Positions 1-64,000 of a stretch of 64,000 nucleotides of DNA are shown piece by piece. Both the position numbers and the translations under genes were made by a program. The stretch spans positions 33,001 through 97,000 of the forward strand of contig JAFQBE010000008.1 of assembly GCA_017416765.1 (NCBI GenBank), read 5' to 3'. Numbering within the stretch: the stretch's first letter is position 1; each line of letters opens with the position of its first letter. The DNA comes from Clostridia bacterium. Lineage in GTDB: Bacteria > Bacillota > Clostridia > Oscillospirales > Acutalibacteraceae. A model generated the notes under the pieces. It did not search any database. It was not told the origin of the DNA and saw only the letters and a program-made list of their open reading frames with translations.

Positions 1-467
1 ATATCTGCAAATACATTTGCTTTTTCGGGACGCAGATGTCCGCAAACACCGTCAAGCTTAAAAAGTGCGAAATTGTGGTCACGGCACAGATGCACAAAAT
101 AATCAAAGCGTTCCTTTTGTTCTTCTTCTGTATTGCCGTAACCGTCAGGACTTCCCCAAAGTCCCATCCTTATACCTAATTCTTCTGCTTTCTTTACAAC
201 ATTGGTATATTCATTCGGGTACTGTGTACGGAATTTTTCACCGTTAAGGTTGCCGTAGCCTTCACTTGCGCCATCAAAATTTCCTGCATCCCATGCATAA
301 ATTTTAATTTGCATACCATAGGTATCTTTAAGGTATTTAAAAAAATCAAGGTTAATTAGGGTTTGCTCTTCGGTTGAACCTTCATTAGTGTTGTTAATCC
401 ATGAAAAATACTGCGGAATTGATGGAGTCAGATTATCTGCACCTGCATCTTTGGCATTTTTAATCAT
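1..467 (-). CDS. TIM-barrel glycoside hydrolase, 3' end beyond the window
   Basis: Open frame on the minus strand from an ATG at 467 to the left edge, about 155 codons, with no stop. The start has a GGAGAG ribosome binding site eight bases upstream. The protein begins MIKNAKDAGADNLTPSIPQY and carries LDFFKYLKDTYGMQIKIYAW, then RMGLWGSPDGYG and FALFKLDGVCG. This alternation of strand ends with Trp, Gly and Asp (GLWGSPDG, FKLDGV) resembles the barrel of alpha-galactosidase-like (melibiase, GH36/GH27-type) enzymes, where FKLDG would carry the catalytic Asp. The family assignment is from pattern only. It lies downstream of the TRAP operon terminator and reads in the same direction, with no clear promoter of its own between 467 and 498. 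The C-terminal half is not visible, so substrate cannot be judged. Confidence 0.6.
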   Translation of the reverse strand, partial: MIKNAKDAGADNLTPSIPQYFSWINNTNEGSTEEQTLINLDFFKYLKDTYGMQIKIYAWDAGNFDGASEGYGNLNGEKFRTQYPNEYTNVVKKAEELGIRMGLWGSPDGYGNTEEEQKERFDYFVHLCRDHNFALFKLDGVCGHLRPEKANVFAD

Positions 468-497
468 AAGGTATCTCTCCTGTTTTATTGCAATATG

Positions 498-528
498 AAA
501 AAACCGGAGTGCATCAGGCACTCCGGTT
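498..528 (-). terminator. Intrinsic terminator of the TRAP operon
   Basis: An 11-bp perfect stem (AACCGGAGTGC / GCACTCCGGTT, 502-512 and 518-528) with a 5-base loop is followed on the minus strand by a run of T (498-503). It starts six bases after the stop of the TRAP permease gene. Confidence 0.9.
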
Positions 529-533
529 GAGTT

Positions 534-2510
534 TTATGTTACTGCTTTAGCTTGCCTTTTCGAACCGATTTTCTGGAGTGCAAAAACAATTATAATCAAA
601 GCAAGTCCGATTGCATCGGTCAATAATCCGGGAATTATCATACATAAGCCTCCTGCAAGGGACAGAATGCGTTCCCACCAAGGCATATGTTTATACATAT
701 AACCTTCCATACCGGCAGATATAATATAAATACCGCAGAGTGCCGTGATAACAAGCAGTACAATCTCATACCAAGGCTTATCCGAACCGACAATCAGCAT
801 TTCAGGGCTGAAAGCAAAAATATACGGAACAATAAAGGCGGTAATTGCAAGTCTTGTTGCGGTAACACCGGTTTTCATCGGGTTGGATTTAGCTATAGCT
901 GAACCTGCATATGCTGCAAGTGCAACGGGCGGAGTAATGTCTGCAACAATTCCGAAATAGAATACAAACATGTGCGCGGCAAGAACCGGTATGCTCAGGC
1001 TTCGCATAAGAATTGGAGCCACCATTGATGCCATGATAACATAGTTTGCCGTTGTGGGAACACCCATGCCGAGTACAATACACATAAGCATTGTAAGCAT
1101 AAGTGCAAAAATCGGATGAATCTGTGATGCTGAATGTACAAGGGATGAAAGAACATTTGCAAGACCCGTCTGCTGGACCATGGCTGAAATACAACCCGCT
1201 ACAGCACAGGCAAGTGCAACACCGATAGCGTTCTTTGTACCGTTTGCAAGTGACTGAATATAAAGGTTAATGTCAAATTCAAATTTCTTGTGTACAATTG
1301 ATTTTATTGCACCTTCAATAACTTTTACACCTATAGCTACAAGAATAGCCAGAATAGCTGCTTTTGCAGGTGAAAAATAGTTCATTGCAACAACGAGTGC
1401 AACGACTGGAAGAAGAAGATAGCCTTTTGAAATAACGAGTTTAAAGAAATTAGGAATAGCTTCCTTGGGTAAACCTTTAAGGCCGAGTTTCTTTGCTTCA
1501 AAATGAATCATCATAAAGATACCTGTGAAGTAAAGAACAGCGGGAAGAATAGCGGCAATAGCTATCTGAGAATAAGGCAAACCGGTATATTCTGTCATAA
1601 GGAAGGCGGCAGCACCCATAATAGGAGGCATAATCTGACCGCCTGTAGATGCAGCTGCTTCAACTGCGGCGGCAAATTCGGGCTTGTATCCGCAACGCTT
1701 CATAGTGGGAATGGTAACAGAACCGCTGCCTACAGTGTTGGCAACTGATGAACCGGAATACATACCTTCCATCGCGCTTGAAATAACGGCAACCTTTGCA
1801 GGACCGCCTGTTGATTTACCGGCAATTGAGTTTGCAAGGTCAACAAAGAAAGCGCCTATACCCGATTGTTCAAGGAAAGAGGCGAAAATAATGAACAGAA
1901 CAATGAAGGATGCGCAGACATTAAGCGGTGTACCTGCAATACCTTCTGTTGTGTAGAAAAGCTTGTACATTATTATTCGCAAGGGATTTCTGTTAACAAC
2001 AAAGAATGCGTATGCAATAAATGCTGCGGAAACGCAGACTATTGGCAGGCCGACTACTCTGCGGCATGCTTCAAACAGCAGACAAGTACCGATAATTGCA
2101 ACAGCAATATCAATTTCGTTGATTCTTGAAGCTCTGTCAACAATTGCCTGGCAGTTGATTGCATAGTAGAAGAATGAACCCGAACCTAAAATTGCAAATA
2201 TCCAATCGTAAAAAGGTACGTGGTTCGGCTTTTTGATTTCTTTTTTGCGTATGGGGAATAGAATGAACGCAATAAAAACAATTATACCGATAAACCATGC
2301 CATCTTCTGTCTTTCTTCCATGGTACCGGTCCAGCCGTCGAACATGACATAGAGGGAAAACAGAACCATGGCAGCCTTGATGATTTTACCGAAAACGCCG
2401 GTAAAATGGCGGGTGTTTGATTCTTTATCAAATTCCGCCATAATTTTATCAACATCAATAGCCTCTTCATCAGGTGCCATGTTAATGACGTTTGTATTAA
2501 TATCTGACAT
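534..2510 (-). CDS. TRAP transporter fused 4TM/12TM permease (TAXI type)
   Basis: Large integral membrane protein of 658 residues that combines the small (DctQ-like, about residues 40-200) and large (DctM-like, about 210-600) TRAP subunits in one chain, as is usual for TAXI-type TRAP systems. It would use an ion gradient to import a substrate delivered by the periplasm-side binding protein encoded at 3042-4046. Visible family features include the glycine-rich stretch GSSVANTVGSGSVTIPTMKR and the segment GLGMGVPTTANYVIMASMVA in the second half. It begins four bases after the DUF1850 gene, so the three genes form one operon. An AAAGGACTG sequence upstream can serve as ribosome binding site. Substrate is unknown; characterised TAXI systems transport organic acids or amino acids. 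Confidence 0.93.
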   Translation of the reverse strand: MSDINTNVINMAPDEEAIDVDKIMAEFDKESNTRHFTGVFGKIIKAAMVLFSLYVMFDGWTGTMEERQKMAWFIGIIVFIAFILFPIRKKEIKKPNHVPFYDWIFAILGSGSFFYYAINCQAIVDRASRINEIDIAVAIIGTCLLFEACRRVVGLPIVCVSAAFIAYAFFVVNRNPLRIIMYKLFYTTEGIAGTPLNVCASFIVLFIIFASFLEQSGIGAFFVDLANSIAGKSTGGPAKVAVISSAMEGMYSGSSVANTVGSGSVTIPTMKRCGYKPEFAAAVEAAASTGGQIMPPIMGAAAFLMTEYTGLPYSQIAIAAILPAVLYFTGIFMMIHFEAKKLGLKGLPKEAIPNFFKLVISKGYLLLPVVALVVAMNYFSPAKAAILAILVAIGVKVIEGAIKSIVHKKFEFDINLYIQSLANGTKNAIGVALACAVAGCISAMVQQTGLANVLSSLVHSASQIHPIFALMLTMLMCIVLGMGVPTTANYVIMASMVAPILMRSLSIPVLAAHMFVFYFGIVADITPPVALAAYAGSAIAKSNPMKTGVTATRLAITAFIVPYIFAFSPEMLIVGSDKPWYEIVLLVITALCGIYIISAGMEGYMYKHMPWWERILSLAGGLCMIIPGLLTDAIGLALIIIVFALQKIGSKRQAKAVT

Positions 2511-2514
2511 TAAA

Positions 2515-3042
2515 TTATATCAGTCCTTTCGTCAGAATTTTGTATAAAGGCACAACCTCAAAAACAACCCTTGTGTTTTTGCCGCACATATCACGTAGGC
2601 TGATTTCTTCACCGCCGATAAAAAGAATGTGGTCATACGCTGCACTGACAATGTACCTTAACGGCTCAAAGGTTATGTCGTAGCCGGTAATTATCATGTT
2701 GCCATCGCTGTCATATGACAGCTTTTGCCCATCCTGCAAGGCTGTTTGCACGCCTGCACCGAAGGAGCGGTAGGTTGTGGAATAGGCTTTAATATCTCCA
2801 TTTTCAATAATATATGTGTCCTTCACCGGTGTTTTGTTAACAGAGTGAATGAACTCAACTGAAAATGTAAAGCCTTCTTCGGCTTTTTCACTAAGATAAA
2901 CTTTTCCGCTTTGTGCATTGTAAAGCGCAAGATAATCGGAGGAGAGCCAAAGTAAAATTACAGCAGCCGCTGTAATGATTAACATTAAAACGGCTGCTGC
3001 GAGAAAACTTTTTTTAATGTGAGCTGTGGATTTAAAGCTCAT
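2515..3042 (-). CDS. DUF1850 family protein of TAXI-TRAP operon
   Basis: 175 residues with one N-terminal membrane segment (about residues 12-34) followed by an extracytoplasmic beta-rich domain. The sequence VEFIHSVNKTPVKDTY is the hallmark of DUF1850, a small family found next to TAXI-type TRAP genes. The ATG overlaps the TGA stop of the binding-protein gene by one base (TGATG), and the fused permease starts four bases after its stop, so translation is coupled. The function is not established; its position suggests an accessory subunit of the transporter. Confidence 0.85.
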   Translation of the reverse strand: MSFKSTAHIKKSFLAAAVLMLIITAAAVILLWLSSDYLALYNAQSGKVYLSEKAEEGFTFSVEFIHSVNKTPVKDTYIIENGDIKAYSTTYRSFGAGVQTALQDGQKLSYDSDGNMIITGYDITFEPLRYIVSAAYDHILFIGGEEISLRDMCGKNTRVVFEVVPLYKILTKGLI

Positions 3043-4046
3043 CAGCTTATTGCGCCAACCTCTTTATAGTATCTTTCTGCACCGGGATGGAAAGGAACAG
3101 AAATGCTTGAAACTGCATACTCAAGGCTCATTTCAGTAGCCTTTTCGTGTGTGTATTCATCCTTGTTTTCATAAATAGCCTTTGTAAGCTGATAAACTGT
3201 TTCTTCATCAAGTTCGTTGCTTACGATGAATGTAGCCTTAACAGCAACTGTTGTAACATCTGTATCAATGCCGTTGTATGTGCCGGCAGGAACAGTATAA
3301 GCTGCGTAGAAGCCGTATTCGCTCTGAAGTGTTGCAAGATGCTCAGCATCAATTTCTACAAGAACAATGCCTGTTGTTGTGGAAAGGTCTGTAATTGCAA
3401 CTGTAGGAGCGCCTGCTGTGCAGAAGAAAGCATCAATCTTGCCGTCTTTAAGAGCATCAGCGGATGCCTGGAAGCTGAGGTTCTGCTTGTTGATATCGTC
3501 AAATGTGATACCGTATGCGCCGAGAATCTGCTGAGCGTTGAATTCAACACCGCTGCCGCTGTCGCCAACAGAAACCTTTTTACCTTTAAGGTCAGCAACT
3601 GTTTTGATACCGGAGTCTGCTTTAGCAACTATCTGACAAACTTCAGCATATGCTGCACCGAGTGTTGAGAAGCTTGTGATTGCACCAACATCAGCAAAAA
3701 GTGATGTGCCATTGTAAGCGTAGTCCATAACGTCGTTCTGAACGATAGCCATGTCAACTTCGCCATCGTCAACACCGAGGATATTAGCCTTGGAAGCACC
3801 TGATGACTGAATCATGAGGTTTGCGCCTGTTTTTTCTTTAAGTACTGTAGAAATAACATTGCAGAAACCGAAGTATGTACCTGTTGAACCGCCTGTTCCG
3901 ACATTAATTTCGATTGAAGAAAGGTCACCGGATGCGATGGCATCGTTGTTTGCGGGATCTTCAACGGGCTTGTCACCGCAAGCTGTTAAAAACAGCATGG
4001 ATAATGCGAGAACGAGGGAAAGAACTATAGCTAATCTTTTTTTCAT
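3042..4046 (-). CDS. TAXI family TRAP transporter solute-binding lipoprotein
   Basis: 334 residues. The N-terminus is a lipoprotein signal peptide ending in the lipobox LTAC, so mature protein would be anchored at Cys23 on the outer face of the membrane. The mature part has TAXI/NMT1-like features: INVGTGGSTGTYFGFCNVIS near the start, then LKGKKVSVGDSGSGVEFNA and a C-terminal ATEMSLEYAVSSISVPFHPG. It would capture the substrate and hand it to the fused permease. It is the first gene of the operon, with a GGAGG site seven bases before the ATG and a good promoter at 4099-4127. Confidence 0.93.
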   Translation of the reverse strand: MKKRLAIVLSLVLALSMLFLTACGDKPVEDPANNDAIASGDLSSIEINVGTGGSTGTYFGFCNVISTVLKEKTGANLMIQSSGASKANILGVDDGEVDMAIVQNDVMDYAYNGTSLFADVGAITSFSTLGAAYAEVCQIVAKADSGIKTVADLKGKKVSVGDSGSGVEFNAQQILGAYGITFDDINKQNLSFQASADALKDGKIDAFFCTAGAPTVAITDLSTTTGIVLVEIDAEHLATLQSEYGFYAAYTVPAGTYNGIDTDVTTVAVKATFIVSNELDEETVYQLTKAIYENKDEYTHEKATEMSLEYAVSSISVPFHPGAERYYKEVGAIS

Positions 4047-4064
4047 AATTTACCTCCGTTTATA

Positions 4065-4086
4065 TTCCGCAGATTTTTACGCGGAA
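4065..4086 (-). promoter_or_regulatory. Inverted repeat in the TRAP operon leader
   Basis: TTCCGC and GCGGAA are separated by 10 bases and lie between the -10 box and the ribosome binding site of the TAXI binding-protein gene. In RNA this is a small hairpin directly after the expected start of transcription; in DNA it could be an operator half-site pair. No regulator for it is visible in the window. Confidence 0.45.
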
Positions 4087-4098
4087 CAATTTTTAATA

Positions 4099-4127
4099 AT
4101 TATACAATATATTTTCCAATTATGCAA
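4099..4127 (-). promoter_or_regulatory. Promoter of the TAXI-TRAP operon
   Basis: On the minus strand, TTGCAT (4122-4127) and TATAAT (4099-4104) are 17 bases apart. This is a near-consensus housekeeping-type promoter about 55 bases before the ATG at 4046. Confidence 0.75.
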
Positions 4128-4181
4128 GTACTATAAAAAAATAATTGAATTTATCAAATTTTTTATCATTTCGGACTATAG

Positions 4182-4225
4182 CAAGACGCTTTCGTCTTGA
4201 CTTTTATTTACAATTATTCTATCAT
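4182..4225 (+). promoter_or_regulatory. Promoter with overlapping hairpin, divergent from TRAP
   Basis: TTGACT (4197-4202) and TATCAT (4220-4225) are 17 bases apart and lead into the gene at 4262. A perfect 7-bp inverted repeat, CAAGACG-CTTT-CGTCTTG (4182-4199), runs into the -35 box. There is no T-run after it, so it looks more like an operator than a terminator. Confidence 0.55.
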
Positions 4226-4261
4226 TTTATAAAAAGATGCAAAAATCAGCGAGGTTAAAAC

Positions 4262-5611
4262 ATGAATATTTTAGTCCTTAACGGAAGTCCAAAAGGAAAA
4301 TACAGTATAACTTTACAAACAATTAAATATTTGATGCTGGAATTTCCCGAATATAAGTTTGATGTACTTGATGTAGGTCAGCGTATAAAGGCACTTGAAC
4401 GGGATTTTTCACCGGCAGAAGAGGCGCTTAAAAAAGCTGACCTTATAATTTTCTCCTACCCTGTTTATACCTTTATTGCTCCATATCAACTTCATCGCTT
4501 TATTGAACTAATAAAGGAAAAAGCTATTGATTTAAGCGGCAAGTTTGCAACGCAGCTTTCCACTTCAAAACATTTTTACGATGTAACAGCACATAGATAT
4601 ATTCAGGATAACTGCGGTGATATGGGCATTAAATATATCCGTGGCTTATCAGCAGATATGGATGATCTGCTTACTGAAAAAGGCAGAAATGAAGCGAAAG
4701 GCTTTTTTGAATATGTGCTGTTTTGTATTAAAAACAATATGTTTGAAAAAGTCAGCGCAGCGCCTGCTATACTAAATCACATTGAAGTTACGGTACCTGA
4801 AGCAGATAATTCAGCTAAGCAGGGCGATATAGTTGTTATTACAAACCGTGAAGCAGACGATATACAGCTTGGTAAAATGATTGACCGTTTCTGCGCCGTT
4901 ATGCCGCGCAAAACACGCGTTGTTAATATTCGTGAATATCCATTCAAAGGCGGCTGTCTCGGTTGCTTTAACTGTGCTGTATCCGGAAAATGCGTATATA
5001 ACGATAATTTTGATGATTTTTTACGCAACACAATTCAGTCTGCACAGGCAATAGTTATTGCATTCACAATAAAAGATCATTCTATGGGTGCTTCATTCAA
5101 GCTATATGATGACCGTCAGTTCTGCAACGGACACAGAACCGTAACAATGGGTATGCCAAAGGGATATCTGATAAGCGGAAATTATTCAAGAGAGTTTAAT
5201 TTGCAGATGATTGTTGAGGGACGCGCTCAGGTTGGCGGCAATTTTCTTGCAGGAGTCGCAACAGATGAAACAGACCCTAACGGCGAAATTGATAAGCTTG
5301 CCGATTCGCTTGAGTACGCATTGAAAGCAAGCTATGTTCCCCCTCAGAATTTTTATGGTGTTGGCGGTATGAAAATTTTCCGCGACCTTATATGGACGAT
5401 GCAGGGGCTGATGAAGGCTGACCATAAATTCTATAAAGCTCACGGTCAATATGATTTCCCGCAAAAAAAGCGCGGTACAATGGTAGCTATGTATCTTGTT
5501 GGCGGCTTGCTATCTTCACAAAAAATCAAATCAAAAATGGGCAACATGATGAACGAAGGAATGCTGATGCCATATAATAAAATGTTTGAAAAACTAAAGA
5601 AAAATAAATAA
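4262..5611 (+). CDS. Tandem flavodoxin-like NAD(P)H-dependent oxidoreductase
   Basis: 449 residues with two flavodoxin-like halves. The first half opens with MNILVLNGSPKGKYSITLQT, the FMN phosphate loop of NADPH-dependent FMN reductases, followed by DLIIFSYPVYTFIAPYQ. The second half, from about residue 190, has a new strand-loop (VVITNREAD), then a cysteine motif (GGCLGCFNCAVSGKCVYND) typical of iron-sulfur flavoproteins and azoreductase-like proteins, then AIVIAFTIKDHSMGASFK. The usual family protein is a single domain of 180-250 residues, so this is a duplicated or fused form. It is followed after 20 bases by the predicted glycosidase at 5632, with no terminator, so the two are probably co-transcribed. 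Partner and substrate are unknown. Confidence 0.8.
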   Translation: MNILVLNGSPKGKYSITLQTIKYLMLEFPEYKFDVLDVGQRIKALERDFSPAEEALKKADLIIFSYPVYTFIAPYQLHRFIELIKEKAIDLSGKFATQLSTSKHFYDVTAHRYIQDNCGDMGIKYIRGLSADMDDLLTEKGRNEAKGFFEYVLFCIKNNMFEKVSAAPAILNHIEVTVPEADNSAKQGDIVVITNREADDIQLGKMIDRFCAVMPRKTRVVNIREYPFKGGCLGCFNCAVSGKCVYNDNFDDFLRNTIQSAQAIVIAFTIKDHSMGASFKLYDDRQFCNGHRTVTMGMPKGYLISGNYSREFNLQMIVEGRAQVGGNFLAGVATDETDPNGEIDKLADSLEYALKASYVPPQNFYGVGGMKIFRDLIWTMQGLMKADHKFYKAHGQYDFPQKKRGTMVAMYLVGGLLSSQKIKSKMGNMMNEGMLMPYNKMFEKLKKNK

Positions 5612-5631
5612 AAATTTGAGGAGAAATAAAA

Positions 5632-7578
5632 ATGATAAGAAAGCGTCAGGTTCACCTTGATTTTCATACTAACGGTACCCTTCCCGTCGGCAAGAATTTT
5701 TCCAAAGAGCAGTTTCAGGCTGCACTTAAAGCAGGACATGTAAATTCAATTACCGTTTTTTCAAAGTGCCACCATGGCTGGTCATACCATCCAACAAAGG
5801 TTAATGAAATGCATCCTTGTCTGGAATTTGATTTGCTTGGTGCGCAGCTTGAAGCTTGTAAAGAAATTGATGTAAACGCACCTGTATATATTTCTGCGGG
5901 CTTTGATGAAAAAGAATATGATAAAAGATCGGAATGGCGCTGTCAACCTGTTAGAGATAAAGAAGAACAGTTTAAATACAGGAATGAAGTGCATTTTCAT
6001 CAGCTTTGTTTCAATACGGAATATCTTGATTTTTTATGCAGTCAGATTGAAGAAGTAATGCAAGAATACAATCCATGCGGAATTTTTCTTGATATTATCG
6101 CACCTAAACTTTGTTTTTGCGAAAAATGTCTTAATGATATGAAGGCACTCGGACTTGATTCAAATAACAATGATGATTGCTGGAAATTTGCTGATATTAC
6201 ATTTAAAAAGTATCTTACCGCAACAAATGCTGCGGTAAGAAAATACAGCGATACAGCTACTATTTTTCATAATCAGGGACATATTCCCAAGGGTGACTAC
6301 AGTTTTATAAAACACAACACCCATCTTGAGCTTGAAAGTCTGCCTACCGGCGGATGGGGCTATGACCATTTTCCGCTTTCAGCAGCTTATGTACGCACTT
6401 TAGAAAATACAGAATTCCTTGGTATGACGGGTAAATTCCACCAGAGCTGGGGAGAATTCGGCGGTTTCAAGCACCCGAATGCACTTATTTATGAAACAGC
6501 ATTGAGTGTTGCAAACGGTGCAGGTTGTTCAATTGGCGACCAGATGCATCCGCTCGGTGAAATGAATATGGCTACATACGGTCTTATCGGTAAGGCTTAT
6601 TCATTGATTGAAGAAAAAGAACCTTGGCTTAACGGTGCGGTAAATGTTGCGGATATTGCTGTTTTAAGTGCTGAATCAGTAACGGGTAACCGCGATGCTA
6701 AAGCTGATACGGGCGCAAACAGAATGCTGCTCGAAAATAATCTGTTATATAATTTTATTGACAGCAGTATGGATTTTTCCGCTTATAAATTGCTTATTCT
6801 TCCCGATATCGGCGGATTTAATGGTGAAACAATTGAAAAAATCAGAACTTATGCAGCAAACGGCGGTAAAATAATTGCAAGCGGTGAAGCTTTGGTAAAA
6901 GATGATAATTTTATACTTGATATCGGGGCGAAATATATCGGTAGAAATGAGTATAAGCCTACTTATCTTGTACCCTGCTATCCTACCGTAAACGGAACAA
7001 CTGAATACATAATGCGTTGCAATTCATTCACATTTGAAGCTATTGACTGTGAAGTTGAAGCATATATGCAAAATCCTTATTTTAACAGAACACTTGAACA
7101 TTTTTGTTCTCATATGCACGCTCCGAATAACCCCGATAACAGTTATCCCGCTGCAATAATTAAAAGCAATGTTGCATATATAGGTTGGGATATTTTCAGT
7201 GCTTACGCAAAATATGGACACCTTTGCTTTAAAGAGCTTTTCACACATATTGTCAACAAGATGCTTGACAAAGATAAAACTGTAAACGTAGATTTGCCCG
7301 ATAAAGCAGTTGTTACCTACACAAGGCAGGAAAATGAAAAGCGAAATGTTCTCCACCTGCTGTTTGCCCATACAACAGTGCGCGGTGAAAACACAGAGGT
7401 TATTGAAGATACCGTACTGTTGTACAATGTAAAATGTTCGGTCAAATGCACAAATAAGCCGTCAAGCGTTATACTTGAACCCAGCGGACAAAAGCTTGAT
7501 TTTAATTATTCGGACGGTTATGCTGAATTCACTGTACCGCAAGTTAATATTCATCAGATGGTTGCGATAAATGAATAA
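5632..7578 (+). CDS. Predicted glycoside hydrolase, GHL6 / beta-galactosidase-trimerisation type
   Basis: 648 residues, no signal peptide, so probably cytoplasmic. The N-terminal part (about 1-330) looks like a hypothetical glycosyl hydrolase family TIM barrel: VHLDFHTNG near the start, CGIFLDIIAPKLCFCEKCL around residue 145-165 (Asp in a strand end followed by a CxxC pair), and YETALSVANGAGCSIGDQMH. The middle part (about 370-450) resembles the beta-galactosidase trimerisation/GATase-like fold (YKLLILPDIGGFNGETIEKI, NGGKIIASGEAL). The C-terminus is a beta domain. The ATG has GAGGAG upstream. Neighbouring flavoprotein and shared transcription suggest a joint role, but substrate cannot be named. 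Confidence 0.7.
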   Translation: MIRKRQVHLDFHTNGTLPVGKNFSKEQFQAALKAGHVNSITVFSKCHHGWSYHPTKVNEMHPCLEFDLLGAQLEACKEIDVNAPVYISAGFDEKEYDKRSEWRCQPVRDKEEQFKYRNEVHFHQLCFNTEYLDFLCSQIEEVMQEYNPCGIFLDIIAPKLCFCEKCLNDMKALGLDSNNNDDCWKFADITFKKYLTATNAAVRKYSDTATIFHNQGHIPKGDYSFIKHNTHLELESLPTGGWGYDHFPLSAAYVRTLENTEFLGMTGKFHQSWGEFGGFKHPNALIYETALSVANGAGCSIGDQMHPLGEMNMATYGLIGKAYSLIEEKEPWLNGAVNVADIAVLSAESVTGNRDAKADTGANRMLLENNLLYNFIDSSMDFSAYKLLILPDIGGFNGETIEKIRTYAANGGKIIASGEALVKDDNFILDIGAKYIGRNEYKPTYLVPCYPTVNGTTEYIMRCNSFTFEAIDCEVEAYMQNPYFNRTLEHFCSHMHAPNNPDNSYPAAIIKSNVAYIGWDIFSAYAKYGHLCFKELFTHIVNKMLDKDKTVNVDLPDKAVVTYTRQENEKRNVLHLLFAHTTVRGENTEVIEDTVLLYNVKCSVKCTNKPSSVILEPSGQKLDFNYSDGYAEFTVPQVNIHQMVAINE

Positions 7579-7584
7579 AATTTT

Positions 7585-7631
7585 AAGGCTAAGCAGAGCA
7601 TAAAAGCTTTGCTTAGCCTTAATAAATTTTT
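7585..7631. terminator. Bidirectional terminator between convergent genes
   Basis: Perfect or near-perfect 15-bp stem (7585-7599 with 7606-7620, AAGGCTAAGC / GCTTAGCCTT core) flanked by T-rich sequence on the plus side and A-rich sequence on the other. It lies between the stop at 7578 and the convergent stop at 7636. Confidence 0.85.
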
Positions 7632-7635
7632 AAAA

Positions 7636-8499
7636 TCAATCGGAAATCAGATTTTTATACTGATAAACTTTTACATAGTCAACTATGAATTCCGCTTCTT
7701 CTCCGGGTGTATTTTCTCTTTCACTCGGTATACCGTTTTCGCCGCGCATTTCAACAGAAAGGATAACATATTCTTCATTCTGACTTACGCCGCCAAAATC
7801 TGTTCTGAATGTTTCAACACCGTTAATATAGAAGATATATTCGTTTTCGTTCCATTCAAGTCCGTATGTGTTGAATTCTTCATAGGGGTTGTTGCCTGTA
7901 AAAAAAGCCTTTGCACCAAGCTTTTGGTGTGCTTCGCCGTAGTTATCAAAATGAAGGTTAGATGTAACGCAGTTTTCAAAAAAATCGCCGTATTTGTCAC
8001 TTTCAAATATATCAATTTCTGTGCCGTCTTTTCCGTTACAGTCTTCATTGTAAACGCCGTCATTCATAAGCCAGAACGCACTCCATATATCGGCACCCTT
8101 TGGCAGGATACAGCGGCACTCAAAATAGCCGAATTTCTGGCTGAAGCTGTTTTTTGAATCGGTATCGGTATCAATACCTGCGGTATACCAGCCGGCTCCT
8201 TTTCCACCATATCCGTCAGCGAAATACTTGACCGGAATGACAAGATTGCCCTTTTCGGTATATGCAAGATACTGATTCCAATAGCTGCCCTTTCTTGCTT
8301 CAGAAGTTTGACCGTACTGATAATGACCGGACCAGACATTGCGGTCAAGCTCACCTTCAAATTCTTCCTCAAATGTTATTGTGAATTTATCCATATCGAG
8401 CTTTTCGCCCATGGGATAACAGGGAATATCAAGCGTAAAGCAGATAAAAAGAAGGATTGAATAAAAAAATGCACCTATTTTTGAAAATACAGCAGTCAT
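7636..8499 (-). CDS. Glycoside hydrolase family 16 protein
   Basis: 287 residues. A hydrophobic N-terminus (about 10-25) suggests secretion or a membrane anchor. The rest is a GH16 concanavalin-like domain: FTITFEEEF at the start, FGYFECRC and DIWSAFWLM leading into the catalytic motif EIDIFE (Glu161 nucleophile, Glu166 acid/base, with Asp163 between), and a C-terminal FIVDYVKVYQYK strand. GH16 enzymes cut beta-1,3/1,4-glucans, galactans, carrageenans or agarose; the sequence does not decide among these. It starts 21 bases after the GDSL gene upstream, so the two are probably one transcript from the promoter at 9212-9240. Confidence 0.92.
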   Translation of the reverse strand: MTAVFSKIGAFFYSILLFICFTLDIPCYPMGEKLDMDKFTITFEEEFEGELDRNVWSGHYQYGQTSEARKGSYWNQYLAYTEKGNLVIPVKYFADGYGGKGAGWYTAGIDTDTDSKNSFSQKFGYFECRCILPKGADIWSAFWLMNDGVYNEDCNGKDGTEIDIFESDKYGDFFENCVTSNLHFDNYGEAHQKLGAKAFFTGNNPYEEFNTYGLEWNENEYIFYINGVETFRTDFGGVSQNEEYVILSVEMRGENGIPSERENTPGEEAEFIVDYVKVYQYKNLISD

Positions 8500-8520
8500 T
8501 GTTATGTATCCTTTTGTTAA

Positions 8521-9180
8521 TTATTTTCTGTTATTAATTGCGGGTTCTACACATTCTTTCCAACGCCTTGCAATAAGCTGATGCGCGCCCGTTGTGGGGT
8601 GAACACCGTCCCAAAGCAGACTATGAATATCCACATGTTTTGCATAATCGTCAAAAATATCCTGCAATGGAACAAATACCGCGTTATATTCTTTGGCAAT
8701 TCTTTTAGCCGCATCTACATAAAAACCAATGTTTTTCCTAATAAATTTATCTCGTTCAGTATTATCGGATACTCCGTAAAACGGCTCCATTATTACAATT
8801 AAAGTATCAGGGTTTTGTTCAACAACTTCATCGAGTAGCAAGCGGTAAATTTTTTCGTATCTTTCAGGTGATGAACCGTGACCGTATTCAAAAACGCTGT
8901 ATATATCGTTAACACCGATAAGAATGCTTAAAATATCAGGCTTAATTTTCAGGCAATCTTCCTGCCATCTGCCGTAAAGTTCAGCTATTCTGTTCCCGCT
9001 TACTCCCCTGTTAACTACGGTTATATTCTTATCAAGGTTGTCTGCGTACATTTCTGATGCAATTATGTACTGATATCCGTGTCCGTGTATATGATTCAGG
9101 TCTTGATTTCTGCCGCGGTTACCGTCGGTAATAGAATCGCCCTGAAAAAGTATGACATCGTTTTCTTTAAGCTTGAACAT
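8521..9180 (-). CDS. SGNH/GDSL-family hydrolase (esterase/deacetylase-like)
   Basis: 219 residues, no signal peptide. All four blocks of the SGNH family are visible: GDSITDG (nucleophile Ser16), RGVSGNR (Gly62), IGVND (Asn91) and WDGVHPT near the C-terminus (Asp191, His194). Such enzymes remove acetyl or other acyl groups from sugars. Located directly upstream of the GH16 gene, it may deacylate the same polysaccharide. GAGG precedes the ATG by eight to ten bases. Confidence 0.9.
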   Translation of the reverse strand: MFKLKENDVILFQGDSITDGNRGRNQDLNHIHGHGYQYIIASEMYADNLDKNITVVNRGVSGNRIAELYGRWQEDCLKIKPDILSILIGVNDIYSVFEYGHGSSPERYEKIYRLLLDEVVEQNPDTLIVIMEPFYGVSDNTERDKFIRKNIGFYVDAAKRIAKEYNAVFVPLQDIFDDYAKHVDIHSLLWDGVHPTTGAHQLIARRWKECVEPAINNRK

Positions 9181-9211
9181 AAGTAATTACCTCATTTAAA
9201 TATCTGATTTT

Positions 9212-9240
9212 AAGATATCATTAATCTGAAAAAAATTCAA
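9212..9240 (-). promoter_or_regulatory. Promoter of the GDSL-GH16 operon
   Basis: On the minus strand, TTGAAT (9235-9240) and TATCTT (9212-9217) are 17 bases apart, about 32 bases before the ATG at 9180. Confidence 0.55.
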
Positions 9241-9318
9241 GCAATAATTAAATTTTGAATTTTTCTTTGTGGAAATAAGATTTAATATATGTTATACTTT
9301 CAAAAAGGGGGCATTTTA

Positions 9319-11304
9319 GTGAAAAAACGCACAAAAGTATTTCTGTCAGTCGTTATTTCAATAGCTTTGGTGATTTTGTTGGGTATAACTAACATTATCC
9401 CTTATTTTGCAGTTATTCCCGATATGGTAAAAGTAGGCGTCGATTACATTTCGCTGAAAAGAAATAAAAATGCTGTGTCGGAAAGTGAATTGAATGAAAT
9501 TATAGTAAAACAGTTTGAAAATGTCAGCCACCCGTTTGTACTGGCTGATAAAGGCTGTTTTGAGTCAGTCAAAAAGGAAATAACTGATAATAGTTTTACT
9601 GAATATACCGCAGGACTATACAACAATGTTATTTCAAATGCTGATGCACTGCTTGATACAGATATTTATCCCGTATTGGAGTATGTACTTGATGAGGAAG
9701 ACAGCATATTGCCTATTTCGCGTGAAGTTATTAACCGCATGGTTATACTCGGATATGCATACCAGATAACCGGGAAGGAAGAATATGCAAAACGAGCATG
9801 GGCTGAACTTGAAAATGTATGCTCTTATGAGGATTGGTGTACCGGTCATTTTTTAGCTACGGCAGAAATGGCACTTGCAGTATCAATTGGTTATGATTGG
9901 TTTTTTGATTATCTGAATGACGAGCAGAAGGTCTTGCTTTCGGATACTGCTTGGGAATACGCAATTGAGCCTGCTTTAACAAGTAACCATTGGTTTACCT
10001 GGTCAAAGAATAATTGGAACAGTATCTGCTACAGCGGTATCGGAATAGCTTGCATGGCTTTTGCAGAAAATAACCCCGAAAAAGCGGCCGAATTTCTTGC
10101 AATGTGCTACAAGAATATGCCGATTGCTTTTGAAAACTTTACACCTGACGGTGTTTATGCTGAAGGACCGGGGTACTGTCAGTCAGGTATGAATTCAATT
10201 GTTTTCTTTATTGCTTCATCAAGAAATTATTTCGGTTCGGATTTTGGAATGGCTGAAACTGACGGATTCAAGGAATTAGGCTATTTCCCTGTTTATATAA
10301 CCACACCAACTGGTATGTTCAACTTCGGTGATAATAAGGCGGAGAAATGTTATTCACCTGTACTTCATTGGTACGCCAATGAATATAATGCTCCACTGTT
10401 GAGTTCATATCAAGCAACTGATTTACCCGGAGAATTTGTTATAAATACATCCGATTCCACCGAGCGAAACGGCAGCGGAAAAGAATATGCTTTATCTTCA
10501 ATATGGTATAACAGAGCTTTTTTGAATGAAAATGCAGACTTTGTTAACGAACCGCTTTCTGTTTTACTTAAATCCGATGTCGGTCAGCCGTTGGTGCTTA
10601 TGCGCAGCGCTTATCTTGATAAAAACGCAGCTTTTGCAGGAATAAAGGGCGGATATAATTTTATTAATCACGGCGACCTCGATATAGGTACATTCGTATT
10701 TGATGCCATGGGTGAACGCTGGGCAGAAGAACTTGGACCGGGCAGCTATGACGCACCGAATTATTTTCTTAACACCCCTGCCGGTGGAAGATGGAAGAAC
10801 TATTGCAAGCGTGCCGAAGGACAGAATACTCTTGTAATAAATCCTGATGCAACACTTGATGACCAATATGTTTTAGCGGAATGTGATTTCACAGAATTTG
10901 AGGCGTATGATATCGGCGGTAAAGCTGTGCTTGATATGACCGATGCTTACCGCATGAACGGTGCAACAAAAGTAAACAGAGAATTTGAAATGTACGATAA
11001 TTCCTGCCTTAAAATTACAGATACGGTAAAATGTGTTGTACCGAGTGAAATATATTGGTTTATGCATACAAAGGCGGATATAAGTATAAGTGATGACGGA
11101 AAAACCGCAATTCTTACAATTAACGGAAAACAGATTAAAGCTACTCTTTCGGGTGACGGTGAATTTTCTGTAATGAAGGCCGAAGGCTTAAAGGGAAAAT
11201 ATGAATATGACGCAGATTATTCCGATATCCGTAAACTCACAGTTCACCTTACCAATGTTAAATCAGCTGAAATTACCGTTGATTTTAAGCCCTTAACAGA
11301 ATAA
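9319..11304 (+). CDS. Heparinase II/III-like polysaccharide lyase
   Basis: 661 residues from the GTG at 9319. I prefer this start to the ATG at 9289 because AAAGGGGG sits seven bases upstream of the GTG and the protein then begins MKKRTKVFLSVVISIALVIL, a normal signal peptide or membrane anchor. About residues 80-320 form an alpha-helical toroid (TAEMALAVSIGYDWFFDYL, then HWFTWSKNNWNSICYSGIG). The second half has the beta-sandwich signature of heparinase II/III-like enzymes, FINHGDLDIGTFVFDAMGER followed by WAEELGPGSYD. These families cleave uronic-acid polysaccharides (heparin-like glycans, alginate, oligoalginate) by beta-elimination. It is monocistronic, and no sugar-specific neighbours identify the substrate. 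Confidence 0.85.
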   Translation: MKKRTKVFLSVVISIALVILLGITNIIPYFAVIPDMVKVGVDYISLKRNKNAVSESELNEIIVKQFENVSHPFVLADKGCFESVKKEITDNSFTEYTAGLYNNVISNADALLDTDIYPVLEYVLDEEDSILPISREVINRMVILGYAYQITGKEEYAKRAWAELENVCSYEDWCTGHFLATAEMALAVSIGYDWFFDYLNDEQKVLLSDTAWEYAIEPALTSNHWFTWSKNNWNSICYSGIGIACMAFAENNPEKAAEFLAMCYKNMPIAFENFTPDGVYAEGPGYCQSGMNSIVFFIASSRNYFGSDFGMAETDGFKELGYFPVYITTPTGMFNFGDNKAEKCYSPVLHWYANEYNAPLLSSYQATDLPGEFVINTSDSTERNGSGKEYALSSIWYNRAFLNENADFVNEPLSVLLKSDVGQPLVLMRSAYLDKNAAFAGIKGGYNFINHGDLDIGTFVFDAMGERWAEELGPGSYDAPNYFLNTPAGGRWKNYCKRAEGQNTLVINPDATLDDQYVLAECDFTEFEAYDIGGKAVLDMTDAYRMNGATKVNREFEMYDNSCLKITDTVKCVVPSEIYWFMHTKADISISDDGKTAILTINGKQIKATLSGDGEFSVMKAEGLKGKYEYDADYSDIRKLTVHLTNVKSAEITVDFKPLTE

Positions 11305-11310
11305 AGCAAT

Positions 11311-11344
11311 TCACCGTGTGATACTAAGAAATATCGCACGGTGA
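11311..11344. terminator. Bidirectional terminator between convergent genes
   Basis: TCACCGTG (11311-11318) pairs with CACGGTGA (11337-11344), extended inward with few mismatches; T-rich sequence follows on the plus strand. It separates the stop at 11304 from the convergent stop at 11351. Confidence 0.75.
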
Positions 11345-11350
11345 TAATTT

Positions 11351-12391
11351 TTATTTACTCAAAAAATCAAACGATTTACTGCCGCTGACGGAATGTTTAC
11401 CGTCAAACACGTCAATTACTAATTTGTTTTCGACACCGACAAGTTTATAAATTCGCTTGATATTTTCATGTGCTTTCTCGCTTGCGTCAATCGGGAAAAG
11501 TTTGTCTTTTTTACCCGATTCGATTAGTAATTCTCTCGGTGCAAGCGATGAAGCAAAATCATATATTTCGCCGATTTTCATAATGCCGGGTATATAGTTA
11601 TCCGGACAATGCCAACGCGAAAGAATACTGTCACGAAATGTGTTTACATATCCGCTGATAACTATTTTCTTAAAGCTGTCTTCAATTACGCCGGCATAAA
11701 GTGCTGTAAGTCCGCCGCCCGAAATACCCATACATGAAAGCTTTTCTTTGTTGATTCTTTTGTGCTTTAAAAGTATTTGTGCGCATACTTCAGCCTGATA
11801 AACGCGCATAGCAGCTACCGTCAGACCATAGGGTAAAAGGTGGTGTGAAAGCTCATCACACGAGCTTATATAAAAAGGTTTAATCAAATCCTTTTTCAGC
11901 CTTGCCTCACCGAAACCGAAAAGTTCGGGTGCAATAACAATACAGCCGCGCTTTGCAAGCTCAACTGCAAAGTTTTTTTGATAATTGTCAAGATAATTAA
12001 TTCTTTTTTTATGTCCGCTTTTTGAAATGTTAAGAATTTGTCTTACACCGTAGCCGTGACCGCAAAGAGCAACAACACCGGGGGCGTTTTCCACTGCTGT
12101 GTTTGGTTCAAGCATATAATACAGCATTTTTAAATCTTTGCAGATTTCAACGGAATACTTTTGCAAAGTGTACCCTTTATAAACAAGCGGTCTGCCTGTT
12201 GCAACAGGCTCAAAATCAAAAGTTTTATTCGGAATTCTGTCAATTGCAAGTAAAGCCCTCGTCTGCTGCTTAATACGCTCCCCTATCTGTAAAGCTGATT
12301 TCGAATCGTTTACATTTTCATACGGCTTTGCAAGAACTGCATCATATAACCCGTTCATAAAGCTATCGGGCGTGTATATGTTTTTTTTCAT
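11351..12391 (-). CDS. Alpha/beta hydrolase (acetyl-xylan esterase / Abhydrolase_7-like)
   Basis: 346 residues from the ATG at 12391, which has GGGGT eight bases upstream and lies 13 bases after the GH3 stop; a longer reading frame would overlap GH3 and is not needed. No signal peptide. Alpha/beta hydrolase features: GHGYGVRQ (oxyanion region), MGISGGGLTALYAG with the nucleophile in GISGG, then LIESGKKDKLFPI (acid) and FDGKHSVSG (His) at the C-terminus. Large members of this type act as acetyl-xylan or carbohydrate esterases. It is the last gene of the five-gene operon and may remove acyl groups from the glycoside handled by the upstream GH3 enzyme. Confidence 0.82.
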   Translation of the reverse strand: MKKNIYTPDSFMNGLYDAVLAKPYENVNDSKSALQIGERIKQQTRALLAIDRIPNKTFDFEPVATGRPLVYKGYTLQKYSVEICKDLKMLYYMLEPNTAVENAPGVVALCGHGYGVRQILNISKSGHKKRINYLDNYQKNFAVELAKRGCIVIAPELFGFGEARLKKDLIKPFYISSCDELSHHLLPYGLTVAAMRVYQAEVCAQILLKHKRINKEKLSCMGISGGGLTALYAGVIEDSFKKIVISGYVNTFRDSILSRWHCPDNYIPGIMKIGEIYDFASSLAPRELLIESGKKDKLFPIDASEKAHENIKRIYKLVGVENKLVIDVFDGKHSVSGSKSFDFLSK

Positions 12392-12404
12392 AAAAATACC
12401 CCGA

Positions 12405-14474
12405 TTAAAATTCAATGCCGCCGATTTTTTTCGCATTGCCGCTGCTTGTACCGACAAGTACGGAATAGTTTTTATCAAGCACCCAATCGCCTGTTTCAGG
12501 GCTGTAGAATTTAATTTCATCAAGCGGAATATCTATTTTAACAGATTCAGCTGAATTTGTTTTTACTGCAATACGCTTGAAGCCTTTAAGAAGCTTAACA
12601 GGGCGGTCAACATCAGTATTATTACTTGAAATATAAACCTGAACAACTTCTTCGCCATCAACATCGCCGATGTTTTTTACATCAACCTGTATGGTTATTG
12701 CTTTATCATCACAAGTAACACAGGCGTTTTCTAACTCGAACTGAGTATAAGAAAGACCGAAGCCGAAGGGATACTGCGGCTCAATATTCTTTTTATCCAT
12801 GAGTGTATAGCCGTGATAATAGCCGTAATCAATTTCACGCTCTTTATCGGATATATGTAAAAACTTCGGGTAATCTGTATCGTTAAAGCAAACAGTAAAG
12901 GGCAGTTTGCCGCCGGGGTTAACATCGCCGCTTAAAACATCAGCAAGGGCATTCCCGCCTTCAAGTCCGCTATAGAACGAGAACAGAATTGCATCTGCCA
13001 TATCAGTCCACTCTTTGATAACATAGGCACTGCCGCCCATTATATTGACAATAAGCTTTTTTCCTGTTGCGGACAAAGCCTTGATAAGTGCAACATCCTC
13101 GGGCGGAATGCGCAAATCAGCCCTGTCGCCGCCTGAACCTTTGGGCTTTTTCTTAACATTGCCGAGGTTTACAAGGAACTCGCCTTCCTGAAGCCAGTCG
13201 CTGCCCACACAAACAACAATATAATCCGAATCAGCGACAGCCTGTTTTGCTTTCTCAACTTCACAACCGTTGTATACGGTAACATTACTATCACTAAAGC
13301 GGTTTTTAATACCTTCATAAGCAGTTACGGTATATAGGCTGTAAACATTGCTGCTGCCGTGGTCACCTACATTTACTTTGTTTGCATATCTGCCGACTAC
13401 AGCAATTTTTTTGCCTTGTTTTAAAGGCAGAGTATTGTCGGAATTTTTAAGCAGAACTGTACCCTTACCTGCCACTTTTCGTGCAAGTGCAGTATGTTCC
13501 TTGGAAAGAATTACGGATTTTGGCTGTTCTTTGTAGTTGGGTAAGGTTTTGATAAGTGCCTTTAAAATTCGGGATACGCAAAGGTTGATATCATTTTCTG
13601 TTAGTTCACCTTTTTTAAGTTTGTGGTTAAGTACGGCATAGCGGAAATAATAAGGCATTTCCATATCCATACCGGCTTTAACGCTTTTAACCGCATCATA
13701 AATTCCGTAGAAAAAATCAGAAAGCGTAAAGCCTTCAAAGCCCCATTTATCGCGAAGTATATCGGTAAGCAGTTCTTTATTTTCACAACTGTATGTGCCG
13801 TTTACCTTGTTGTAAGCACCCATAATTGACATTGCACCCGCATCAATACATTTTTTAAAATGAGGCAGATATACCTCGTGCAATGTTCTTTCATCAGCCC
13901 TTGCATCAACCTTGAAGCGTAAATCCTCAATACTGTTAAGTGCATAGTGTTTCGGGCAGGCAATAATTCCGTTATTCTGCATTGCTTTTGTAAGGGCTGC
14001 ACCCATTTTGCCAAGCAGAAACGGATCTTCACCGTAGGTTTCCTGCGCTCTGCCCCACATGGGATTTCGAAGTAAATTAATACAAACACCTGCATAAAGG
14101 TTAGCACCCAATGCACTTGCTTCCTTTGCAAAAACTTCGCCTATCTGATATTCAAGCTCATCATCAAAAGTTGCACCGCGAAGCATTGAAACAGGAAAGC
14201 AGGTGCATTTGCCCATAACTATGCCCCTTGGTCCATCGGTAAAGAGTACGGGCGGAATACCGAGTCTTTTACAGCCGCCTGCCGGATAAGCTTCACCGTT
14301 ATAATAACGTCCCTTTGTGAGCGTATTTTTTATTGTTACACCCATGGCATGACCCTGCATCATACGCACTTTTTCTTTTAAACTCATTGCGCTGACAAGC
14401 TGTTGTGTCACATCGTTAAGTACTTCGGGTGTGCTTTTTTCTTTGTACATTTTTAATGCAGCTGTAAAGTTCAT
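12405..14474 (-). CDS. Glycoside hydrolase family 3 (beta-glucosidase-like)
   Basis: 689 residues, cytoplasmic (no signal peptide). Domains: GH3 N-terminal barrel (about 35-310) with CPKHYALN (Lys175, His176) and the nucleophile Asp253 in LSDFF; GH3 C-terminal alpha/beta domain (about 345-560); fibronectin III-like domain at the end (about 600-675). The order matches canonical two-domain GH3 beta-glucosidases/beta-xylosidases; SDFF in place of the commoner SDW is a conservative change. GGGAGAG precedes the ATG. The gene follows the FAD flavoprotein by 32 bases and precedes the esterase by 13, so it belongs to the redox operon and could release sugar from a plant glycoside before or after the reductions. 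Confidence 0.93.
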   Translation of the reverse strand: MNFTAALKMYKEKSTPEVLNDVTQQLVSAMSLKEKVRMMQGHAMGVTIKNTLTKGRYYNGEAYPAGGCKRLGIPPVLFTDGPRGIVMGKCTCFPVSMLRGATFDDELEYQIGEVFAKEASALGANLYAGVCINLLRNPMWGRAQETYGEDPFLLGKMGAALTKAMQNNGIIACPKHYALNSIEDLRFKVDARADERTLHEVYLPHFKKCIDAGAMSIMGAYNKVNGTYSCENKELLTDILRDKWGFEGFTLSDFFYGIYDAVKSVKAGMDMEMPYYFRYAVLNHKLKKGELTENDINLCVSRILKALIKTLPNYKEQPKSVILSKEHTALARKVAGKGTVLLKNSDNTLPLKQGKKIAVVGRYANKVNVGDHGSSNVYSLYTVTAYEGIKNRFSDSNVTVYNGCEVEKAKQAVADSDYIVVCVGSDWLQEGEFLVNLGNVKKKPKGSGGDRADLRIPPEDVALIKALSATGKKLIVNIMGGSAYVIKEWTDMADAILFSFYSGLEGGNALADVLSGDVNPGGKLPFTVCFNDTDYPKFLHISDKEREIDYGYYHGYTLMDKKNIEPQYPFGFGLSYTQFELENACVTCDDKAITIQVDVKNIGDVDGEEVVQVYISSNNTDVDRPVKLLKGFKRIAVKTNSAESVKIDIPLDEIKFYSPETGDWVLDKNYSVLVGTSSGNAKKIGGIEF

Positions 14475-14506
14475 TATTATCTCTCCCTAAGAATGCAATT
14501 AAATTT

Positions 14507-16288
14507 TTAATCAACATTAATATCATTCAGGTAACTTTCAAACGGTTTATTCAATTTAGGTACGGGTTTAACGGGTTCAAATGAAACTTTGCCGTTTTCG
14601 GTTACGGTAAGAAAAGCTCTGTAATTAATATCTTCGTCAACGGTTTTACCGTTATCTGTGAACACTGCTCCGCCGCGGCTGCCCGTTAACGGCATTTCAC
14701 CGAGTATTGTTTCCAGCAGTGCCTTTGCGCAGATAAGCATGTCTTTGTCATAAAAATACTTGCTCAAACTTTTATGCTGTAAAGGATAAGAATTAAGCAG
14801 TTTATTGATTTTTTCAAGCAGGATTTCACATTCATTTTTATTGCGCAAGAAAGCGGCAGATTTGCTCATTTCAGCTGTGATGCCAGAATAATCTGTTTTG
14901 CTGTCCGTAATAAAAGAACTGTATTTTTTAAAATAATCTTTTGGTATTTCAAATATAAAATCACAGCGCTGTTTATTTTTAATGCTTTTTGCACACAGTA
15001 ATGCACTGACCTGTGTATCATTCAAGGCTGTACCGCCTGGGCGTGCAAGCCCGAATGTACCTGCAGCCTCACCGATAACATAAAGCCCACTGATATTGGT
15101 TTCGTAGTTATTATCGGTATAAACACCGCCGTTGTTGTGCTGTGCACAAACGGCAATTCTTAACCACTGGCTTGATATATCAATGTTCTGCCTTGAATAA
15201 ACATCAATTGCTTTTGAATTCAGCTTTTTTAGCCGTTCAAAAGGTGTAGCCTGTGTTGCCTTGTTGCTTTCAAGGTATTGCCTTGCTTCTTCATCAAGGG
15301 TTTCAAAGCTGAAGCCTGTAGGATTTACCGTAAAATCAAGGTAGACTTTTCTGCCTGCTTTTGTTTCGTTATGTACGGCAATATCAATGAGTGAAGATTT
15401 GTTCATTCTTGCGTAGCTAAACGGCCACTGATAACCTTTAAGGAAAATGTACCTGCACATTTCCGATGGAGTATTAAAATATTCAGTAAGGAATTCATAT
15501 TCCTTTCCGTATTCGTCTACGCTTACAAATTTCGGTATTACCTGCATAAAGCTGCCTGAAACATTCCAACGGAAATCAACGGAAGCCATACCGTACTGCC
15601 ATTGCGAAAAATTGCAAAGCTTTACACCGGCTTCAACAAGTACACCGGTCATTCCATGCTGCGATTCTGGATAAACAGAATTTTTATAAATACACGCAGG
15701 TGCACCTGTAGCGCATACAACATTTCGGGAATAAAAACATTCAAAACCGTTTGTTTGAGTGTTTAATACGGCAACACCTGCTACTTTGTCGGAGCTTTTA
15801 AGTATTTCAATAACCTGACGGTTATCAAAAAGAGGTGTTTTGTTTTCTGTCAGTACAATCTTTTCAAGTTGTTCCGTCATTATTTTTGATGTCAACGGAC
15901 CTACAGATGTTGCGCGTACAGTATTGTCGTGGTCGGTTTTATACCCCGGAAATCCGCCGAAACCATCACGCGGAAAAGATACACCGTAATCACAAAGCCG
16001 CAGAAAACATTCGGTGCTGTTTACAGCCTGCAGATACATTTTTTCGCCGTCACAACAGCCTGCTGAAAAAATATCCTGCGCCATTTTATAGGGACTATCC
16101 TGAATGAAACCGTCCATTGACAGCTTATAGTATGTCTGTTTATCGCTTCCTGTGTTCCTTGATGTACCGCTTAACCTGTTTTCGGTAACTACAGCGATAT
16201 CGGTTATACCGAGTTTATGCAGTCTGTCTGCCGCACTGAATGCAGCGGCACCGCTGCCGATAATTATTGCGTCATAAATCTTATTCAT
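14507..16288 (-). CDS. FAD-dependent fumarate-reductase-like flavoprotein
   Basis: 593 residues from the ATG at 16288, which overlaps the SDR stop as ATGA and has GTGAG upstream; an ATG two codons earlier is also possible. The N-terminus binds FAD (YDAIIIGSGAAAFSAADRL), then LSGTSRNTGSDKQTYY. The FAD-binding-2 part ends with HNNGGVYTDNNYETNISGLY and VIGEAAGTFG; a helical C-terminal domain follows. This is the succinate dehydrogenase/fumarate reductase flavoprotein fold. Known relatives reduce double bonds or act on cyclic ketones and ethers, including tetrahydrodaidzein reductase. It lies between an SDR and a GH3 enzyme in one operon. The true substrate is unknown. Confidence 0.85.
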   Translation of the reverse strand: MNKIYDAIIIGSGAAAFSAADRLHKLGITDIAVVTENRLSGTSRNTGSDKQTYYKLSMDGFIQDSPYKMAQDIFSAGCCDGEKMYLQAVNSTECFLRLCDYGVSFPRDGFGGFPGYKTDHDNTVRATSVGPLTSKIMTEQLEKIVLTENKTPLFDNRQVIEILKSSDKVAGVAVLNTQTNGFECFYSRNVVCATGAPACIYKNSVYPESQHGMTGVLVEAGVKLCNFSQWQYGMASVDFRWNVSGSFMQVIPKFVSVDEYGKEYEFLTEYFNTPSEMCRYIFLKGYQWPFSYARMNKSSLIDIAVHNETKAGRKVYLDFTVNPTGFSFETLDEEARQYLESNKATQATPFERLKKLNSKAIDVYSRQNIDISSQWLRIAVCAQHNNGGVYTDNNYETNISGLYVIGEAAGTFGLARPGGTALNDTQVSALLCAKSIKNKQRCDFIFEIPKDYFKKYSSFITDSKTDYSGITAEMSKSAAFLRNKNECEILLEKINKLLNSYPLQHKSLSKYFYDKDMLICAKALLETILGEMPLTGSRGGAVFTDNGKTVDEDINYRAFLTVTENGKVSFEPVKPVPKLNKPFESYLNDINVD

Positions 16289-17022
16289 AAGCATCTCACA
16301 TTAAATCCGCCGTCGCAGTCAATTACCGTGCCTGTGCAGAAATCAAAATCGCCCTTGGCTATTGCGGCAACACATCTGCCTATATCCGACGGTTTGCCCA
16401 TTCTTTTAATCGGTGTTATACCGTCTGCTATAAGCTTTTCATATTTTTCTTTTACTTTTACTGTCATGTCGGTTTCTATAATTCCGGGTCTTATTTCAAT
16501 TACGCTGATTCCGTATTCTGCAAGTCTTGCGGCATACAGCTTTGTAATCATTGAAATACCTGCTTTGGATATGCAGTATTCACCTCGGTTGACGGAGGCT
16601 GTGTATGCTGACATTGAAGAGATGTTTACTATTCTTGCACTGCCGGCAGCTTTCAGTAAATCAACAAATTTTTGTGTTACAAAAAAAGTACCCTTCATGT
16701 TGATATCTGTTACATAATCAAATTCTTCAGGATTTAACTCAAGAATATCTTTTCTTTCCTTAGGGGCAACACCTGCATTGTTAACAAGTAAGTCAATTTT
16801 TTCGAATTTATTTTTAACCTGTAAAACAAGATTTTCAATATCAGGAAAAGAAGAAATATCGCAGGGTATAAATAAAAGTCTGTCGGGATATTCATTTGAT
16901 AATTTTTTAAATTCTTCGTTTGTATTTCGGGAGGTAGCCACAACGGTAAACCCGTTTTTAAGTAATTCTTTTGCAATGCCTAAACCTATTCCCTTTGTTC
17001 CGCCGGTAATTACAGCTGTCAT
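16285..17022 (-). CDS. Short-chain dehydrogenase/reductase
   Basis: 245 residues, the standard length for a classical SDR. Visible motifs: cofactor loop TGGTKGIG (residues 6-13), NNAG (81-84), Ser136/137, and the catalytic pair in YCISK (Tyr149, Lys153), followed by RPGIIETDMT. AAGGGGTG lies before the ATG. It sits 12 bases after the Old Yellow Enzyme gene and overlaps the FAD flavoprotein by four bases, so the three oxidoreductases are translationally linked. It would interconvert an alcohol and a ketone using NAD(P)H. Confidence 0.92.
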   Translation of the reverse strand: MTAVITGGTKGIGLGIAKELLKNGFTVVATSRNTNEEFKKLSNEYPDRLLFIPCDISSFPDIENLVLQVKNKFEKIDLLVNNAGVAPKERKDILELNPEEFDYVTDINMKGTFFVTQKFVDLLKAAGSARIVNISSMSAYTASVNRGEYCISKAGISMITKLYAARLAEYGISVIEIRPGIIETDMTVKVKEKYEKLIADGITPIKRMGKPSDIGRCVAAIAKGDFDFCTGTVIDCDGGFNVRCL

Positions 17023-17034
17023 TTTTTACACCCC

Positions 17035-18255
17035 TTATTTGTTGAGTACATACTTTTTATAGTACGGCATATAAGTTTCGCTGTCTCTTACCGGGCAGCC
17101 TGCTACAGTGCCGGCACGCATAAGCTGAGAACATTTACTGCATTTTAAACAGAGCTTACTTTTGTTAAGCTGACCGTTTTCAAGATAATCGCGGTAAAAA
17201 TCAGGATAGGCAAAAGTAAGTCTGCCAAAGCCTGCGAAATCAGCAACACCGTTATTAATTATCAATTCAGAATATTTCATCGCGTTTTCGCCGGCAAAGG
17301 ATAAACCGGAAGCAATAAAATACATATCTGGAAACTCGTTTTTAAGTTCTGATGTAACATTATATATTCTTTTCATTCCTGTTTCACCGTCTTCAGGTGC
17401 ATTGATGCACGGACGGTTGATGTGAGGAATAAGATAAGGATTTCCTAAAGTAAGATTTATCAGCCTTATTCCTTTATCATAAAGTGATTTGATTATCTGT
17501 TTTGTTTCAGTCAAATCTATATTGTTGTTTTTATCTACGCCGTATCCGTAAGGATATGGGAAGCAGTCGCAGGCATTGAGCCTTGTTGTAACAATGGTAT
17601 GTTCACTTACTGCTTCTTTGACAGCATCAATACACTCAAAATATAGTCTTGTTCTGTTTTCAAGGCTGCCGCCATACATGCCTTCGCGCTCGGTTGCGCT
17701 TAAAAATTCGTTAAACAGGTAGCCGTGGCAACATTTTACATCAATACCATCAAAACCGACTTCTTCGGCAAGTTTTGCTGCGGTAAAATACTTGTTCGGA
17801 ATAGTTTTGCAGTATTCATCGGTTGAAATTACATAAGGCTGGTTTTCTTTGCCGATTTCCCAATGTGAATTACGGTATGCAACAATAGGCTTTGGTGTAC
17901 CGTCAGGTTTGCTGAATCTGCCGCTGTGGGTCAGCTGAACTATTATTATTGGCTCAAATCCGCATTCTTTTAATGCAGTTGTTTTGATATCGTTAATTAA
18001 AACTTTAAACGAATCCTTTGTTTTTTCATTCAAAAAAAGCTGACGCGGGTTAGCTCTGCCTTCGGCAGTAACGGCGGTTGCTTCAAACCATATTATGCCT
18101 GCACCGCTTTTGGCAAAGCGCAAATAGCGTCTGTATGTCAGTTCATCAACAGCACCGTGTGCAGTACCGTCGCACCCTTCCATCGGGTGAAAAACAATAC
18201 GGTTTTGTATTTTTCTGTTATGTAATTCCAACGGCATCTGAAGCACTGAATTCAT
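17035..18255 (-). CDS. Old Yellow Enzyme family NADH:flavin oxidoreductase with C-terminal Fe-S cysteines
   Basis: 406 residues. An FMN-binding TIM barrel with VQLTHSGRFSKP (about 106-117), HGYLFNEFLS (catalytic-position Tyr179) and GGSLENRTR (195-203), all diagnostic for the family. The C-terminus carries four cysteines in the spacing C-x2-C-x2-C-x11-C (369, 372, 375, 387), as in the [4Fe-4S] enoate/2,4-dienoyl-CoA reductases. Those enzymes are usually 640-670 residues with an extra FAD/NAD(P)H domain, which is absent here, so electrons must come from another protein; the FAD flavoprotein two genes downstream is one candidate. It is the first gene of the operon and would reduce an activated C=C bond. 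Confidence 0.9.
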   Translation of the reverse strand: MNSVLQMPLELHNRKIQNRIVFHPMEGCDGTAHGAVDELTYRRYLRFAKSGAGIIWFEATAVTAEGRANPRQLFLNEKTKDSFKVLINDIKTTALKECGFEPIIIVQLTHSGRFSKPDGTPKPIVAYRNSHWEIGKENQPYVISTDEYCKTIPNKYFTAAKLAEEVGFDGIDVKCCHGYLFNEFLSATEREGMYGGSLENRTRLYFECIDAVKEAVSEHTIVTTRLNACDCFPYPYGYGVDKNNNIDLTETKQIIKSLYDKGIRLINLTLGNPYLIPHINRPCINAPEDGETGMKRIYNVTSELKNEFPDMYFIASGLSFAGENAMKYSELIINNGVADFAGFGRLTFAYPDFYRDYLENGQLNKSKLCLKCSKCSQLMRAGTVAGCPVRDSETYMPYYKKYVLNK

Positions 18256-18317
18256 ATTGCTTACCCTCTTATTTCACTTTTAGATTAATTATAACAGATA
18301 AGCTTTTTGTAAGCAAT
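18256..18317 (-). promoter_or_regulatory. Promoter of the OYE-SDR-flavoprotein-GH3-esterase operon, with inverted repeat
   Basis: On the minus strand, TTGCTT (18311-18316) and TATAAT (18288-18293) are 17 bases apart. The 9-base sequence GTAAGCAAT (18309-18317), which overlaps the -35 box, is repeated in inverted form as ATTGCTTAC (18256-18264) directly at the start codon. The paired sites may be operator sites for an unseen regulator. Confidence 0.6.
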
Positions 18318-18364
18318 ACTTTATTTAGTGGTATATTTAGAACAGTTAATATAGTTGCATATAA

Positions 18365-18404
18365 CAAAAAGTAAGCTATGCAGATTCTTGCTCCGCATAG
18401 CTTA
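18365..18404 (-). terminator. Terminator after the nitroreductase gene
   Basis: TAAGCTATGC (18372-18381) pairs perfectly with GCATAGCTTA (18395-18404); on the minus strand a T-run (18365-18370) follows. It ends the transcript that includes the nitroreductase and insulates the OYE operon promoter. Confidence 0.75.
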
Positions 18405-18456
18405 AAATAATCAAATCATTCCTAAATTTATATTCTTGTCCTTAAACAAATTACAT

Positions 18457-18972
18457 TTAAAACTTATTGTAAAATACGGTTTCATCATTTCTGAATTGCG
18501 TATGTCTTTCGTTAGGTACAGCATTTTCTTCTGGGTATCCAAGCACGAGTAAAGCAACAGGCTCAATATTCTCTGGAATTTCAAATTCAGCGCGCATTTT
18601 TGCGGGATTAAAGTGCATTACCCAAGTTGAACCTATGCCAAGCTCCCACGCTTGAAGCATCATATGAGTTGTAACGATACTTGCATCAATAACTCCGCTT
18701 TGAGCACCGTCATAAGGTCTGGTCCAACATTCATCCTTGTTGTAACATATAAGCATTGCGCAAGGTGCATTAAAATGACATCTCGAGCATATTTTGAGCT
18801 TTTCAAGCGCTGTTGTTTCATTAATTACAAGGATACGCTGTGGTTGATAATTACAGCCGGTGGGAGCAAGCTGTGCTGCTTTAAGTATTTTGTCTATTTT
18901 TTCCTGTTCAATATTGTTGCTTTTAAAGCTTCGAACAGAAAAACGGTCTCCTGCAAGGGTTAGAAAATCCAT
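18457..18972 (-). CDS. Nitroreductase family protein
   Basis: 171 residues. FMN-dependent nitroreductase fold: GDRFSVRSFKSNNIEQEKID (the RxSxR-type FMN contact near the N-terminus), AAQLAPTGCNYQPQRILV, and near the C-terminus PVALLVLGYPEE. It has a CxxxxC-type region (KICSRCHFNAPC) in the middle. Short members of this family reduce quinones, nitro compounds or flavins with NAD(P)H. AGGAGG lies upstream of the ATG. It follows the PepSY lipoprotein gene by 42 bases on the same strand and probably shares its transcript, although a functional link is not obvious. Confidence 0.9.
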   Translation of the reverse strand: MDFLTLAGDRFSVRSFKSNNIEQEKIDKILKAAQLAPTGCNYQPQRILVINETTALEKLKICSRCHFNAPCAMLICYNKDECWTRPYDGAQSGVIDASIVTTHMMLQAWELGIGSTWVMHFNPAKMRAEFEIPENIEPVALLVLGYPEENAVPNERHTQFRNDETVFYNKF

Positions 18973-19014
18973 GAAAATGCCTCCTGATTTACAATTTATA
19001 AAATAACTATTTTT

Positions 19015-19956
19015 TTAATCGTTAAATTCCTTGTCGTATGCAATAACCTTGCCTGTTTCGGCATTAATTTCATATTCATACTCATATTTGCCGGCAACGA
19101 ATTCAACATCATAGTGAACTACCATATCGTCACGGTCAAGTTCTGCCTTTGAATATTTTACATCTGCAGCCTTTACTTTAGCGTGGTTATAAGCTACGGA
19201 TTTTGCTTTATCAGCGGAAATATAATCGTTTGCTTCGGATGTTGCTTTAACGGGGTTTCTTTCTCTTTCAACGTCTTTATCTATGATTGCACCGTCTGCA
19301 GCCTTAATCTCGTACTCATACTCGTAGCCGTTTGCCTCAAACTTGATTTCGTAGTGAGGAACAAGGTCGTCGTAATCGTAGTAAGCTTTCAGGAAGACTG
19401 CATCTTCGGCTTTCACACCTGCGTTGTCAAGTGCCTTCTTCTTTGCAGCTTCAACGCTGATATAGCCGTTGTTATTATTGTTGCTATTTTTTTTCGTTGT
19501 GTTTTCTTTGCTTACGGGTGCTTCATTTTTTTCAGGGGCTTTGCTCTTTTCTGTTGTCTTATCCTTTACAGTGACAGGGACATCAATCTTTTCGGCTTCC
19601 TTTTCAGCATTCAGAACTGCACCGTCAGCAACTGCGATTTCGTATTCGTATTCATATTTATCATAGGAGAATTTGATATCGTAGTGTGCTTTTCCGTCGT
19701 CTTTATCAAGTGAAGGTGTGCCATACAGTACAGCATCTTCTCGGGCGATTCCTGCGTGCTTGAGTGCTGCATCAATAGCGGCATCAGGGTTTATGCTTGT
19801 AAGTTCTTCGTTGTTTACCTCCGGTGCAGAAGCCTGCGCCTGATTTACTGTTGCTTTTTCTTCAACCTGTGGTTTGTTGTCTGTGCATCCTGCAAGTGCA
19901 ATAACCGATAAAACCAAACCCGCGGAAATTAATGCTATTAAAATCTTTTTTTTCAT
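19015..19956 (-). CDS. PepSY-domain lipoprotein with three PepSY repeats
   Basis: 313 residues from the ATG at 19956, chosen because AGAGGTG lies six bases upstream; a GTG three codons earlier would sit inside that site. The signal peptide ends in the lipobox LAGC, so it is an outer-surface lipoprotein. After a linker there are three PepSY domains (about 55-115, 165-225 and 235-310), each with an AxxxAxxHAGV-like helix and a YEYEYEI strand, separated by a Lys/Glu/Asn-rich linker. PepSY domains are thought to inhibit or sense proteases or peptides outside the membrane. The adjacent histidine kinase has a similar domain in its sensor loop, so the lipoprotein and kinase may respond to the same signal. 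Confidence 0.88.
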   Translation of the reverse strand: MKKKILIALISAGLVLSVIALAGCTDNKPQVEEKATVNQAQASAPEVNNEELTSINPDAAIDAALKHAGIAREDAVLYGTPSLDKDDGKAHYDIKFSYDKYEYEYEIAVADGAVLNAEKEAEKIDVPVTVKDKTTEKSKAPEKNEAPVSKENTTKKNSNNNNNGYISVEAAKKKALDNAGVKAEDAVFLKAYYDYDDLVPHYEIKFEANGYEYEYEIKAADGAIIDKDVERERNPVKATSEANDYISADKAKSVAYNHAKVKAADVKYSKAELDRDDMVVHYDVEFVAGKYEYEYEINAETGKVIAYDKEFND

Positions 19957-19987
19957 TTCAGTCACCTCTTATAAATTTTATGTATTT

Positions 19988-20004
19988 GTCAAGTTTTCCT
20001 TGAC
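19988..20004 (-). promoter_or_regulatory. Inverted repeat between kinase and PepSY lipoprotein genes
   Basis: GTCAAG and CTTGAC are separated by five bases in the 93-base gap upstream of the lipoprotein gene. There is no T-run, so an operator or mRNA-processing hairpin is more likely than a terminator. Confidence 0.35.
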
Positions 20005-20049
20005 TGTGACTAAAGCATAATCTCCAAAGATTAAAGGAACATTAGAAAA

Positions 20050-21648
20050 TCAAACTTTTTTAAAAATAATTGAAATTTCCGTAAAATTATCAATTTCAGA
20101 TTCAGCAAGGCATTCAGCAGAATGAATTTCAGCTATTTTTTTAACAAGAGCAAGACCGAGTCCGAAGCCTTCGGTTTCAGACCTTGAAGCATCTGCCCTG
20201 TAAAACCTGTTCCATATTTTAGGCAGGTCAGTTTCGCTTATACCTATTCCGTCATCTCTTACCGACAAAACTACATTATCAGCTTTTGAATATAATTTTA
20301 CATTTATAATGCCCTTTTCTCTGCCGTATTTATCAGCGTTAGAAATAAGGTTTTCTACAAGCTGTGTAATAAGTGAAGTGTTTAATTTAATTTCAATATT
20401 TTTTTCTATATCTGCTGTTAATTCAATATTTTTTGTTGACTTGAATTTACTGCATACTTCATCTACAAGCTCACTGAGATTTTCTTTTTTTAATTCAAAT
20501 CTGTTTATTCCGTGTTCAGCTCTTGTTACGGCAAGAAGTGAAGAAACAAGCGATACCATTTTATCTGTCTGTTCTTCAATTGATTTAAGTGCCTGTACTT
20601 TGTCGTTGGCATCGGCATTAACCGAAAGAGCGTATTCACACTCAGCTTTAATAACCGCAAGCGGAGTGCGCAGCTCGTGTGAAGCATCGGAGGTAAAGCG
20701 TTTTTCGTTTTCAAACGAAACATGCAGCCTTTCAAACATATCATTGAATGTATCGGCAAGATTGTTTATTTCTCGGGGTGCTTTGTTTGTTTCGAGCCTT
20801 TTTGAAAGGTCGTTACCTGTTGAAATTTCGCGCGCTGATGCTGTTATCTTCTCAATTGGCGAAATCGCTTTTTTAGAGATAATATACGCGCCTAATGCGG
20901 CTATAATTATGAAAATCGGAAAAAGATATACAGCACTTTTAGCTACGGTACCAAATACAGTAACCGCATCATCAGACGGACATATTGCGCGGATATAGAT
21001 TTTTTCGTAAGAAGAACTGTCAGCTGTAAATTCAATCTTAAATACCTGTCTGTCCTGATATAAAGGAATATCAACCCCTATTATAGTTGCATCTTCTTTG
21101 CTTACTCCGGCATGAGAAAGCACAATATCAATTGCCTGACTTGTGCTTATACCGTTTTTGAATACTGTTTCGGAATAAGGAGTCGGTTTCAATGCATTTA
21201 CAGGGGTTACATCTGCTTCGTAAGAGATTATCTGACCTGATATAACATCAATTTCATATTCAAATTTAGTAAATTCAAGCAGTTTTGAATATAAATAATA
21301 TTTTTCTCCGTTGAGCTCCTTTTCAATAACTTCTGTATTTCCGAGTGATGCAGATTCAACCAGAGCAGCAGGTGTTTCACCGCCGATATATTCGCCGTTT
21401 TCAGTAAATAAATCGCAGTATATTCCGCCCGAATAATAGGAAAAATCGTTTTCAACTTCAAATATACCATTGCTGTATTCCATTTCGTCCGAATTACTCT
21501 GTACTATTGCAATCAGATTCTGTTTCAGTTTATCATCTGCAGCTTTTTCACTTACAATTAACAGCAAGGATATACTTATGCCGCATACAAGGGCAATCAA
21601 AGCAGTTATCCAGAGTGTTGTTAATATTTTAAACGAAACCTTTTTCAT
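20050..21648 (-). CDS. Sensor histidine kinase with extracellular PepSY domain
   Basis: 532 residues. Two membrane segments (about 12-32 and 235-258) enclose an extracellular sensor of about 200 residues that ends in a PepSY-like domain (GISTSQAIDIVLSHAGV, about 165-225). Then come HAMP (about 258-310), the dimerisation/phosphoacceptor helix with FTSDASHELRTPLAVI, and the ATPase domain with N-box ENLISNADKYG, VRDDGIGIS and GFGLGLAL. The ATG overlaps the regulator's stop by four bases (ATGA). It would phosphorylate the regulator encoded just upstream. The PepSY sensor links it to the downstream PepSY lipoprotein. Confidence 0.93.
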   Translation of the reverse strand: MKKVSFKILTTLWITALIALVCGISISLLLIVSEKAADDKLKQNLIAIVQSNSDEMEYSNGIFEVENDFSYYSGGIYCDLFTENGEYIGGETPAALVESASLGNTEVIEKELNGEKYYLYSKLLEFTKFEYEIDVISGQIISYEADVTPVNALKPTPYSETVFKNGISTSQAIDIVLSHAGVSKEDATIIGVDIPLYQDRQVFKIEFTADSSSYEKIYIRAICPSDDAVTVFGTVAKSAVYLFPIFIIIAALGAYIISKKAISPIEKITASAREISTGNDLSKRLETNKAPREINNLADTFNDMFERLHVSFENEKRFTSDASHELRTPLAVIKAECEYALSVNADANDKVQALKSIEEQTDKMVSLVSSLLAVTRAEHGINRFELKKENLSELVDEVCSKFKSTKNIELTADIEKNIEIKLNTSLITQLVENLISNADKYGREKGIINVKLYSKADNVVLSVRDDGIGISETDLPKIWNRFYRADASRSETEGFGLGLALVKKIAEIHSAECLAESEIDNFTEISIIFKKV

Positions 21649-22319
21649 TTTTCCTCCTTGAGTACATAACCCATTCCTCTGACTGTATGAATAAGCTTTT
21701 TGTCATATCCGTCATCAATCTTTTTGCGAAGGTAGCGAATATATACATCAACAACATTTGTACCGCCTTCGTAATCGTAATTCCAGATATGGTCTTCAAT
21801 TTTTTCACGGCTGAGTACGATTCCGTTATTTACCGCGAGATATTGCAAAAGCTCGTATTCCTTTGCAGAGAGAGAAATATCCTTACCGTTTCTGGTAACC
21901 TTTTTGCTTGAAATATCAACAGTAAGGTCAGCTACGCAAATAGTATTTGATTTTGAAACGCTGTTTTTTCTGATTATAACTCTGATTCTTGCAAGCAATT
22001 CCTCAAAAGCAAAGGGTTTAACAAGATAATCGTCTGCGCCGATGTCAAGCCCTTCTACTCTGTCTTCAATGCTGTCGCGGGCTGTAAGGAACAAAACCGG
22101 AAGATTATTGCCTTCATGTCTTATTCTTTTTAAAAGAGAAAAACCGTCAATTTTCGGCATCATGACATCAAATATTGCAGCATCATAATCTGTCATGCTA
22201 ATCAGGTCATAGGCTTCCTCGCCGTTGAAGCAACAGTCTACACTGTAGCCTGAAACTTTTAGCTGCTTTGCAATTATTCTGTTAAGGCTTTTTTCATCTT
22301 CTGCAATAAGAATTCTCAT
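21645..22319 (-). CDS. OmpR-family response regulator
   Basis: 224 residues. Receiver domain with the acidic pair (IAEDEKS), phosphoacceptor Asp in AAIFDVMMPKIDGF (about residue 51), LTAR and the Lys in YLVKPF; then a winged-helix DNA-binding domain ending VDVYIRYLRKKID and HTVRGMGYVL. It is the first gene of the two-component operon, with a promoter at 22357-22385. Its targets probably include its own operon and the PepSY lipoprotein. Confidence 0.95.
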   Translation of the reverse strand: MRILIAEDEKSLNRIIAKQLKVSGYSVDCCFNGEEAYDLISMTDYDAAIFDVMMPKIDGFSLLKRIRHEGNNLPVLFLTARDSIEDRVEGLDIGADDYLVKPFAFEELLARIRVIIRKNSVSKSNTICVADLTVDISSKKVTRNGKDISLSAKEYELLQYLAVNNGIVLSREKIEDHIWNYDYEGGTNVVDVYIRYLRKKIDDGYDKKLIHTVRGMGYVLKEEK

Positions 22320-22356
22320 AATTAATCCCCTTTTTACAAAGGTTTTCTTTATTGTT

Positions 22357-22385
22357 ATTATAGCATATAGTTAAATTTTAGTAAA
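22357..22385 (-). promoter_or_regulatory. Promoter of the two-component/PepSY operon
   Basis: On the minus strand, TTTACT (22380-22385) and TATAAT (22357-22362) are 17 bases apart, about 38 bases before the ATG. Confidence 0.6.
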
Positions 22386-22457
22386 TACGAATTAAATCAA
22401 CATTATATTTTAAAAATATTAATTAATTGTCGATTGGGAGTATGTGTAAAATTTGTA

Positions 22458-22485
22458 TTGAAAGTATTATTTTTTATGGTAAAAT
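22458..22485 (+). promoter_or_regulatory. Promoter of the hydroxyacid dehydrogenase gene
   Basis: TTGAAA (22458-22463) and TAAAAT (22480-22485) are 16 bases apart, 45 bases before the ATG at 22531. Confidence 0.55.
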
Positions 22486-22530
22486 ATTAGTTAATATAAG
22501 CTAAAATAATGAAAGCGAAAGTGAGAGAAA

Positions 22531-23526
22531 ATGAAAATAGCACTTTTCGGTACAAATCAGATACAGTTTTCAAAGGTTTATACACCTGCAGTTCTTCAAA
22601 GACTCAGTGAATACGGAGAGCTTTCAAAAAAAATTAATAAGAGTAATCTTGAAGAAAATGCAGAGTTCCTTGCAGACTGTGAATTTGCATTTTCAACATG
22701 GGGTATGCCTCAGTTTACTAAGGAAGAAATTGCAAAGTATATGCCAAAATTAAAAGCTGTATTTTATTCAGCCGGTACAGTTCAGTATTTTGCAAAGCCT
22801 TTCCTTGAAAGCGGTGTCAAGGTTTTCAGCGCATTTGCTGCAAACGCAGTTCCTGTAGCAGAATACACATTTGCACAGATAACTTTAGCAGCAAAAGGTT
22901 ATTTTCAGTCTGCAAAGTACTACCGTATATTACCATTACATTCGCACAAATTTGCAAATACAGCAACAGGAAATTTTGAATGCAAGGTTGGCCTTATAGG
23001 CCTTGGTGCTATTGGAAAAATGGTAGCAGATAAGCTTAAAGCGCTTGATGTCAAGGTTTATGGCTGTGATCCGTTTGTTTCAAAAGAAGCAGCAAAGGAG
23101 CTTGGCGTTACACTTGTTGATATGGAAACAATTTTCAACGAATGTGATATTATAAGCAATCATCTTGCAAACAAACCAGAGCTTGAAAATATATTTAACA
23201 TGAAGTTTTTCAAAAGAATGAAAAAGCATTCAACCTTTATTAACACAGGCAGAGGCGCACAGGTTGCTGAGTATCAGCTTGCACTTTCCCTGCTGCTTCA
23301 TCCATCGAAAACTTTTGTTGCTGATGTTTTAAAAAGAGAAACTTTTCCATATATAAGTCCCCTTTTTTGGGTACCTAATGCAATAATCACACCGCACATT
23401 GCTGGCAGTACAGGTAAAGAACCGCAAAGAATGGCTTATTATATGATGGAAGAAATGGAAAGGTTCATTGCTAATGAACCGGCAAGATATGAGGTTACAC
23501 TTGATTCTCTTGCAAGAATGGCATGA
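22531..23526 (+). CDS. D-isomer-specific 2-hydroxyacid dehydrogenase family protein
   Basis: 331 residues, the usual length of the family. NAD-binding core with KVGLIGLGAIGKMVADKLKA (GxGxxG, about 152-172) and acidic residue after the next strand. Catalytic-type Arg in FINTGRGAQVAE, and His in TPHIAGSTGKE. The middle lacks the plain Glu spacing of phosphoglycerate dehydrogenase, so it may be a reductase of another 2-keto acid or sugar acid. It is monocistronic, with GTGAGAG before the ATG and a terminator downstream. Confidence 0.88.
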   Translation: MKIALFGTNQIQFSKVYTPAVLQRLSEYGELSKKINKSNLEENAEFLADCEFAFSTWGMPQFTKEEIAKYMPKLKAVFYSAGTVQYFAKPFLESGVKVFSAFAANAVPVAEYTFAQITLAAKGYFQSAKYYRILPLHSHKFANTATGNFECKVGLIGLGAIGKMVADKLKALDVKVYGCDPFVSKEAAKELGVTLVDMETIFNECDIISNHLANKPELENIFNMKFFKRMKKHSTFINTGRGAQVAEYQLALSLLLHPSKTFVADVLKRETFPYISPLFWVPNAIITPHIAGSTGKEPQRMAYYMMEEMERFIANEPARYEVTLDSLARMA

Positions 23527-23538
23527 TTTTTTAACAAT

Positions 23539-23569
23539 AAAAAGGCAAGGATTTTCCCTGCCTTTTTTT
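23539..23569. terminator. Bidirectional terminator between convergent transcripts
   Basis: AAAAAGGCAAGG and CCCTGCCTTTTTTT form a stem with one mismatch around ATTTT; A-run on one side and T-run on the other suit both directions. It separates the hydroxyacid dehydrogenase gene from the end of the V-ATPase operon. Confidence 0.85.
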
Positions 23570-23592
23570 ATATTATTTTGATTTTTGAATAT

Positions 23593-24018
23593 TTATCCAA
23601 GTGCAACCATGCTGAAAACGAGTGCAAAAAGAGCAACCGTTTCGCAAAGACCGACAACTGTTATATACTGTGAGAAGCCTTTGCCTGTTTCAGCAAGAGC
23701 ATCTGCACCGGCAGCACCTGCTTTACCCTGAACAACGGCTGAAACTGCCATTGCGACACCCGATGCAATACCGAGACCTAAAAGGAAAGCGGGGTCTGCA
23801 CTTGATGAACTCATCTGCTGCATAAGAAGGAAGCCATAGATTGTCTGTGTAAGCGGTGCACCTGCGAAAACAGTAAGAATAAAAGGCGCAGCCTTATTGC
23901 TCATATAACACTTTTTCCAAGCGCCGATTGATGCCTGACCTGCTATACCAATACCGATTGCAGAGCCAGTTGCGGCAATACCCATTGCCAAAGCTGTTGC
24001 TAATAATCCGAAATTCAT
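23593..24018 (-). CDS. ntpK: V-type ATPase proteolipid subunit K
   Basis: 141 residues, four membrane helices in two hairpins; forms the rotating c/K ring. Helix 2 has PLTQTIYGF and no carboxylate; helix 4 has the ion-binding Glu126 in GLCETVAL. The positions that bind Na+ in Enterococcus hirae NtpK (Leu, Thr64, Gln65, Tyr68, Gln110, Glu139) correspond to Leu56, Thr57, Gln58, Tyr61, Gln97 (VVQGKAGAAG) and Glu126 here, which suggests a Na+-coupled rotor. It is the last gene of the operon, 28 bases after subunit I, with AAGGAGAG before the ATG. Confidence 0.93.
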   Translation of the reverse strand: MNFGLLATALAMGIAATGSAIGIGIAGQASIGAWKKCYMSNKAAPFILTVFAGAPLTQTIYGFLLMQQMSSSSADPAFLLGLGIASGVAMAVSAVVQGKAGAAGADALAETGKGFSQYITVVGLCETVALFALVFSMVALG

Positions 24019-24046
24019 AATTTAACTCTCCTTATTTTTCAATTTG

Positions 24047-25948
24047 TTATTCAAAGGGTCTGAATTTATGTCCGCTCCAGGACATATCAAGATGCGATGA
24101 GAATTCAAGAGTATTCAATCTTATGCCGTGAACAATAACTGACAAAACATTTAATATCATGTTAAGTCCGTGACCGAATACAAGCAGCACTATCGCAATT
24201 ATCATAAACATAAAGTTACCGAGCAAGGGGCTTGCAAGCTCGTTGACGGTTGCGGAAATGGCAGCACCTGCAAGACCAACAGCCCACAGACGAATATAAG
24301 AAACTATATCCGAAAAAACATTTACTACACCAAGCAGTACGGAAACAATATTTTTAAGGCTTGATAAAACGGACTTTATAATGTTGCCTTCATAATTTGA
24401 GAATACAAAACTCATTACAAAGCCGACAACTACCAGAACAAGCGCAACAGTGCCTACGGGAATGCCGCTAATTACAAGACCGAACGGGAAAACCTGTGCA
24501 TTAACAACAAAGCTGAGGACAACATAAAAAATTCCGATTAGCTGCATTATTGAGCCTATATCTCCAAGAACTTTCATTGACTTAATATTGCGCGCAGCAA
24601 CCTTGATGTGTGCTACGGTAAGCTGAATCAAAGCTAATGAAAAGCAGAAAATCTGAAGGTTTTGCGCTGTCGTAAGTCCTGCTTCGCCGTTTGTCCAGAA
24701 GGGATACCATATTCTGTCGGCATAAACATTGGATATAACGGGAACAGAAAGCTTCTGCAACCATTCCGGTATCTGTTCAGCTGAAAGTCCAAACCAGGTA
24801 CAGGTAACTGTTCCCCATACAATAGTTGAAAGTCCGAATAAACCTATGAGCAGAAAAGCAGGCGGAACTTTTTTCTTTGATGCAAGCGATTTGGCTATCA
24901 AAATTCCTGTTACAGCACAAATCAGAAGTCCGTAACCGCCGTCGCCAAAGATTATTCCGAAGAATATGAGTATAAAGCCCAAAAACCAACCCGAAATGTC
25001 ATATTCAAAATATCCGGGCACAGTACCGAGAAAGTCCGTCAGCGGATATATCAGGCTTACAAACTTGTTGTTTTTAAGCTTGGTCGGTACATTATCTTCT
25101 TCGGTTGGCTCTTCAACAAGAATTCCCCAGGAATTTTCCGCAGCCGTTTTCTTAAGCTTTTCAAGATTTTCTTCTTCAACATATCCTGTAAAGTAAGAAA
25201 CCGATACATCAGTAAGGTTTTCATTTGTCATGCCTGTTGAATAAGTTTCGAATTCAATTTCTTTTTCCAGAGCTTTTACAGCTTTCTTTATACTTTCTGC
25301 AAAGACTGCAAATGAAGAAATTTGTTCATCTATCACCTTTAGTTGATTATTCAGATTTTCAAGCTTTTTCTTAATTTCAGCTGTTGATGTTTCGGGCAAT
25401 TGAAACCTGTAAGACTTTAATGCCTCAACAGCTTCGTTTTGGCTTTCTTCATCTGATTTAATCAATATGAATTTTACAGAAGCTTTTGTCTTCTGCAAAC
25501 TCAGAGTTTTTACGCTTTCACCGAGATTCTCGTATTCTTTTGTCGGCATCTCATAAAGCGAAAGACTAACACCCTTTTCAGATAAAAATTCAAATCTATC
25601 CGGGTCAATTTCACCCCAGTCAGCAAGACGATCAAGCTCAGCTATAAGTGCAATTCTTTCTGATGAACAAAGCTTTTTTTCTTCTTCAAGCTGAATAATT
25701 TCCTGTGATAATGAAACAGCTTTTGCCGAATTGATATTTTCTTGCTTTATCTTTTTGTTTTTCTTATCCGAAATGCTGAAAAGCGCACTTTCAAGTAACG
25801 AAACTGTTTCTTTGAGTTCTTCGAGCCTTTTGCCTGAGCCTTCGACCGATTCAATGTGAAGAATTCCGAGTTTTCGTAGTTTAGTCAGTGTATCTTTCTT
25901 TTTATCTCCCCTAATAATAAGAGAAACTTTTTTCAAAGGCACTATCAT
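24047..25948 (-). CDS. ntpI: V-type ATPase membrane subunit I (a-subunit homologue)
   Basis: 633 residues. The N-terminal half (about 1-300) is cytoplasmic with coiled-coil segments (IKKKLENLNNQLKVIDEQIS) and forms the peripheral stator arm contact. The C-terminal half has about seven membrane helices, starting with GWFLGFILIFFGIIFGDGGY. The conserved Arg of the ion channel is probably in the helix SDIVSYIRLWAVGLAGAAIS. The ATG overlaps the subunit D stop as ATGA, with GGAGGTG upstream. Confidence 0.95.
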   Translation of the reverse strand: MIVPLKKVSLIIRGDKKKDTLTKLRKLGILHIESVEGSGKRLEELKETVSLLESALFSISDKKNKKIKQENINSAKAVSLSQEIIQLEEEKKLCSSERIALIAELDRLADWGEIDPDRFEFLSEKGVSLSLYEMPTKEYENLGESVKTLSLQKTKASVKFILIKSDEESQNEAVEALKSYRFQLPETSTAEIKKKLENLNNQLKVIDEQISSFAVFAESIKKAVKALEKEIEFETYSTGMTNENLTDVSVSYFTGYVEEENLEKLKKTAAENSWGILVEEPTEEDNVPTKLKNNKFVSLIYPLTDFLGTVPGYFEYDISGWFLGFILIFFGIIFGDGGYGLLICAVTGILIAKSLASKKKVPPAFLLIGLFGLSTIVWGTVTCTWFGLSAEQIPEWLQKLSVPVISNVYADRIWYPFWTNGEAGLTTAQNLQIFCFSLALIQLTVAHIKVAARNIKSMKVLGDIGSIMQLIGIFYVVLSFVVNAQVFPFGLVISGIPVGTVALVLVVVGFVMSFVFSNYEGNIIKSVLSSLKNIVSVLLGVVNVFSDIVSYIRLWAVGLAGAAISATVNELASPLLGNFMFMIIAIVLLVFGHGLNMILNVLSVIVHGIRLNTLEFSSHLDMSWSGHKFRPFE

Positions 25949-26577
25949 AATGAGTACACCTCCATTTCAGAAGATGTTTCATTGCGTGCTGCAATTTTGC
26001 GCTTTGAAATTTTAGAACGGACTACGGCACTTACCTGTTGGTCCGCCATATAAATTGAAATCTTTTTGATGTTTTCTTCTGTTTCGGGAATTTTAACCTT
26101 TTCAAACAGATTTACTCTCTGTGCAGTTGCACGAAGCTCCTGCTCAAGAAGCCTGACCTGCTCATCCAACACTTGTGCTTCAAGGTCGAGTGACATTGCT
26201 TTTTCCATATGATTTGCTGCTATATCAACCCATAGCGGTGTTTCATATAAATCGTAGTCACCGCGGGAAAACTGCGCACCTTCATATATCGGTATAGTAA
26301 CACCCGCTATATTTCCTGTACCCTTGCGTATATTGCTGACAGTAATTATTCCGTCAGGAAAAGCATCTGTTTCGCTGAAAACGGATATCCAGGAGCTGAA
26401 GCCTTTTTCAAGCTCCTCTCGCTGTTTTCTAACTGCCTTTGCTTTTGCTTCAATGGTGCGGATTTCAGCCTGAAGCTGTTGCTTTTTAAGTGTCAGAGTA
26501 GGCAAATATCTCCGATACATTTTGAGAGCATCTTTCTGTATCTTTAACTCATTTTTAGTCAGTTTGATTTTTGCCAC
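25945..26577 (-). CDS. ntpD: V-type ATPase subunit D (central shaft)
   Basis: 210 residues, mostly two long helices that form the central rotor shaft (KIKLTKNELKIQKDALKMYR at the start, LEAQVLDEQVRLLEQELRAT near the middle). The start is a GTG with AAGGAGG upstream. It follows subunit B closely and overlaps subunit I by four bases. Length agrees with the family. Confidence 0.95.
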   Translation of the reverse strand: MAKIKLTKNELKIQKDALKMYRRYLPTLTLKKQQLQAEIRTIEAKAKAVRKQREELEKGFSSWISVFSETDAFPDGIITVSNIRKGTGNIAGVTIPIYEGAQFSRGDYDLYETPLWVDIAANHMEKAMSLDLEAQVLDEQVRLLEQELRATAQRVNLFEKVKIPETEENIKKISIYMADQQVSAVVRSKISKRKIAARNETSSEMEVYSL

Positions 26578-26588
26578 TATTATCCTCC

Positions 26589-27884
26589 TTACTTATTGGG
26601 CCAGAATTCATCTGTAAGGTCGGATTTTATACCGGTTTCATCTTTTTCAAAACATTCCGAAAGAATTTGCCAGCCGAGGTCAAGTGCTTGTTCAAGCGAA
26701 AGATTGACTGATAAATCCATAAGTTTATTTTCAAAAAGCTGACCGTATTTTAGCAGTTTTTCATCCCATCGTGACATTGCAAAGCCCATGTTTTTCTTTT
26801 CCAATGTTTCTTTGTAAGAAGAGTACATTCGAATCATTGCGTCCATAAGCGCACGGTGGTCTTTACGGGTTTTTCCGTTAACATTCTGTTTAAGTCGGGA
26901 AAGAGAACCGAACGGTTCAATTCGTCCGCCTTTAAGATAATACTGACCTTCCGTAATGTATCCTGTATTATCGGGAACAGGATGAGTAACATCATCGCCG
27001 GGCATTGTCGTAACGGCAAGTACGGTAACCGAACCGGAATCGGCAAAGTCAACGGCCTTTTCGTATCGCGATGCTAGCTGTGAATAAAGGTCACCCGGAT
27101 AGCCGCGGTTTGAGGGAACCTGCTCTTGAGTGATTGCAATTTCTTTCATTGCATCGGCAAAGTTTGTCATATCGGTAAGAAGAACAAGCACATCCTTATT
27201 CTGCAAAGCAAACTGCTCTGCAACCGCAAGCGACATATCGGGAATCATCATACATTCAACCGTAGGGTCTGACGCAGTGTGAATAAACATAACCGTTTTG
27301 CTTAAAGCACCGCCGTTTGAAAGTTCTTCTTTAAAATAAAGAAAATCGTCATATTTAAGACCCATACCGCCAAGAACAATTACATCAGCTTCAGCCTGTA
27401 AAGCTATTCGAGCAAGCAGCTGATTGTAGGGTTCACCTGAAATTGAGAATATGGGCAGCTTCTGCGAAACAACGAGAGTGTTGAACATATCAATCATCGG
27501 TATATTTGTTCTCATCATACGGTTTGCGAGAATACGCTTAGTAGGGTTGACTGACGGTCCGCCGATAGCCTTCATATTATCGGCAAGCACCGGACCTTTG
27601 TCTCTCGGTTCGCCTGAACCGTTGAAAATCCTGCCGAGCAGGTCTTCGCTGAACGAAACACGCATTTCATGACCTAAAAAGCGTACCTCATCACCTGTTG
27701 AAACACCCTGACCGCCTGCAAAAACCTGAAGAGAAACAATATCGCCGTCAATTTTATTGACCTGAGCAAGAGATTTGCCGAAGCGGGTATTTATCTGTGC
27801 AAGTTCATTATACTGTACGCCTTCTGCTCTGACGGTGATAACGTTACCAGTAATGGTTTCAATTCTGTTATATACTTTATTCAT
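26589..27884 (-). CDS. ntpB: V-type ATPase non-catalytic subunit B
   Basis: 431 residues from the ATG at 27884; a GTG two codons upstream overlaps the subunit A stop and is less well placed relative to GGTGAG. The protein has the B-subunit pattern: [18 protein letters not shown] in place of a full P-loop, then [15 protein letters not shown] and [20 protein letters not shown], which are highly conserved. It alternates with subunit A in the head of the enzyme. Confidence 0.96.
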
Positions 27885-27886
27885 TA

Positions 27887-29656
27887 TCACTCACCATCCT
27901 TTAACAAAAGTTCAGCTTCATGGGCAGTTCTGCCTTGACCGTCGGTATATAATGCATCAATTTCAGCTTCTGCCTTTGCAAAGGCTTCACTTTTAAATTC
28001 TGTGTAATTCCAGTCAATGAATTTCTGACGCATACGGTTAAAAAAGCTTCTTGCTTCATCTTTATTGCCAAGTGCATATTCACTGCCGAGAACATATATG
28101 AGCTTATCGGTTACATAGCACTGTCTTTCCTTGCCGCAGTCGGCATCAATAAGGTCAAAGGAGTTCTGCTGTAGATAAACAGAATCAAGCATTTCTGATT
28201 TAAGGTATACAATATAATCTTCAAGGCTTGTGCCTTCTTCACCAACAACCTTCATCATTGAGCCGATTTCATCACCGTGAAGAAGTATCTTTTTACAAAA
28301 TTCTGATTTTGCTGAATCTGTTACGGTCTTATATTTTGACCATGAAATAAGCGGGTCAATTGCAGGGTATTTTCTTGCGTCTGAACGCTCGCGTGACAAA
28401 CCGTGGAATGCTCCGACTACTTTCAGCGTAGCCTGAGTTACGGGTTCTTCAAAGTTACCGCCTGCGGGTGAAACCGTACCGCCAATGGTAACAGAACCCT
28501 TGCTTCCGTCAGGCAGACGAACATAGCCGGCTCTTTCATAGAATGCTGCAATATATGATTCAAGATAAGCAGGGAAAGCCTCTTCGCCGGGGATTTCCTC
28601 AAGTCTGCCCGACATTTCTCGCAAAGCCTGTGCCCAACGAGAGGTTGAGTCAGCAAGAAGAAGAACATTAAGTCCCATCTGACGGTAATATTCTGCAAGA
28701 GTTACCGATGTATAAACCGATGCTTCACGGGATGCGACGGGCATTGAAGATGTGTTACAAATTATAATTGTGCGTTCCATAAGTGAACGACCAGTTTTGG
28801 GGTCAGTAAGCTCAGGAAATTCCGTAAGCGTTTCAACAACCTCACCAGCTCGTTCGCCGCAGGCTGCGATAATAACAATATCCACATCGGCATACTTTGA
28901 AGTTGTATGCTGTAAAACGGTTTTACCTGCACCGAAAGGACCGGGCGTACAGTAAGTTCCGCCTTTTGCAACGGGGAAGAAAGAATCAATAAGACGAACC
29001 TTGGTTTCCATTGTTTCTACAGGTGCAAGTCTTTCGCTGTAGCATTTTACAGCTCTCTTAACAGGCCACTTGAATGACATTGAAACTTGTATTTCTCTGC
29101 CGCGTTCATCGGTAAGAACAGCAACAGTTTCGTTTACTGTATACTCACCCTTTTCAGCAATTGATTTAAGCGTGTAATTACCGAGAAGATAAAAAGGAAC
29201 AAATATTTTATGCGTGAACGGTCCTTCAGGAACAGTACCTATATATTCACCTGCACGAAGTGTGTCGCCGATTTTTGCTGTGGGAGTAAATTCCCATTTC
29301 TTTTCAGAATTGAGCGCATCTGCATATATTCCTCTTTCAAGAAACCAGCCTGCCTGTTCGGCCAGTTCCGGCAGCGGATTCTGAAGTCCGTCATAAACCT
29401 GACCGAGTAGACCCGGTCCGAGCTGAGCTGAAAGCATATCGCCCGTAAATTCAACTTCATCACCGCATTTAATGCCGTTAGTCATTTCATAAACCTGAAT
29501 TTGTGCGATGTCACCGCGGATACGGATAACCTCGCTTTTAAGTTTTTTATTGTCTACATTAACAAAGCAAATTTCATTCATTGAAACATTGCCGTCAAAC
29601 CTTACGGACACAAGGTTGCCGTTAATGCTTACTACCTTACCTTTATTTTCGGTCAT
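27887..29656 (-). CDS. ntpA: V-type ATPase catalytic subunit A
   Basis: 589 residues. The N-terminal beta-barrel is followed by the bulge domain characteristic of A subunits (about 110-190). The P-loop is GPFGAGKT (239-246), the catalytic region ACGERAGEV follows, and [20 protein letters not shown] carries the nucleotide-site arginine region. The ATG overlaps the preceding stop by four bases, with GGAGG upstream. This subunit hydrolyses or synthesises ATP. Confidence 0.97.
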
Positions 29657-30210
29657 TGTATAACCTCCGTTCTGTTCTCATTCATAATGGAGTTATAGAT
29701 TTTTCTGTACGCGTTTTCCCCGCTCTGTTTATCAAATTTTCTTATTCTTTCAATCAGCTTCAGCTTCAGTCCGTAATAAAATATGAATTCATCAGAAAAT
29801 GAATCTGTCGGTCTTAACGTTTCAAGAAAATCAAGTCGGTATTTATTAAGAAATTTCTCGGCTTCCATGGGGTTGTCAATTTCAACCGCTGTGCGTACCG
29901 CCTGTAATAACGCGGGAGAGAAAGATTGATTATGAGAATCAAATGGTTTATTAAGCTTATCAGCACGCAGTTTAGCAAGTGCAAGCCTGAGATTGCGTTC
30001 ACCGTTATTCCAGCTGTCAATTAATGAAGAAGTTGATTTTTCTGAGTCTTTTGACGGTAACAGCGTCAACTTTTCTAATTCAGCTTGTCTTTTTTTATTA
30101 AGAAACCTCTGACAAAGTTCAGTAAACCTTTCAGAAGTTATGGGGAGCGGTGTGCTTTCGTTAATTGCGTCAAGCGACGGCAATTGTGATATCAGATAAT
30201 ATTCAGCCAT
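29653..30210 (-). CDS. DUF2764 family protein of V-ATPase operon (probable subunit C equivalent)
   Basis: 185 residues, helical. It opens with MAEYYLISQLPSLDAINESTPLPI, a pattern typical of DUF2764, a family found between subunits E and A in the V-ATPase operons of Chlamydia, spirochaetes and Bacteroidetes. The YYLISQLPSL opening is also reminiscent of subunit C/d proteins, which cap the rotor, and no canonical subunit C gene is present here; the replacement role is inferred. It is translationally linked to both neighbours. Confidence 0.82.
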   Translation of the reverse strand: MAEYYLISQLPSLDAINESTPLPITSERFTELCQRFLNKKRQAELEKLTLLPSKDSEKSTSSLIDSWNNGERNLRLALAKLRADKLNKPFDSHNQSFSPALLQAVRTAVEIDNPMEAEKFLNKYRLDFLETLRPTDSFSDEFIFYYGLKLKLIERIRKFDKQSGENAYRKIYNSIMNENRTEVIQ

Positions 30211-30212
30211 AA

Positions 30213-30821
30213 TTATTCAGCCTCTTTAAGAAGTTCACTAACTTTTGGACTGAGATAGTTTGAAAGCATTTCGCAAACCGCCTGAGCAGAATAATCATAA
30301 TAAACAGCTCCGTTATTTACGGCAATGCGGAAACCGCCGTCAAAATTATCGTTTGCTTTAAGTGTTACACCGCTGAGTAATTTAGTTTTAAGTGAAGAAA
30401 GAATAGATTCTTCGAGTATTGCAAGATCACTGCTGTTTAAAATAACTGTTATATCTTCTGCTTCGGGTTTACCTGTCCAGTTTTCAACAGCCTTTACAAT
30501 TAAACCGGAAAATTCATCCGATGAATAAACAGAGTTTACGCTGTTATTGACAATTGCTTTAAGTTCTTTTGCTACGCTTTCTCTGAATGAGATAAGCAGA
30601 TTGCGACCTGCCTGACGAAGTGCATTCTCACCGGATTTAACAGTTTTTGCGTTTTCGGTTTTAGCATCTGCCATAATTCTTTCTGCCTGAGCATAAGCGT
30701 CAAATATAATTTTTTCTGCTTCTGCTTTTGCAGATTCGAGGATAGCCGCTGCCTGAGCTTGAGCAACATCAACTCCGTCTTTTTTAATCTGTTCAATTAG
30801 TTCCTGAAGTTGAATTTCCAT
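30213..30821 (-). CDS. ntpE: V-type ATPase subunit E (peripheral stalk)
   Basis: 202 residues. The N-terminal half is a long Ala/Glu/Lys-rich helix (VAQAQAAAILESAKAEAEKI) that forms the peripheral stalk; the C-terminal half is the globular E domain (FDGGFRIAVNNGAVYYDYSA). It is the first gene of the operon, with AAGGGGAATG before the ATG. No gene for the partner stalk subunit G/H is visible nearby. Confidence 0.9.
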   Translation of the reverse strand: MEIQLQELIEQIKKDGVDVAQAQAAAILESAKAEAEKIIFDAYAQAERIMADAKTENAKTVKSGENALRQAGRNLLISFRESVAKELKAIVNNSVNSVYSSDEFSGLIVKAVENWTGKPEAEDITVILNSSDLAILEESILSSLKTKLLSGVTLKANDNFDGGFRIAVNNGAVYYDYSAQAVCEMLSNYLSPKVSELLKEAE

Positions 30822-30847
30822 TAAACATTCCCCTTTTGAATTAAATT

Positions 30848-30887
30848 AAAATAAAAGGAACCATATCCTCTGCAGACAGCTGGTTCC
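30848..30887 (-). terminator. Terminator-like hairpin in the V-ATPase operon leader
   Basis: In the leader between the promoter at 30912-30939 and the first ATG at 30821, GGAACCA (30857-30863) pairs with TGGTTCC (30881-30887), and on the minus strand TTTTATTTT follows immediately. The structure is a complete intrinsic terminator lying inside the operon's own leader, as in attenuation. The loop contains CTGCAG, which is self-complementary. Confidence 0.6.
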
Positions 30888-30911
30888 CTAAATAATTTTT
30901 TATTTTTAACA

Positions 30912-30939
30912 ATTATAACAAACATTAAGAATTTGTCAA
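30912..30939 (-). promoter_or_regulatory. Promoter of the V-ATPase operon
   Basis: On the minus strand, a consensus TTGACA (30934-30939) and a consensus TATAAT (30912-30917) are 16 bases apart. This is the strongest promoter match in the window. Confidence 0.85.
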
Positions 30940-30993
30940 CCCTTGATTTAATAAATTGTTAAGATAAATTTACTTGTTTTTTCATTATGCAGA

Positions 30994-31022
30994 TTTACAA
31001 TTCTTATAATTAGTGCTATAAT
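30994..31022 (+). promoter_or_regulatory. Promoter of the GlpA-like operon
   Basis: TTTACA (30994-30999) and TATAAT (31017-31022) are 17 bases apart. The roughly 90-base leader that follows holds a weak hairpin (AATGTTTT / AAAACATT, 31042-31061) of unclear meaning. Confidence 0.6.
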
Positions 31023-31116
31023 TACTTTTAAATTAAATTTAAATGTTTTTTACAAAACATTCAAATATTATCGAGTGTTTTACAAAAAACATCTGTTAAA
31101 AACTGGAGATGAAAAT

Positions 31117-32553
31117 ATGTATGATGTAACAGTAATCGGCGCGGGCGTTGTTGGCGGTCTTGTAGCTCGTACACTTTCAAAATACAAGTTGAAAATTTGT
31201 ATTCTTGAAAGTGAGAACGATGTTGCAATGGGTGCAACAAAAGCAAATTCTGCAATCGTTCACGCAGGCTTTGATGCCAAAGAAGGCAGCCTTAAAGCCA
31301 AGCTCAATGTACGCGGCAACAAGATGATGGAAAGTGTCTGCAACGAACTCGGTGTAAAGTATATAAACAACGGTTCTTTGGTTGTAGGTTTCAGCGAGGA
31401 AGACAGAACCGTTCTCAACGAGCTGTTGAAAAGAGGTGTAACCAACGAGGTTGAAGGTTTGCGCATAGTTGAAAAAGATGAACTTCTTGAAATGGAACCC
31501 AACCTTTCCGATGATGTTATCTGCGCTTTATACGCACCTACCGGCGGCATCGTCTGCCCTTACACCCTTGCAATTGCCGCTATAGGTAATGCTATGGATA
31601 ACGGCGCAGAGTTAAAATGCAACTATAAGGTCAGCAGTATAGATGCCATAGAAAACGGTTATAAAGTTTCATCCGATAACGATTATGTAACCACACGCTA
31701 TGTAATCAACTGTGCAGGTATTTATTCTGACACAGTTGCACAGATGGTCGGTGATAATTCGTTCGATATTCACCCGAGAAGGGGCGAATATATGCTGCTC
31801 GACAGAGAGTGCGGCGATACTGTTTCTCATACAATTTTCAGAACACCTTCAAAAATGGGTAAAGGTATTTTAATTACTCCCACCGTTCATAACAATCTGC
31901 TTTTAGGTCCCACATCTTACGATATGACCGATAAGGAAGATAAAAATACTACTGCAGTAGGCTTTGATGCCATACTTAACAGCACTAACGAAACAGCAAA
32001 ATCAGTGCCCGTTAATAAAACAATTACATCTTTCTGCGGTTTGCGTTCTGTTGGCAGCACAGGTGATTTCATTATAAATTCACCTAAAAAAGGCTTTATT
32101 AATGCGGCAGGTATCGAATCACCGGGTCTGACCTCATCCCCTGCTATTGCTGAATATATTGAGGATATGTTAAAAGAAGACGGACTTGAGCTTGAACTTA
32201 ATCCTGATTATAATCCTGTAAGAAAGCCCTATTATGCTTTCCAGGAGGCATCAGCTGAAGAGAAAAATGAAATTATAAAAGGAAATCCAGCCTACGGTAA
32301 AATTGTATGCCGATGTGAAGGTATTACAGAAGGCGAAATTATTGATGCAATCCGCCGCAATCCTCAACCGCGTGACCTTGATGGCATTAAGCGCAGAACT
32401 CGCGCACAGATGGGTCGTTGCCAGGGTGGTTTCTGCGGTCCGTATGTAACAGAAATTCTTGCAAAAGAGCTTGGTATTCCCTATGAAAGCGTAACCAAGT
32501 TCGGCGGTGAATCATTAATCAATGTCGAACTTACAAAAGGAGGACAGTCATAA
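31117..32553 (+). CDS. GlpA-like FAD-dependent oxidoreductase with BFD [2Fe-2S] domain
   Basis: 478 residues from the ATG at 31117, which has CTGGAG eight bases upstream; the protein then begins MYDVTVIGAGVVGGLVARTL, the FAD-binding fold, without an extension. The DAO/GlpA catalytic part runs to about residue 360. The C-terminus is a BFD-like [2Fe-2S] domain with CRC and CQGGFC cysteines (about 400-450). This is the architecture of clostridial anaerobic glycerol-3-phosphate dehydrogenase-type proteins, in which the next gene's flavoprotein and a DUF1667 protein complete the complex. It would oxidise glycerol-3-phosphate or another 2-hydroxy acid; which one cannot be told from sequence alone. 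Confidence 0.88.
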   Translation: MYDVTVIGAGVVGGLVARTLSKYKLKICILESENDVAMGATKANSAIVHAGFDAKEGSLKAKLNVRGNKMMESVCNELGVKYINNGSLVVGFSEEDRTVLNELLKRGVTNEVEGLRIVEKDELLEMEPNLSDDVICALYAPTGGIVCPYTLAIAAIGNAMDNGAELKCNYKVSSIDAIENGYKVSSDNDYVTTRYVINCAGIYSDTVAQMVGDNSFDIHPRRGEYMLLDRECGDTVSHTIFRTPSKMGKGILITPTVHNNLLLGPTSYDMTDKEDKNTTAVGFDAILNSTNETAKSVPVNKTITSFCGLRSVGSTGDFIINSPKKGFINAAGIESPGLTSSPAIAEYIEDMLKEDGLELELNPDYNPVRKPYYAFQEASAEEKNEIIKGNPAYGKIVCRCEGITEGEIIDAIRRNPQPRDLDGIKRRTRAQMGRCQGGFCGPYVTEILAKELGIPYESVTKFGGESLINVELTKGGQS

Positions 32554-33788
32554 TGAAAGATTTAGTTATTATAGGTGGCGGTCCTGCCGGTATGAGCGCT
32601 GCGATTGCAGCATACGAAAACGGAATAAAAGATATTCTTATTCTTGAGCGTGACGAACATCTCGGCGGTATTCTGCAGCAGTGCATTCACAATGGCTTCG
32701 GTCTTCATAAATTCGGCGAAGAGCTTACAGGTCCTGAATATGCATGGAGATATGAAGAAAAGGTCAGAGCGCTCGGCATAGAATTCAAACTGAATACTAT
32801 GGTGCTTGATGTTTCAGAGAATAAGGTTGTTACTGCAACCAATACTCAGGACGGTATTTTTCAGATTGAAGCAAAAGCCATTATTCTTGCAATGGGATGC
32901 CGTGAACGCGCGAAGGGTGCGCTTAATATTGCGGGAAGCCGTCCTGCAGGTATATACAGTGCAGGTACTGCACAGAAGTTTGTCAATATGAAGGGCTATC
33001 TTCCTGGTAAAAACATTGTTATTTTAGGCAGTGGCGATATCGGACTTATTATGGCAAGAAGAATGACACTTGAGGGTGCAAAGGTTCATGCTGTTTGTGA
33101 GCTTATGCCTTACTCCGGAGGTCTTGCAAGAAATATTGAACAGTGTCTTAACGATTTCGGAATTCCGCTAAAACTAAGTCATACAATAATTCAGATTCAC
33201 GGTAAAGAAAGAGTTGAAGGCGTAACAATTGCAAAGGTTGATGAAAGAAGAAAGCCAGTTGCAGGAACTGAAGAATACATTCCTTGCGATACAATACTTT
33301 TCTCGGTCGGTCTTGTACCCGAAAACGAGCTTTCCAGAAACGCAAATGTCGCCCTCTCCCCCATCACAAACGGTGCGGTAGTTGACCAGGACCGTCAGAC
33401 CTCTATTGAAGGTGTTTTCTCCTGCGGTAATGTTCTTCATGTACATGACCTTGTTGACTATGTTTCCGAAGAAGCTGAAATTGCAGGCAAAGCCGCAGTT
33501 GAATACATAAACGGCACCAAGGACGAAAGCGTTCTTATTCCCATAAAAACAGACGGAAAAATCCGTTATACAGTTCCGCAGAGAATTACAAAGAAAAAAG
33601 ACGTAGCTGTATATTTCAGAGTTTCCAACATTTATAAAAATGTAATGATTAAAGTAAGCGACGGCGAAAATACTTTGTTATCTAAAAAGAAAATAAAGGT
33701 TGCTCCTGGAGAGATGGAATCCATCACCTTAAAGAAAGAAATATACGAAAACGCGAAGGAATTGTATTTTTCCTTGGAGGAAATGTAA
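32553..33788 (+). CDS. FAD/NAD(P)-dependent oxidoreductase (GlpB-like partner)
   Basis: 411 residues with FAD-binding LVIIGGGPAGMSAAIAAYEN at the start, AIILAMGCRERAKGALNI, a second dinucleotide fold (NIVILGSGDIGLIMARRM, about 150-170) and VFSCGNVLHVHDLVDYVSEE at the C-terminal FAD site. It is the pyridine-nucleotide-disulfide-reductase-like partner that passes electrons between the GlpA-like subunit and NAD(P). The ATG overlaps the preceding stop by one base (TAATG), and AAAGGAGG lies upstream. Confidence 0.88.
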   Translation: MKDLVIIGGGPAGMSAAIAAYENGIKDILILERDEHLGGILQQCIHNGFGLHKFGEELTGPEYAWRYEEKVRALGIEFKLNTMVLDVSENKVVTATNTQDGIFQIEAKAIILAMGCRERAKGALNIAGSRPAGIYSAGTAQKFVNMKGYLPGKNIVILGSGDIGLIMARRMTLEGAKVHAVCELMPYSGGLARNIEQCLNDFGIPLKLSHTIIQIHGKERVEGVTIAKVDERRKPVAGTEEYIPCDTILFSVGLVPENELSRNANVALSPITNGAVVDQDRQTSIEGVFSCGNVLHVHDLVDYVSEEAEIAGKAAVEYINGTKDESVLIPIKTDGKIRYTVPQRITKKKDVAVYFRVSNIYKNVMIKVSDGENTLLSKKKIKVAPGEMESITLKKEIYENAKELYFSLEEM

Positions 33789-33789
33789 T

Positions 33790-34134
33790 ATGGAAAGAAA
33801 ACTTACTTGTATTATTTGTCCGCTTGGTTGCGAAATCACAGTACAGACAGAAGATAAAAAAGTAATTGAAGTTACCGGACACACTTGCCCGAGAGGAAAA
33901 GCATACGCTGAAACCGAATGCATAGCTCCGAAGAGAACATTGACCTCTACTGTCAGATGCAGCGATGGCGGTTTGGTTTCTGTCAAAACAGATAAGCCTA
34001 TTCCTAAAGAAAAAATGAGCGAATGTATGACAATACTCAACAGCGTAACAGCTGACCTTCCAATTTCAATCGGCGATGTTATTGCAGAAGATGTGTTCGG
34101 CAGCAGAATTGTCGCAACGCAAAATAAAGAATAA
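33790..34134 (+). CDS. DUF1667 family Cys-rich protein
   Basis: 114 residues. It begins MERKLTCIICPLGCEITVQT, with cysteines at 7, 10 and 14, then HTCPRGKAYAETEC (Cys33 and Cys44). Five conserved cysteines suggest a bound iron-sulfur cluster. DUF1667 genes follow GlpA/GlpB-like pairs in many clostridia and are thought to be the small third subunit. It starts one base after the upstream stop codon. Confidence 0.9.
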   Translation: MERKLTCIICPLGCEITVQTEDKKVIEVTGHTCPRGKAYAETECIAPKRTLTSTVRCSDGGLVSVKTDKPIPKEKMSECMTILNSVTADLPISIGDVIAEDVFGSRIVATQNKE

Positions 34135-34152
34135 AAATACGGAGATTAATTT

Positions 34153-35790
34153 ATGCAGAGTTTAATCAAATTTATTTTCACTTGTTTTACAGTTATTTCT
34201 GTTTTTTGTTCGAATCTTTTTTCAACAGCAGTAATAAGTCCTGAAAGCGAAAACTTTGATTTTTCATTTCTTGAGTATCCAAAAGAAGCAATTATCACTT
34301 TGGAACAAGCAGGGCTTACCGAACAGGAGCTTGTAGGCAGAGCTTCGGCACAGCTCCCTGAATATGTTCAGTCCGGAGGATATGACGACATAAACGGCAT
34401 AACTATATCTCCTTATTACACTGCAAAGGTGAGCGGAACCGAAATTCCCGTTTACGCGTCGGTTGTTTTTATTCGTGCCGATGATACAGGTACGCTTCAT
34501 TCCTTTTCCGAAATTTATGTTGATACAAGTAAAGAATTTTCTTTCAACATTGAAATAACCGGTACTGATGTTGAACTTAAAAACGCAATTGTACTTCCCG
34601 AATCACATGGTATTAAGGCACAATGTAAAGAGAATACAGTAACTGCATCAATCAACAAAACCGGCATCTACACCTTCCTTTTCAATGGTGCAAACCAGTA
34701 CTACGGCTACACGCTTATGGTGCGTGAAAAGGTTGATGAAGAAAAAGAGATTGCGGAATACATAGAAGAATATGGTGAAGACAGCGTATGGGTACTTGAT
34801 AAAGGTGTATATCAGTACGATTATGTCAACCTCGTCGGAAATGAAAATCTTGTAATTTATCTTCGCCAAGGAGCTTATGTTATAGCAAACCACCTTTATG
34901 ATATTGACTGCGCTGAAGACGAAAACAAGTATTTTGAGCCTGATGCACCGTACCACAATTCAATCGGACTTACGAGATATCCGTTTATTAATTTTTATAA
35001 TTGCAAAAACATAACCCTTGCAGGCAGAGGTGTAATTGATATGACGCGTCTTGACAGGCGTGAAAGAAGAGGCGTTGTTTTCACCAGCTGCAATAATGTA
35101 AAGGTCAGAGATGTAAAAATTATCAATTCGCCCGAGTGGTCATTTATTTCCTATTGCTGTGACGGAGTGCAAATTGATAATGTTGATATCATCGGTAACC
35201 GCGGAAACTGCGATGGCTTTGCAATTTGCAACAGCCATAATGTGACTGTTGACAACTGCTTTGCAAGAGTTGCAGATGACACTTTTGAAGTAAAAGCACT
35301 CGGCGGCACAATGGACAGCCGTAACATTACCTTCACAAACTGTATTGCGTGGGGCGGATACGCAAGGTGCTTTGGTATTACAGGCGAAGTAATTAAAACG
35401 ATTTCCGATGTTACCTTCCGTGACTGTGCTGTAATTTACCGTGACGGTATATGGAATAACGACAGAATAGGTTCACTCGTTGTAGTTGCTGAGATGACTA
35501 AAGGCAATATAGACGGTGTGGTTTTTGAAAACATTGAGATTTTCCGTGATGAAGGCAGACCGATTCTCGTAAATATCTACGACGAAGAAGCTGAAAATTT
35601 TGAGATTAAAAATGTTACTTTCAAAAACATTTCATATACCTCATATATGATGCCTAAAATATCGGGAACAGACAGTGACACAAACACAGTGCAGGTTGAG
35701 CTTGATGGCATTACCGTTTGCGGAAGGAAACAACAATTTCCTCAGTTAATGTTCAATATCGGTAAGTATTGCCAAGTAAGTACAAAGTAA
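34153..35790 (+). CDS. Secreted GH28-like parallel beta-helix protein
   Basis: 545 residues with a Sec signal peptide (about residues 1-26). An N-terminal beta domain (about 60-200) precedes a right-handed parallel beta-helix (about 205-500). The helix has the acidic positions expected for polygalacturonase-like enzymes: GNCDGFAI and VADDTFEVKA. The usual GHG and RIK motifs of GH28 are not seen; GGYARCFGITGE stands in that region, so the family membership and activity are uncertain. It lies 18 bases after the DUF1667 gene with its own GGAG site and no terminator between, so it may be the fourth gene of that operon. Likely substrate class: pectin-type polysaccharides. Confidence 0.75.
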   Translation: MQSLIKFIFTCFTVISVFCSNLFSTAVISPESENFDFSFLEYPKEAIITLEQAGLTEQELVGRASAQLPEYVQSGGYDDINGITISPYYTAKVSGTEIPVYASVVFIRADDTGTLHSFSEIYVDTSKEFSFNIEITGTDVELKNAIVLPESHGIKAQCKENTVTASINKTGIYTFLFNGANQYYGYTLMVREKVDEEKEIAEYIEEYGEDSVWVLDKGVYQYDYVNLVGNENLVIYLRQGAYVIANHLYDIDCAEDENKYFEPDAPYHNSIGLTRYPFINFYNCKNITLAGRGVIDMTRLDRRERRGVVFTSCNNVKVRDVKIINSPEWSFISYCCDGVQIDNVDIIGNRGNCDGFAICNSHNVTVDNCFARVADDTFEVKALGGTMDSRNITFTNCIAWGGYARCFGITGEVIKTISDVTFRDCAVIYRDGIWNNDRIGSLVVVAEMTKGNIDGVVFENIEIFRDEGRPILVNIYDEEAENFEIKNVTFKNISYTSYMMPKISGTDSDTNTVQVELDGITVCGRKQQFPQLMFNIGKYCQVSTK

Positions 35791-35804
35791 AAAATTTAAA
35801 TTTA

Positions 35805-35856
35805 AACAGGGAATGAACCAATGCATATTGCATGGTTTGTTCCCTGTTTTTTCAGT
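35805..35856. terminator. Strong bidirectional terminator
   Basis: A long stem of about 20 bp with few mismatches (AACAGGGAATGAACCAATG pairs with its near-complement ending TTCCCTGTT) is followed by TTTTTT. It separates the GH28-like gene from the convergent thiamine-precursor transport operon. Confidence 0.9.
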
Positions 35857-35859
35857 TAT

Positions 35860-36597
35860 TTATTTTAGTAATGTAAGTATTCTTCGTTTGTATTCAAGAA
35901 ACTCAGGTGTCAAGTTAAAATCACCACGACGTGGTTTAGGCTCATTGATAATTATTTCTTCCTTAATTTCTCCCGGTGAACCGGATAACAGATATATTCT
36001 GTCTGAAATGAGGATTGCTTCGTCGATATCATGAGTGATGAAAAGCGTTGACAGTTGGATTTGCTCCATCACATTCAGATACCATTTGTGCATTGAACTT
36101 TTTGTAAGAGTATCCAACGCAGAGAAGGGTTCATCTAAAAGAGCAACATCCTTTGAAAACATATATGTCCGCAAGAGTGCCGCACGCTGACGCATACCAC
36201 CGGAAAGCTGGGCCGGATACTTCCTTTGTGTCCCTTCAAGTCCGAATTGCTCGAACAGCGGTGACACCTGCTTACGCGCTTCTTTTTTCTTTTCACCTTT
36301 CAGTAAAAGAGGTAAAGCGGCATTGTCTTCTATTGTTCTGTACGGCAAAAGCAAGTCCTTTTGTAACATATAGCTTATGTGACCCGGTTGATTCGTTATA
36401 TCTTTTCCGTCAAGCAACACCTGACCGTTATCAGGTGTTAAAAGCCCTGAAATTATGTTGAACAATGTTGTTTTTCCGCCGCCGCTGACACCGAGCAGGC
36501 ACACCAATTCGCCTTTGTTAAGTTCAATGGAAATATCATTCAGAACATGATTATTATCAAAGCTTTTACTGACATTTTTTACTTCTAACTTATTCAT
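35860..36597 (-). CDS. thiZ: ABC transporter ATP-binding protein, thiamine precursor (ThiZ-like)
   Basis: 245 residues from the ATG at 36597, two bases after the binding-protein stop; an upstream in-frame ATG would lie inside that gene. Walker A GVSGGGKTT (36-44), Q-loop region YMLQKDLLLPYRT, signature QLSGGMRQRAALLR and Walker B VALLDEPF are all present. It would power import of a thiamine precursor with the permease and lipoprotein encoded upstream. The assignment rests on the operon and the TPP riboswitches. Confidence 0.88.
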   Translation of the reverse strand: MNKLEVKNVSKSFDNNHVLNDISIELNKGELVCLLGVSGGGKTTLFNIISGLLTPDNGQVLLDGKDITNQPGHISYMLQKDLLLPYRTIEDNAALPLLLKGEKKKEARKQVSPLFEQFGLEGTQRKYPAQLSGGMRQRAALLRTYMFSKDVALLDEPFSALDTLTKSSMHKWYLNVMEQIQLSTLFITHDIDEAILISDRIYLLSGSPGEIKEEIIINEPKPRRGDFNLTPEFLEYKRRILTLLK

Positions 36598-36598
36598 A

Positions 36599-37585
36599 TC
36601 ACTCGGGAAGAAATTCGTTTGTAAAGCCGAAATCCGGATTGATTTTATCTTCAAGAAGATTCTTTTCATTCAGCCAATTATAGAATGCTGCCCAACGGTC
36701 AGCGTCAAACTCGCCCCATTTTGAAGCATCGGCTATGTATTCTGATGCAAGATATTCCTGACTTGCATATACAAGCTCGCTGTTTGATTTTAGTTCGGGT
36801 GCTGCTTCCATGAGAATATCCGCGGCAGCTTTTGGATTTTCAACCGCAAATGTATATCCCTTTGAAAGTGCCGCAATAAAGGCTTTGGCAGTTTCGGGGT
36901 TTTCGTCAAGCCAAGCATTGTTGCCGATAATAACGGGGGTATAATAATCAAAAACAGGATTTATGTCTGCAAACTCAAAGTAATCTGTTTCAAGGCCCGC
37001 TGTCTGACAAGCTATTCCTGCCCAAGCATAGAAAATCCATATTGCATCAACAGAACCGCTTTTTAGAGCCGATACTTCATCGGTAACTGTTGACGGAATC
37101 AGTTCAACAAGGTCGAAGTTGCCGCCGTCAGCCTTCATTACATCTCGGATAGTTTCTTTTTCAACATCCAGATCCCAAGTTGCATATTTCTTGCCTTCAA
37201 GACCTTTGGGTGTGTCCATTCCTTCACCTTTGCGTGAAATAATACCCGAAGTGTTGTGCTGAATAACTGCGGCAACTGCGGTAACGGGTATTGCATTATC
37301 CCCTATAAAAGCAGGTGCAAGAGAATCCTGGAATGATACTCCGAACTGAGCTTTGCCTGATGCCACCAAGGCTTCTGCACCGCCTTCAGGTGGTTGAACA
37401 ACTTCAACATTCAGCCCTGATTCTTCAAAATAACCGTTAGCCTGAGCAACAAATATTCCGGTATGATTTGTGTTCGGTGTCCAGTCAAGAACGATTGTTA
37501 TTTTGTCCTGTTCAGTTTTTCCGCAAGCAGACAAACTGAAAATTATTACGACAGAAAGTATTAATGCAATTAATTTTTTCATCAT
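36599..37585 (-). CDS. thiY: Thiamine-precursor-binding lipoprotein (ThiY/NMT1-like)
   Basis: 328 residues. The signal peptide ends in the lipobox LSAC. The mature protein starts KITIVLDWTPNTNHTGIFVA, the THI5/NMT1 signature of pyrimidine (HMP or formylaminopyrimidine) binding proteins, and continues AQANGYFEESGLNVEVVQPP. It overlaps the permease stop by four bases. It would bind the pyrimidine moiety of thiamine or a degradation product outside the cell. Confidence 0.9.
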   Translation of the reverse strand: MMKKLIALILSVVIIFSLSACGKTEQDKITIVLDWTPNTNHTGIFVAQANGYFEESGLNVEVVQPPEGGAEALVASGKAQFGVSFQDSLAPAFIGDNAIPVTAVAAVIQHNTSGIISRKGEGMDTPKGLEGKKYATWDLDVEKETIRDVMKADGGNFDLVELIPSTVTDEVSALKSGSVDAIWIFYAWAGIACQTAGLETDYFEFADINPVFDYYTPVIIGNNAWLDENPETAKAFIAALSKGYTFAVENPKAAADILMEAAPELKSNSELVYASQEYLASEYIADASKWGEFDADRWAAFYNWLNEKNLLEDKINPDFGFTNEFLPE

Positions 37586-38343
37586 TTTTCTCCTTTTATA
37601 TCAGTATTTCGGTAAGGCATACACTTTTTCTCTGCAAATCCGACCAATGCCATAAGTGCAAGAGAAATTGCCGATATAAGAAAAATAACAGCAAACATTT
37701 TATCAAAAGCAAAGGCTTTTTTCACTCTTGTCATATAAACACCAAGACCGCCAAAGCCTCCAAGCCATTCGCTTATAACTGCACCTACAACGCTGTATGC
37801 CGCAGCTATCCTCAAGCCTGAAAACAGCTGAGGTAATGCGGTCGGAAATTTTATATAACGAAAAATCTGAGTACGATTTGCACCCATTGAGCGCAGTAAT
37901 CCGATTGCATCTTTATCCGCACTTTTGAACCCGTCAAGAAGTCCGACTGTTACGGGGAAGAATGTTGATATAACTATCAGAATAATTTTCGGCATCATTT
38001 CATAACCAAACCAAAGCACAAGAAGCGGTGCAATAGCAACGGAAGGGATAGTTTGCGTAATAATTAATAACGGATAAAATGCTTTGTACAGAATATCAAA
38101 CGTATCCATCAGCACAGCTGCAATAAACCCCACACTTACCCCGAGAAACAAGCCAATAAAAGCCTCTTGTAAAGTGATTACGGAATTTTCAAGAAGCAAA
38201 GGCAATTCACTCACAAAAGCCTGAATTACCTCTATGGGCGACGGCAGCATATAAGACGGAATAAGTCCCGTTGTGCAAAGCAACTGCCATATAATCAGTA
38301 ATGCGACAACGGCGGTAATCGATGCAAAATTACGCTTCAGCAT
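37582..38343 (-). CDS. thiX: ABC transporter permease, thiamine precursor (ThiX-like)
   Basis: 253 residues from the ATG at 38343; a TTG seven codons earlier is possible, and neither start has a good ribosome binding site, so translation probably couples to the upstream gene, which it overlaps by 14 bases. Six membrane helices and the permease loop AIGLLRSMGANRTQIFRYIK with FPTALPQLFSGLRI (the EAA-type motif) are visible. It is in one operon with thiY and thiZ. Confidence 0.9.
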   Translation of the reverse strand: MLKRNFASITAVVALLIIWQLLCTTGLIPSYMLPSPIEVIQAFVSELPLLLENSVITLQEAFIGLFLGVSVGFIAAVLMDTFDILYKAFYPLLIITQTIPSVAIAPLLVLWFGYEMMPKIILIVISTFFPVTVGLLDGFKSADKDAIGLLRSMGANRTQIFRYIKFPTALPQLFSGLRIAAAYSVVGAVISEWLGGFGGLGVYMTRVKKAFAFDKMFAVIFLISAISLALMALVGFAEKKCMPYRNTDIKGEK

Positions 38344-38632
38344 GTTTTTTAATCTTTTTGTCAATTGTCAGTATTTCGCCTTCGGGTCTGTAAACAACCT
38401 TTACATAAGCTGATACATTTTCAGCGCCTGCTCTGATTGCAACATGTTGGCACTCTTTGACAATGTCCATAAGTTGGTCATAGTCTTCGCCTTCAATTGT
38501 TGTTTCAAACGGACCTACATGGCAGTTTAAACCGCTGCTTTTGATAAATGCGATAACCTCATCAACAATGCGGATAAGATCATCCTGGTCTTTTGCTTTG
38601 GGAAGAACCTGGATTGCGATACTTGCTTTCAT
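38330..38632 (-). CDS. Thiamine-binding protein, MTH1187/YkoF family
   Basis: 100 residues with the ferredoxin-like fold of the Thiamine_BP family: MKASIAIQVLPKA, GLNCHVGPFETTIEGEDYDQ, and YVKVVYRPEG. Family members bind thiamine or hydroxymethylpyrimidine in the cytoplasm and occur with thiXYZ-type transporters. It is the first gene after the tandem TPP riboswitches; GGAGG precedes the ATG. Confidence 0.9.
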   Translation of the reverse strand: MKASIAIQVLPKAKDQDDLIRIVDEVIAFIKSSGLNCHVGPFETTIEGEDYDQLMDIVKECQHVAIRAGAENVSAYVKVVYRPEGEILTIDKKIKKHAEA

Positions 38633-38644
38633 GAATTTACCTCC

Positions 38645-38688
38645 AAAATAAAATTTGCCTCCGCCGGATAATAAGGCGAAGGCAAATT
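38645..38688 (-). terminator. Expression-platform terminator of the gene-proximal TPP riboswitch
   Basis: AATTTGCCTTCGCC (38675-38688 read on the minus strand) pairs over 14 bp, with one G-U, with GGCGGAGGCAAATT (38652-38665), followed by TTTTATTTT. It lies between the aptamer and the first ATG, as expected for TPP-induced termination. Confidence 0.88.
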
Positions 38689-38732
38689 GAAGTACGGTTT
38701 GTTTACTGCAGATTCACAAGGTACTTATATTA

Positions 38733-38818
38733 TACTTCCTACGCCGGCATTATCCGGATCAGGTTTGCGGGTCGCAGGTTTACCTGCCTCTCAGCCGTTT
38801 TTTACGGCTCCCCGGGAT
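38733..38818 (-). ncRNA. TPP riboswitch (thi box), gene-proximal copy
   Basis: On the minus strand the conserved core is present in order: GGGGAGCC, CGGCTGAGAGG, GACCC, ACCTGATCCGGATAATGCC and GCGTAGGAAGT. These are the diagnostic elements of the thiamine pyrophosphate aptamer. It precedes a terminator and the thiamine transport operon, so TPP binding should switch the operon off. Confidence 0.97.
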
Positions 38819-38831
38819 TTGAAATGCGAAA

Positions 38832-38866
38832 CAAAAACAGGAGACAACCTTTCGGAAGCCTCCTGT
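38832..38866 (-). terminator. Expression-platform terminator of the distal TPP riboswitch
   Basis: ACAGGAG (38860-38866 on the minus strand) pairs with CTCCTGT (38837-38843), with partial pairing inside, and TTTTTGTTT follows. It lies between the two aptamers, so the upstream aptamer has its own terminator. Confidence 0.82.
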
Positions 38867-38883
38867 AAAAACACATGTGTATG

Positions 38884-38970
38884 ACTTCCTACGGCGGCAT
38901 TATCCGCATCAGGTTATAGGGTCGAAGTTTGAGTACTTCCTCTCAGCCAGCAATCACAAGCTCCCCTGTA
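38884..38970 (-). ncRNA. TPP riboswitch (thi box), distal copy
   Basis: A second full aptamer on the minus strand: AGGGGAGC, GGCTGAGAGG, GACCC, ACCTGATGCGGATAATGCC and GCCGTAGGAAGT. It is about 65 bases upstream of the first copy and in the same orientation, forming a tandem pair. The two aptamers differ in the variable arm and in the P1 region, so they are not a recent exact duplication. Confidence 0.97.
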
Positions 38971-39053
38971 TTTATTTCGTAATTATTATATACCTGTTAT
39001 TACAAAAAAGCAATAGAAAATTATAAAAAATAAATTTAATTTTTCAGGTAATA

Positions 39054-39662
39054 TTATTCATTATCCGGCTGTTGGCCGTTGTGCGCAAGCCATTTACATT
39101 CGGTAATTTCCATATTTGTGAATGTTGCTTTGAAAGATGATTTTTCAGGACTGCAAGCATAGATCCCAAATCGTATTTTTCCTGCACCATTAAACATATG
39201 GCAGACACGCATCTGCTTGTATTTTATGCCGTCATCAGAGCATTCGACGCAATAATCATCCTCTCTGCGGCTGAATCTGTACCACATTGATTTGATGTCA
39301 GAGTTGATTTCTGTTGTTGCCCAGTCAGAATATCCGTTATTGGTTACAACGCTGCCGAGATGCTGAAAATCCTCATTTTCATATTCTATTGAAGCTTTGA
39401 GCCAATTTTCACTGTCAAGATACATAACAATGCCGCACTGGTCAAAACGATGCTTGCTGTCAAATTCAGTTTTAACAATAAATGAGAAATACTTATCGTC
39501 TGTTTCAGTTTGAAAAACAGGAGCATTGTCATTTCTGAAATGATAGTATGTTCTCTGCCATAAATCAGTATTTGGATTTGTAACAATCTCAATTTTTTCG
39601 TTACTTACAAAGTAATCTGCAGGTTTTCTTGTCCATTTAAAGCTGTTAATATCAAAAGCCAT
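39054..39662 (-). CDS. DUF1349 domain protein (concanavalin-like)
   Basis: 202 residues from the ATG at 39662 (GGGAG upstream); no signal peptide. The sequence WTRKPADYFVSNEKIEIVTN, YFSFIVKTEFDSKHRFDQCG and GIVMYLDSENWLKASIEYEN fits the DUF1349 beta-sandwich, a carbohydrate-associated fold of the concanavalin type. Its biochemical role is not known. It is the last gene after the MFS transporter and the GH106-like enzyme and may bind or act on the same glycoside. Confidence 0.85.
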   Translation of the reverse strand: MAFDINSFKWTRKPADYFVSNEKIEIVTNPNTDLWQRTYYHFRNDNAPVFQTETDDKYFSFIVKTEFDSKHRFDQCGIVMYLDSENWLKASIEYENEDFQHLGSVVTNNGYSDWATTEINSDIKSMWYRFSRREDDYCVECSDDGIKYKQMRVCHMFNGAGKIRFGIYACSPEKSSFKATFTNMEITECKWLAHNGQQPDNE

Positions 39663-39722
39663 AATAAAACATCTCCCAAAATTCAAAATTACCAAATATA
39701 TAAGATTAAAAGAACAACCGAA

Positions 39723-42176
39723 TTATTCTACATACAGAATAACAGGTCCGTATATTCCGCCCGTCACAAAGTCTTTTGCATAATTGAGTTCAACTTCAAA
39801 ATATGGAGATAATTCTTTTATACTCCATTTATCAAAGTAATCGGTGTGAACATACCAATTAGCCGATGTATTTGTAACAACTATTTTCAGCTTATTCTCT
39901 TTGTTAAGTACACCTACAGGTATTTTAATTCTGTATGGTGACATAAAAACTGCTCCTAAAAAATGTCCGTTAATATAAACCTCTGCAGTATAATGTACAT
40001 CGCCGAGGTCTATTTCTCCCTCTTTTCCTATCTTTTCTTCCGGCAGTGTAAATGTTGTTTCATAAACACCGCTTCCGGAGTAAGCATTGCCGATAAGATA
40101 TGACCAATCACCAAGGCTGACAGCAGTTGAATTATCTGAATGCTTAATTACATCGAACCCGTTTTCACTGCAAATAAGTTCATTTTCTTTGCGGAATATG
40201 AAATTATCGGTAATATCGAATCTGTTTCTGAAATCTGTTTTGCTTTCTGCGTTCATAATTTCGTCTGTCAGCAGTATAACGGCCGTTTCTCCTATGGCAA
40301 GAGAAAGATTCAGAATACGGTTTTCAGCCTTGAAACTCTGCAATGTACCGTTTGCCAAATCGAGCAGATAACCTTTTGCTGAAGGCAGATGAACACGGTA
40401 ATTTTCGCTATCACCGAATTCACGGAACAGGCAGAAAATTTCTGCGTTTTCTGCCTTTCTGTGCATTGCACGCAAGCCGCTTCCTTCAACACTAATTACA
40501 GGTGTAAAGTCATCAAAGTTATACGAAACCTTGCCTCCGCTAATTATAAAACGGTTCAGTACATTCTGAGTTTCCGGCGGAATAAAAGCGCCTTCGGGGA
40601 TAACGATATGTCTGTATGCCGCCATGCCGATACGCAAACAGCCGTCGTCAGTTAAATGAGCTGCTTTAATAACATCATCGTCAACAATATCAAAATCCAC
40701 TGTCATATCTTCAAGCGTTCTGCCAAGAGTATTAAACGCACCTGACATAGCTTCCGCTTTTAGCCTGCCTTGAAAATCGTGAACTGGATAATAAATACCT
40801 GTTTCACAAACCCTTTCGCCTATCGACGATACATATGACAGCCGTTCAACATAACGGTTGAACTTATCGAGGAATTGATAATACGGCTGATTTTCCGTAA
40901 AAACAGGCAGCTCCTGAGCAAGAAGCTGTCCTTTGCGACCGAGAGGAAAATTGAAAATATTGAATATATTTATTCCGCGTACAGCCTGATATCCGACAGT
41001 GTACCGCATTATATCATAAGTTACAGCTGCTCCTGCTACGCCGAGAATTTCGCTCATTGCACGCTTTGTACCGTTCTGTACAGCGGCAGATGAAGCGTAT
41101 CTCGGAAAGAAGCCGTTGTAGCCGTTCATATCATTTTTATCCTGTTTTTTATTTTCAGGATAGAGCTGACGCCATATGACATCTACACCGGGAATATCAA
41201 AGCACCTTAGAGCACGCATCAGGTTAAACGTTCCACCGCCATTCATACAACCGTGAGGAATATGGTCTTTATCCAGATGACCTGTAAAAGCTATACCGTG
41301 AGCATTTGCCCACGCTTTGCAGGGAAGAAGAAAATTATCACAGAACATCTGACTGCATAAATCGTACCAACGATATAATATGTGTACATTTTCTTCTGTC
41401 GGCTGAACTCTTTCTGCTATTAACGGCAGATAAGGCAATATTGATTCACCGTACAATGCTTCATATTTCTCTGCCAATTCCATATTAAAGGCTCTAAACG
41501 GCGCTTTGGGCTCATCGGTAAATACAGCTGTAACATTTTTACCAAGTGTATTTTGCAATGCTGACGCATATTTTTCGTGAGTGATATCAATAAAATATTC
41601 CGTTGCATCTTTATTGAGCAAATCAGGGTAATCGGCATTTCCACAGAGCTGTTTTTCTGCAACATATTCCGTTACAACACTATCCGCAGAAAACACATAC
41701 CCTTCTTCAATCATTTCATTATCATTACGGAAAGCTGCAAGGATATCAGCCCTTGTTTTTTTATACACAGTTCCGCGAGCAAAAGAGCATTCAGAAAATT
41801 CCAGTATTTGACGGGCATATTCCGGATGATCTTTCAGAACCTTTCCGCATGCTCCGCCTGAAGGCCACCCGCCCTCATCGTAAATCCAGCAAATCATTCC
41901 AAGCTCTTTTCCCTTTTCAATTGCATATGCACAAAGCTCAAAGTATTCATCTGAAAGATATTCAGGTGTAAGATTCGTAGGCATACTGTCAGGTCGGAAA
42001 TTCTTCGGCTCTGGAAGAATATAAAACGCTTTTATACCGAGATTATTCATTTCTTCAAGTTGAGCGTCAATAATTTCACGAGTACAGATATCATTCCATA
42101 CCCAAATGTATACAGGCGCATGTGAAACATCAGGTGATGTAAATCTTTCTATATCAAATATGTCATTATTTTTCAT
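39723..42176 (-). CDS. GH106-like alpha-L-rhamnosidase family protein
   Basis: 817 residues from the ATG at 42176, which has AAGGGTGA upstream; an earlier in-frame start would overlap the MFS gene. No signal peptide. The N-terminus shows VYIWVWNDICTREIIDAQLE and CWIYDEGGWPSGGACGKVL, the pattern of GH106 alpha-L-rhamnosidases and their relatives. A galactose-binding-like domain closes the protein (YTAEVYINGHFLGAVFMSPY). Typical GH106 enzymes are 1000 residues or longer and secreted; this shorter, cytoplasmic form probably acts on a small glycoside taken up by the adjacent MFS transporter. Confidence 0.8.
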   Translation of the reverse strand: MKNNDIFDIERFTSPDVSHAPVYIWVWNDICTREIIDAQLEEMNNLGIKAFYILPEPKNFRPDSMPTNLTPEYLSDEYFELCAYAIEKGKELGMICWIYDEGGWPSGGACGKVLKDHPEYARQILEFSECSFARGTVYKKTRADILAAFRNDNEMIEEGYVFSADSVVTEYVAEKQLCGNADYPDLLNKDATEYFIDITHEKYASALQNTLGKNVTAVFTDEPKAPFRAFNMELAEKYEALYGESILPYLPLIAERVQPTEENVHILYRWYDLCSQMFCDNFLLPCKAWANAHGIAFTGHLDKDHIPHGCMNGGGTFNLMRALRCFDIPGVDVIWRQLYPENKKQDKNDMNGYNGFFPRYASSAAVQNGTKRAMSEILGVAGAAVTYDIMRYTVGYQAVRGINIFNIFNFPLGRKGQLLAQELPVFTENQPYYQFLDKFNRYVERLSYVSSIGERVCETGIYYPVHDFQGRLKAEAMSGAFNTLGRTLEDMTVDFDIVDDDVIKAAHLTDDGCLRIGMAAYRHIVIPEGAFIPPETQNVLNRFIISGGKVSYNFDDFTPVISVEGSGLRAMHRKAENAEIFCLFREFGDSENYRVHLPSAKGYLLDLANGTLQSFKAENRILNLSLAIGETAVILLTDEIMNAESKTDFRNRFDITDNFIFRKENELICSENGFDVIKHSDNSTAVSLGDWSYLIGNAYSGSGVYETTFTLPEEKIGKEGEIDLGDVHYTAEVYINGHFLGAVFMSPYRIKIPVGVLNKENKLKIVVTNTSANWYVHTDYFDKWSIKELSPYFEVELNYAKDFVTGGIYGPVILYVE

Positions 42177-42195
42177 TGTTAATTCACCCTTGGAA

Positions 42196-43374
42196 TCAGA
42201 CATTTGCATTGTATTTATTCAGCTTTTTCAAACGATTTGTAAACAATTTCAGAGCAATAACCATTACCGAATACAGCACAGCAAGCAAAACAGGATATAC
42301 TGAAATTCCGAACAGTCCGCTTATAACGCTGACCATCGCAGGTGCGAGCATAACCCCAATGTAAGCAAAAGCTATCTGCGAGCCCATAACAGACTGAGAT
42401 ACTTCTTTGCCGAAATTGTGAGGTGTCAGGTGTATCATATTCGGATAAATTGAGCCGTTTCCAAGGCCGATAAAGAACAAACCGACAACAGAAAATAAAC
42501 CGGGCACCGGAAGAAGCATAAGTACAATCGCCGGAGCGAGAATAATAACCCCTATACCAATACGTTTCCAGGTACTTATCTTTGCCGAAAGCAATCCGGA
42601 AATAAATCTGCCGACTGACATTCCAACGTAATATACCGTGAGAGCAAGTGCTCCATGTTCTGCAGAAAAACCTTTTTCTGCTACAAGGTATGTACTACCC
42701 CATACTCCGCAAGCGTATTCAATTGCGTTTGTTGCAAGCATAATAACCCAAACCAGACGAACTTCTGACATTTTAGCCATCTGTGCAATAGTAAGGTTTA
42801 CGCTGCTTTCATTTTCTTCTTGTTCGGCTGATGATGTTTTTTTCCACAGCGGTACGGACACAATCAGCAGCAAAGTAATTGCTGCCTGTACGAAAAAAGC
42901 ATAACGATATCCGTTACGCCAACCTGCATCACTTAACGCATGCGACATAAGGTAAGGACTGAGACTTACACCAACGCCATAAAAACAGTGCAGAAAATTC
43001 ATATGACTTGCTTTGAAATGAAGAGCAACATAATTATTAAGTCCCGAATCAATCGCACCTGCACCAAGTCCGAGAATAACAGCTAACGGTATCATATACA
43101 GGAAAGACGGAGTTAAAGAAAATCCCAACAAAGCTACCGCAGTCATAGCAGTACTGAACGCAGTAACCTTAGCAGTTCCGAATTTATTAAGAATACCTGC
43201 GCTGAACATACTTGATAATACAGTACAGCCCGAAATAATAAAAGTAAGAACGCTGACCAATTCAACCGGAATATTCATTTGAGTATGAATAGCAGGCCAG
43301 GCAGAGCCGATTAGCGAATCCGGAACACCCAGACCAATAAAAGCAATATATATAACAACCAATAAAAACGCCAT
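42196..43374 (-). CDS. MFS transporter (sugar/glycoside importer-like)
   Basis: 392 residues, about 12 membrane helices with the break in the middle (about residues 190-210, after SVPLWKKTSSAEQEEN). The first helices run FLLVVIYIAFIGLGVPDSLI and LGLGAGAIDSGLNNYVALHF, a pattern seen in FucP-like and related MFS transporters. It is the first gene of the operon with the GH106-like and DUF1349 genes, so it probably imports their substrate. GGAGG precedes the ATG. Confidence 0.88.
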   Translation of the reverse strand: MAFLLVVIYIAFIGLGVPDSLIGSAWPAIHTQMNIPVELVSVLTFIISGCTVLSSMFSAGILNKFGTAKVTAFSTAMTAVALLGFSLTPSFLYMIPLAVILGLGAGAIDSGLNNYVALHFKASHMNFLHCFYGVGVSLSPYLMSHALSDAGWRNGYRYAFFVQAAITLLLIVSVPLWKKTSSAEQEENESSVNLTIAQMAKMSEVRLVWVIMLATNAIEYACGVWGSTYLVAEKGFSAEHGALALTVYYVGMSVGRFISGLLSAKISTWKRIGIGVIILAPAIVLMLLPVPGLFSVVGLFFIGLGNGSIYPNMIHLTPHNFGKEVSQSVMGSQIAFAYIGVMLAPAMVSVISGLFGISVYPVLLAVLYSVMVIALKLFTNRLKKLNKYNANV

Positions 43375-43526
43375 AATACCTCCGTAATAAACATTAATGT
43401 CAGTATATAAAAAGACTGTTGTGCAACTTTATTTCAGGTCAATTATTATATCATAACCTTATATCTAAGTAAATAAATCTTTTTATATTAATCAAAAAAA
43501 TATACCGACAGTTTTATAAATTTATA

Positions 43527-43555
43527 TTGATTTCATTTTATTAAAGTGGTAAAAT
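43527..43555 (+). promoter_or_regulatory. Promoter of the Gfo/Idh/MocA-HAD operon
   Basis: TTGATT (43527-43532) and TAAAAT (43550-43555) are 17 bases apart, 30 bases before the ATG at 43585. Confidence 0.6.
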
Positions 43556-43584
43556 CATATAAATCCTTTAAGGAGGCAATAATA

Positions 43585-44778
43585 ATGGATAAAAAAATAA
43601 AAATCGGTATTTTCGGCGCAAGAAGAGGCTGCGGTCTCGCACAGGGACTCACACTCACCGAAAATGCATACATCAGCGCAGTATGCGATTACGACGAAAG
43701 CACCTACGAAAGAATTAAAAAATACTGCTGTGATGAAACAAAATTCTACACCGATTTTAATGATTTTATTGAAAGCGGAATAGATGCCGTAGTTCTTACA
43801 AACTTTTTCCATCAGCACGCAAAATATGCCGTAATTGCGCTTGAAAAGGGCATCCATGTTCTCAGCGAAACAATGCCTGCCGTAACAATGGCTGAATGTG
43901 TACAAATTTGCCGTGCAAGTGAAAAAAGCGGTGCAATTTATATGCTCGCTGAAAACTACGCTTACTTTGCAGTTACAAGCAAGCTTACCGAAATATATCA
44001 AAGCGGCACACTTGGTGAGGCACTATACTGCGAAGGTGAATATGTTCACCCAATGAGTCACGAGGAATATGTTCATTATACACCCACAACAACTCATTGG
44101 CGTGCATTGATGCCATCCGGCTATTATCTGAGCCACTCATTTGCTCCGCTTATGAGAGTTACAAATGATATTCCGGTTTCGGTTAATGCAAGAAGTATTT
44201 ATACTGACGGTATGCGTCAGGAGCGTGAAGGAGAGCCAATCAAGGATGTTGCTTCAATCATGCTTTGTACAATGAGCAGAGGTGCTGTTGCAAGAATTAC
44301 CGGCTGGGCAAAATTCGGCGGTCACGGCAACTGGTATCGCTTTGCCTGTGCCAAGGGCAGTGCAGAAACAGTCAGAGGCGATGAAGGCAAAATTCGTATT
44401 GTGTATAATGATTGGGAAATTCCCGAAGGTGTTGAAAAGGAAAGAGTTTCAACTGTAGGATTCCCCTTCGATAAAGATAAGGCTGGCCAGTGCGGCCATT
44501 CAGGCGGCGACTATTATGTTTCCCACGAATTCCTCAGCTGTATTCTTGAAGGCAGACAGCCGTACTTCAATGCATATCGCTCCTGTGCAATGTCCGCCGT
44601 TGCAATACTCGGCTGGAGAAGCAGTCTGCACAATGGCGCAGAATATAAAATTCCTGATTTCTCAAAAGAGGAAGAAAGAAAGGCTTTTGAAAACGATAAC
44701 CTCTCCCCCTTCCCCGATGAAAACGGTGTTGCAAATTATCCATGCACTAAATATGAAGCGGATAAATTTGAAATATGA
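43585..44778 (+). CDS. Gfo/Idh/MocA family oxidoreductase
   Basis: 397 residues from the ATG at 43585, chosen because AAGGAGG lies nine bases upstream; a longer frame has no such site. The N-terminus is a dinucleotide-binding fold (IKIGIFGARRGCGLAQGL), then VVLTNFFHQHAKYAVIALEK and the active-site-type region in place of EKP, SETMPAVTMAECV. The C-terminal half is the family's beta-sheet domain. It would oxidise or epimerise a sugar or cyclitol using NAD(P). HAD phosphatase follows after 44 bases. Confidence 0.88.
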   Translation: MDKKIKIGIFGARRGCGLAQGLTLTENAYISAVCDYDESTYERIKKYCCDETKFYTDFNDFIESGIDAVVLTNFFHQHAKYAVIALEKGIHVLSETMPAVTMAECVQICRASEKSGAIYMLAENYAYFAVTSKLTEIYQSGTLGEALYCEGEYVHPMSHEEYVHYTPTTTHWRALMPSGYYLSHSFAPLMRVTNDIPVSVNARSIYTDGMRQEREGEPIKDVASIMLCTMSRGAVARITGWAKFGGHGNWYRFACAKGSAETVRGDEGKIRIVYNDWEIPEGVEKERVSTVGFPFDKDKAGQCGHSGGDYYVSHEFLSCILEGRQPYFNAYRSCAMSAVAILGWRSSLHNGAEYKIPDFSKEEERKAFENDNLSPFPDENGVANYPCTKYEADKFEI

Positions 44779-44822
44779 TAAAATTGCTTTATTCAATTAA
44801 TTGCTAAATAGGTGTCTTACAA

Positions 44823-45578
44823 ATGAAGATAATTGCAAGCGACTATGACGGAACTTTGAATTACGGCGGAATAGATGACACCAAAAGAGATGCTATACAA
44901 AAATGGAGAAATTCAGGCAATGTTTTTGCTATAGTCAGCGGTAGAGGTACAGCTGATGCTGTTAATATTCTGAAAAAAGATAAATTGGGTATTGATTATT
45001 TTATCGCAGCCAACGGTGCAATTATCTTAAATTCAAAGGGTGACCGAATTTCCGATGTAAGATGCAGCGGCAATTTGGCTCTTCCTGTCACTGAACTGCT
45101 TTTTGAATGCGGCTGTCCGTTTGTACATATAGAAACCGATTTTTCTTGCTATATATATTCAGATAAGAATAAATGTATTGATAACGTAGGGTATAGCCTT
45201 GACGATGTACCTGAAATTTCTTATTTTAATCAGATAAGTACCGTTCTGCCTGATTATGAAACAGCGGAAAAAGTAACGGCTATTGTTAAAGAAAAATTCG
45301 GCAATTTACTTAACCCAATGCAAAACGGTACATGCATTGATATTGTTAAGGCTGATGTTGATAAGGCAAAAGGGATATATTTACTCGTTGATATTCTTGG
45401 TGCAAAAAAGGAAAATGTTATTACTGTTGGTGATAATATTAACGACAAAGCGATGATAAAAGAATTCAGGTCTTATGCAATGGAAAACGGCGTTGAATCT
45501 ATTAAAGCTTTAGCTGACGGTACCGTGTCAAGTATTACTCAACTGTTAGCAATTGAACAACAACTGAATAATCTATAA
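44823..45578 (+). CDS. HAD superfamily hydrolase, Cof-type
   Basis: 251 residues. Motif I MKIIASDYDGTL (nucleophile Asp7, Asp9), motif II Ser in AIVSGRGTAD, motif III Lys in DVDKAKGIY, and motif IV VGDNINDKAMI give a complete Cof-type (class IIB) phosphatase. These remove phosphate from sugar phosphates or FMN-like compounds. Probably co-transcribed with the Gfo/Idh/MocA gene. Confidence 0.9.
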   Translation: MKIIASDYDGTLNYGGIDDTKRDAIQKWRNSGNVFAIVSGRGTADAVNILKKDKLGIDYFIAANGAIILNSKGDRISDVRCSGNLALPVTELLFECGCPFVHIETDFSCYIYSDKNKCIDNVGYSLDDVPEISYFNQISTVLPDYETAEKVTAIVKEKFGNLLNPMQNGTCIDIVKADVDKAKGIYLLVDILGAKKENVITVGDNINDKAMIKEFRSYAMENGVESIKALADGTVSSITQLLAIEQQLNNL

Positions 45579-45586
45579 TTAATAAA

Positions 45587-45638
45587 AGGCTGCATCAATA
45601 ACATCTGCTTACAAATGTTTTGATACAGCCTCGTTTTT
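45587..45638 (+). terminator. Terminator after the HAD gene
   Basis: AGGCTGCATCAA pairs imperfectly with TTGATACAGCCT, with an inner CAT/ATG pair, and CGTTTTT follows. It lies nine bases after the HAD stop. Confidence 0.75.
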
Positions 45639-45645
45639 ATAGTTT

Positions 45646-45683
45646 AAAGCAGCAGGTAAAAAAGTAGTTTTACCTGCTGCTTT
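45646..45683. terminator. Bidirectional terminator between HAD and niaR genes
   Basis: A perfect 16-bp stem (45646-45661 with 45668-45683, AAAGCAGCAGG / CCTGCTGCTTT core) has A-run and T-run ends, so it can stop both convergent transcripts. It ends nine bases from the niaR stop. Confidence 0.9.
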
Positions 45684-45691
45684 TACAAAGG

Positions 45692-46204
45692 TTATATTTC
45701 CGGTGCTATGTAATTCTTTGTTTTAAGAGCATGCTCAATTTCGTCGAGTATATGTTCTGATTCAGCACGAACGGTGTGATAATGATAGCCGCCTGTTATA
45801 TTCATAAGCTCGGTGGATTTCCCACTTCTTACTCCTTCAATAAACTGCTTTATATGCAGGTTTGAAAAAATATTCAACGGTGCATTCATTTTACCGTAAA
45901 CCTTATGCCAAACAAATACATCAACAACTGTTCCGCCCAAATTTACAATTGTTGTTAATTCATCCTCAGTTTGTTCGGTTGTATGGTACACTTTGAAAAC
46001 ACGCTCTTTTAAAGGCGATTTCTGAATAATATATCCGTTATGAGTAGAAATAATATCAATTCCCGAGCCTTTTAAAACAGATATATCCTGAACGATAATC
46101 TGCCTTGATACTCCGAATTCTTCGGAAAGATTACCGCCCGATATAGGTTCGTTTGACGATAACAACAGATTAACAATCGCTTTTCTTCTGTCAGCAGCTT
46201 TCAT
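45692..46204 (-). CDS. niaR: NAD biosynthesis repressor NiaR (HTH + 3H domain)
   Basis: 170 residues. An N-terminal winged helix (NEPISGGNLSEEFGVSRQII, about 15-45) is followed by the 3H domain, whose name-giving histidines appear in VYHTT, FVWHKVYG and GYHYHTVRA. NiaR proteins repress NAD synthesis and niacin uptake genes when nicotinic acid is plentiful. It is the last gene of the nadA-nadB-nadC operon, so it probably controls its own transcript through the site at 49290-49317. Confidence 0.92.
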   Translation of the reverse strand: MKAADRRKAIVNLLLSSNEPISGGNLSEEFGVSRQIIVQDISVLKGSGIDIISTHNGYIIQKSPLKERVFKVYHTTEQTEDELTTIVNLGGTVVDVFVWHKVYGKMNAPLNIFSNLHIKQFIEGVRSGKSTELMNITGGYHYHTVRAESEHILDEIEHALKTKNYIAPEI

Positions 46205-46216
46205 TGATTCACCCCA

Positions 46217-47068
46217 TTATACAGCGTGCAAATTTTTAAGCGAGAGATCTAAAATCGGAGAAGAGTGCGTAAGCGCTCCGCTTGATATATAGTTTACACC
46301 AATACTAGTAAGCTTTGCAACATTTTCTTTTGTTACATTTCCGCTGCATTCGGTTTCGGCTTTACCTGCGCAAAGTTCAACAGCTTTTATCATATCCTCA
46401 ACACTCATATTATCAAGCATAATGATATCTGCACCTGCTTCAAGTGCTTCTTTAAGCATTTCAAGATTTTCAACCTCAATTTCAATTTTGCGTACAAAGG
46501 GTGCATATTCCTTTGCCATTGCAACAGCTTGCTTTACGCCGCCTGCAGCACCGATGTGATTATCTTTAAGAAGAATGCCGTCGCTCAGATTAAAGCGATG
46601 ATTGTAACCGCCGCCGACTTTTACAGCGTATTTTTCAAAAATACGCATACCAGGTGTAGTTTTTCTTGTATCAAGGAGTTTTGTATTTGTACCTTCCAGC
46701 ATATCGGCTATAGTGCGTGTATATGTTGCAATACCACTCATGCGCTGCAAATAATTAAGTGCTGTTCTTTCACCTGAAAGCAGAACACGGATATCTCCGC
46801 GAACAGTAGCTAACTTTTGTCCGTTTTTGACTTTATCTCCATCCTGAATGTAAAAATTAACACTTGTATCTGCATCAAGAAGCTCAAAAACTCTTTTAAA
46901 AACCTCAAGACCTGCAATTACACCGTCTTCCTTACAAATCAGTTCAACTTCGCCAAGCTGATAGTGGTGCATAACAGAATTTGTGGAAATATCCTCGCTA
47001 GTTATATCTTCTTTAAGCGCGTTCAAGATAAGGTCATCTGCATTTATTTTCATAGAAATATTATTCAT
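46217..47068 (-). CDS. nadC: Nicotinate-nucleotide pyrophosphorylase (carboxylating)
   Basis: 283 residues from the ATG at 47068, which overlaps the nadB stop by eight bases and has AAGGAG upstream; a start further upstream would lie well inside nadB. Features: LKEDITSEDIST, ERTALNYLQRMSGIATYTR, LDTRKTTPGMR and KVGGGYNHRFNLSDGILLKD are characteristic quinolinate phosphoribosyltransferase motifs. It converts quinolinate and PRPP to nicotinate mononucleotide. Length is normal. Confidence 0.96.
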   Translation of the reverse strand: MNNISMKINADDLILNALKEDITSEDISTNSVMHHYQLGEVELICKEDGVIAGLEVFKRVFELLDADTSVNFYIQDGDKVKNGQKLATVRGDIRVLLSGERTALNYLQRMSGIATYTRTIADMLEGTNTKLLDTRKTTPGMRIFEKYAVKVGGGYNHRFNLSDGILLKDNHIGAAGGVKQAVAMAKEYAPFVRKIEIEVENLEMLKEALEAGADIIMLDNMSVEDMIKAVELCAGKAETECSGNVTKENVAKLTSIGVNYISSGALTHSSPILDLSLKNLHAV

Positions 47069-48335
47069 GGCTGTTTTTCTCCTTTTCGATAGCTGATAAA
47101 ACGGCATCTTTATATTTTTCAGCATATCCCTCATATTGGCGGGAATCTATAATAATTTCGTTTGTTTGTTCATTTTCAGTATAATTGTTTGTTATATGAT
47201 TTGCTGCCCGTTTAGCAAAGACAAGACTTTCAAGCAATGAATTACTCGCTAACCTGTTGCGTCCGTGAACACCGTTGCATGCGGTTTCACCTACAGCGTA
47301 CAAGCGTTCCATGGAGGTTTTACTATATTGGTCAACATCAATTCCGCCCATAAAATAATGCTGTGAGGGAACAACGGGAATCGGCTCTTTTGTTACATCG
47401 TATCCCTCATCAAGGCAGTGCTGATAAATATTCGGGAAGTGACTTTTTATTTCTTCTTCCGGAATCGGTGCCATTGAAAGCCAGACATGTTCGCTGCCTT
47501 CTTTTTTCATTTCATCAAATATTGCTTTTGCTACAATATCTCGGGGTAAAAGCTCATTGACAAATCTTTCACCCTTGGAGTTAAGCAAAATTGCTCCCTC
47601 TCCCCTTACGGATTCAGAAATCAGAAATTCACGACCGTGCTTTTTCGTATAAAGCGTTGTTGGATGAATCTGTATGTAATCAATGTGTTGCAGCTTAATA
47701 TTATATTTGAGTGCAAGCGCAAGAGCATCACCCGTCAAATGACGGTAGTTAGTAGAATGCTTAAACAATCCGCCAATACCACCCGTAGCAAGAACTGTAT
47801 AATCTGCAGCTATACCGATATAGTTCCCATTCTTATCATGTCCTATAATACCGTTACAGTTATTGCCTTCACAAATCAGATCCACCATAGTGAAATTTTC
47901 TATGAGTGTTATATTAGGTCTGTTTCTCGCAGTTTCAAGCAAATGCGATGTAATTTCTTTACCTGTTTCATCTTCATGAAAAAGTATTCTCGGCTTGGAA
48001 TGAGCCCCCTCACGAGTATATGTGAACGCTTCGCCATCCTTTTCAAAACAAACACCGAATGAAACAAGGTCGCCAATTATCTCCTGTGAAGAGCGAATCA
48101 TAATCTCTACGGAATCGGGATTGTTTTCGTAATGCCCTGCTTTCATTGTATCCTCAAAAAAGGAATTGTAATCTTCTTCGTTTCGAAGAACACATATGCC
48201 GCCCTGTGCAAGAAAAGAATCACTTTTAGGTGCTTCATTTTTAGTAACAATTGTAATCTTTTTATTTTCAGGCAGATTTAACGCGCAGTAAAGTCCAGCA
48301 ACGCCACAGCCCACAATTATAATATCAGTATTCAT
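47061..48335 (-). CDS. nadB: L-aspartate oxidase
   Basis: 424 residues. The FAD-binding fold starts IIIVGCGVAGLYCALNL; SDSFLAQGGI, GGIGGLFKHSTNYRHLTGDA, HIDYIQIHPTT, ESVRGEGAILLNSKGERFV and HGRNRLASNSLLESL identify NadB. It is about 100 residues shorter than E. coli NadB because the helical C-terminal domain is reduced, as in other clostridial proteins. It oxidises aspartate to iminoaspartate for NadA. It starts directly after the nadA stop. Confidence 0.95.
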   Translation of the reverse strand: MNTDIIIVGCGVAGLYCALNLPENKKITIVTKNEAPKSDSFLAQGGICVLRNEEDYNSFFEDTMKAGHYENNPDSVEIMIRSSQEIIGDLVSFGVCFEKDGEAFTYTREGAHSKPRILFHEDETGKEITSHLLETARNRPNITLIENFTMVDLICEGNNCNGIIGHDKNGNYIGIAADYTVLATGGIGGLFKHSTNYRHLTGDALALALKYNIKLQHIDYIQIHPTTLYTKKHGREFLISESVRGEGAILLNSKGERFVNELLPRDIVAKAIFDEMKKEGSEHVWLSMAPIPEEEIKSHFPNIYQHCLDEGYDVTKEPIPVVPSQHYFMGGIDVDQYSKTSMERLYAVGETACNGVHGRNRLASNSLLESLVFAKRAANHITNNYTENEQTNEIIIDSRQYEGYAEKYKDAVLSAIEKEKNSHE

Positions 48336-49235
48336 TTACTTTGCAAGCTCCAACATTTTTTCAAGCGGTAAAATCGCGCCTTTACGAACTGAATCCTCAA
48401 CAAAAACTTCTTTATCCTCGTTCTGCAGAACTGTAAGAACGGCTTCAAGTGTGTTGAGCTTCATATCTACACAGCATGGAAGAGGATTTGGATAATAAAA
48501 CTTTTTATCAGGATTATCAGTTATCAGTTTATAATTTACTCCGTCCTCGGTACAGATGATAAATTCATTAGCATTGTTCTGCTTTGCATAAGTGATTATA
48601 TCTGCCGTACTTCCTATGTAATCAGAGAGCTTCAGAATTTCAGCATCACATTCGGGATGCGACAAAACAAAAGCATTAGGATGTTTTTCTTTTTCAGACA
48701 ATAGCTGTTCAGCTGTAATTTGCGCATGAACGGGACAACATCCGTCATTTATTATTATATTTTTTTCGGGAACCTGTTCTGCAACAAAGCTGCCGAGATT
48801 TCTGTCCGGAATAAAGAAAACATTTTTATTAGGAAGCGATTTAACGATTTTAACTGCATTTGATGAAGTTACACAAACATCGCTCTGACATTTCAGAGCT
48901 GCTGTAGAGTTGATATAGCATACAACAGCAAGATCATCGTACTTAATTCGCATTTCTTCAATTATTCCGTCAGCTACCATATGAGCCATAGCACAATCGG
49001 CAGTAAGCTCAGGCATAAGTACTTTTTTATCGGGGTTCAAAACCTTTGCACTTTCCCCCATAAAATAAACACCGCAGAAAACAATAATATCAGCCTTGCT
49101 TTGTTTGGCAATTTTTGCAAGGTAGAACGAATCTCCAATATAGTCAGCAATTTCTTGCACTTGGGCAGGAGCATAATAATGCGCAAGAACAACAGCATTT
49201 TTATCTTTTTTTAACTGTTCGATCTGATTTTTCAT
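48336..49235 (-). CDS. nadA: Quinolinate synthase A
   Basis: 299 residues, the compact [4Fe-4S] type. It begins with VVLAHYYAPAQVQEIADYIG, then IVFCGVYFMGESAKVLNPDK (first cluster Cys), a middle Cys in VTSSNAVK-adjacent VCV, and LPCCVDMKLNTL near the end. It condenses iminoaspartate with dihydroxyacetone phosphate to quinolinate. It is the first gene of the operon, behind the promoter/operator at 49276-49317. Confidence 0.96.
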   Translation of the reverse strand: MKNQIEQLKKDKNAVVLAHYYAPAQVQEIADYIGDSFYLAKIAKQSKADIIVFCGVYFMGESAKVLNPDKKVLMPELTADCAMAHMVADGIIEEMRIKYDDLAVVCYINSTAALKCQSDVCVTSSNAVKIVKSLPNKNVFFIPDRNLGSFVAEQVPEKNIIINDGCCPVHAQITAEQLLSEKEKHPNAFVLSHPECDAEILKLSDYIGSTADIITYAKQNNANEFIICTEDGVNYKLITDNPDKKFYYPNPLPCCVDMKLNTLEAVLTVLQNEDKEVFVEDSVRKGAILPLEKMLELAK

Positions 49236-49275
49236 TTATGTTTTTCCTCATTGTTTGAACAAATTACTTGTATAA

Positions 49276-49317
49276 ATTTTATCACTACTGTTTACATCTG
49301 TCAACTTATCTGTAAAC
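49276..49317 (-). promoter_or_regulatory. nadA promoter with probable NiaR operator
   Basis: On the minus strand, consensus TTGACA (49299-49304) and TAAAAT (49276-49281) are 17 bases apart. A 7-bp inverted repeat, GTTTACA (49290-49296) and TGTAAAC (49311-49317), encloses the -35 box. Its position and the niaR gene in the operon suggest it is the NiaR site. Confidence 0.7.
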
Positions 49318-49414
49318 CAAAATCAGTAGATTATTGACAAATGTCAAATGAATATTTTGTTAATTATATACAATATTAGTTTAATAACTAAGCGAAAGAA
49401 TACCTATGGATATG

Positions 49415-49443
49415 TTGAAATCCTTTACAATAAATGATATACT
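49415..49443 (+). promoter_or_regulatory. Promoter of the response regulator gene at 49473
   Basis: TTGAAA (49415-49420) and TATACT (49438-49443) are 17 bases apart, 29 bases before the start codon. Confidence 0.6.
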
Positions 49444-49472
49444 GTTTTAAATAAATTAATGGTGGTGTGAAT

Positions 49473-50132
49473 TTGAGCAGCAGAATTTTACTTGTTGAGG
49501 ACGATGTTTTTTTGCGTGAAGGGCTTTGCGAAATGCTCGGCGGACAGGGCTACAGCGTTACTGTAGCGGAAACCTTTGCAAAGGCAAACGAACTTATAAG
49601 CGGTCATTTTGACCTGATGATATTCGACATAATGCTCCCCGACGGCAGCGGACTCGACCTTTGCCGAAAGGTTAGAAATTCAGGCAGCACTGTGCCAATT
49701 CTGTTTCTGACAGCGTGCGACGATGAAATTCAGATTGTCTGCGGACTTGATGCAGGCGCTGATGATTATGTTACAAAGCCGTTTCGACTGCTTGAGCTTC
49801 TTTCCCGTGTGCGTGCGCTGCTTCGCAGAAATACAAGTGCTGTTTATTCAAGCGGCAATGTTTCCATTGACCTTAAAACAATGTCTGCATATAAAGACGG
49901 TGCTGCACTCAGCTTGACACCGACTGAATTTATGATTCTTTCAACCCTTGTGCAAAACAGCGGTGTGATTGTTACCCGTACGGTATTGCTTGAAAAAATA
50001 TGGGACTGTGACGGCAACTTTGTTGACGATAATACGCTTTCCGTTCACGTCAGCCGCCTTCGTGAAAAGCTCAGCACTAATCAGATTTCAACCGTGCGCG
50101 GTATCGGCTACAGATGGGAGGATTCAAAGTGA
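49473..50132 (+). CDS. OmpR-family response regulator
   Basis: 219 residues. I place the start at the TTG at 49473 because GGTGG lies about seven bases upstream; a GTG at 49467 is too close to that site. Receiver domain: ILLVEDDVFLREGL, phosphoacceptor in LMIFDIMLPDGSG, LTAC and YVTKPFRLLELL. DNA-binding wing ends DDNTLSVHVSRLREKL and VRGIGYRW. It pairs with the kinase that overlaps its stop and probably controls the ABC transporter genes at 51209 and 52090. Confidence 0.93.
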   Translation: MSSRILLVEDDVFLREGLCEMLGGQGYSVTVAETFAKANELISGHFDLMIFDIMLPDGSGLDLCRKVRNSGSTVPILFLTACDDEIQIVCGLDAGADDYVTKPFRLLELLSRVRALLRRNTSAVYSSGNVSIDLKTMSAYKDGAALSLTPTEFMILSTLVQNSGVIVTRTVLLEKIWDCDGNFVDDNTLSVHVSRLREKLSTNQISTVRGIGYRWEDSK

Positions 50133-51034
50133 CATCCCTTGAAATCGGCTTGATTATAGCTTGTGTAGTTTTACTGGCGGCATTAATAATCGTTTCTGTT
50201 CTTTATATAAGAAACAAGAAAGGCATTGAAAAGCTCTCACATAAGACGGATGCTTTTCTGAACAACAGCGAAAAAATAGGAATCAGCACTCAGGATAACA
50301 GCTTAGCTCAGTTGCAAAACAGCATTGCCGACCTTGAAAACAGGCTTATCCTTGAGCGTGATAACACCGTTTCACAATCAAAGCGCAATGCAGATTTCAT
50401 AGCTGATGTTTCGCATCAGCTTAAAACACCACTTGCCGGGCTGAAGCTCTATTGCGAAATGCAGCAGACACAGGACGAAAACAGCTACGCACAGAAACAG
50501 CTGCAGCTTGTTGTCAAAATGGAAAGCCTTGTAAAGAGCCTGTTAAAGCTTGAAAAGCTCCGCAGCGATGCTTACACAATGGAGTTTGCCGAGCAAATAG
50601 CAGAAAACATAATCGGTGAGCTGGTCAGCGAGTTCAGACATCTTTTTCCGAACAAAAGCATAACCGTTTCGGGCGAAGCTGTGATGCGATGCGATAAGCA
50701 ATGGCTTAGTGAAGCGATAGGCAACATCATCAAAAACGCAGGAGAGCATACAGCCGAAAACGGAAAAGTGGATATTAATATTGAGCAGACCGATGCTTCA
50801 ACCGTTATAACTGTTGAGGATAACGGCGGCGGTATTCCGAGTGACGAATTGACTAAAATCTTTGGCAGGTTTTACCGCACAAGCAATGCCGCAGCAGACA
50901 GCGCAGGAATAGGAATGTCTATCTCAAAGGCAATTGTTGAAAAGCACCACGGAACTATATTTGCCGAGAACGGCAAAGAGGGACTGAAGGTTACGATCTG
51001 TCTGCCGAGATATGACGGTAATCTTAAAATGTAA
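50129..51034 (+). CDS. Sensor histidine kinase with one membrane helix
   Basis: 301 residues from the GTG at 50129, which overlaps the regulator's TGA as GTGA and has GGGAGG upstream; an ATG at 50114 would lie inside that ribosome binding site. One N-terminal membrane helix (GLIIACVVLLAALIIVSVLY) and no extracellular domain. Then ADFIADVSHQLKTPLAGLKL (phosphoacceptor His), N-box GNIIKNAGEHT, VEDNGGGIP and SAGIGMSISKAIVE. Because it has nothing outside the membrane, the signal may reach it through the FtsX-type permease encoded downstream, as in Bce-type systems. Confidence 0.92.
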   Translation: MTSLEIGLIIACVVLLAALIIVSVLYIRNKKGIEKLSHKTDAFLNNSEKIGISTQDNSLAQLQNSIADLENRLILERDNTVSQSKRNADFIADVSHQLKTPLAGLKLYCEMQQTQDENSYAQKQLQLVVKMESLVKSLLKLEKLRSDAYTMEFAEQIAENIIGELVSEFRHLFPNKSITVSGEAVMRCDKQWLSEAIGNIIKNAGEHTAENGKVDINIEQTDASTVITVEDNGGGIPSDELTKIFGRFYRTSNAAADSAGIGMSISKAIVEKHHGTIFAENGKEGLKVTICLPRYDGNLKM

Positions 51035-51048
51035 TAATAAATTTTTAA

Positions 51049-51070
51049 GGGTCGTCGAGGACGCCGACCC
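51049..51070. repeat. Short palindromic repeat unit
   Basis: GGGTCG and CGACCC are separated by ten GC-rich bases in an otherwise A/T-rich gap directly after the kinase gene. The segment looks like part of a dispersed palindromic element, but no second copy is seen in this window. Confidence 0.35.
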
Positions 51071-51083
51071 CTACAATGCGGTG

Positions 51084-51122
51084 AAGCAGTAAGATTTTTT
51101 CAAAAATCTTACTGCTTTTTTC
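51084..51122 (+). terminator. Terminator after the two-component genes
   Basis: A perfect 16-bp stem (51084-51099 with 51102-51117, AAGCAGTAAGA / TCTTACTGCTT core) with a two-base nominal loop is followed by TTTTT. It separates the two-component operon from the ABC transporter genes. Confidence 0.9.
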
Positions 51123-51124
51123 GT

Positions 51125-51164
51125 AATCTTACGAAATCTTAAGGTTAATGTAAGTTAAAAGTAA
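51125..51164 (+). promoter_or_regulatory. Direct repeats upstream of the ABC transporter gene
   Basis: AATCTTACGA is followed by AATCTTAAGG (10-base period, 51125-51144), and GTTAATGTAA by GTTAAAAGTAA (51144-51164). Direct repeats with a 10-11 base period are the usual binding pattern of OmpR-family regulators. A TACAAT-like -10 follows without a clear -35, as expected for an activated promoter. Confidence 0.5.
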
Positions 51165-51208
51165 GATTGACTTTTTACAATATAGACAAAGAAAAGGAGT
51201 GTCAATAT

Positions 51209-51895
51209 ATGAACATTATCGAATGCAAGGATTTAACAAAGGAATACTTAAGCGGTGAAAACATAGTCAAGGCGGTTGACAATGTAACCGTCGGCTTTGA
51301 GCAAGGCGAATTCTGTGCAGTAACGGGACCAAGCGGCTCGGGTAAATCGACCCTGCTCCATGTACTCAGCAGCCTTGAAAACCCCACAAGCGGTACGGTC
51401 ACCTATAACGGCGAGGTAATGTCGAACTACAATGACAACCAACTTTCAATTCTTCGCCGCAGACGCTTCGGCTTTGTCTTTCAGGCATATAACCTTGTGC
51501 AGGAGCTGACCGGTTATGAAAATATAGTTCTGCCCGTAATGCTTGACCGTAAAAAGGTTGATGAGAAATACATCAAGCGTGTAATTGATATGCTCGGTAT
51601 TGAAGACAGACTCGAACACCTACCCTCTGCACTTTCAGGCGGTCAGCAGCAGCGAATTGCAATTGCCCGTGCGCTTGCAAATAAGCCGTCAATCCTTTTT
51701 GCCGATGAGCCTACAGGCAATCTCGACGGCAAAAGCGGCAGAGAAGTGCTTTCTCTTCTCAAATATGTCGGCAAGGAATTCGGTATCACACTCATTCTCG
51801 TCACTCACGATTTGCACGTTGCCGAACAGGCAGAAAGAATTATAACTATTGAGGACGGCAGGATTGTAAGAGATAGTAAAGATATTCATATATAA
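51209..51895 (+). CDS. ABC transporter ATP-binding protein (MacB/LolD/BceA type)
   Basis: 228 residues from the ATG at 51209 (AAGGAG upstream). Walker A GPSGSGKST (40-48), Q-loop GFVFQAYNLV, signature LSGGQQQRIAIARAL and Walker B ILFADEPTGNLDG, the last being typical of the MacB/LolD/Bce group that pairs with FtsX-type permeases. Its partner is encoded at 52090. The two genes are separated by a repeat element with a terminator-like hairpin. Confidence 0.94.
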   Translation: MNIIECKDLTKEYLSGENIVKAVDNVTVGFEQGEFCAVTGPSGSGKSTLLHVLSSLENPTSGTVTYNGEVMSNYNDNQLSILRRRRFGFVFQAYNLVQELTGYENIVLPVMLDRKKVDEKYIKRVIDMLGIEDRLEHLPSALSGGQQQRIAIARALANKPSILFADEPTGNLDGKSGREVLSLLKYVGKEFGITLILVTHDLHVAEQAERIITIEDGRIVRDSKDIHI

Positions 51896-51918
51896 ATTTG
51901 ATTGTGTTTAATGTTTTG

Positions 51919-52046
51919 CCAAAGGCTCCCTTTTAAGGGAGCTGTCGAAATCGCTTGCGATTTTGACTGAGGGTTGCAAAAGCATTAAAAACAATCCTCC
52001 GTCACGGCTTATGCCGTGCCACCTCCTTTCAAAAGGAGGTTTTTTA
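51919..52046 (+). repeat. Dispersed palindromic repeat element, copy 1
   Basis: Three hairpin units in a row: GGCTCCCTTTTAAGGGAGC, a TCGAAATCGCTTGCGATTTT-like arm before GACTGAGGGTTG, and CAATCCTCCGTCACGG-CTTATG-CCGTG ending in ACCTCCTTTCAAAAGGAGGT followed by TTTTT. The same order is found inverted at 55131-55249. It has no coding potential. Its last hairpin plus T-run would work as an intrinsic terminator on the plus strand. Confidence 0.8.
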
Positions 52047-52089
52047 ACAAGCCAATTAGTTCTATACTACCAAATTGAAGGAGCGGACA

Positions 52090-54960
52090 ATGGAAAAACA
52101 TAAAACCTTAACCGTCAACCGATTGGCGGTAGGTAATCTTAAAACACGAAAAAAGCAGTACACCTTAATGATAATCGGTATACTGCTTGCGATGATATTT
52201 TCAAGTGGAACGCTGTTCTTTGTCAGCTGCACTAAAAGCTCTAACGACGAGTTTAAGCGTCGCAGTATCGGCGATTACTACGGTTACTTTTTAAACCCAC
52301 AGCATATGGATTTAGAGCAGGGCAAAAAGGACGGCTACATCGAAAACTACGGCTATGCGCATATAATCGGCTATGCCTATACCGATGAAGAAAAGCAGGA
52401 TAAAGGCACACCTGTTGCGTGGCTTGATGAGAATGCAAAGCAGCTTTATTATGTCACAATTAAAGAAGGCAGATACCCCGAAAACAAGGGCGAAATTGCC
52501 CTTGAAAGCGATGCGGCAATCCGTTTGGGTATTGAACCGAAAATTGGCGAAGAAATTACCCTGCAGGTAAAGACTGCTGCAGGCGGTGTTGATTACCTTC
52601 CTGTAGCCACCGCAAAAACATATACCGTAGTCGGTATTTTAGCCGATAAACGAAAAAATGTTGAACGCACAATGGGTGTAGAAAGCGTTGAGCCTACTCC
52701 AGCCGCTTTTGTAAGCGACAAGGAAGAGGTTGACTTGGGCGGCAAGGAAATACTTGCGCTTTATTTTAAGCCTACAAAAAAGTCTATGAAAACTACAGTA
52801 GAAAAGCAGTATGGCGATTTCTTTTATAAGGAAACACCGTTTCAGGAATATTTTCTCGGAAATTTTTATGATACCTATTTTGAAAAAATGGGTCTGCACG
52901 AGGATGCAGGCATTGAAAACTTTATGATTGGTGTCGGCAACTGGTACGGTGTTGTTTCAAGTGATTCAGTCTATAATTCATCGTTCCTTACCATTACACT
53001 TGCCGCTGTACTGATGGTGGCATCCTGCATCGGTATAGTAAACGCATTCACAACAAACCTGCAGGAACGCCGCAGGCAGATAGGCTTACTTCGTGCCGTG
53101 GGTACAACAAAAAGGCAGATAATAAATATCTTCGGCAGAGAGGCATTTATAATCACACTCATCTGTGCGCCGATAAGCGTTGCGTTTTCTTATTTCGGCG
53201 TAAAGCTGTTTGCCCACATAATGGGCGATGAATTTGTGTTCATGCCGAATATGTGGGTGCTTCTCGGTACAACTGCGGTAAGCATAGTCTGCGTTATGGC
53301 TGCGGCACTTGTTCCTCTTATATTTGCCGCACGCATTTCACCGATGCAGGCAATACGCAATATGGATTTGAGCCGCAAAATGAAGCATAGAAAGATTAAG
53401 CAAGAGAAAAAGTTTAACGCACCGCAGCTGCTTGCAAAGCGCAGTATAAAATTCTACAAAGCAAAACAAATTGGTGTCAGCGTTATTCTGACCGTTACAA
53501 TTCTGCTCACCTGCTTCGGCTTTTCTATTCTCGGCAAGGAGCTTAAAGAAAACAGATGGGCGCAATGGAATCAGGTTGACTATGCTATCCGCCGTTCGGG
53601 TTACGCAATGGTTTCGGGATACGTTAATATGCCGAATGTCGAAAAAGCTATAAGCAACAACGAAATAGCTCAGGTGTTGGAATACCCCTTGTTTAACGAA
53701 GTACAAGGAAAAAAGACTGCAAATATCTATCTGAGCGTTGACGAGTATTCCGAATATCTTCACCTTATCGGCTATCATAGCAATATACGCTATTCAATGG
53801 ATATGAGGCAAGGTATAAACGAACGAATGGAGGGCTTAACAGGTGAAGCACTTCGCAATGAGTGGTATGCAGACGAGTATGATACTTATAAAGATTTAAA
53901 AAAGAAGGTCGGAACTGAAAAGGAGCTGCATGAGCTTGAAATACAGGGCTATTCGCCACAGTTTATCAAAAACAATCTTAGCAGATTCAGAATTATCGAC
54001 GGTAAAATTGATATTGACAAACTAAATTCAGGCGAAGAAGTAATCCTCGTTGCGTGTGAAGAACCCGGGTTTTTCTGTTCTTTTCACGATGACGGATATA
54101 TTCAGTCGCATACTGTGCGTGATTTAACCGAACCTATACCTGATCATAACCTTGATTATAAACTGTATGACAGCGCAAAGATTGATTACAAAGCCGGCGA
54201 TGCAATTGAATTGCTGACCCTTAATTCAGATGCACTCGAATATAATCAAACAGAAGATAGGGAACCTATTCCGAACGAATTTGAAAAGCACACCAAAACC
54301 GTTAAAATCGGTGCAATAGTCAAGGCGTTTAATTTCGGCGAAAACATGTACAACAATGAAAAGCTTGGCATAGTAACAACCGATATCGGCATGGATTTGG
54401 TTACCGGCTTTGAATACGGATATGACACTATCGGAATCAATATCAAAGGCGAAAATGATGACGAAACCGATGCTGCCGCAACAGATTACCTGACTTCAAT
54501 TTTCTCCGGCACATATTTCACACCCATTTCAGGCTATGCAACAGATAAAGAAAACGCAGACTTTGTCCGTATCCTGTTTATCGCTATGATTGCAATAGTT
54601 ATACTCTTTTTCTCAATCTGCGCAAGCATCGTAAATAACGCTCTTACAGCTAAAATCAGACAGAGCAAGCGTGAAATCGGTACACTGCGTGCCGTTGGTG
54701 CAAGTGTAAGGGAAATCACGCAGTCTTATATCCGTCAGCTGCTTTCAATGTTTGGCTGGGGCTGCGGGTTAGGCTTCGGCGGTTATATAGTAACCAATAC
54801 AATAGTAAAAATTGCGTTTAAGGATATGAGCCTTACCTATGAAATGTTGCAGGCAGCAATGATTGTATCTCTGCTGTTCCTGATTTGCAGCATCAACCTC
54901 TATGCAAAAATCAAAAAGGAAATGAAGAACAGCATTGTTGAGAATATAAGGGAGCTGTAA
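52090..54960 (+). CDS. FtsX-type ABC transporter permease, two-domain, large
   Basis: 956 residues from the ATG at 52090 (GAAGGAG upstream). One N-terminal helix (about 25-50), a large extracellular domain, and an FtsX core at about 300-430 (with TNLQERRRQIGLLRAVGTTK). Then another helix at about 465-485, a second large extracellular domain of about 340 residues, and a final FtsX core (ALTAKIRQSKREIGTLRAVG). This is the DUF214/duplicated-FtsX layout used by Bce-like and lipid/peptide export systems. With the ATPase at 51209 and the kinase at 50129 it probably forms a sensing-and-export or cell-envelope stress module. Confidence 0.92.
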   Translation: MEKHKTLTVNRLAVGNLKTRKKQYTLMIIGILLAMIFSSGTLFFVSCTKSSNDEFKRRSIGDYYGYFLNPQHMDLEQGKKDGYIENYGYAHIIGYAYTDEEKQDKGTPVAWLDENAKQLYYVTIKEGRYPENKGEIALESDAAIRLGIEPKIGEEITLQVKTAAGGVDYLPVATAKTYTVVGILADKRKNVERTMGVESVEPTPAAFVSDKEEVDLGGKEILALYFKPTKKSMKTTVEKQYGDFFYKETPFQEYFLGNFYDTYFEKMGLHEDAGIENFMIGVGNWYGVVSSDSVYNSSFLTITLAAVLMVASCIGIVNAFTTNLQERRRQIGLLRAVGTTKRQIINIFGREAFIITLICAPISVAFSYFGVKLFAHIMGDEFVFMPNMWVLLGTTAVSIVCVMAAALVPLIFAARISPMQAIRNMDLSRKMKHRKIKQEKKFNAPQLLAKRSIKFYKAKQIGVSVILTVTILLTCFGFSILGKELKENRWAQWNQVDYAIRRSGYAMVSGYVNMPNVEKAISNNEIAQVLEYPLFNEVQGKKTANIYLSVDEYSEYLHLIGYHSNIRYSMDMRQGINERMEGLTGEALRNEWYADEYDTYKDLKKKVGTEKELHELEIQGYSPQFIKNNLSRFRIIDGKIDIDKLNSGEEVILVACEEPGFFCSFHDDGYIQSHTVRDLTEPIPDHNLDYKLYDSAKIDYKAGDAIELLTLNSDALEYNQTEDREPIPNEFEKHTKTVKIGAIVKAFNFGENMYNNEKLGIVTTDIGMDLVTGFEYGYDTIGINIKGENDDETDAAATDYLTSIFSGTYFTPISGYATDKENADFVRILFIAMIAIVILFFSICASIVNNALTAKIRQSKREIGTLRAVGASVREITQSYIRQLLSMFGWGCGLGFGGYIVTNTIVKIAFKDMSLTYEMLQAAMIVSLLFLICSINLYAKIKKEMKNSIVENIREL

Positions 54961-54984
54961 TTAACAGTTTGTCAATTCCTTTTG

Positions 54985-55117
54985 TACACCTCATCCGTCA
55001 TTTTTTTACGAAAATGCCACCTTCCCCTCAAGGGGAAGGTTATCAGGGCACCGCTATCTCTAAAGGCTTCCCCTGTGAGGGGAAGCTGACGAGCGTATGC
55101 GAGACTGATGAGGTGTA
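54985..55117. repeat. MITE-like element with 10-bp terminal inverted repeats
   Basis: TACACCTCAT (54985-54994) and ATGAGGTGTA (55108-55117) are perfect inverted repeats bounding 133 bases. Inside are CCTTCCCCTCAAGGGGAAGG and CTTCCCCTGTGAGGGGAAG palindromes. There is no open frame. No target duplication is evident. It lies directly beside copy 2 of the other repeat family. Confidence 0.72.
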
Positions 55118-55130
55118 TGCGGAGCATAAA

Positions 55131-55249
55131 CCTCTTTTTCAAAGGAGGTGGCACGGCGTAAGCCTTACGGAGGATTGCAAAATTATGATGCACTTATATT
55201 TTACGACAACCCTCAGTCACTTCGTGACAGCTCCCTTGAAAGGGAGCTA
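55131..55249 (-). repeat. Dispersed palindromic repeat element, copy 2 (inverted)
   Basis: Read on the minus strand it has the same order as copy 1: AGCTCCCTTTCAAGGGAGCT, a GTCACGAAGTGAC arm, TGAGGGTTG, then CAATCCTCCGTAAGG, GCCGTGCCACCTCC and the AAAGAGG end. It matches copy 1 in the outer and inner hairpins and differs in the middle. The pair flanks the permease gene at 52090-54960 in opposite orientation. Confidence 0.8.
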
Positions 55250-55319
55250 TTGACAATCGCTTTTACGCAGATAACATCTTGACAAACTGTAATTTGTAAT
55301 TTTTAAGGAATAAATTATT

Positions 55320-56606
55320 ATGAAAAAATTACCACTTATTTTATGCTTAATATTTATCTTTTCATTCTCGGCTTTTGCTGAAGAAGTTCCGTCAACACCT
55401 AAGCTTATGGTTACTGAATACTTCGTTGACAGCGGCACGATTAACGCAGGCAGCTCGGCAAAGCTGACAGTAAAGCTGACCAACACACACCGCAGCATTG
55501 ATATTAAAAATATCAAGCTTACATTTTCTGACCCGTCGGGTGAAATTATCCCCGACGGCACGGGAACAGTTTATATCAGCAAAATAATTTCGGGCAGAAG
55601 CTACACTTGGGTGCTTGAAATCAAATCAATCGAAAAAGCAGCCGACGGCAACCATGCTGTTACAGTTTCGGCTGAATATGAAACCGAAAACGGCGGTATC
55701 GGCAATTCAACCGACATACTCAACATCAATGTAAACGGTAAAACAGAAGAAAAAACCGAAGTAAACAATTCAAGCCCGAGGCTTATGGTAACGGACTACA
55801 AAATTGAGAACGGTTTTATCTCTCCCGACAGCAGCGCAACTTTGAAAGTAACTATCAAAAACACTAACCCCAATAAAGCTGTCAGTAACATCAAGCTGAC
55901 GCTGGGCGATGAAAGCGGAGAAATCAAGCCCGACTCAATGGGCACAAAATATGTTTCCGCTATTTCCGCAGGCGGCGAATATGTGTGGAATGTGAAGCTT
56001 ACAGCCGCAAACACAGCCGCCGCAAATGAGCATAAGCTCAACCTCTCAATGGAATATGAGGACGAAAACCACAGTCCGTATTCCGCAAGCGACACCCTGC
56101 TCGTTCAGGTACGGCAGGCAGCTTCACTTGATTACAGCGGCGCACAGCTGCCGGTAAAGGTTATTCAGGGCAATGTTACAACCGTTACCCTCACCCTTAT
56201 AAACACAGGTAAAAGCACGCTCTACAACTGTATGTTCGAGTTTATTGTTGAGGGCTTAAACGGCGGCGGAAGCACCTTTGTCGGCACAATCAACGCAGGC
56301 GAATCAGGCGCAGGCAACGCCAACCTGAGAGTCAGCGAGGAAATTCTCGGCAAGGTAAGCGGAACACTTACAATAAGCTATGAGGACGATTACGGCGAGA
56401 AGTACACCAAAACAATTGATGTCCAAACCGTTATCGAAGAAAAGGCAGAACCAACTGATATATTGAACGAAGAGGAAGAAAAACAGAATGACCTTTGGTG
56501 GCTGTTCCTTCTTATCGGTCTTGCTGTCGGCGGCGGACTTGGCTTCGGAATACCGTATGCAATAAATTCAAGCAAACAACGCAAAGAGGACGAAAAAAGA
56601 CTGTAA
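55320..56606 (+). CDS. Secreted, membrane-anchored protein with CARDB-like Ig repeats
   Basis: 428 residues. Sec signal peptide (cleavage after about AFAEE), then three Ig-like/CARDB-type domains (about 25-135, 150-260, 265-375). The first two begin PKLMVTEYFVDSGTINAGSS and PRLMVTDYKIENGFISPDSS, clearly repeated units. A linker rich in Glu leads to one C-terminal helix (LWWLFLLIGLAVGGGLGFGI) and a short Lys/Arg-rich tail inside. This is the COG1361-like S-layer type layout. It follows the permease gene after the repeat block and may be the extracytoplasmic partner of the transporter, but no function is established. Confidence 0.78.
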   Translation: MKKLPLILCLIFIFSFSAFAEEVPSTPKLMVTEYFVDSGTINAGSSAKLTVKLTNTHRSIDIKNIKLTFSDPSGEIIPDGTGTVYISKIISGRSYTWVLEIKSIEKAADGNHAVTVSAEYETENGGIGNSTDILNINVNGKTEEKTEVNNSSPRLMVTDYKIENGFISPDSSATLKVTIKNTNPNKAVSNIKLTLGDESGEIKPDSMGTKYVSAISAGGEYVWNVKLTAANTAAANEHKLNLSMEYEDENHSPYSASDTLLVQVRQAASLDYSGAQLPVKVIQGNVTTVTLTLINTGKSTLYNCMFEFIVEGLNGGGSTFVGTINAGESGAGNANLRVSEEILGKVSGTLTISYEDDYGEKYTKTIDVQTVIEEKAEPTDILNEEEEKQNDLWWLFLLIGLAVGGGLGFGIPYAINSSKQRKEDEKRL

Positions 56607-56618
56607 AAAAATATATGC

Positions 56619-56656
56619 CCCTGAAATGAGTAGAAACATCATTTCAGGGGATGTTT
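56619..56656 (+). terminator. Terminator of the CARDB-like gene
   Basis: CCCCTGAAATGA (56619-56630) pairs with TCATTTCAGGGG (56640-56651), followed by ATGTTTT. Confidence 0.88.
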
Positions 56657-56733
56657 TAATTTATAAAGATTAGAAATAGCCTCAATAAACAATAAATTTC
56701 AGTAATTTGCTGACAGTCAGCTTTCTTTGAAAT

Positions 56734-57993
56734 TCATATTCCAATAATTTCTCTGATTTCACTTGCATCAATATCATTCAGATTGCGTTTTTGTGAAGCA
56801 GAGATATACGCCGCCGCACCTGCAGCTTCACCTATTCCAACACAGATTGGCATAACTCTGAAATTGGAGTGTGCCATATGTGTACCTGAAATGTTTCGAC
56901 CGCAAAGCAGAAGATTTTCTTTTACTTCGGGAAGAAGGCAGCGGTAAGGAATTGTATATCCTTTGGTCTGCTTAAAATGCTTCTGAACGCCCGTTTTGTC
57001 AAGTCCCGCACCCGTGATGTTGTGAACATCAAAATTGAAGTAAGCATCTTTCACAACATAATCGTCAAATACTTTTGCTTCAAGAATATCCTGTTCATTA
57101 AGAGTGTATTTGCCTTTAAAATGCCTTGTTTCACGAATGCCAATTAAAGATGCTGAGCTGATGATAAAGCAATTCTCATAACCCGGCACAAATTCCCGTA
57201 GATACTTTACAATATCATCCATCTGTCTGCGGCATATCAGAGTTGCTTTTGTTAAGTCATCAGCAACGGTGCCATCAATTCCAACTGCATTTGTCATATT
57301 ACAGGTAACAACGCCGGGAAGAGTTGATTTATAAGTTAATATATGTCCTGCTGGGTAAGGTATATGTTCTTTTGCAAGAGCTTGAAGCTCGCCATTCGGT
57401 GTTTCATAAGTGGATTCAAACGAGCCTAAAAATACAGCGCGATCGTAGTCAACTCCACCGACCTTGAACATCAGAGTCGCAGGCTGCATCTTATTGTCTT
57501 CTCCTCTGCCGAGAACATATTCTGCGCCTGCTCTTGCGGCAATATCGCCATCACCCGTTGCATCAATGATGGTTTTTGCATAAATATCCGTTTTACCGGA
57601 TTTGTTGATAACGGTTGCACCGAGTACCTTGTCGCCATCGCAGATTGCATCTTCAGCAAAGGTGTAAAGCATAAGTTTACAGCCAACCTCGTCAAGCATT
57701 TCAAGATAAAGAGTTTTAAGCTTTTCGGGATCAATAAGATTTATTATTTTATTTCTGAATTCACCTTCGCTGATTTCAGATGACCTTTTCAAAATATCAT
57801 AATAAAGCGGACTGCCGCAGCTTCCCGTCCAATGGCTCATAAGCCCTGACGTTGAAATACCGCCAACATCGCCGCTTTGTTCAACAAGAATAACCTTTGC
57901 TCCGTTTTTTGCTGCTGTATATGCAGCAGCAAAGCCCGCAGGTCCGCTTCCGAGAACTAAAACATCTGTATTTAATTCAAACTTTGCTATCAT
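56734..57993 (-). CDS. FAD-dependent oxidoreductase (FAD_oxidored family)
   Basis: 419 residues. It begins VLVLGSGPAGFAAAYTAAKN, the FAD-binding loop, then SGDVGGISTSGLMSHW, IIDATGDGDIAARAGAEYVL and near the C-terminus LLLCGRNISGTHMAHSNFRV. This set is typical of the FAD-dependent oxidoreductases found in polysaccharide-utilisation regions, whose substrates are poorly known. AGGAG precedes the ATG. It is the last gene of a minus-strand group that includes the broken MFS/GH pair and the beta-helix gene. Confidence 0.88.
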   Translation of the reverse strand: MIAKFELNTDVLVLGSGPAGFAAAYTAAKNGAKVILVEQSGDVGGISTSGLMSHWTGSCGSPLYYDILKRSSEISEGEFRNKIINLIDPEKLKTLYLEMLDEVGCKLMLYTFAEDAICDGDKVLGATVINKSGKTDIYAKTIIDATGDGDIAARAGAEYVLGRGEDNKMQPATLMFKVGGVDYDRAVFLGSFESTYETPNGELQALAKEHIPYPAGHILTYKSTLPGVVTCNMTNAVGIDGTVADDLTKATLICRRQMDDIVKYLREFVPGYENCFIISSASLIGIRETRHFKGKYTLNEQDILEAKVFDDYVVKDAYFNFDVHNITGAGLDKTGVQKHFKQTKGYTIPYRCLLPEVKENLLLCGRNISGTHMAHSNFRVMPICVGIGEAAGAAAYISASQKRNLNDIDASEIREIIGI

Positions 57994-58045
57994 AGTCTGC
58001 TCCTGACAGTAAACTTTAATAATCGGTTTTAAAACTGATAAATCA

Positions 58046-58381
58046 TCATTTATTCAGTGCCGGCATTTCAGTCATTCTAAGTCTTGCACAGCCGTAGGGA
58101 CAAAGCTCAATTTCTTGAACTTCTGTTATCGGCAATCTTGATTTCGGTGTTTTTCTCGCAATACTTCTGTACGGGAATTTAAGTCCCCAGTTGATTTGTT
58201 GCATTTTTGCCTTTATTGAAATGGGAGGATTGTCTTGTGAAAAAGGTATATCCCCTACTCCGTTATATTTGATTTCAAAGCCGCCGTCTGCAAATCCATA
58301 GTTCCAAGGAGTTTTGGGAACAAACTGATAATCACAGTACGGAAATTTGCGTTCAACGCCCTTCTTGGTGTATTCACGCAT
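58046..58381 (-). pseudogene. 3' fragment of a glycoside hydrolase (GH127-like C-terminus)
   Basis: The frame from about 58381 to the stop at 58046 encodes about 110 residues with FPYCDYQFVPKTPWNYGFAD, then PISIKAKMQQINWG and QEIELCPYGCARLRMTEMP. This is the C-terminal beta domain typical of GH127-like and related hydrolases, where the closing ELCPYGCARLR motif is common. The catalytic domain is missing. It begins in the middle of a broken MFS gene, in another frame, with an in-frame TAA just before its first ATG, so it cannot make a functional enzyme. Confidence 0.75.
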
Positions 58382-58716
58382 TTTTCTTTAGTAATAAAAC
58401 CGAACATCGCCGTAACAATACCCCAAAGTATATAGCCGACAGAAATAAACAGCTTGCGGTTTTTTAGTCTGTCACTCAAAGCACCCATTACAAATGTTGT
58501 AAGCACTGCGGCAACAGCAGAAAGAGCAACCATTCGTGCAACAGCCGTTGTCGCTTCCATTGTGCCTGCTATGGCAGACTGCGATACATCGGCATAAATT
58601 TCATTTGTAATAAAGGTATTGAAATACATATTTTCTGTATTCCAGGCAATACCACCCATAAAACAGAAAAGTATAATTATAAACCAGTTCTTTTTACTCA
58701 ACTTTTCTTTTATCAT
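58378..58716 (-). pseudogene. 5' fragment of an MFS transporter
   Basis: From the ATG at 58716 (AGGAG eight bases upstream) the frame encodes an MFS start: MIKEKLSKKNWFIIILFCFM, GIAWNTENMYFNTFITNEIY, VMGALSDRLKNRKLFISVGY and then GIVTAMFGFITKE. After about 113 residues, about four helices, the sequence stops resembling a transporter and runs out of frame through the glycosidase fragment. The usual length is about 450 residues. The junction lies near 58380. Confidence 0.78.
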
Positions 58717-58740
58717 AGCTTTTTCTCCTGACATTCAAAT

Positions 58741-60012
58741 TTATTTAAAGCAAATTTTAATCGGATGTTTCGGGCTGGTTTGTATTGAGTTTTTGTTAAA
58801 AACTACATTATTTGCAGTTATCTCAACATCAGGATAAATTATTCCATCTGCTTTCGGTACAGTATCAAAACAAAGCTTTGAGTTTTTAAAATCAATATTT
58901 TTCAGGGTTATATTTTCTGTAGGATAATTTGAATGAAACAGAATATCAATATCGTTTTCTAATACGATATTTTCAAGAGTGATTCCGCTTTGAGGAATGC
59001 ATCTGCAACCGGGATAATAGCTTCGTGCATAGGTGTCATAATTAAGACTTATTGCAATTCCTATGTTACGCTTTTTCTGAAGCTTACAATTTCTTATTAT
59101 TATATTGCGACAACCGCAGTTCAATTCTTCTGAATTGCGCACAACGACCCAGTTTATACCGTCATATTCCATAATCCCTTTTTCGTGACAAGGAGGATTA
59201 TAGGAGGTATAAAGCTTTCCGTCCTTCGGATTCATCAGAACGCGGTATGTTCTGCCGTTAACCGCAACAGTATCGGAGTGCTGAACCTGCATTCCCCTGT
59301 GCCATTTGCACCATGAACCGCCAAGAATCCTGCAAAAAAATCCTGTTGTTGTATTATGATCCATATCAACACAGTTTTCTATTATTCCGTTTTCAATCCA
59401 ACCGACATGAGTGTTTGAAGTTGCGTAATCAAAGGCGTTGAGTGCTATTGGGTCATCGAAAGTGCAGAATTTTCCGTTGCTGATTACAAATCCGTCACCC
59501 CAGCCCAGATGCACACCGTCTTTATTTCCGGTTATATACAAATTATTAAGAACAATATTTTTAAATGCGCTTACCTGAATTGCGTAATCCTTTTCAAGCA
59601 ATCCATGACACTCAAAGTCGTCAATTTTTAAATTTTCAACATAAATCATCGCAACCTGTGCGCGTAATCCGGCAATTCGGCTGTTGACACCAAAATCATC
59701 ACTTTCAATACCGTTACATTTAAGATGCAATCCGATAATTTCAATATTACGGTTATATTCGCCGCAAACAGCTCCTTTATTGATAAAAGCATTGCCGTTA
59801 ATGCCCGTAGCGCTTGCTTGCCGTTGAAGAATTACACCTTCACAAAACACAAGCTTTGTATTATCGCCAATTTCAATTTGCTCGGAAATTTTATAAATAC
59901 CGGGAACAGTAACTTGAATTACTCCGCCCTCATCAACTGCTTTCTGAAAAGCTTCGGAGTTTTTATATGGGGTGTTTTCAGGCAAAAATCCGTATTCGTT
60001 AGCATTAATCAT
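58741..60012 (-). CDS. Parallel beta-helix protein (GH28-related, cytoplasmic)
   Basis: 423 residues, no signal peptide. It opens INANEYGFLPENTPYKNSEA, then a ladder of beta-helix rungs (NIEIIGLHLKCNGI, NLKIDDFECHGL, NIVLNNLYITGNKDGVHLGW). KDGVHLGWGDGF and CTFDDPIALNAF supply the acidic residues that occupy the active cleft in GH28-like proteins. Activity on an oligogalacturonide or related pectin fragment is plausible but not shown. TAGGAATT lies before the ATG. It sits between a decayed gene upstream and the broken MFS gene 24 bases downstream. Confidence 0.75.
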   Translation of the reverse strand: MINANEYGFLPENTPYKNSEAFQKAVDEGGVIQVTVPGIYKISEQIEIGDNTKLVFCEGVILQRQASATGINGNAFINKGAVCGEYNRNIEIIGLHLKCNGIESDDFGVNSRIAGLRAQVAMIYVENLKIDDFECHGLLEKDYAIQVSAFKNIVLNNLYITGNKDGVHLGWGDGFVISNGKFCTFDDPIALNAFDYATSNTHVGWIENGIIENCVDMDHNTTTGFFCRILGGSWCKWHRGMQVQHSDTVAVNGRTYRVLMNPKDGKLYTSYNPPCHEKGIMEYDGINWVVVRNSEELNCGCRNIIIRNCKLQKKRNIGIAISLNYDTYARSYYPGCRCIPQSGITLENIVLENDIDILFHSNYPTENITLKNIDFKNSKLCFDTVPKADGIIYPDVEITANNVVFNKNSIQTSPKHPIKICFK

Positions 60013-60144
60013 AAATCTAATTCCTAAAATAGTTAAAACTATTCTGTTATTTAATAAGTGTTTTTATCAAGGTCAATTGTAATTGAGGTACCGACAGAAT
60101 TGGATCAAATGAGTTTCATTATACTCACCCCTAAATTATTGTTT

Positions 60145-60395
60145 TCAAGAGAATTTAGCTAAAAACCAATCACCCGGTTGCAGTTTAATAATATATGTAC
60201 CGTTTTCAAAGTGAATATCATTTGTGCCTTCAAGAATATTCAGATTTTGCGCTTTTTTCAGCTTGACGGCAGCTTCCCGAGTACCTTCGGGTAAAATGTA
60301 TTCGCCCTTTTCAACGCTGCGTTAAATACCGCTACAGCTAAAATAATAATAGCAATAACAATAATGAAGAATTACAGTTTGTACTTATTTTTTAT
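60145..60395 (-). pseudogene. Decayed gene: membrane-anchor start fused to an unrelated C-terminus
   Basis: Downstream of a good promoter (60450-60478) and an AGAGG site, the expected start codon reads ATA at 60395, followed by a short N-terminus, an in-frame TAA (60374-60372) and a hydrophobic stretch FFIIVIAIIILAVAVFNAA. A different frame then gives VEKGEYILPEGTREAAVKL and FENGTYIIKLQPGDWFLAKF up to the TGA at 60147-60145. The start is lost, there is a stop, and a frame change: three independent lesions. The remaining gap from 60400 to 60590 holds only promoters. Confidence 0.65.
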
Positions 60396-60449
60396 AAAAA
60401 CCTCTGTACTGAATATTAAAAAATTGTCAAAATCTTGTTGTTGTAGTTC

Positions 60450-60478
60450 ATTATATCACACACTAACACACAAGTAAA
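60450..60478 (-). promoter_or_regulatory. Promoter of the decayed gene/beta-helix group, shared sequence type
   Basis: On the minus strand, TTTACT (60473-60478) and TATAAT (60450-60455) are 17 bases apart. The spacer, TGTGTGTTAGTGTGTGA, is nearly the same as that of the promoter at 63756-63784. Confidence 0.7.
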
Positions 60479-60592
60479 TAATCAGCGTTCCTTATCCACA
60501 TCCTTCTTTTCACACTCCATTATCATTTTTAAAAAATAAGCTCGAAATGTAATAGTATTGTTTATGTTTGAAAACAAGCTGTGTTTATTCCA

Positions 60593-60621
60593 TTGACAAA
60601 TTTCTGTTTCAGTATTAAATT
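60593..60621 (+). promoter_or_regulatory. Promoter of the metallophosphoesterase gene
   Basis: Consensus TTGACA (60593-60598) and TAAATT (60616-60621) are 17 bases apart, 26 bases before the ATG. Confidence 0.65.
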
Positions 60622-60647
60622 ATAAATATAGAATTGGAGGAATCAAT

Positions 60648-61985
60648 ATGAGGAAAACACTCAAATCAATATCATTTATTCTTGTCCTTACTCTTATTAT
60701 GAGTATTACGGCTTTCGCTGAGCCGGGCTTTGCATACAAGGACGAAGTGCTTACTGAGTTTTCAGCGAGATGGTCACTAATACAGGCTGATGATACTGTG
60801 ATATCAGTTACACCGGGTTCCACAGTCGGAGAACTTCGTTTTGCGTGGCTGTCAAGTGCTGCAGACAGCAATCCACATTTCATGGTTTCAGAAAACAGCG
60901 ATATGTCTGACGCTAAAGAGTATGATGTTGTTACTTCTGATGCTATCAAAAGCCTAAAGTCAAACAAGGTTACCGTAGCAGAACTTGAACAAGGCAAAAC
61001 CTATTACTATTCATACACAGAAAACGGTATTTGGAGCGAATCAGAACCGTTTACGGTTCAGCCATCAGATGAATTCACCGTTCTCTATGTTTCCGATGCA
61101 CAAATCGGACGTTCAGGCGATGAAACACTTGATGAAATACTTATCCGTGACACCTGCGGCTGGAATTATACGGTTGAAAAAATGCTAATTGCCTACCCGA
61201 ATGCCGCTTTTGCAATTTCAGGAGGCGACCAGTTTCAATCGCCCGACAGCCTTGTTCAGATGAAGGCTTACCTTTCTCCCGAAGCCTTACGCTCACTGCC
61301 TGTTGCCAACACCATCGGCAACCACGATGATGATTCTTCGCTCTACGGCGATATTTTCAACAACCCGAACGAAGTTGACGAGCTTATGCCCAGCGAAGCT
61401 GGAACGGGATATTATTACACTTACGATGATGTACTTTTTATTACAATTAACTCAAACAACAGCTTTATGCTTGATACTGCAAAAATTTTGCGTGAAGCAA
61501 CCAAGGCTCATCCCGACACTAAGTGGCGAGTTGTTACAATGCACCACAATCCTTATTCAGCTTCATTAAGCGATGATGATTTTTCAGAAGAAAGGCTTTT
61601 CTTTTCATCGCTCTATGATTTATACGATATTGACCTTTGTTTGAGCGGTCACGACCACTTTTACTCACGCACAGACACCATGTATGCAGGCGAAGCTACA
61701 GACGGCGAAGGTACGGTATATGTTCAATCTTCTTCAGCTTCCGGCAGCAACTATGACCCACTTCCTGAATCAACCGCTTCGTTTACAGTTTCTGCCTTTG
61801 ATGTGCGTGTTCCCACCTACACAGCATTTACATTTACTGATGATGTTATTGTCGGCACAACTTATCGCACAGATACCGATATAGTAATTGATTCTTTTGA
61901 AATAACCGACAACACAACTAATACTGATATTAATTTTTTTACTGCAATATTTTTCTTCTTCAAAACTCTTTTTTCTATGATATAA
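60648..61985 (+). CDS. Secreted metallophosphoesterase with N-terminal fibronectin-like domain
   Basis: 445 residues, Sec signal peptide ending near TAFAEP. A purple-acid-phosphatase-like N-terminal beta domain (about 30-140) precedes a calcineurin-like phosphoesterase domain (about 145-400). All metal-binding motifs are visible: VSDAQIG (Asp, with Gln in place of His, which is a common variant), SGGDQ, GNHDDD, VTMHHN and LSGHDHFYSR. The last 20 residues are strongly hydrophobic and aromatic (NFFTAIFFFFKTLFSMI), a possible membrane tail. TTGGAGG precedes the ATG. It probably takes phosphate from organic phosphates outside the cell. Confidence 0.9.
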   Translation: MRKTLKSISFILVLTLIMSITAFAEPGFAYKDEVLTEFSARWSLIQADDTVISVTPGSTVGELRFAWLSSAADSNPHFMVSENSDMSDAKEYDVVTSDAIKSLKSNKVTVAELEQGKTYYYSYTENGIWSESEPFTVQPSDEFTVLYVSDAQIGRSGDETLDEILIRDTCGWNYTVEKMLIAYPNAAFAISGGDQFQSPDSLVQMKAYLSPEALRSLPVANTIGNHDDDSSLYGDIFNNPNEVDELMPSEAGTGYYYTYDDVLFITINSNNSFMLDTAKILREATKAHPDTKWRVVTMHHNPYSASLSDDDFSEERLFFSSLYDLYDIDLCLSGHDHFYSRTDTMYAGEATDGEGTVYVQSSSASGSNYDPLPESTASFTVSAFDVRVPTYTAFTFTDDVIVGTTYRTDTDIVIDSFEITDNTTNTDINFFTAIFFFFKTLFSMI

Positions 61986-62057
61986 AAAGCAGCAATTCAA
62001 GTCAATTGAAAGTTTTGCCGAAGCAATACTCCGATTTATTGACAAATATAATTAACC

Positions 62058-62087
62058 AAAAAGAGCCCTATTTTCAGGGCTCTTTTT
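62058..62087. terminator. Bidirectional terminator
   Basis: AAAAAGAGCCCT (62058-62069) pairs perfectly with AGGGCTCTTTTT (62076-62087). It lies between the convergent metallophosphoesterase and beta-helix genes. Confidence 0.92.
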
Positions 62088-62153
62088 CAGTCAAATCAAG
62101 TAATTCTGCACGCATTTCTCATTAATAAGATTGCAGAGACAACTCCATACGCT

Positions 62154-63719
62154 TCAATCAAAAATATCAATAATTAATTTGCGTATTTCTTCAATTGCTA
62201 TATTAATTACTTGGCGGATAAATCTTACCACTTTTTCAAAGAAGCTTTCTGTTTCAAGCTCGGCATTTTCTCCGTCAGAGGAATAGCAGCCGATATTGTT
62301 GCTTGTTATTTCGTTGCCGTAGAAATCAGTCATGCAGCCGTCCTCAACCTTAAAGCCCGCACCAATTAGCGGTGAACCCTCTGCAAGCTGATATGCCTTT
62401 ATCGGGTCATCACCTCCCACAAAGCCGGGAAGAGTATTCAAAGCGTCCTTATCAAACGCGGGATTGAAGGTGTTATAGTAACAGTTGTTAGCAAACACGT
62501 TATTCCAATCCTTCATTTCACTGTTTATATGATAAAACTTATGTCCATCCTTAAAAACTATAATATTGTTTGCAAACAATGAATCATAAATCTGAGTCAT
62601 CTGAAATTCGGGTGAATTGATGATTGTATTGTTATAAAAGCTGAAATTCCATTCGCCATCGGATACGCCGATTTTATTTCTGCCCTGATTATCATTAACG
62701 GACAGACAGTACCTTACCGTATTACCCCTGTTGCCACCTTTCGCCGGATTGTTGCACATAAAGCGCATATTGTCATGCGAATAAATGTATTCATATGTAC
62801 AGTTATATGAGCCGTGGTCAAAATCCACCGTCATTCCGTCACCGTAGTTTTTCTGACCCGCTATTTCGCAATAGCTGAAAGTGCAGTTTGAGGAATAATG
62901 AGTCCACATTGCGGCGGTAAAATATAAGATTTCTCCGTTTTCATCAAGACCTACTCCCTGACAGCAGTTTATGGCACGGCAATGTGTTACCAAAGCACCG
63001 TCGCAGCCTTCAAGAACAACCGCTTCACCATCCATGTTATAAAACTCACAGTTCTTTACAAGAGCATTTTTATTTAAATCCTGAGATCCTGTAAAGAATA
63101 TGCCGTTGCCTACATCGTATATTTTACAGTTCACAGCCTGAAAATCATTGACGGGATAAGGTGAGCCTCCGTAACGCTTGATAACAATTGCTGCTCTGCC
63201 CGAAATCGGGCCTTCAGTATAATTATCGCGTGAGGTAACCGTGTAATTCTGCATATCGTGAAACTCGCAGTTCTCAATTTTTACGCCCTTTGATTCCTTC
63301 GTAACTCCGTCAACCCAGATACCGCCGCCGTTGTGTGCTGTGATTTCGAAACCGGAAACAGTTACATATGAACAATCAAAGAGCTTCATAACAGCATCTC
63401 TTGCATCGGTGTTGAGATGCGGCTTTTCACCCTCACCGTAAGATGAAATAACAATAGGATTATCTTGAGTTCCTGAACAGGTAAGCGTAATAGCACAGTT
63501 ATAGTCGCCACCTGATCTGAACAGAACCTTATCACCTGCTTCAAGCTTTAAAGAAGCAATTTTATCAACTGTTTTCCATGCAGAAGCTTCTGATAACCCT
63601 GTGTTTTCATCATCACCCGATACACTGTCAATATAGTAAGTCGTTCCCGAAGCAAACACAAGCGGTGTTACACAAAAAACTATCAATACGGAAAGAAGTA
63701 AGGATAAAAATTTTTTCAT
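62154..63719 (-). CDS. Secreted right-handed beta-helix protein (polysaccharide lyase/hydrolase-like)
   Basis: 521 residues from the ATG at 63719 (GGAGG seven bases upstream); a longer frame is less likely. Sec signal peptide to about LVFAS. Then YYIDSVSGDDENTGLSEASA and WKTVDKIASLKLEAGDKVLF, the usual opening of PL9/PL1-like and DUF1565 beta-helix proteins, followed by many rungs such as VSGFEITAHNGGGIWV and VKNCEFYNMDGEAVVLEGCD. No catalytic Lys/Asp set can be assigned with certainty. The last 27 residues (VVRFIRQVINIAIEEIRKLI) form an amphipathic helix, a possible surface-retention tail. Monocistronic. Confidence 0.78.
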   Translation of the reverse strand: MKKFLSLLLSVLIVFCVTPLVFASGTTYYIDSVSGDDENTGLSEASAWKTVDKIASLKLEAGDKVLFRSGGDYNCAITLTCSGTQDNPIVISSYGEGEKPHLNTDARDAVMKLFDCSYVTVSGFEITAHNGGGIWVDGVTKESKGVKIENCEFHDMQNYTVTSRDNYTEGPISGRAAIVIKRYGGSPYPVNDFQAVNCKIYDVGNGIFFTGSQDLNKNALVKNCEFYNMDGEAVVLEGCDGALVTHCRAINCCQGVGLDENGEILYFTAAMWTHYSSNCTFSYCEIAGQKNYGDGMTVDFDHGSYNCTYEYIYSHDNMRFMCNNPAKGGNRGNTVRYCLSVNDNQGRNKIGVSDGEWNFSFYNNTIINSPEFQMTQIYDSLFANNIIVFKDGHKFYHINSEMKDWNNVFANNCYYNTFNPAFDKDALNTLPGFVGGDDPIKAYQLAEGSPLIGAGFKVEDGCMTDFYGNEITSNNIGCYSSDGENAELETESFFEKVVRFIRQVINIAIEEIRKLIIDIFD

Positions 63720-63755
63720 AGAGTACCTCCGTAAATACACCTTTAAGTTTTATTA

Positions 63756-63784
63756 ATTATATCACACACCTTAACACAAGTAAA
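63756..63784 (-). promoter_or_regulatory. Promoter of the secreted beta-helix gene, shared sequence type
   Basis: On the minus strand, TTTACT (63779-63784) and TATAAT (63756-63761) are 17 bases apart with spacer TGTGTTAAGGTGTGTGA, very similar to the promoter at 60450-60478. Confidence 0.72.
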
Positions 63785-63861
63785 TATTATTCTCACTCAT
63801 CAGCTAACTTCTTTTACATATTCACTGTTCAAACTAAAAACAATACCCAACCTGAGTTTAC

Positions 63862-64000
63862 TGAACTGCTCCAAATTGTGCGGACAGTACAAAAAGCCCC
63901 CTAAGGCAGAAATATTTAATTAAGCGGTAAACTGACTTCGTTTTTCAAGCGGGGTCAGTTTTGTTTTAAGTTGAATTCGTTGATTGTTGTAGAAATAGAT
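63862..64000 (-). mobile_element. Edge of an IS3-family insertion sequence
   Basis: The 3' end of a transposase gene enters from the right edge, and after its stop there is a non-coding stretch ending in a likely terminal inverted repeat that starts TGAACTGCTCCAAATTG at 63862 on the plus strand. The other end lies outside the window, so the exact boundary is inferred. Confidence 0.65.
63920..64000 (-). CDS. IS3-family transposase OrfB, C-terminal fragment
   Basis: The last 26 codons are visible: IYFYNNQRIQLKTKLTPLEK then RSQFTA and a stop at 63920-63922. The YFYNNQRIQLKTKLTP pattern is the common C-terminus of IS150-subgroup integrase-type (DDE) transposases. The rest of the gene lies beyond the window. 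Confidence 0.85.
   Translation of the reverse strand: MYFYNNQRIQLKTKLTPLEKRSQFTA

Follow-up and report, generated by a model that had tools for sequence, protein, structure and literature searches.

In the equol cluster, the reductases DZNR, DDR and THDR belong to the OYE, SDR and fumarate-reductase-like flavoprotein superfamilies, respectively. DZNR itself, as described in the accessible part of one account (PMC9164157), combines an OYE/FMN domain and a 4Fe-4S motif with a coenzyme-binding domain. Unsaturated uronates, for their part, are handled by the KduI-KduD/DhuD-DhuI route, and in the main text of a paper on that route the word 'flavin' occurs 0 times (PMC12838403). A literature search, which reached a minority of subscription journals, returned no published account of the gene trio considered here or of its pathway.

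The window (the whole stretch of DNA analysed, 64,000 nucleotides) contains at 11351-18255, on the minus strand, a genuine five-gene operon in the order OYE, SDR, FAD flavoprotein, GH3 and esterase (Table 1). An earlier note had described five minus-strand genes with gaps of 32 bases or less or overlaps, and the list of open reading frames agrees: the genes are spaced by 12 bases (OYE/SDR), an overlap of 10 (SDR/FAD), 32 (FAD/GH3) and 13 bases (GH3/esterase). Its domain assignments were likewise right by Pfam, while the two transcription signals it had named stand only in part. The promoter is present as an extended -10 element, but its -35 is poor, for which reason it is missing from the output of the consensus promoter scan of the window; as that scan returned 31 promoter-like sites against 34.3 in shuffled sequence, one promoter match is in any case little proof. 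The hairpin is real, but it scored as a terminator solely for the plus-strand lyase gene and its tail is weak on the operon side, and as such it can at most be a bidirectional terminator that the two share. A second minus-strand hairpin lies at 18404-18372, downstream of the upstream nitroreductase gene.

Table 1. Features of the operon and of its surroundings in the window.
Feature	Position	Strand	Basis
D-2-hydroxyacid dehydrogenase (HADH)	22531-23526	+	PF02826
Candidate extended -10 promoter	18288-18316	-	Sequence; TGTTATAAT; -35 matches 3/6
OYE-family FMN protein, 406 aa	17035-18255	-	Pfam PF00724
SDR oxidoreductase, PRK12745-type, 245 aa	16285-17022	-	NCBIfam NF009386
SdhA/FrdA-fold FAD flavoprotein, 595 aa	14507-16294	-	PF00890; motif SRNTGSDKQTYYK
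GH3 glycosidase, 689 aa	12405-14474	-	PF00933 + PF01915 + PF14310
Alpha/beta-hydrolase esterase, 346 aa from ATG	11351-12391	-	PF12715
Hairpin, 13 pairs, between convergent operon and lyase gene	11311-11344		Terminator scan
PL35-like polysaccharide lyase, N-terminal hydrophobic stretch	9289-11304	+	8khv/8khw/9o3q, E 1e-56 to 1e-59

The OYE-family protein carries the Oxidored_FMN domain (112.6 versus 27 bits) and, in common with Fe-S OYEs of the FadH, BaiCD and BilR type, places four cysteines behind an FMN TIM barrel. These cysteines (C369, C372, C375 and C387) are each found in 77 of the 78 family members aligned after a length filter and the removal of both copies of two duplicate pairs, and are spaced CX2CX2CX11C, as opposed to CX2CX3CX11C in FadH. 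The protein aligns to residues 6-372 of the 672 of E. coli FadH and stops where the third domain of FadH starts, which bears out the earlier remark that the usual NAD(P)H domain is missing. Classical one-domain OYEs of the NemA/YqjM type also do without that domain and use NAD(P)H directly, and therefore its loss alone is not unusual; of the unusual electron path that had been proposed, what survives is that a 4Fe-4S-type cysteine set is kept without the C-terminal FAD/NAD(P)H domain, and this is the unusual trait of the protein. At the active site H177 and Y179 are retained, and the first histidine of NemA is replaced by K174, with K174 and H177 both invariant (78/78).

The same superfamilies as in the equol cluster, together with a GH3 and an esterase in one operon, had suggested a path akin to equol or bile-acid conversion, in which the two hydrolases would free a plant phenolic or terpenoid aglycone, the OYE would reduce its enone, the SDR its ketone, and the flavoprotein would act last. 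A weak resemblance of the OYE to the models of BaiCD (91.8 bits, cut-off 825) and bilirubin reductase, BilR (76.8 bits, cut-off 425) is in keeping with this. We nevertheless consider such a path highly improbable, and have set it aside. For the OYE, all NCBIfam cut-offs are missed by a wide margin; measured against the three domains given for DZNR in the accessible part of PMC9164157, the one-domain OYE of the window lacks the coenzyme-binding domain, in addition to carrying lysine for the usual histidine; and its family forms a clade separate from FadH-type proteins, in a tree with few references and long reference branches. Three of four FrdA residues are lost from the flavoprotein, and the genes that accompany the trio elsewhere, described below, are of another kind.

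In FrdA, R287 is the catalytic arginine, and H232, H355 and R390 are substrate residues. The flavoprotein shares with FrdA/SdhA the fold, the FAD domain and R418, the equivalent of R390, whereas the remaining three are replaced (R287 by S300, H355 by Q385 and H232 by G235), the serine being found in 108/108 members left after the same length filter and removal of duplicates. As such, the description 'fumarate-reductase-like' fits the fold and not the catalytic residues, and the protein does not class as a fumarate reductase or succinate dehydrogenase, systems from which the operon differs further in containing no SdhB/FrdB-like gene. A 15-member alignment of the family has 111 invariant columns, and we encountered no curated model for it. 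The SDR is more conventional in its assignment: it scores 296.3 bits on its NCBIfam model (cut-off 250), and the Ser-Tyr-Lys triad on which catalysis by SDRs depends is present as S136, Y149 and K153 in 84/84 members, the alignment having been filtered in the same way.

As to the two hydrolases, the nearest solved chains to the GH3 protein are beta-glucosidases (E 4e-103), D253 of its SDF motif is presumably the catalytic nucleophile, and no signal peptide was seen by eye. The esterase, whose frame extends to 12523 from an alternative TTG start, has distant PDB relatives in 3g8y and 3nuz and a presumed triad (Ser224, Asp296, His333) that is invariant in 8/8 relatives. The idea that the operon couples removal of ester and glycoside groups to ketone and alkene redox chemistry is plausible and supported. 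Conservation of all five genes, the survey by which the earlier note proposed to test its reading, holds for the trio but not for the hydrolases, so that half of what was to refute that reading is borne out: GH3 is found at 6/80 loci and the esterase at 9/80, mostly in the nearest relatives. Both are lineage-specific additions to the trio, a further point against a path that begins with deglycosylation of a plant compound.

The OYE, the SDR and the FAD flavoprotein, by comparison, form a conserved unit. Neighbouring genes in related genomes were called as greedy longest open reading frames and then clustered; because two clusters (c8 and c12) were taken, by position, as antisense frames over OYE and SDR, the trio was recounted by tblastn. 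Of 80 loci, 15 have less than 2.5 kb upstream, and in 59 of the 65 that could be scored OYE and SDR lie upstream of the flavoprotein gene on the same strand, the exceptions, which do not have both there, being L076, L110, L113, L118, L132 and L149. This synteny recurs across many genera, beyond chance. Among 295 genomes of the order, an OYE of this family (membership cut at a score gap, E 7e-55 to 5e-40) is present in 39 of 40 that carry the flavoprotein versus 2 of 255 that do not, by Fisher tests that ignore genome relatedness, and the association holds also when the genes are unlinked, on different contigs. The suggestion that the three oxidoreductases belong together is therefore upheld. 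In a GTDB scan, relatives of the flavoprotein were encoded by at least 560 stretches, often from herbivore guts to judge by record titles.

The wider partners of the trio point to sugar acids. Those that recur are an AsbF-like TIM barrel protein, HADH, heparinase-type lyases and a PfkB kinase with KDPG aldolase, and together with sugar-acid dehydratases they speak against a phenolic, terpenoid, equol-like or bile-acid substrate. In Schnuerera (L134), OYE, SDR, flavoprotein, HepC-like lyase, HADH, TIM and PTS genes, of the mannose type as judged by eye, stand together, and the opposite strand carries a kinase that falls into the same PfkB cluster; KDPG aldolase and PfkB kinase lie within two genes of the trio at L053, L057, L094 and L126 (by cluster; Pfam-checked in L126), and beside TIM and HADH at L173 (by cluster; aldolase Pfam-checked). 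TIM is present in 30/40 flavoprotein genomes versus 15/255 others, 10/40 lacking it at the cut used (between E 2e-47 and 2e-21), and a heparinase II-III domain in 26/40 versus 31/255. It would surprise us, given this repeated linkage to kinase, aldolase and dehydratases in distant genomes, if the trio served detoxification or as an electron sink, had no relation to carbon use and sat in glycan operons by chance, even though such roles are frequent for OYEs and SdhA-type flavoproteins in anaerobes.

The lyases call for some caution, as they are absent from many trio loci and from 14/40 trio genomes (13 if a hit of another search, in G000, is counted). GH88 is enriched too (15/40 versus 34/255), and the association could in part reflect glycan-rich genomes generally. 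In sister loci (L184-L186), an OYE of this family stands with a sister flavoprotein and, in varying combination, an SDR, a Zn-dehydrogenase, an IlvD/Edd-type or galactarate-dehydratase-like enzyme, a PfkB kinase and TRAP transporters, with no frame matching the lyase clusters; the Zn-dehydrogenase of L184 resembles, below every cut-off, the threonine 3-dehydrogenase, scyllo-inosose dehydrogenase and L-idonate 5-dehydrogenase models. From such loci it is possible, if considerably less probable than the reading we favour below, that the trio serves the use of a rare sugar or cyclitol acid (L-gulonate, L-idonate or inositol-derived keto acids, for example) as a redox-neutral module of oxidation/epimerisation or of deoxygenation, its attachment to lyases being secondary. 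Gfo/Idh/MocA proteins are common among the neighbours (5/81 and 6/87 frames), and weak scores were obtained for TIM on the models of psicose epimerase and IolE, and for a second TIM (L093) on that of IolO. Against this, heparinase-type lyases are the top Pfam family in one neighbour set and joint top in the second, among the best 25 families from 168 of 230 frames picked by hand, and they co-occur with the flavoprotein genome-wide. A recurrent neighbour of about 560 residues (c10) was tried as a heparinase and rejected, hhalign giving a probability of 0.6% and no detectable relationship to the lyases.

In the window, the lyase convergent with the operon is similar to PL35 GAGases over about 540 residues and shares their paired Asn and Asn-Tyr-His triad (N242, Y296, H461). 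It differs from them in its N-terminal hydrophobic segment and in the Mn site, where two of H403, D405, D421 and H457 could be mapped, D405 being kept and H403 replaced by Asp. The same arrangement in L072, L073, L074 and L079, all close relatives, suggests that it is a functional partner of the operon. HADH, a probable partner, is 77-79% identical to HADHs adjoining the flavoprotein or OYE gene in L074 and L076, and its cluster (c3) occurs in 38 of 118 loci, a set that includes the window and the duplicate pairs L033/L084 and L040/L117. The operon contains no AsbF-like TIM gene; the source genome has one elsewhere (C46:3352-4104), beside other GH genes, and at C36 a KDPG aldolase adjoins a kinase belonging to that PfkB cluster.

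Since the trio travels with genes of acidic-sugar breakdown, it probably aids the digestion of acidic polysaccharides by an undescribed step. From neighbourhood and co-occurrence we infer a place in sugar-acid/uronate catabolism, and we favour, with some reserve, the view that the operon is a local form of a widespread anaerobic redox module, made up of the trio and in many cases also of an AsbF-like TIM-barrel lyase/isomerase and HADH, that carries a sugar-acid- or uronate-derived intermediate (most likely in oxidised or unsaturated form) toward 2-keto-3-deoxygluconate (KDG). The order of steps may be as follows. Outside the cell, the PL35-like lyase that this lineage exports would make unsaturated uronide ends, and a transporter would import them (compare the MFS_2 gene in the L074 operon, with an 86% identical frame at the matching position in L078). 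Esterase and GH3 would then remove acyl and sugar groups, the C-OH/C=O steps would fall to SDR and flavoprotein, and the OYE, receiving electrons by its Fe-S site or straight from NAD(P)H, would use its FMN to reduce an enone or enoate; the route would be completed by the PfkB (KDG-type) kinase and the KDPG aldolase, whose genes lie elsewhere in the genome. Were this right, many anaerobes would share an undescribed flavin-dependent step of acidic-sugar use, two orphan families, that of the Lys/His OYE and that of the DKQTYYK flavoprotein, would gain a function, new ene-reductases acting on highly oxygenated acids would be at hand, and caution would be due in labelling OYE/SDR/flavoprotein trios in gut metagenomes as equol- or bile-acid-like.

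A more specific scheme, which we regard as doubtful, would make the trio part of a third route for the unsaturated uronides that lyases produce, without unsaturated glucuronyl hydrolase or KduI/DhuI. The best PDB match of TIM is the 3-dehydroshikimate dehydratase AsbF (E 1.4e-18), of which Y70, R102, E142, H144 and H198 are kept, D172 is replaced by Gln, H175 and K200 are not kept, and E253 is outside the alignment. The SDR might oxidise C3 of a 4,5-unsaturated uronide to a ring-oxygen analogue of 3-dehydroshikimate, TIM might cleave the glycosidic bond by eliminating the substituent at C1, which would leave a comenate-like pyrone, and OYE and flavoprotein might reduce the two double bonds, with hydration and keto steps (HADH) leading to KDG. 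On paper these conjectural steps balance in redox count and formula.

With the KduI-KduD/DhuD-DhuI route the trio loci share the presumed end point (kinase and KDPG aldolase), an SDR and the lyase context, and in one locus PTS import; the OYE, the SdhA-fold flavoprotein and the AsbF-like TIM have no counterpart there. Pfam finds no KduI in the operon, so that its SDR stands without an adjoining KduI, and none of the 12 trio genomes that carry KduI has it on the flavoprotein's contig. We tried the trio as a replacement for KduI and rejected this, as the two show no significant co- or anti-occurrence (12/40 versus 46/255, p 0.09); the source genome moreover encodes its own KduI, on another contig than the operon, and so does not need the module for that purpose. 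The trio was also considered as a replacement for GH88, an idea for and against which the placement of GH88 speaks equally little: GH88 is off the flavoprotein's contig in 15/15 trio genomes with both, contigs often being short, and one genome (G156) has a weak GH88 hit at a distance of about 25 kb from its OYE gene.

The five minus-strand genes run from 18255 to 11351 in the order OYE, SDR, FAD flavoprotein, GH3 and esterase, with spacings of 12, -10, 32 and 13 bases, which agrees with the tight packing (gaps of 32 bases or less, or overlap) described in an earlier note, and the promoter placed there is retained as a candidate of the extended -10 type. The terminator assigned to the operon stood only as a hairpin: it scores as a terminator for the plus-strand gene at 9289-11304, and toward the operon it has merely a weak tail.

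Signals flanking the operon
Feature	Position	Strand or placement	Basis
Candidate extended -10 promoter	18288-18316	minus	sequence
Hairpin 3' of upstream nitroreductase gene	18404-18372	minus	terminator scan
Hairpin	11311-11344	between operon and convergent plus-strand gene 9289-11304	terminator scan

Among 295 genomes of the order, 40 encode a member of the flavoprotein family, all but one of them at E < 1e-110. In a phylum sample of 199 genomes, the own one counted, 9 carry the family and 9 more a sister family; a GTDB scan returned at least 560 stretches with relatives. Eighty GTDB loci were kept, and in the 65 with at least 2.5 kb 5' of the FAD gene, to which upstream scoring was limited, the same strand carried SDR upstream in 62, OYE in 59 and both in 59. 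An OYE family member is encoded by 39 of the 40 FAD-carrying genomes vs 2 of 255 non-carriers (p 4e-45, relatedness of genomes ignored). The two genes occupy separate contigs in, for example, G015, G156, G226, G005, G205 and G243; on the long contigs of G156 and G226 they are truly apart, and SDR and the AsbF-like TIM barrel (TIM) accompany OYE. Synteny and genome-wide co-occurrence, including these unlinked cases, are strong evidence that OYE, SDR and flavoprotein (the trio) serve one shared pathway. In some loci (L041, L042, L044, L064) an M20-type peptidase adjoins the flavoprotein, OYE being non-adjacent and present elsewhere in those genomes; in L068 and L069 AAA_3/MoxR, DUF58 and transglutaminase genes follow it (Pfam on L069), a neighbourhood that looks unrelated.

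Conservation of the full five-gene set, which the earlier note had put to a neighbourhood survey, was largely limited to the trio: GH3 occurs in 6 and the esterase in 9 of the 80 loci. In the nearest relatives (L072-L075, L078, L079) both lie downstream of the trio, and they are local additions to it. The order in L072 is OYE-SDR-FAD-TIM-HADH-GH3-EST, HADH being a D-2-hydroxyacid dehydrogenase, and in L078 FAD is followed by a transporter-like ORF that shares 86% identity with the L074 MFS_2 protein; from these orders, TIM and HADH were probably lost from the middle of the window operon. An HADH gene lies at 22531-23526, its product sharing 77-79% identity with the L074 and L076 enzymes, and the own-genome TIM, 66% identical to its nearest relative in the set, is on contig C46. 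There (L166 1700-8180) it is preceded by a GLAA-B (GH110-like) protein and followed by one more AP_endonuc_2 TIM barrel and a further GH3. Between operon and HADH gene, 19015-22319 holds a PepSY-domain protein and a histidine kinase/response regulator pair (read by eye), which may have a sensing role or merely separate the two.

As previously noted, the OYE lacks the usual NAD(P)H domain, the ~300 further residues of FadH being absent; the genome additionally encodes a 708-aa FadH-type protein. The OYE has four Cys spaced CX2CX2CX11C and, relative to NemA, K174 in place of the first active-site His, with H177 and Y179 unchanged (78 of 78 family members). In a tree of few references and long branches, a branch with full support has the whole family, sister-locus members included, on one side. 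The description of the flavoprotein as fumarate-reductase-like holds for the fold only: of the FrdA residues R390 alone is kept, whereas R287 is Ser, H355 Gln and H232 Gly, and judged by its catalytic residues it is not a fumarate reductase. It may still catalyse reduction or oxidation of a carboxylate adjoining a C=C or C-OH.

The best profile match of the TIM is AsbF (E 1.4e-18), a 3-dehydroshikimate dehydratase, followed by IolI (3e-7). Against the AsbF residue list of PMC9324987, the positions of Y70, R102, E142, H144 and H198 are retained, whereas D172 is Gln and H175 and K200 are not retained. TIM is found in 30 of 40 FAD genomes vs 15 of 255 others, 10 of the 40 lacking it at the cut-off applied, and coincides with heparinase-type lyases (28/45 vs 29/250 genomes). 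Those lyases likewise mark FAD genomes (26/40 vs 31/255).

The product of 9289-11304, the sole Hepar_II_III_C match in the genome, resembles a PL35 GAG lyase over ~540 residues (8khv, E 9.6e-59). It keeps the Asn242, Tyr296, His461 triad, mutation of which to Ala abolishes GAGase activity, and the paired Asn241 (PMC12088678); one Mn ligand, H403, is replaced by Asp. The N terminus carries a hydrophobic stretch, which suggests export. Beside it, 4262-9180 encodes FMN reductase/flavodoxin-like, GHL6/GH42-like putative glycoside hydrolase, GH16-like and GDSL esterase proteins, possibly forming with the lyase one larger glycan locus.

Besides AraC regulators, the recurrent neighbours are HADH (38/118 loci) and TIM (37/118; Pfam of representatives). 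The Heparinase II/III C-terminal domain was the commonest Pfam among hand-picked neighbours (7/81) and tied with Gfo/Idh/MocA in a second set (6/87). KDPG aldolase and a PfkB-family kinase, read as a 2-keto-3-deoxygluconate (KDG) kinase from this pairing, adjoin the trio, or are at most two genes away from it, in L053, L057, L094 and L126; in L173 (G217) they lie beside TIM-HADH, the trio being on a separate contig. The Schnuerera locus L134 combines AraC, OYE, SDR, FAD, mannose-type PTS genes, a HepC-like lyase, HADH and TIM, with a kinase of the same PfkB cluster on the opposite strand. Sister loci L184-L186 carry an OYE-family member (47-58% identity to best relative) alongside the sister flavoprotein, and a Zn-dehydrogenase; L184 adds SDR, an IlvD/Edd-type dehydratase, PfkB kinase and TRAP genes, and L185 a galactarate-dehydratase-like protein (under that model's cut-off) and TRAP-like genes. 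Taken together, these neighbours point to sugar acids and KDG. A conserved ~560-aa protein with many invariant residues (cluster c10, e.g. L034 3613-5307) lies by trio or TIM in 9/118 loci; neither of the two members scanned has a Pfam match.

Conservation, linkage and residue changes are observed directly; the route most likely to account for them is inferred. An exported lyase would generate unsaturated uronide ends, its products would be imported and trimmed by esterase and GH3, and the acidic sugar would reach a KDG-level intermediate via SDR, TIM, OYE and flavoprotein. A more specific version, which we consider improbable, has a 3-keto, 4,5-unsaturated uronide as substrate; as this equals 3-dehydroshikimate with a ring oxygen, elimination of its C1 substituent by the AsbF-like enzyme is conceivable, after which the scheme would call for two flavin reductases. 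Several observations speak against the route. KduI showed no significant tie to the trio (12/40 vs 46/255 genomes, p 0.09), and KduI and KDPG aldolase are encoded outside the operon in this genome; many trio loci have no lyase, and TIM is missing from the 10 FAD genomes mentioned above. The TRAP transporters of sister loci may indicate that free sugar acids are involved and not the products of a lyase. A literature search, with poor coverage of subscription journals, found no description of the trio or its pathway. MtaA/URO-D-type corrinoid methyltransferase-like genes adjoin OYE and sister flavoprotein in L185 (6174-7223; HMM-scored, below cut-off) and L186 (10961-11974; judged by sequence start), and could hint at O-methylated sugar acids.
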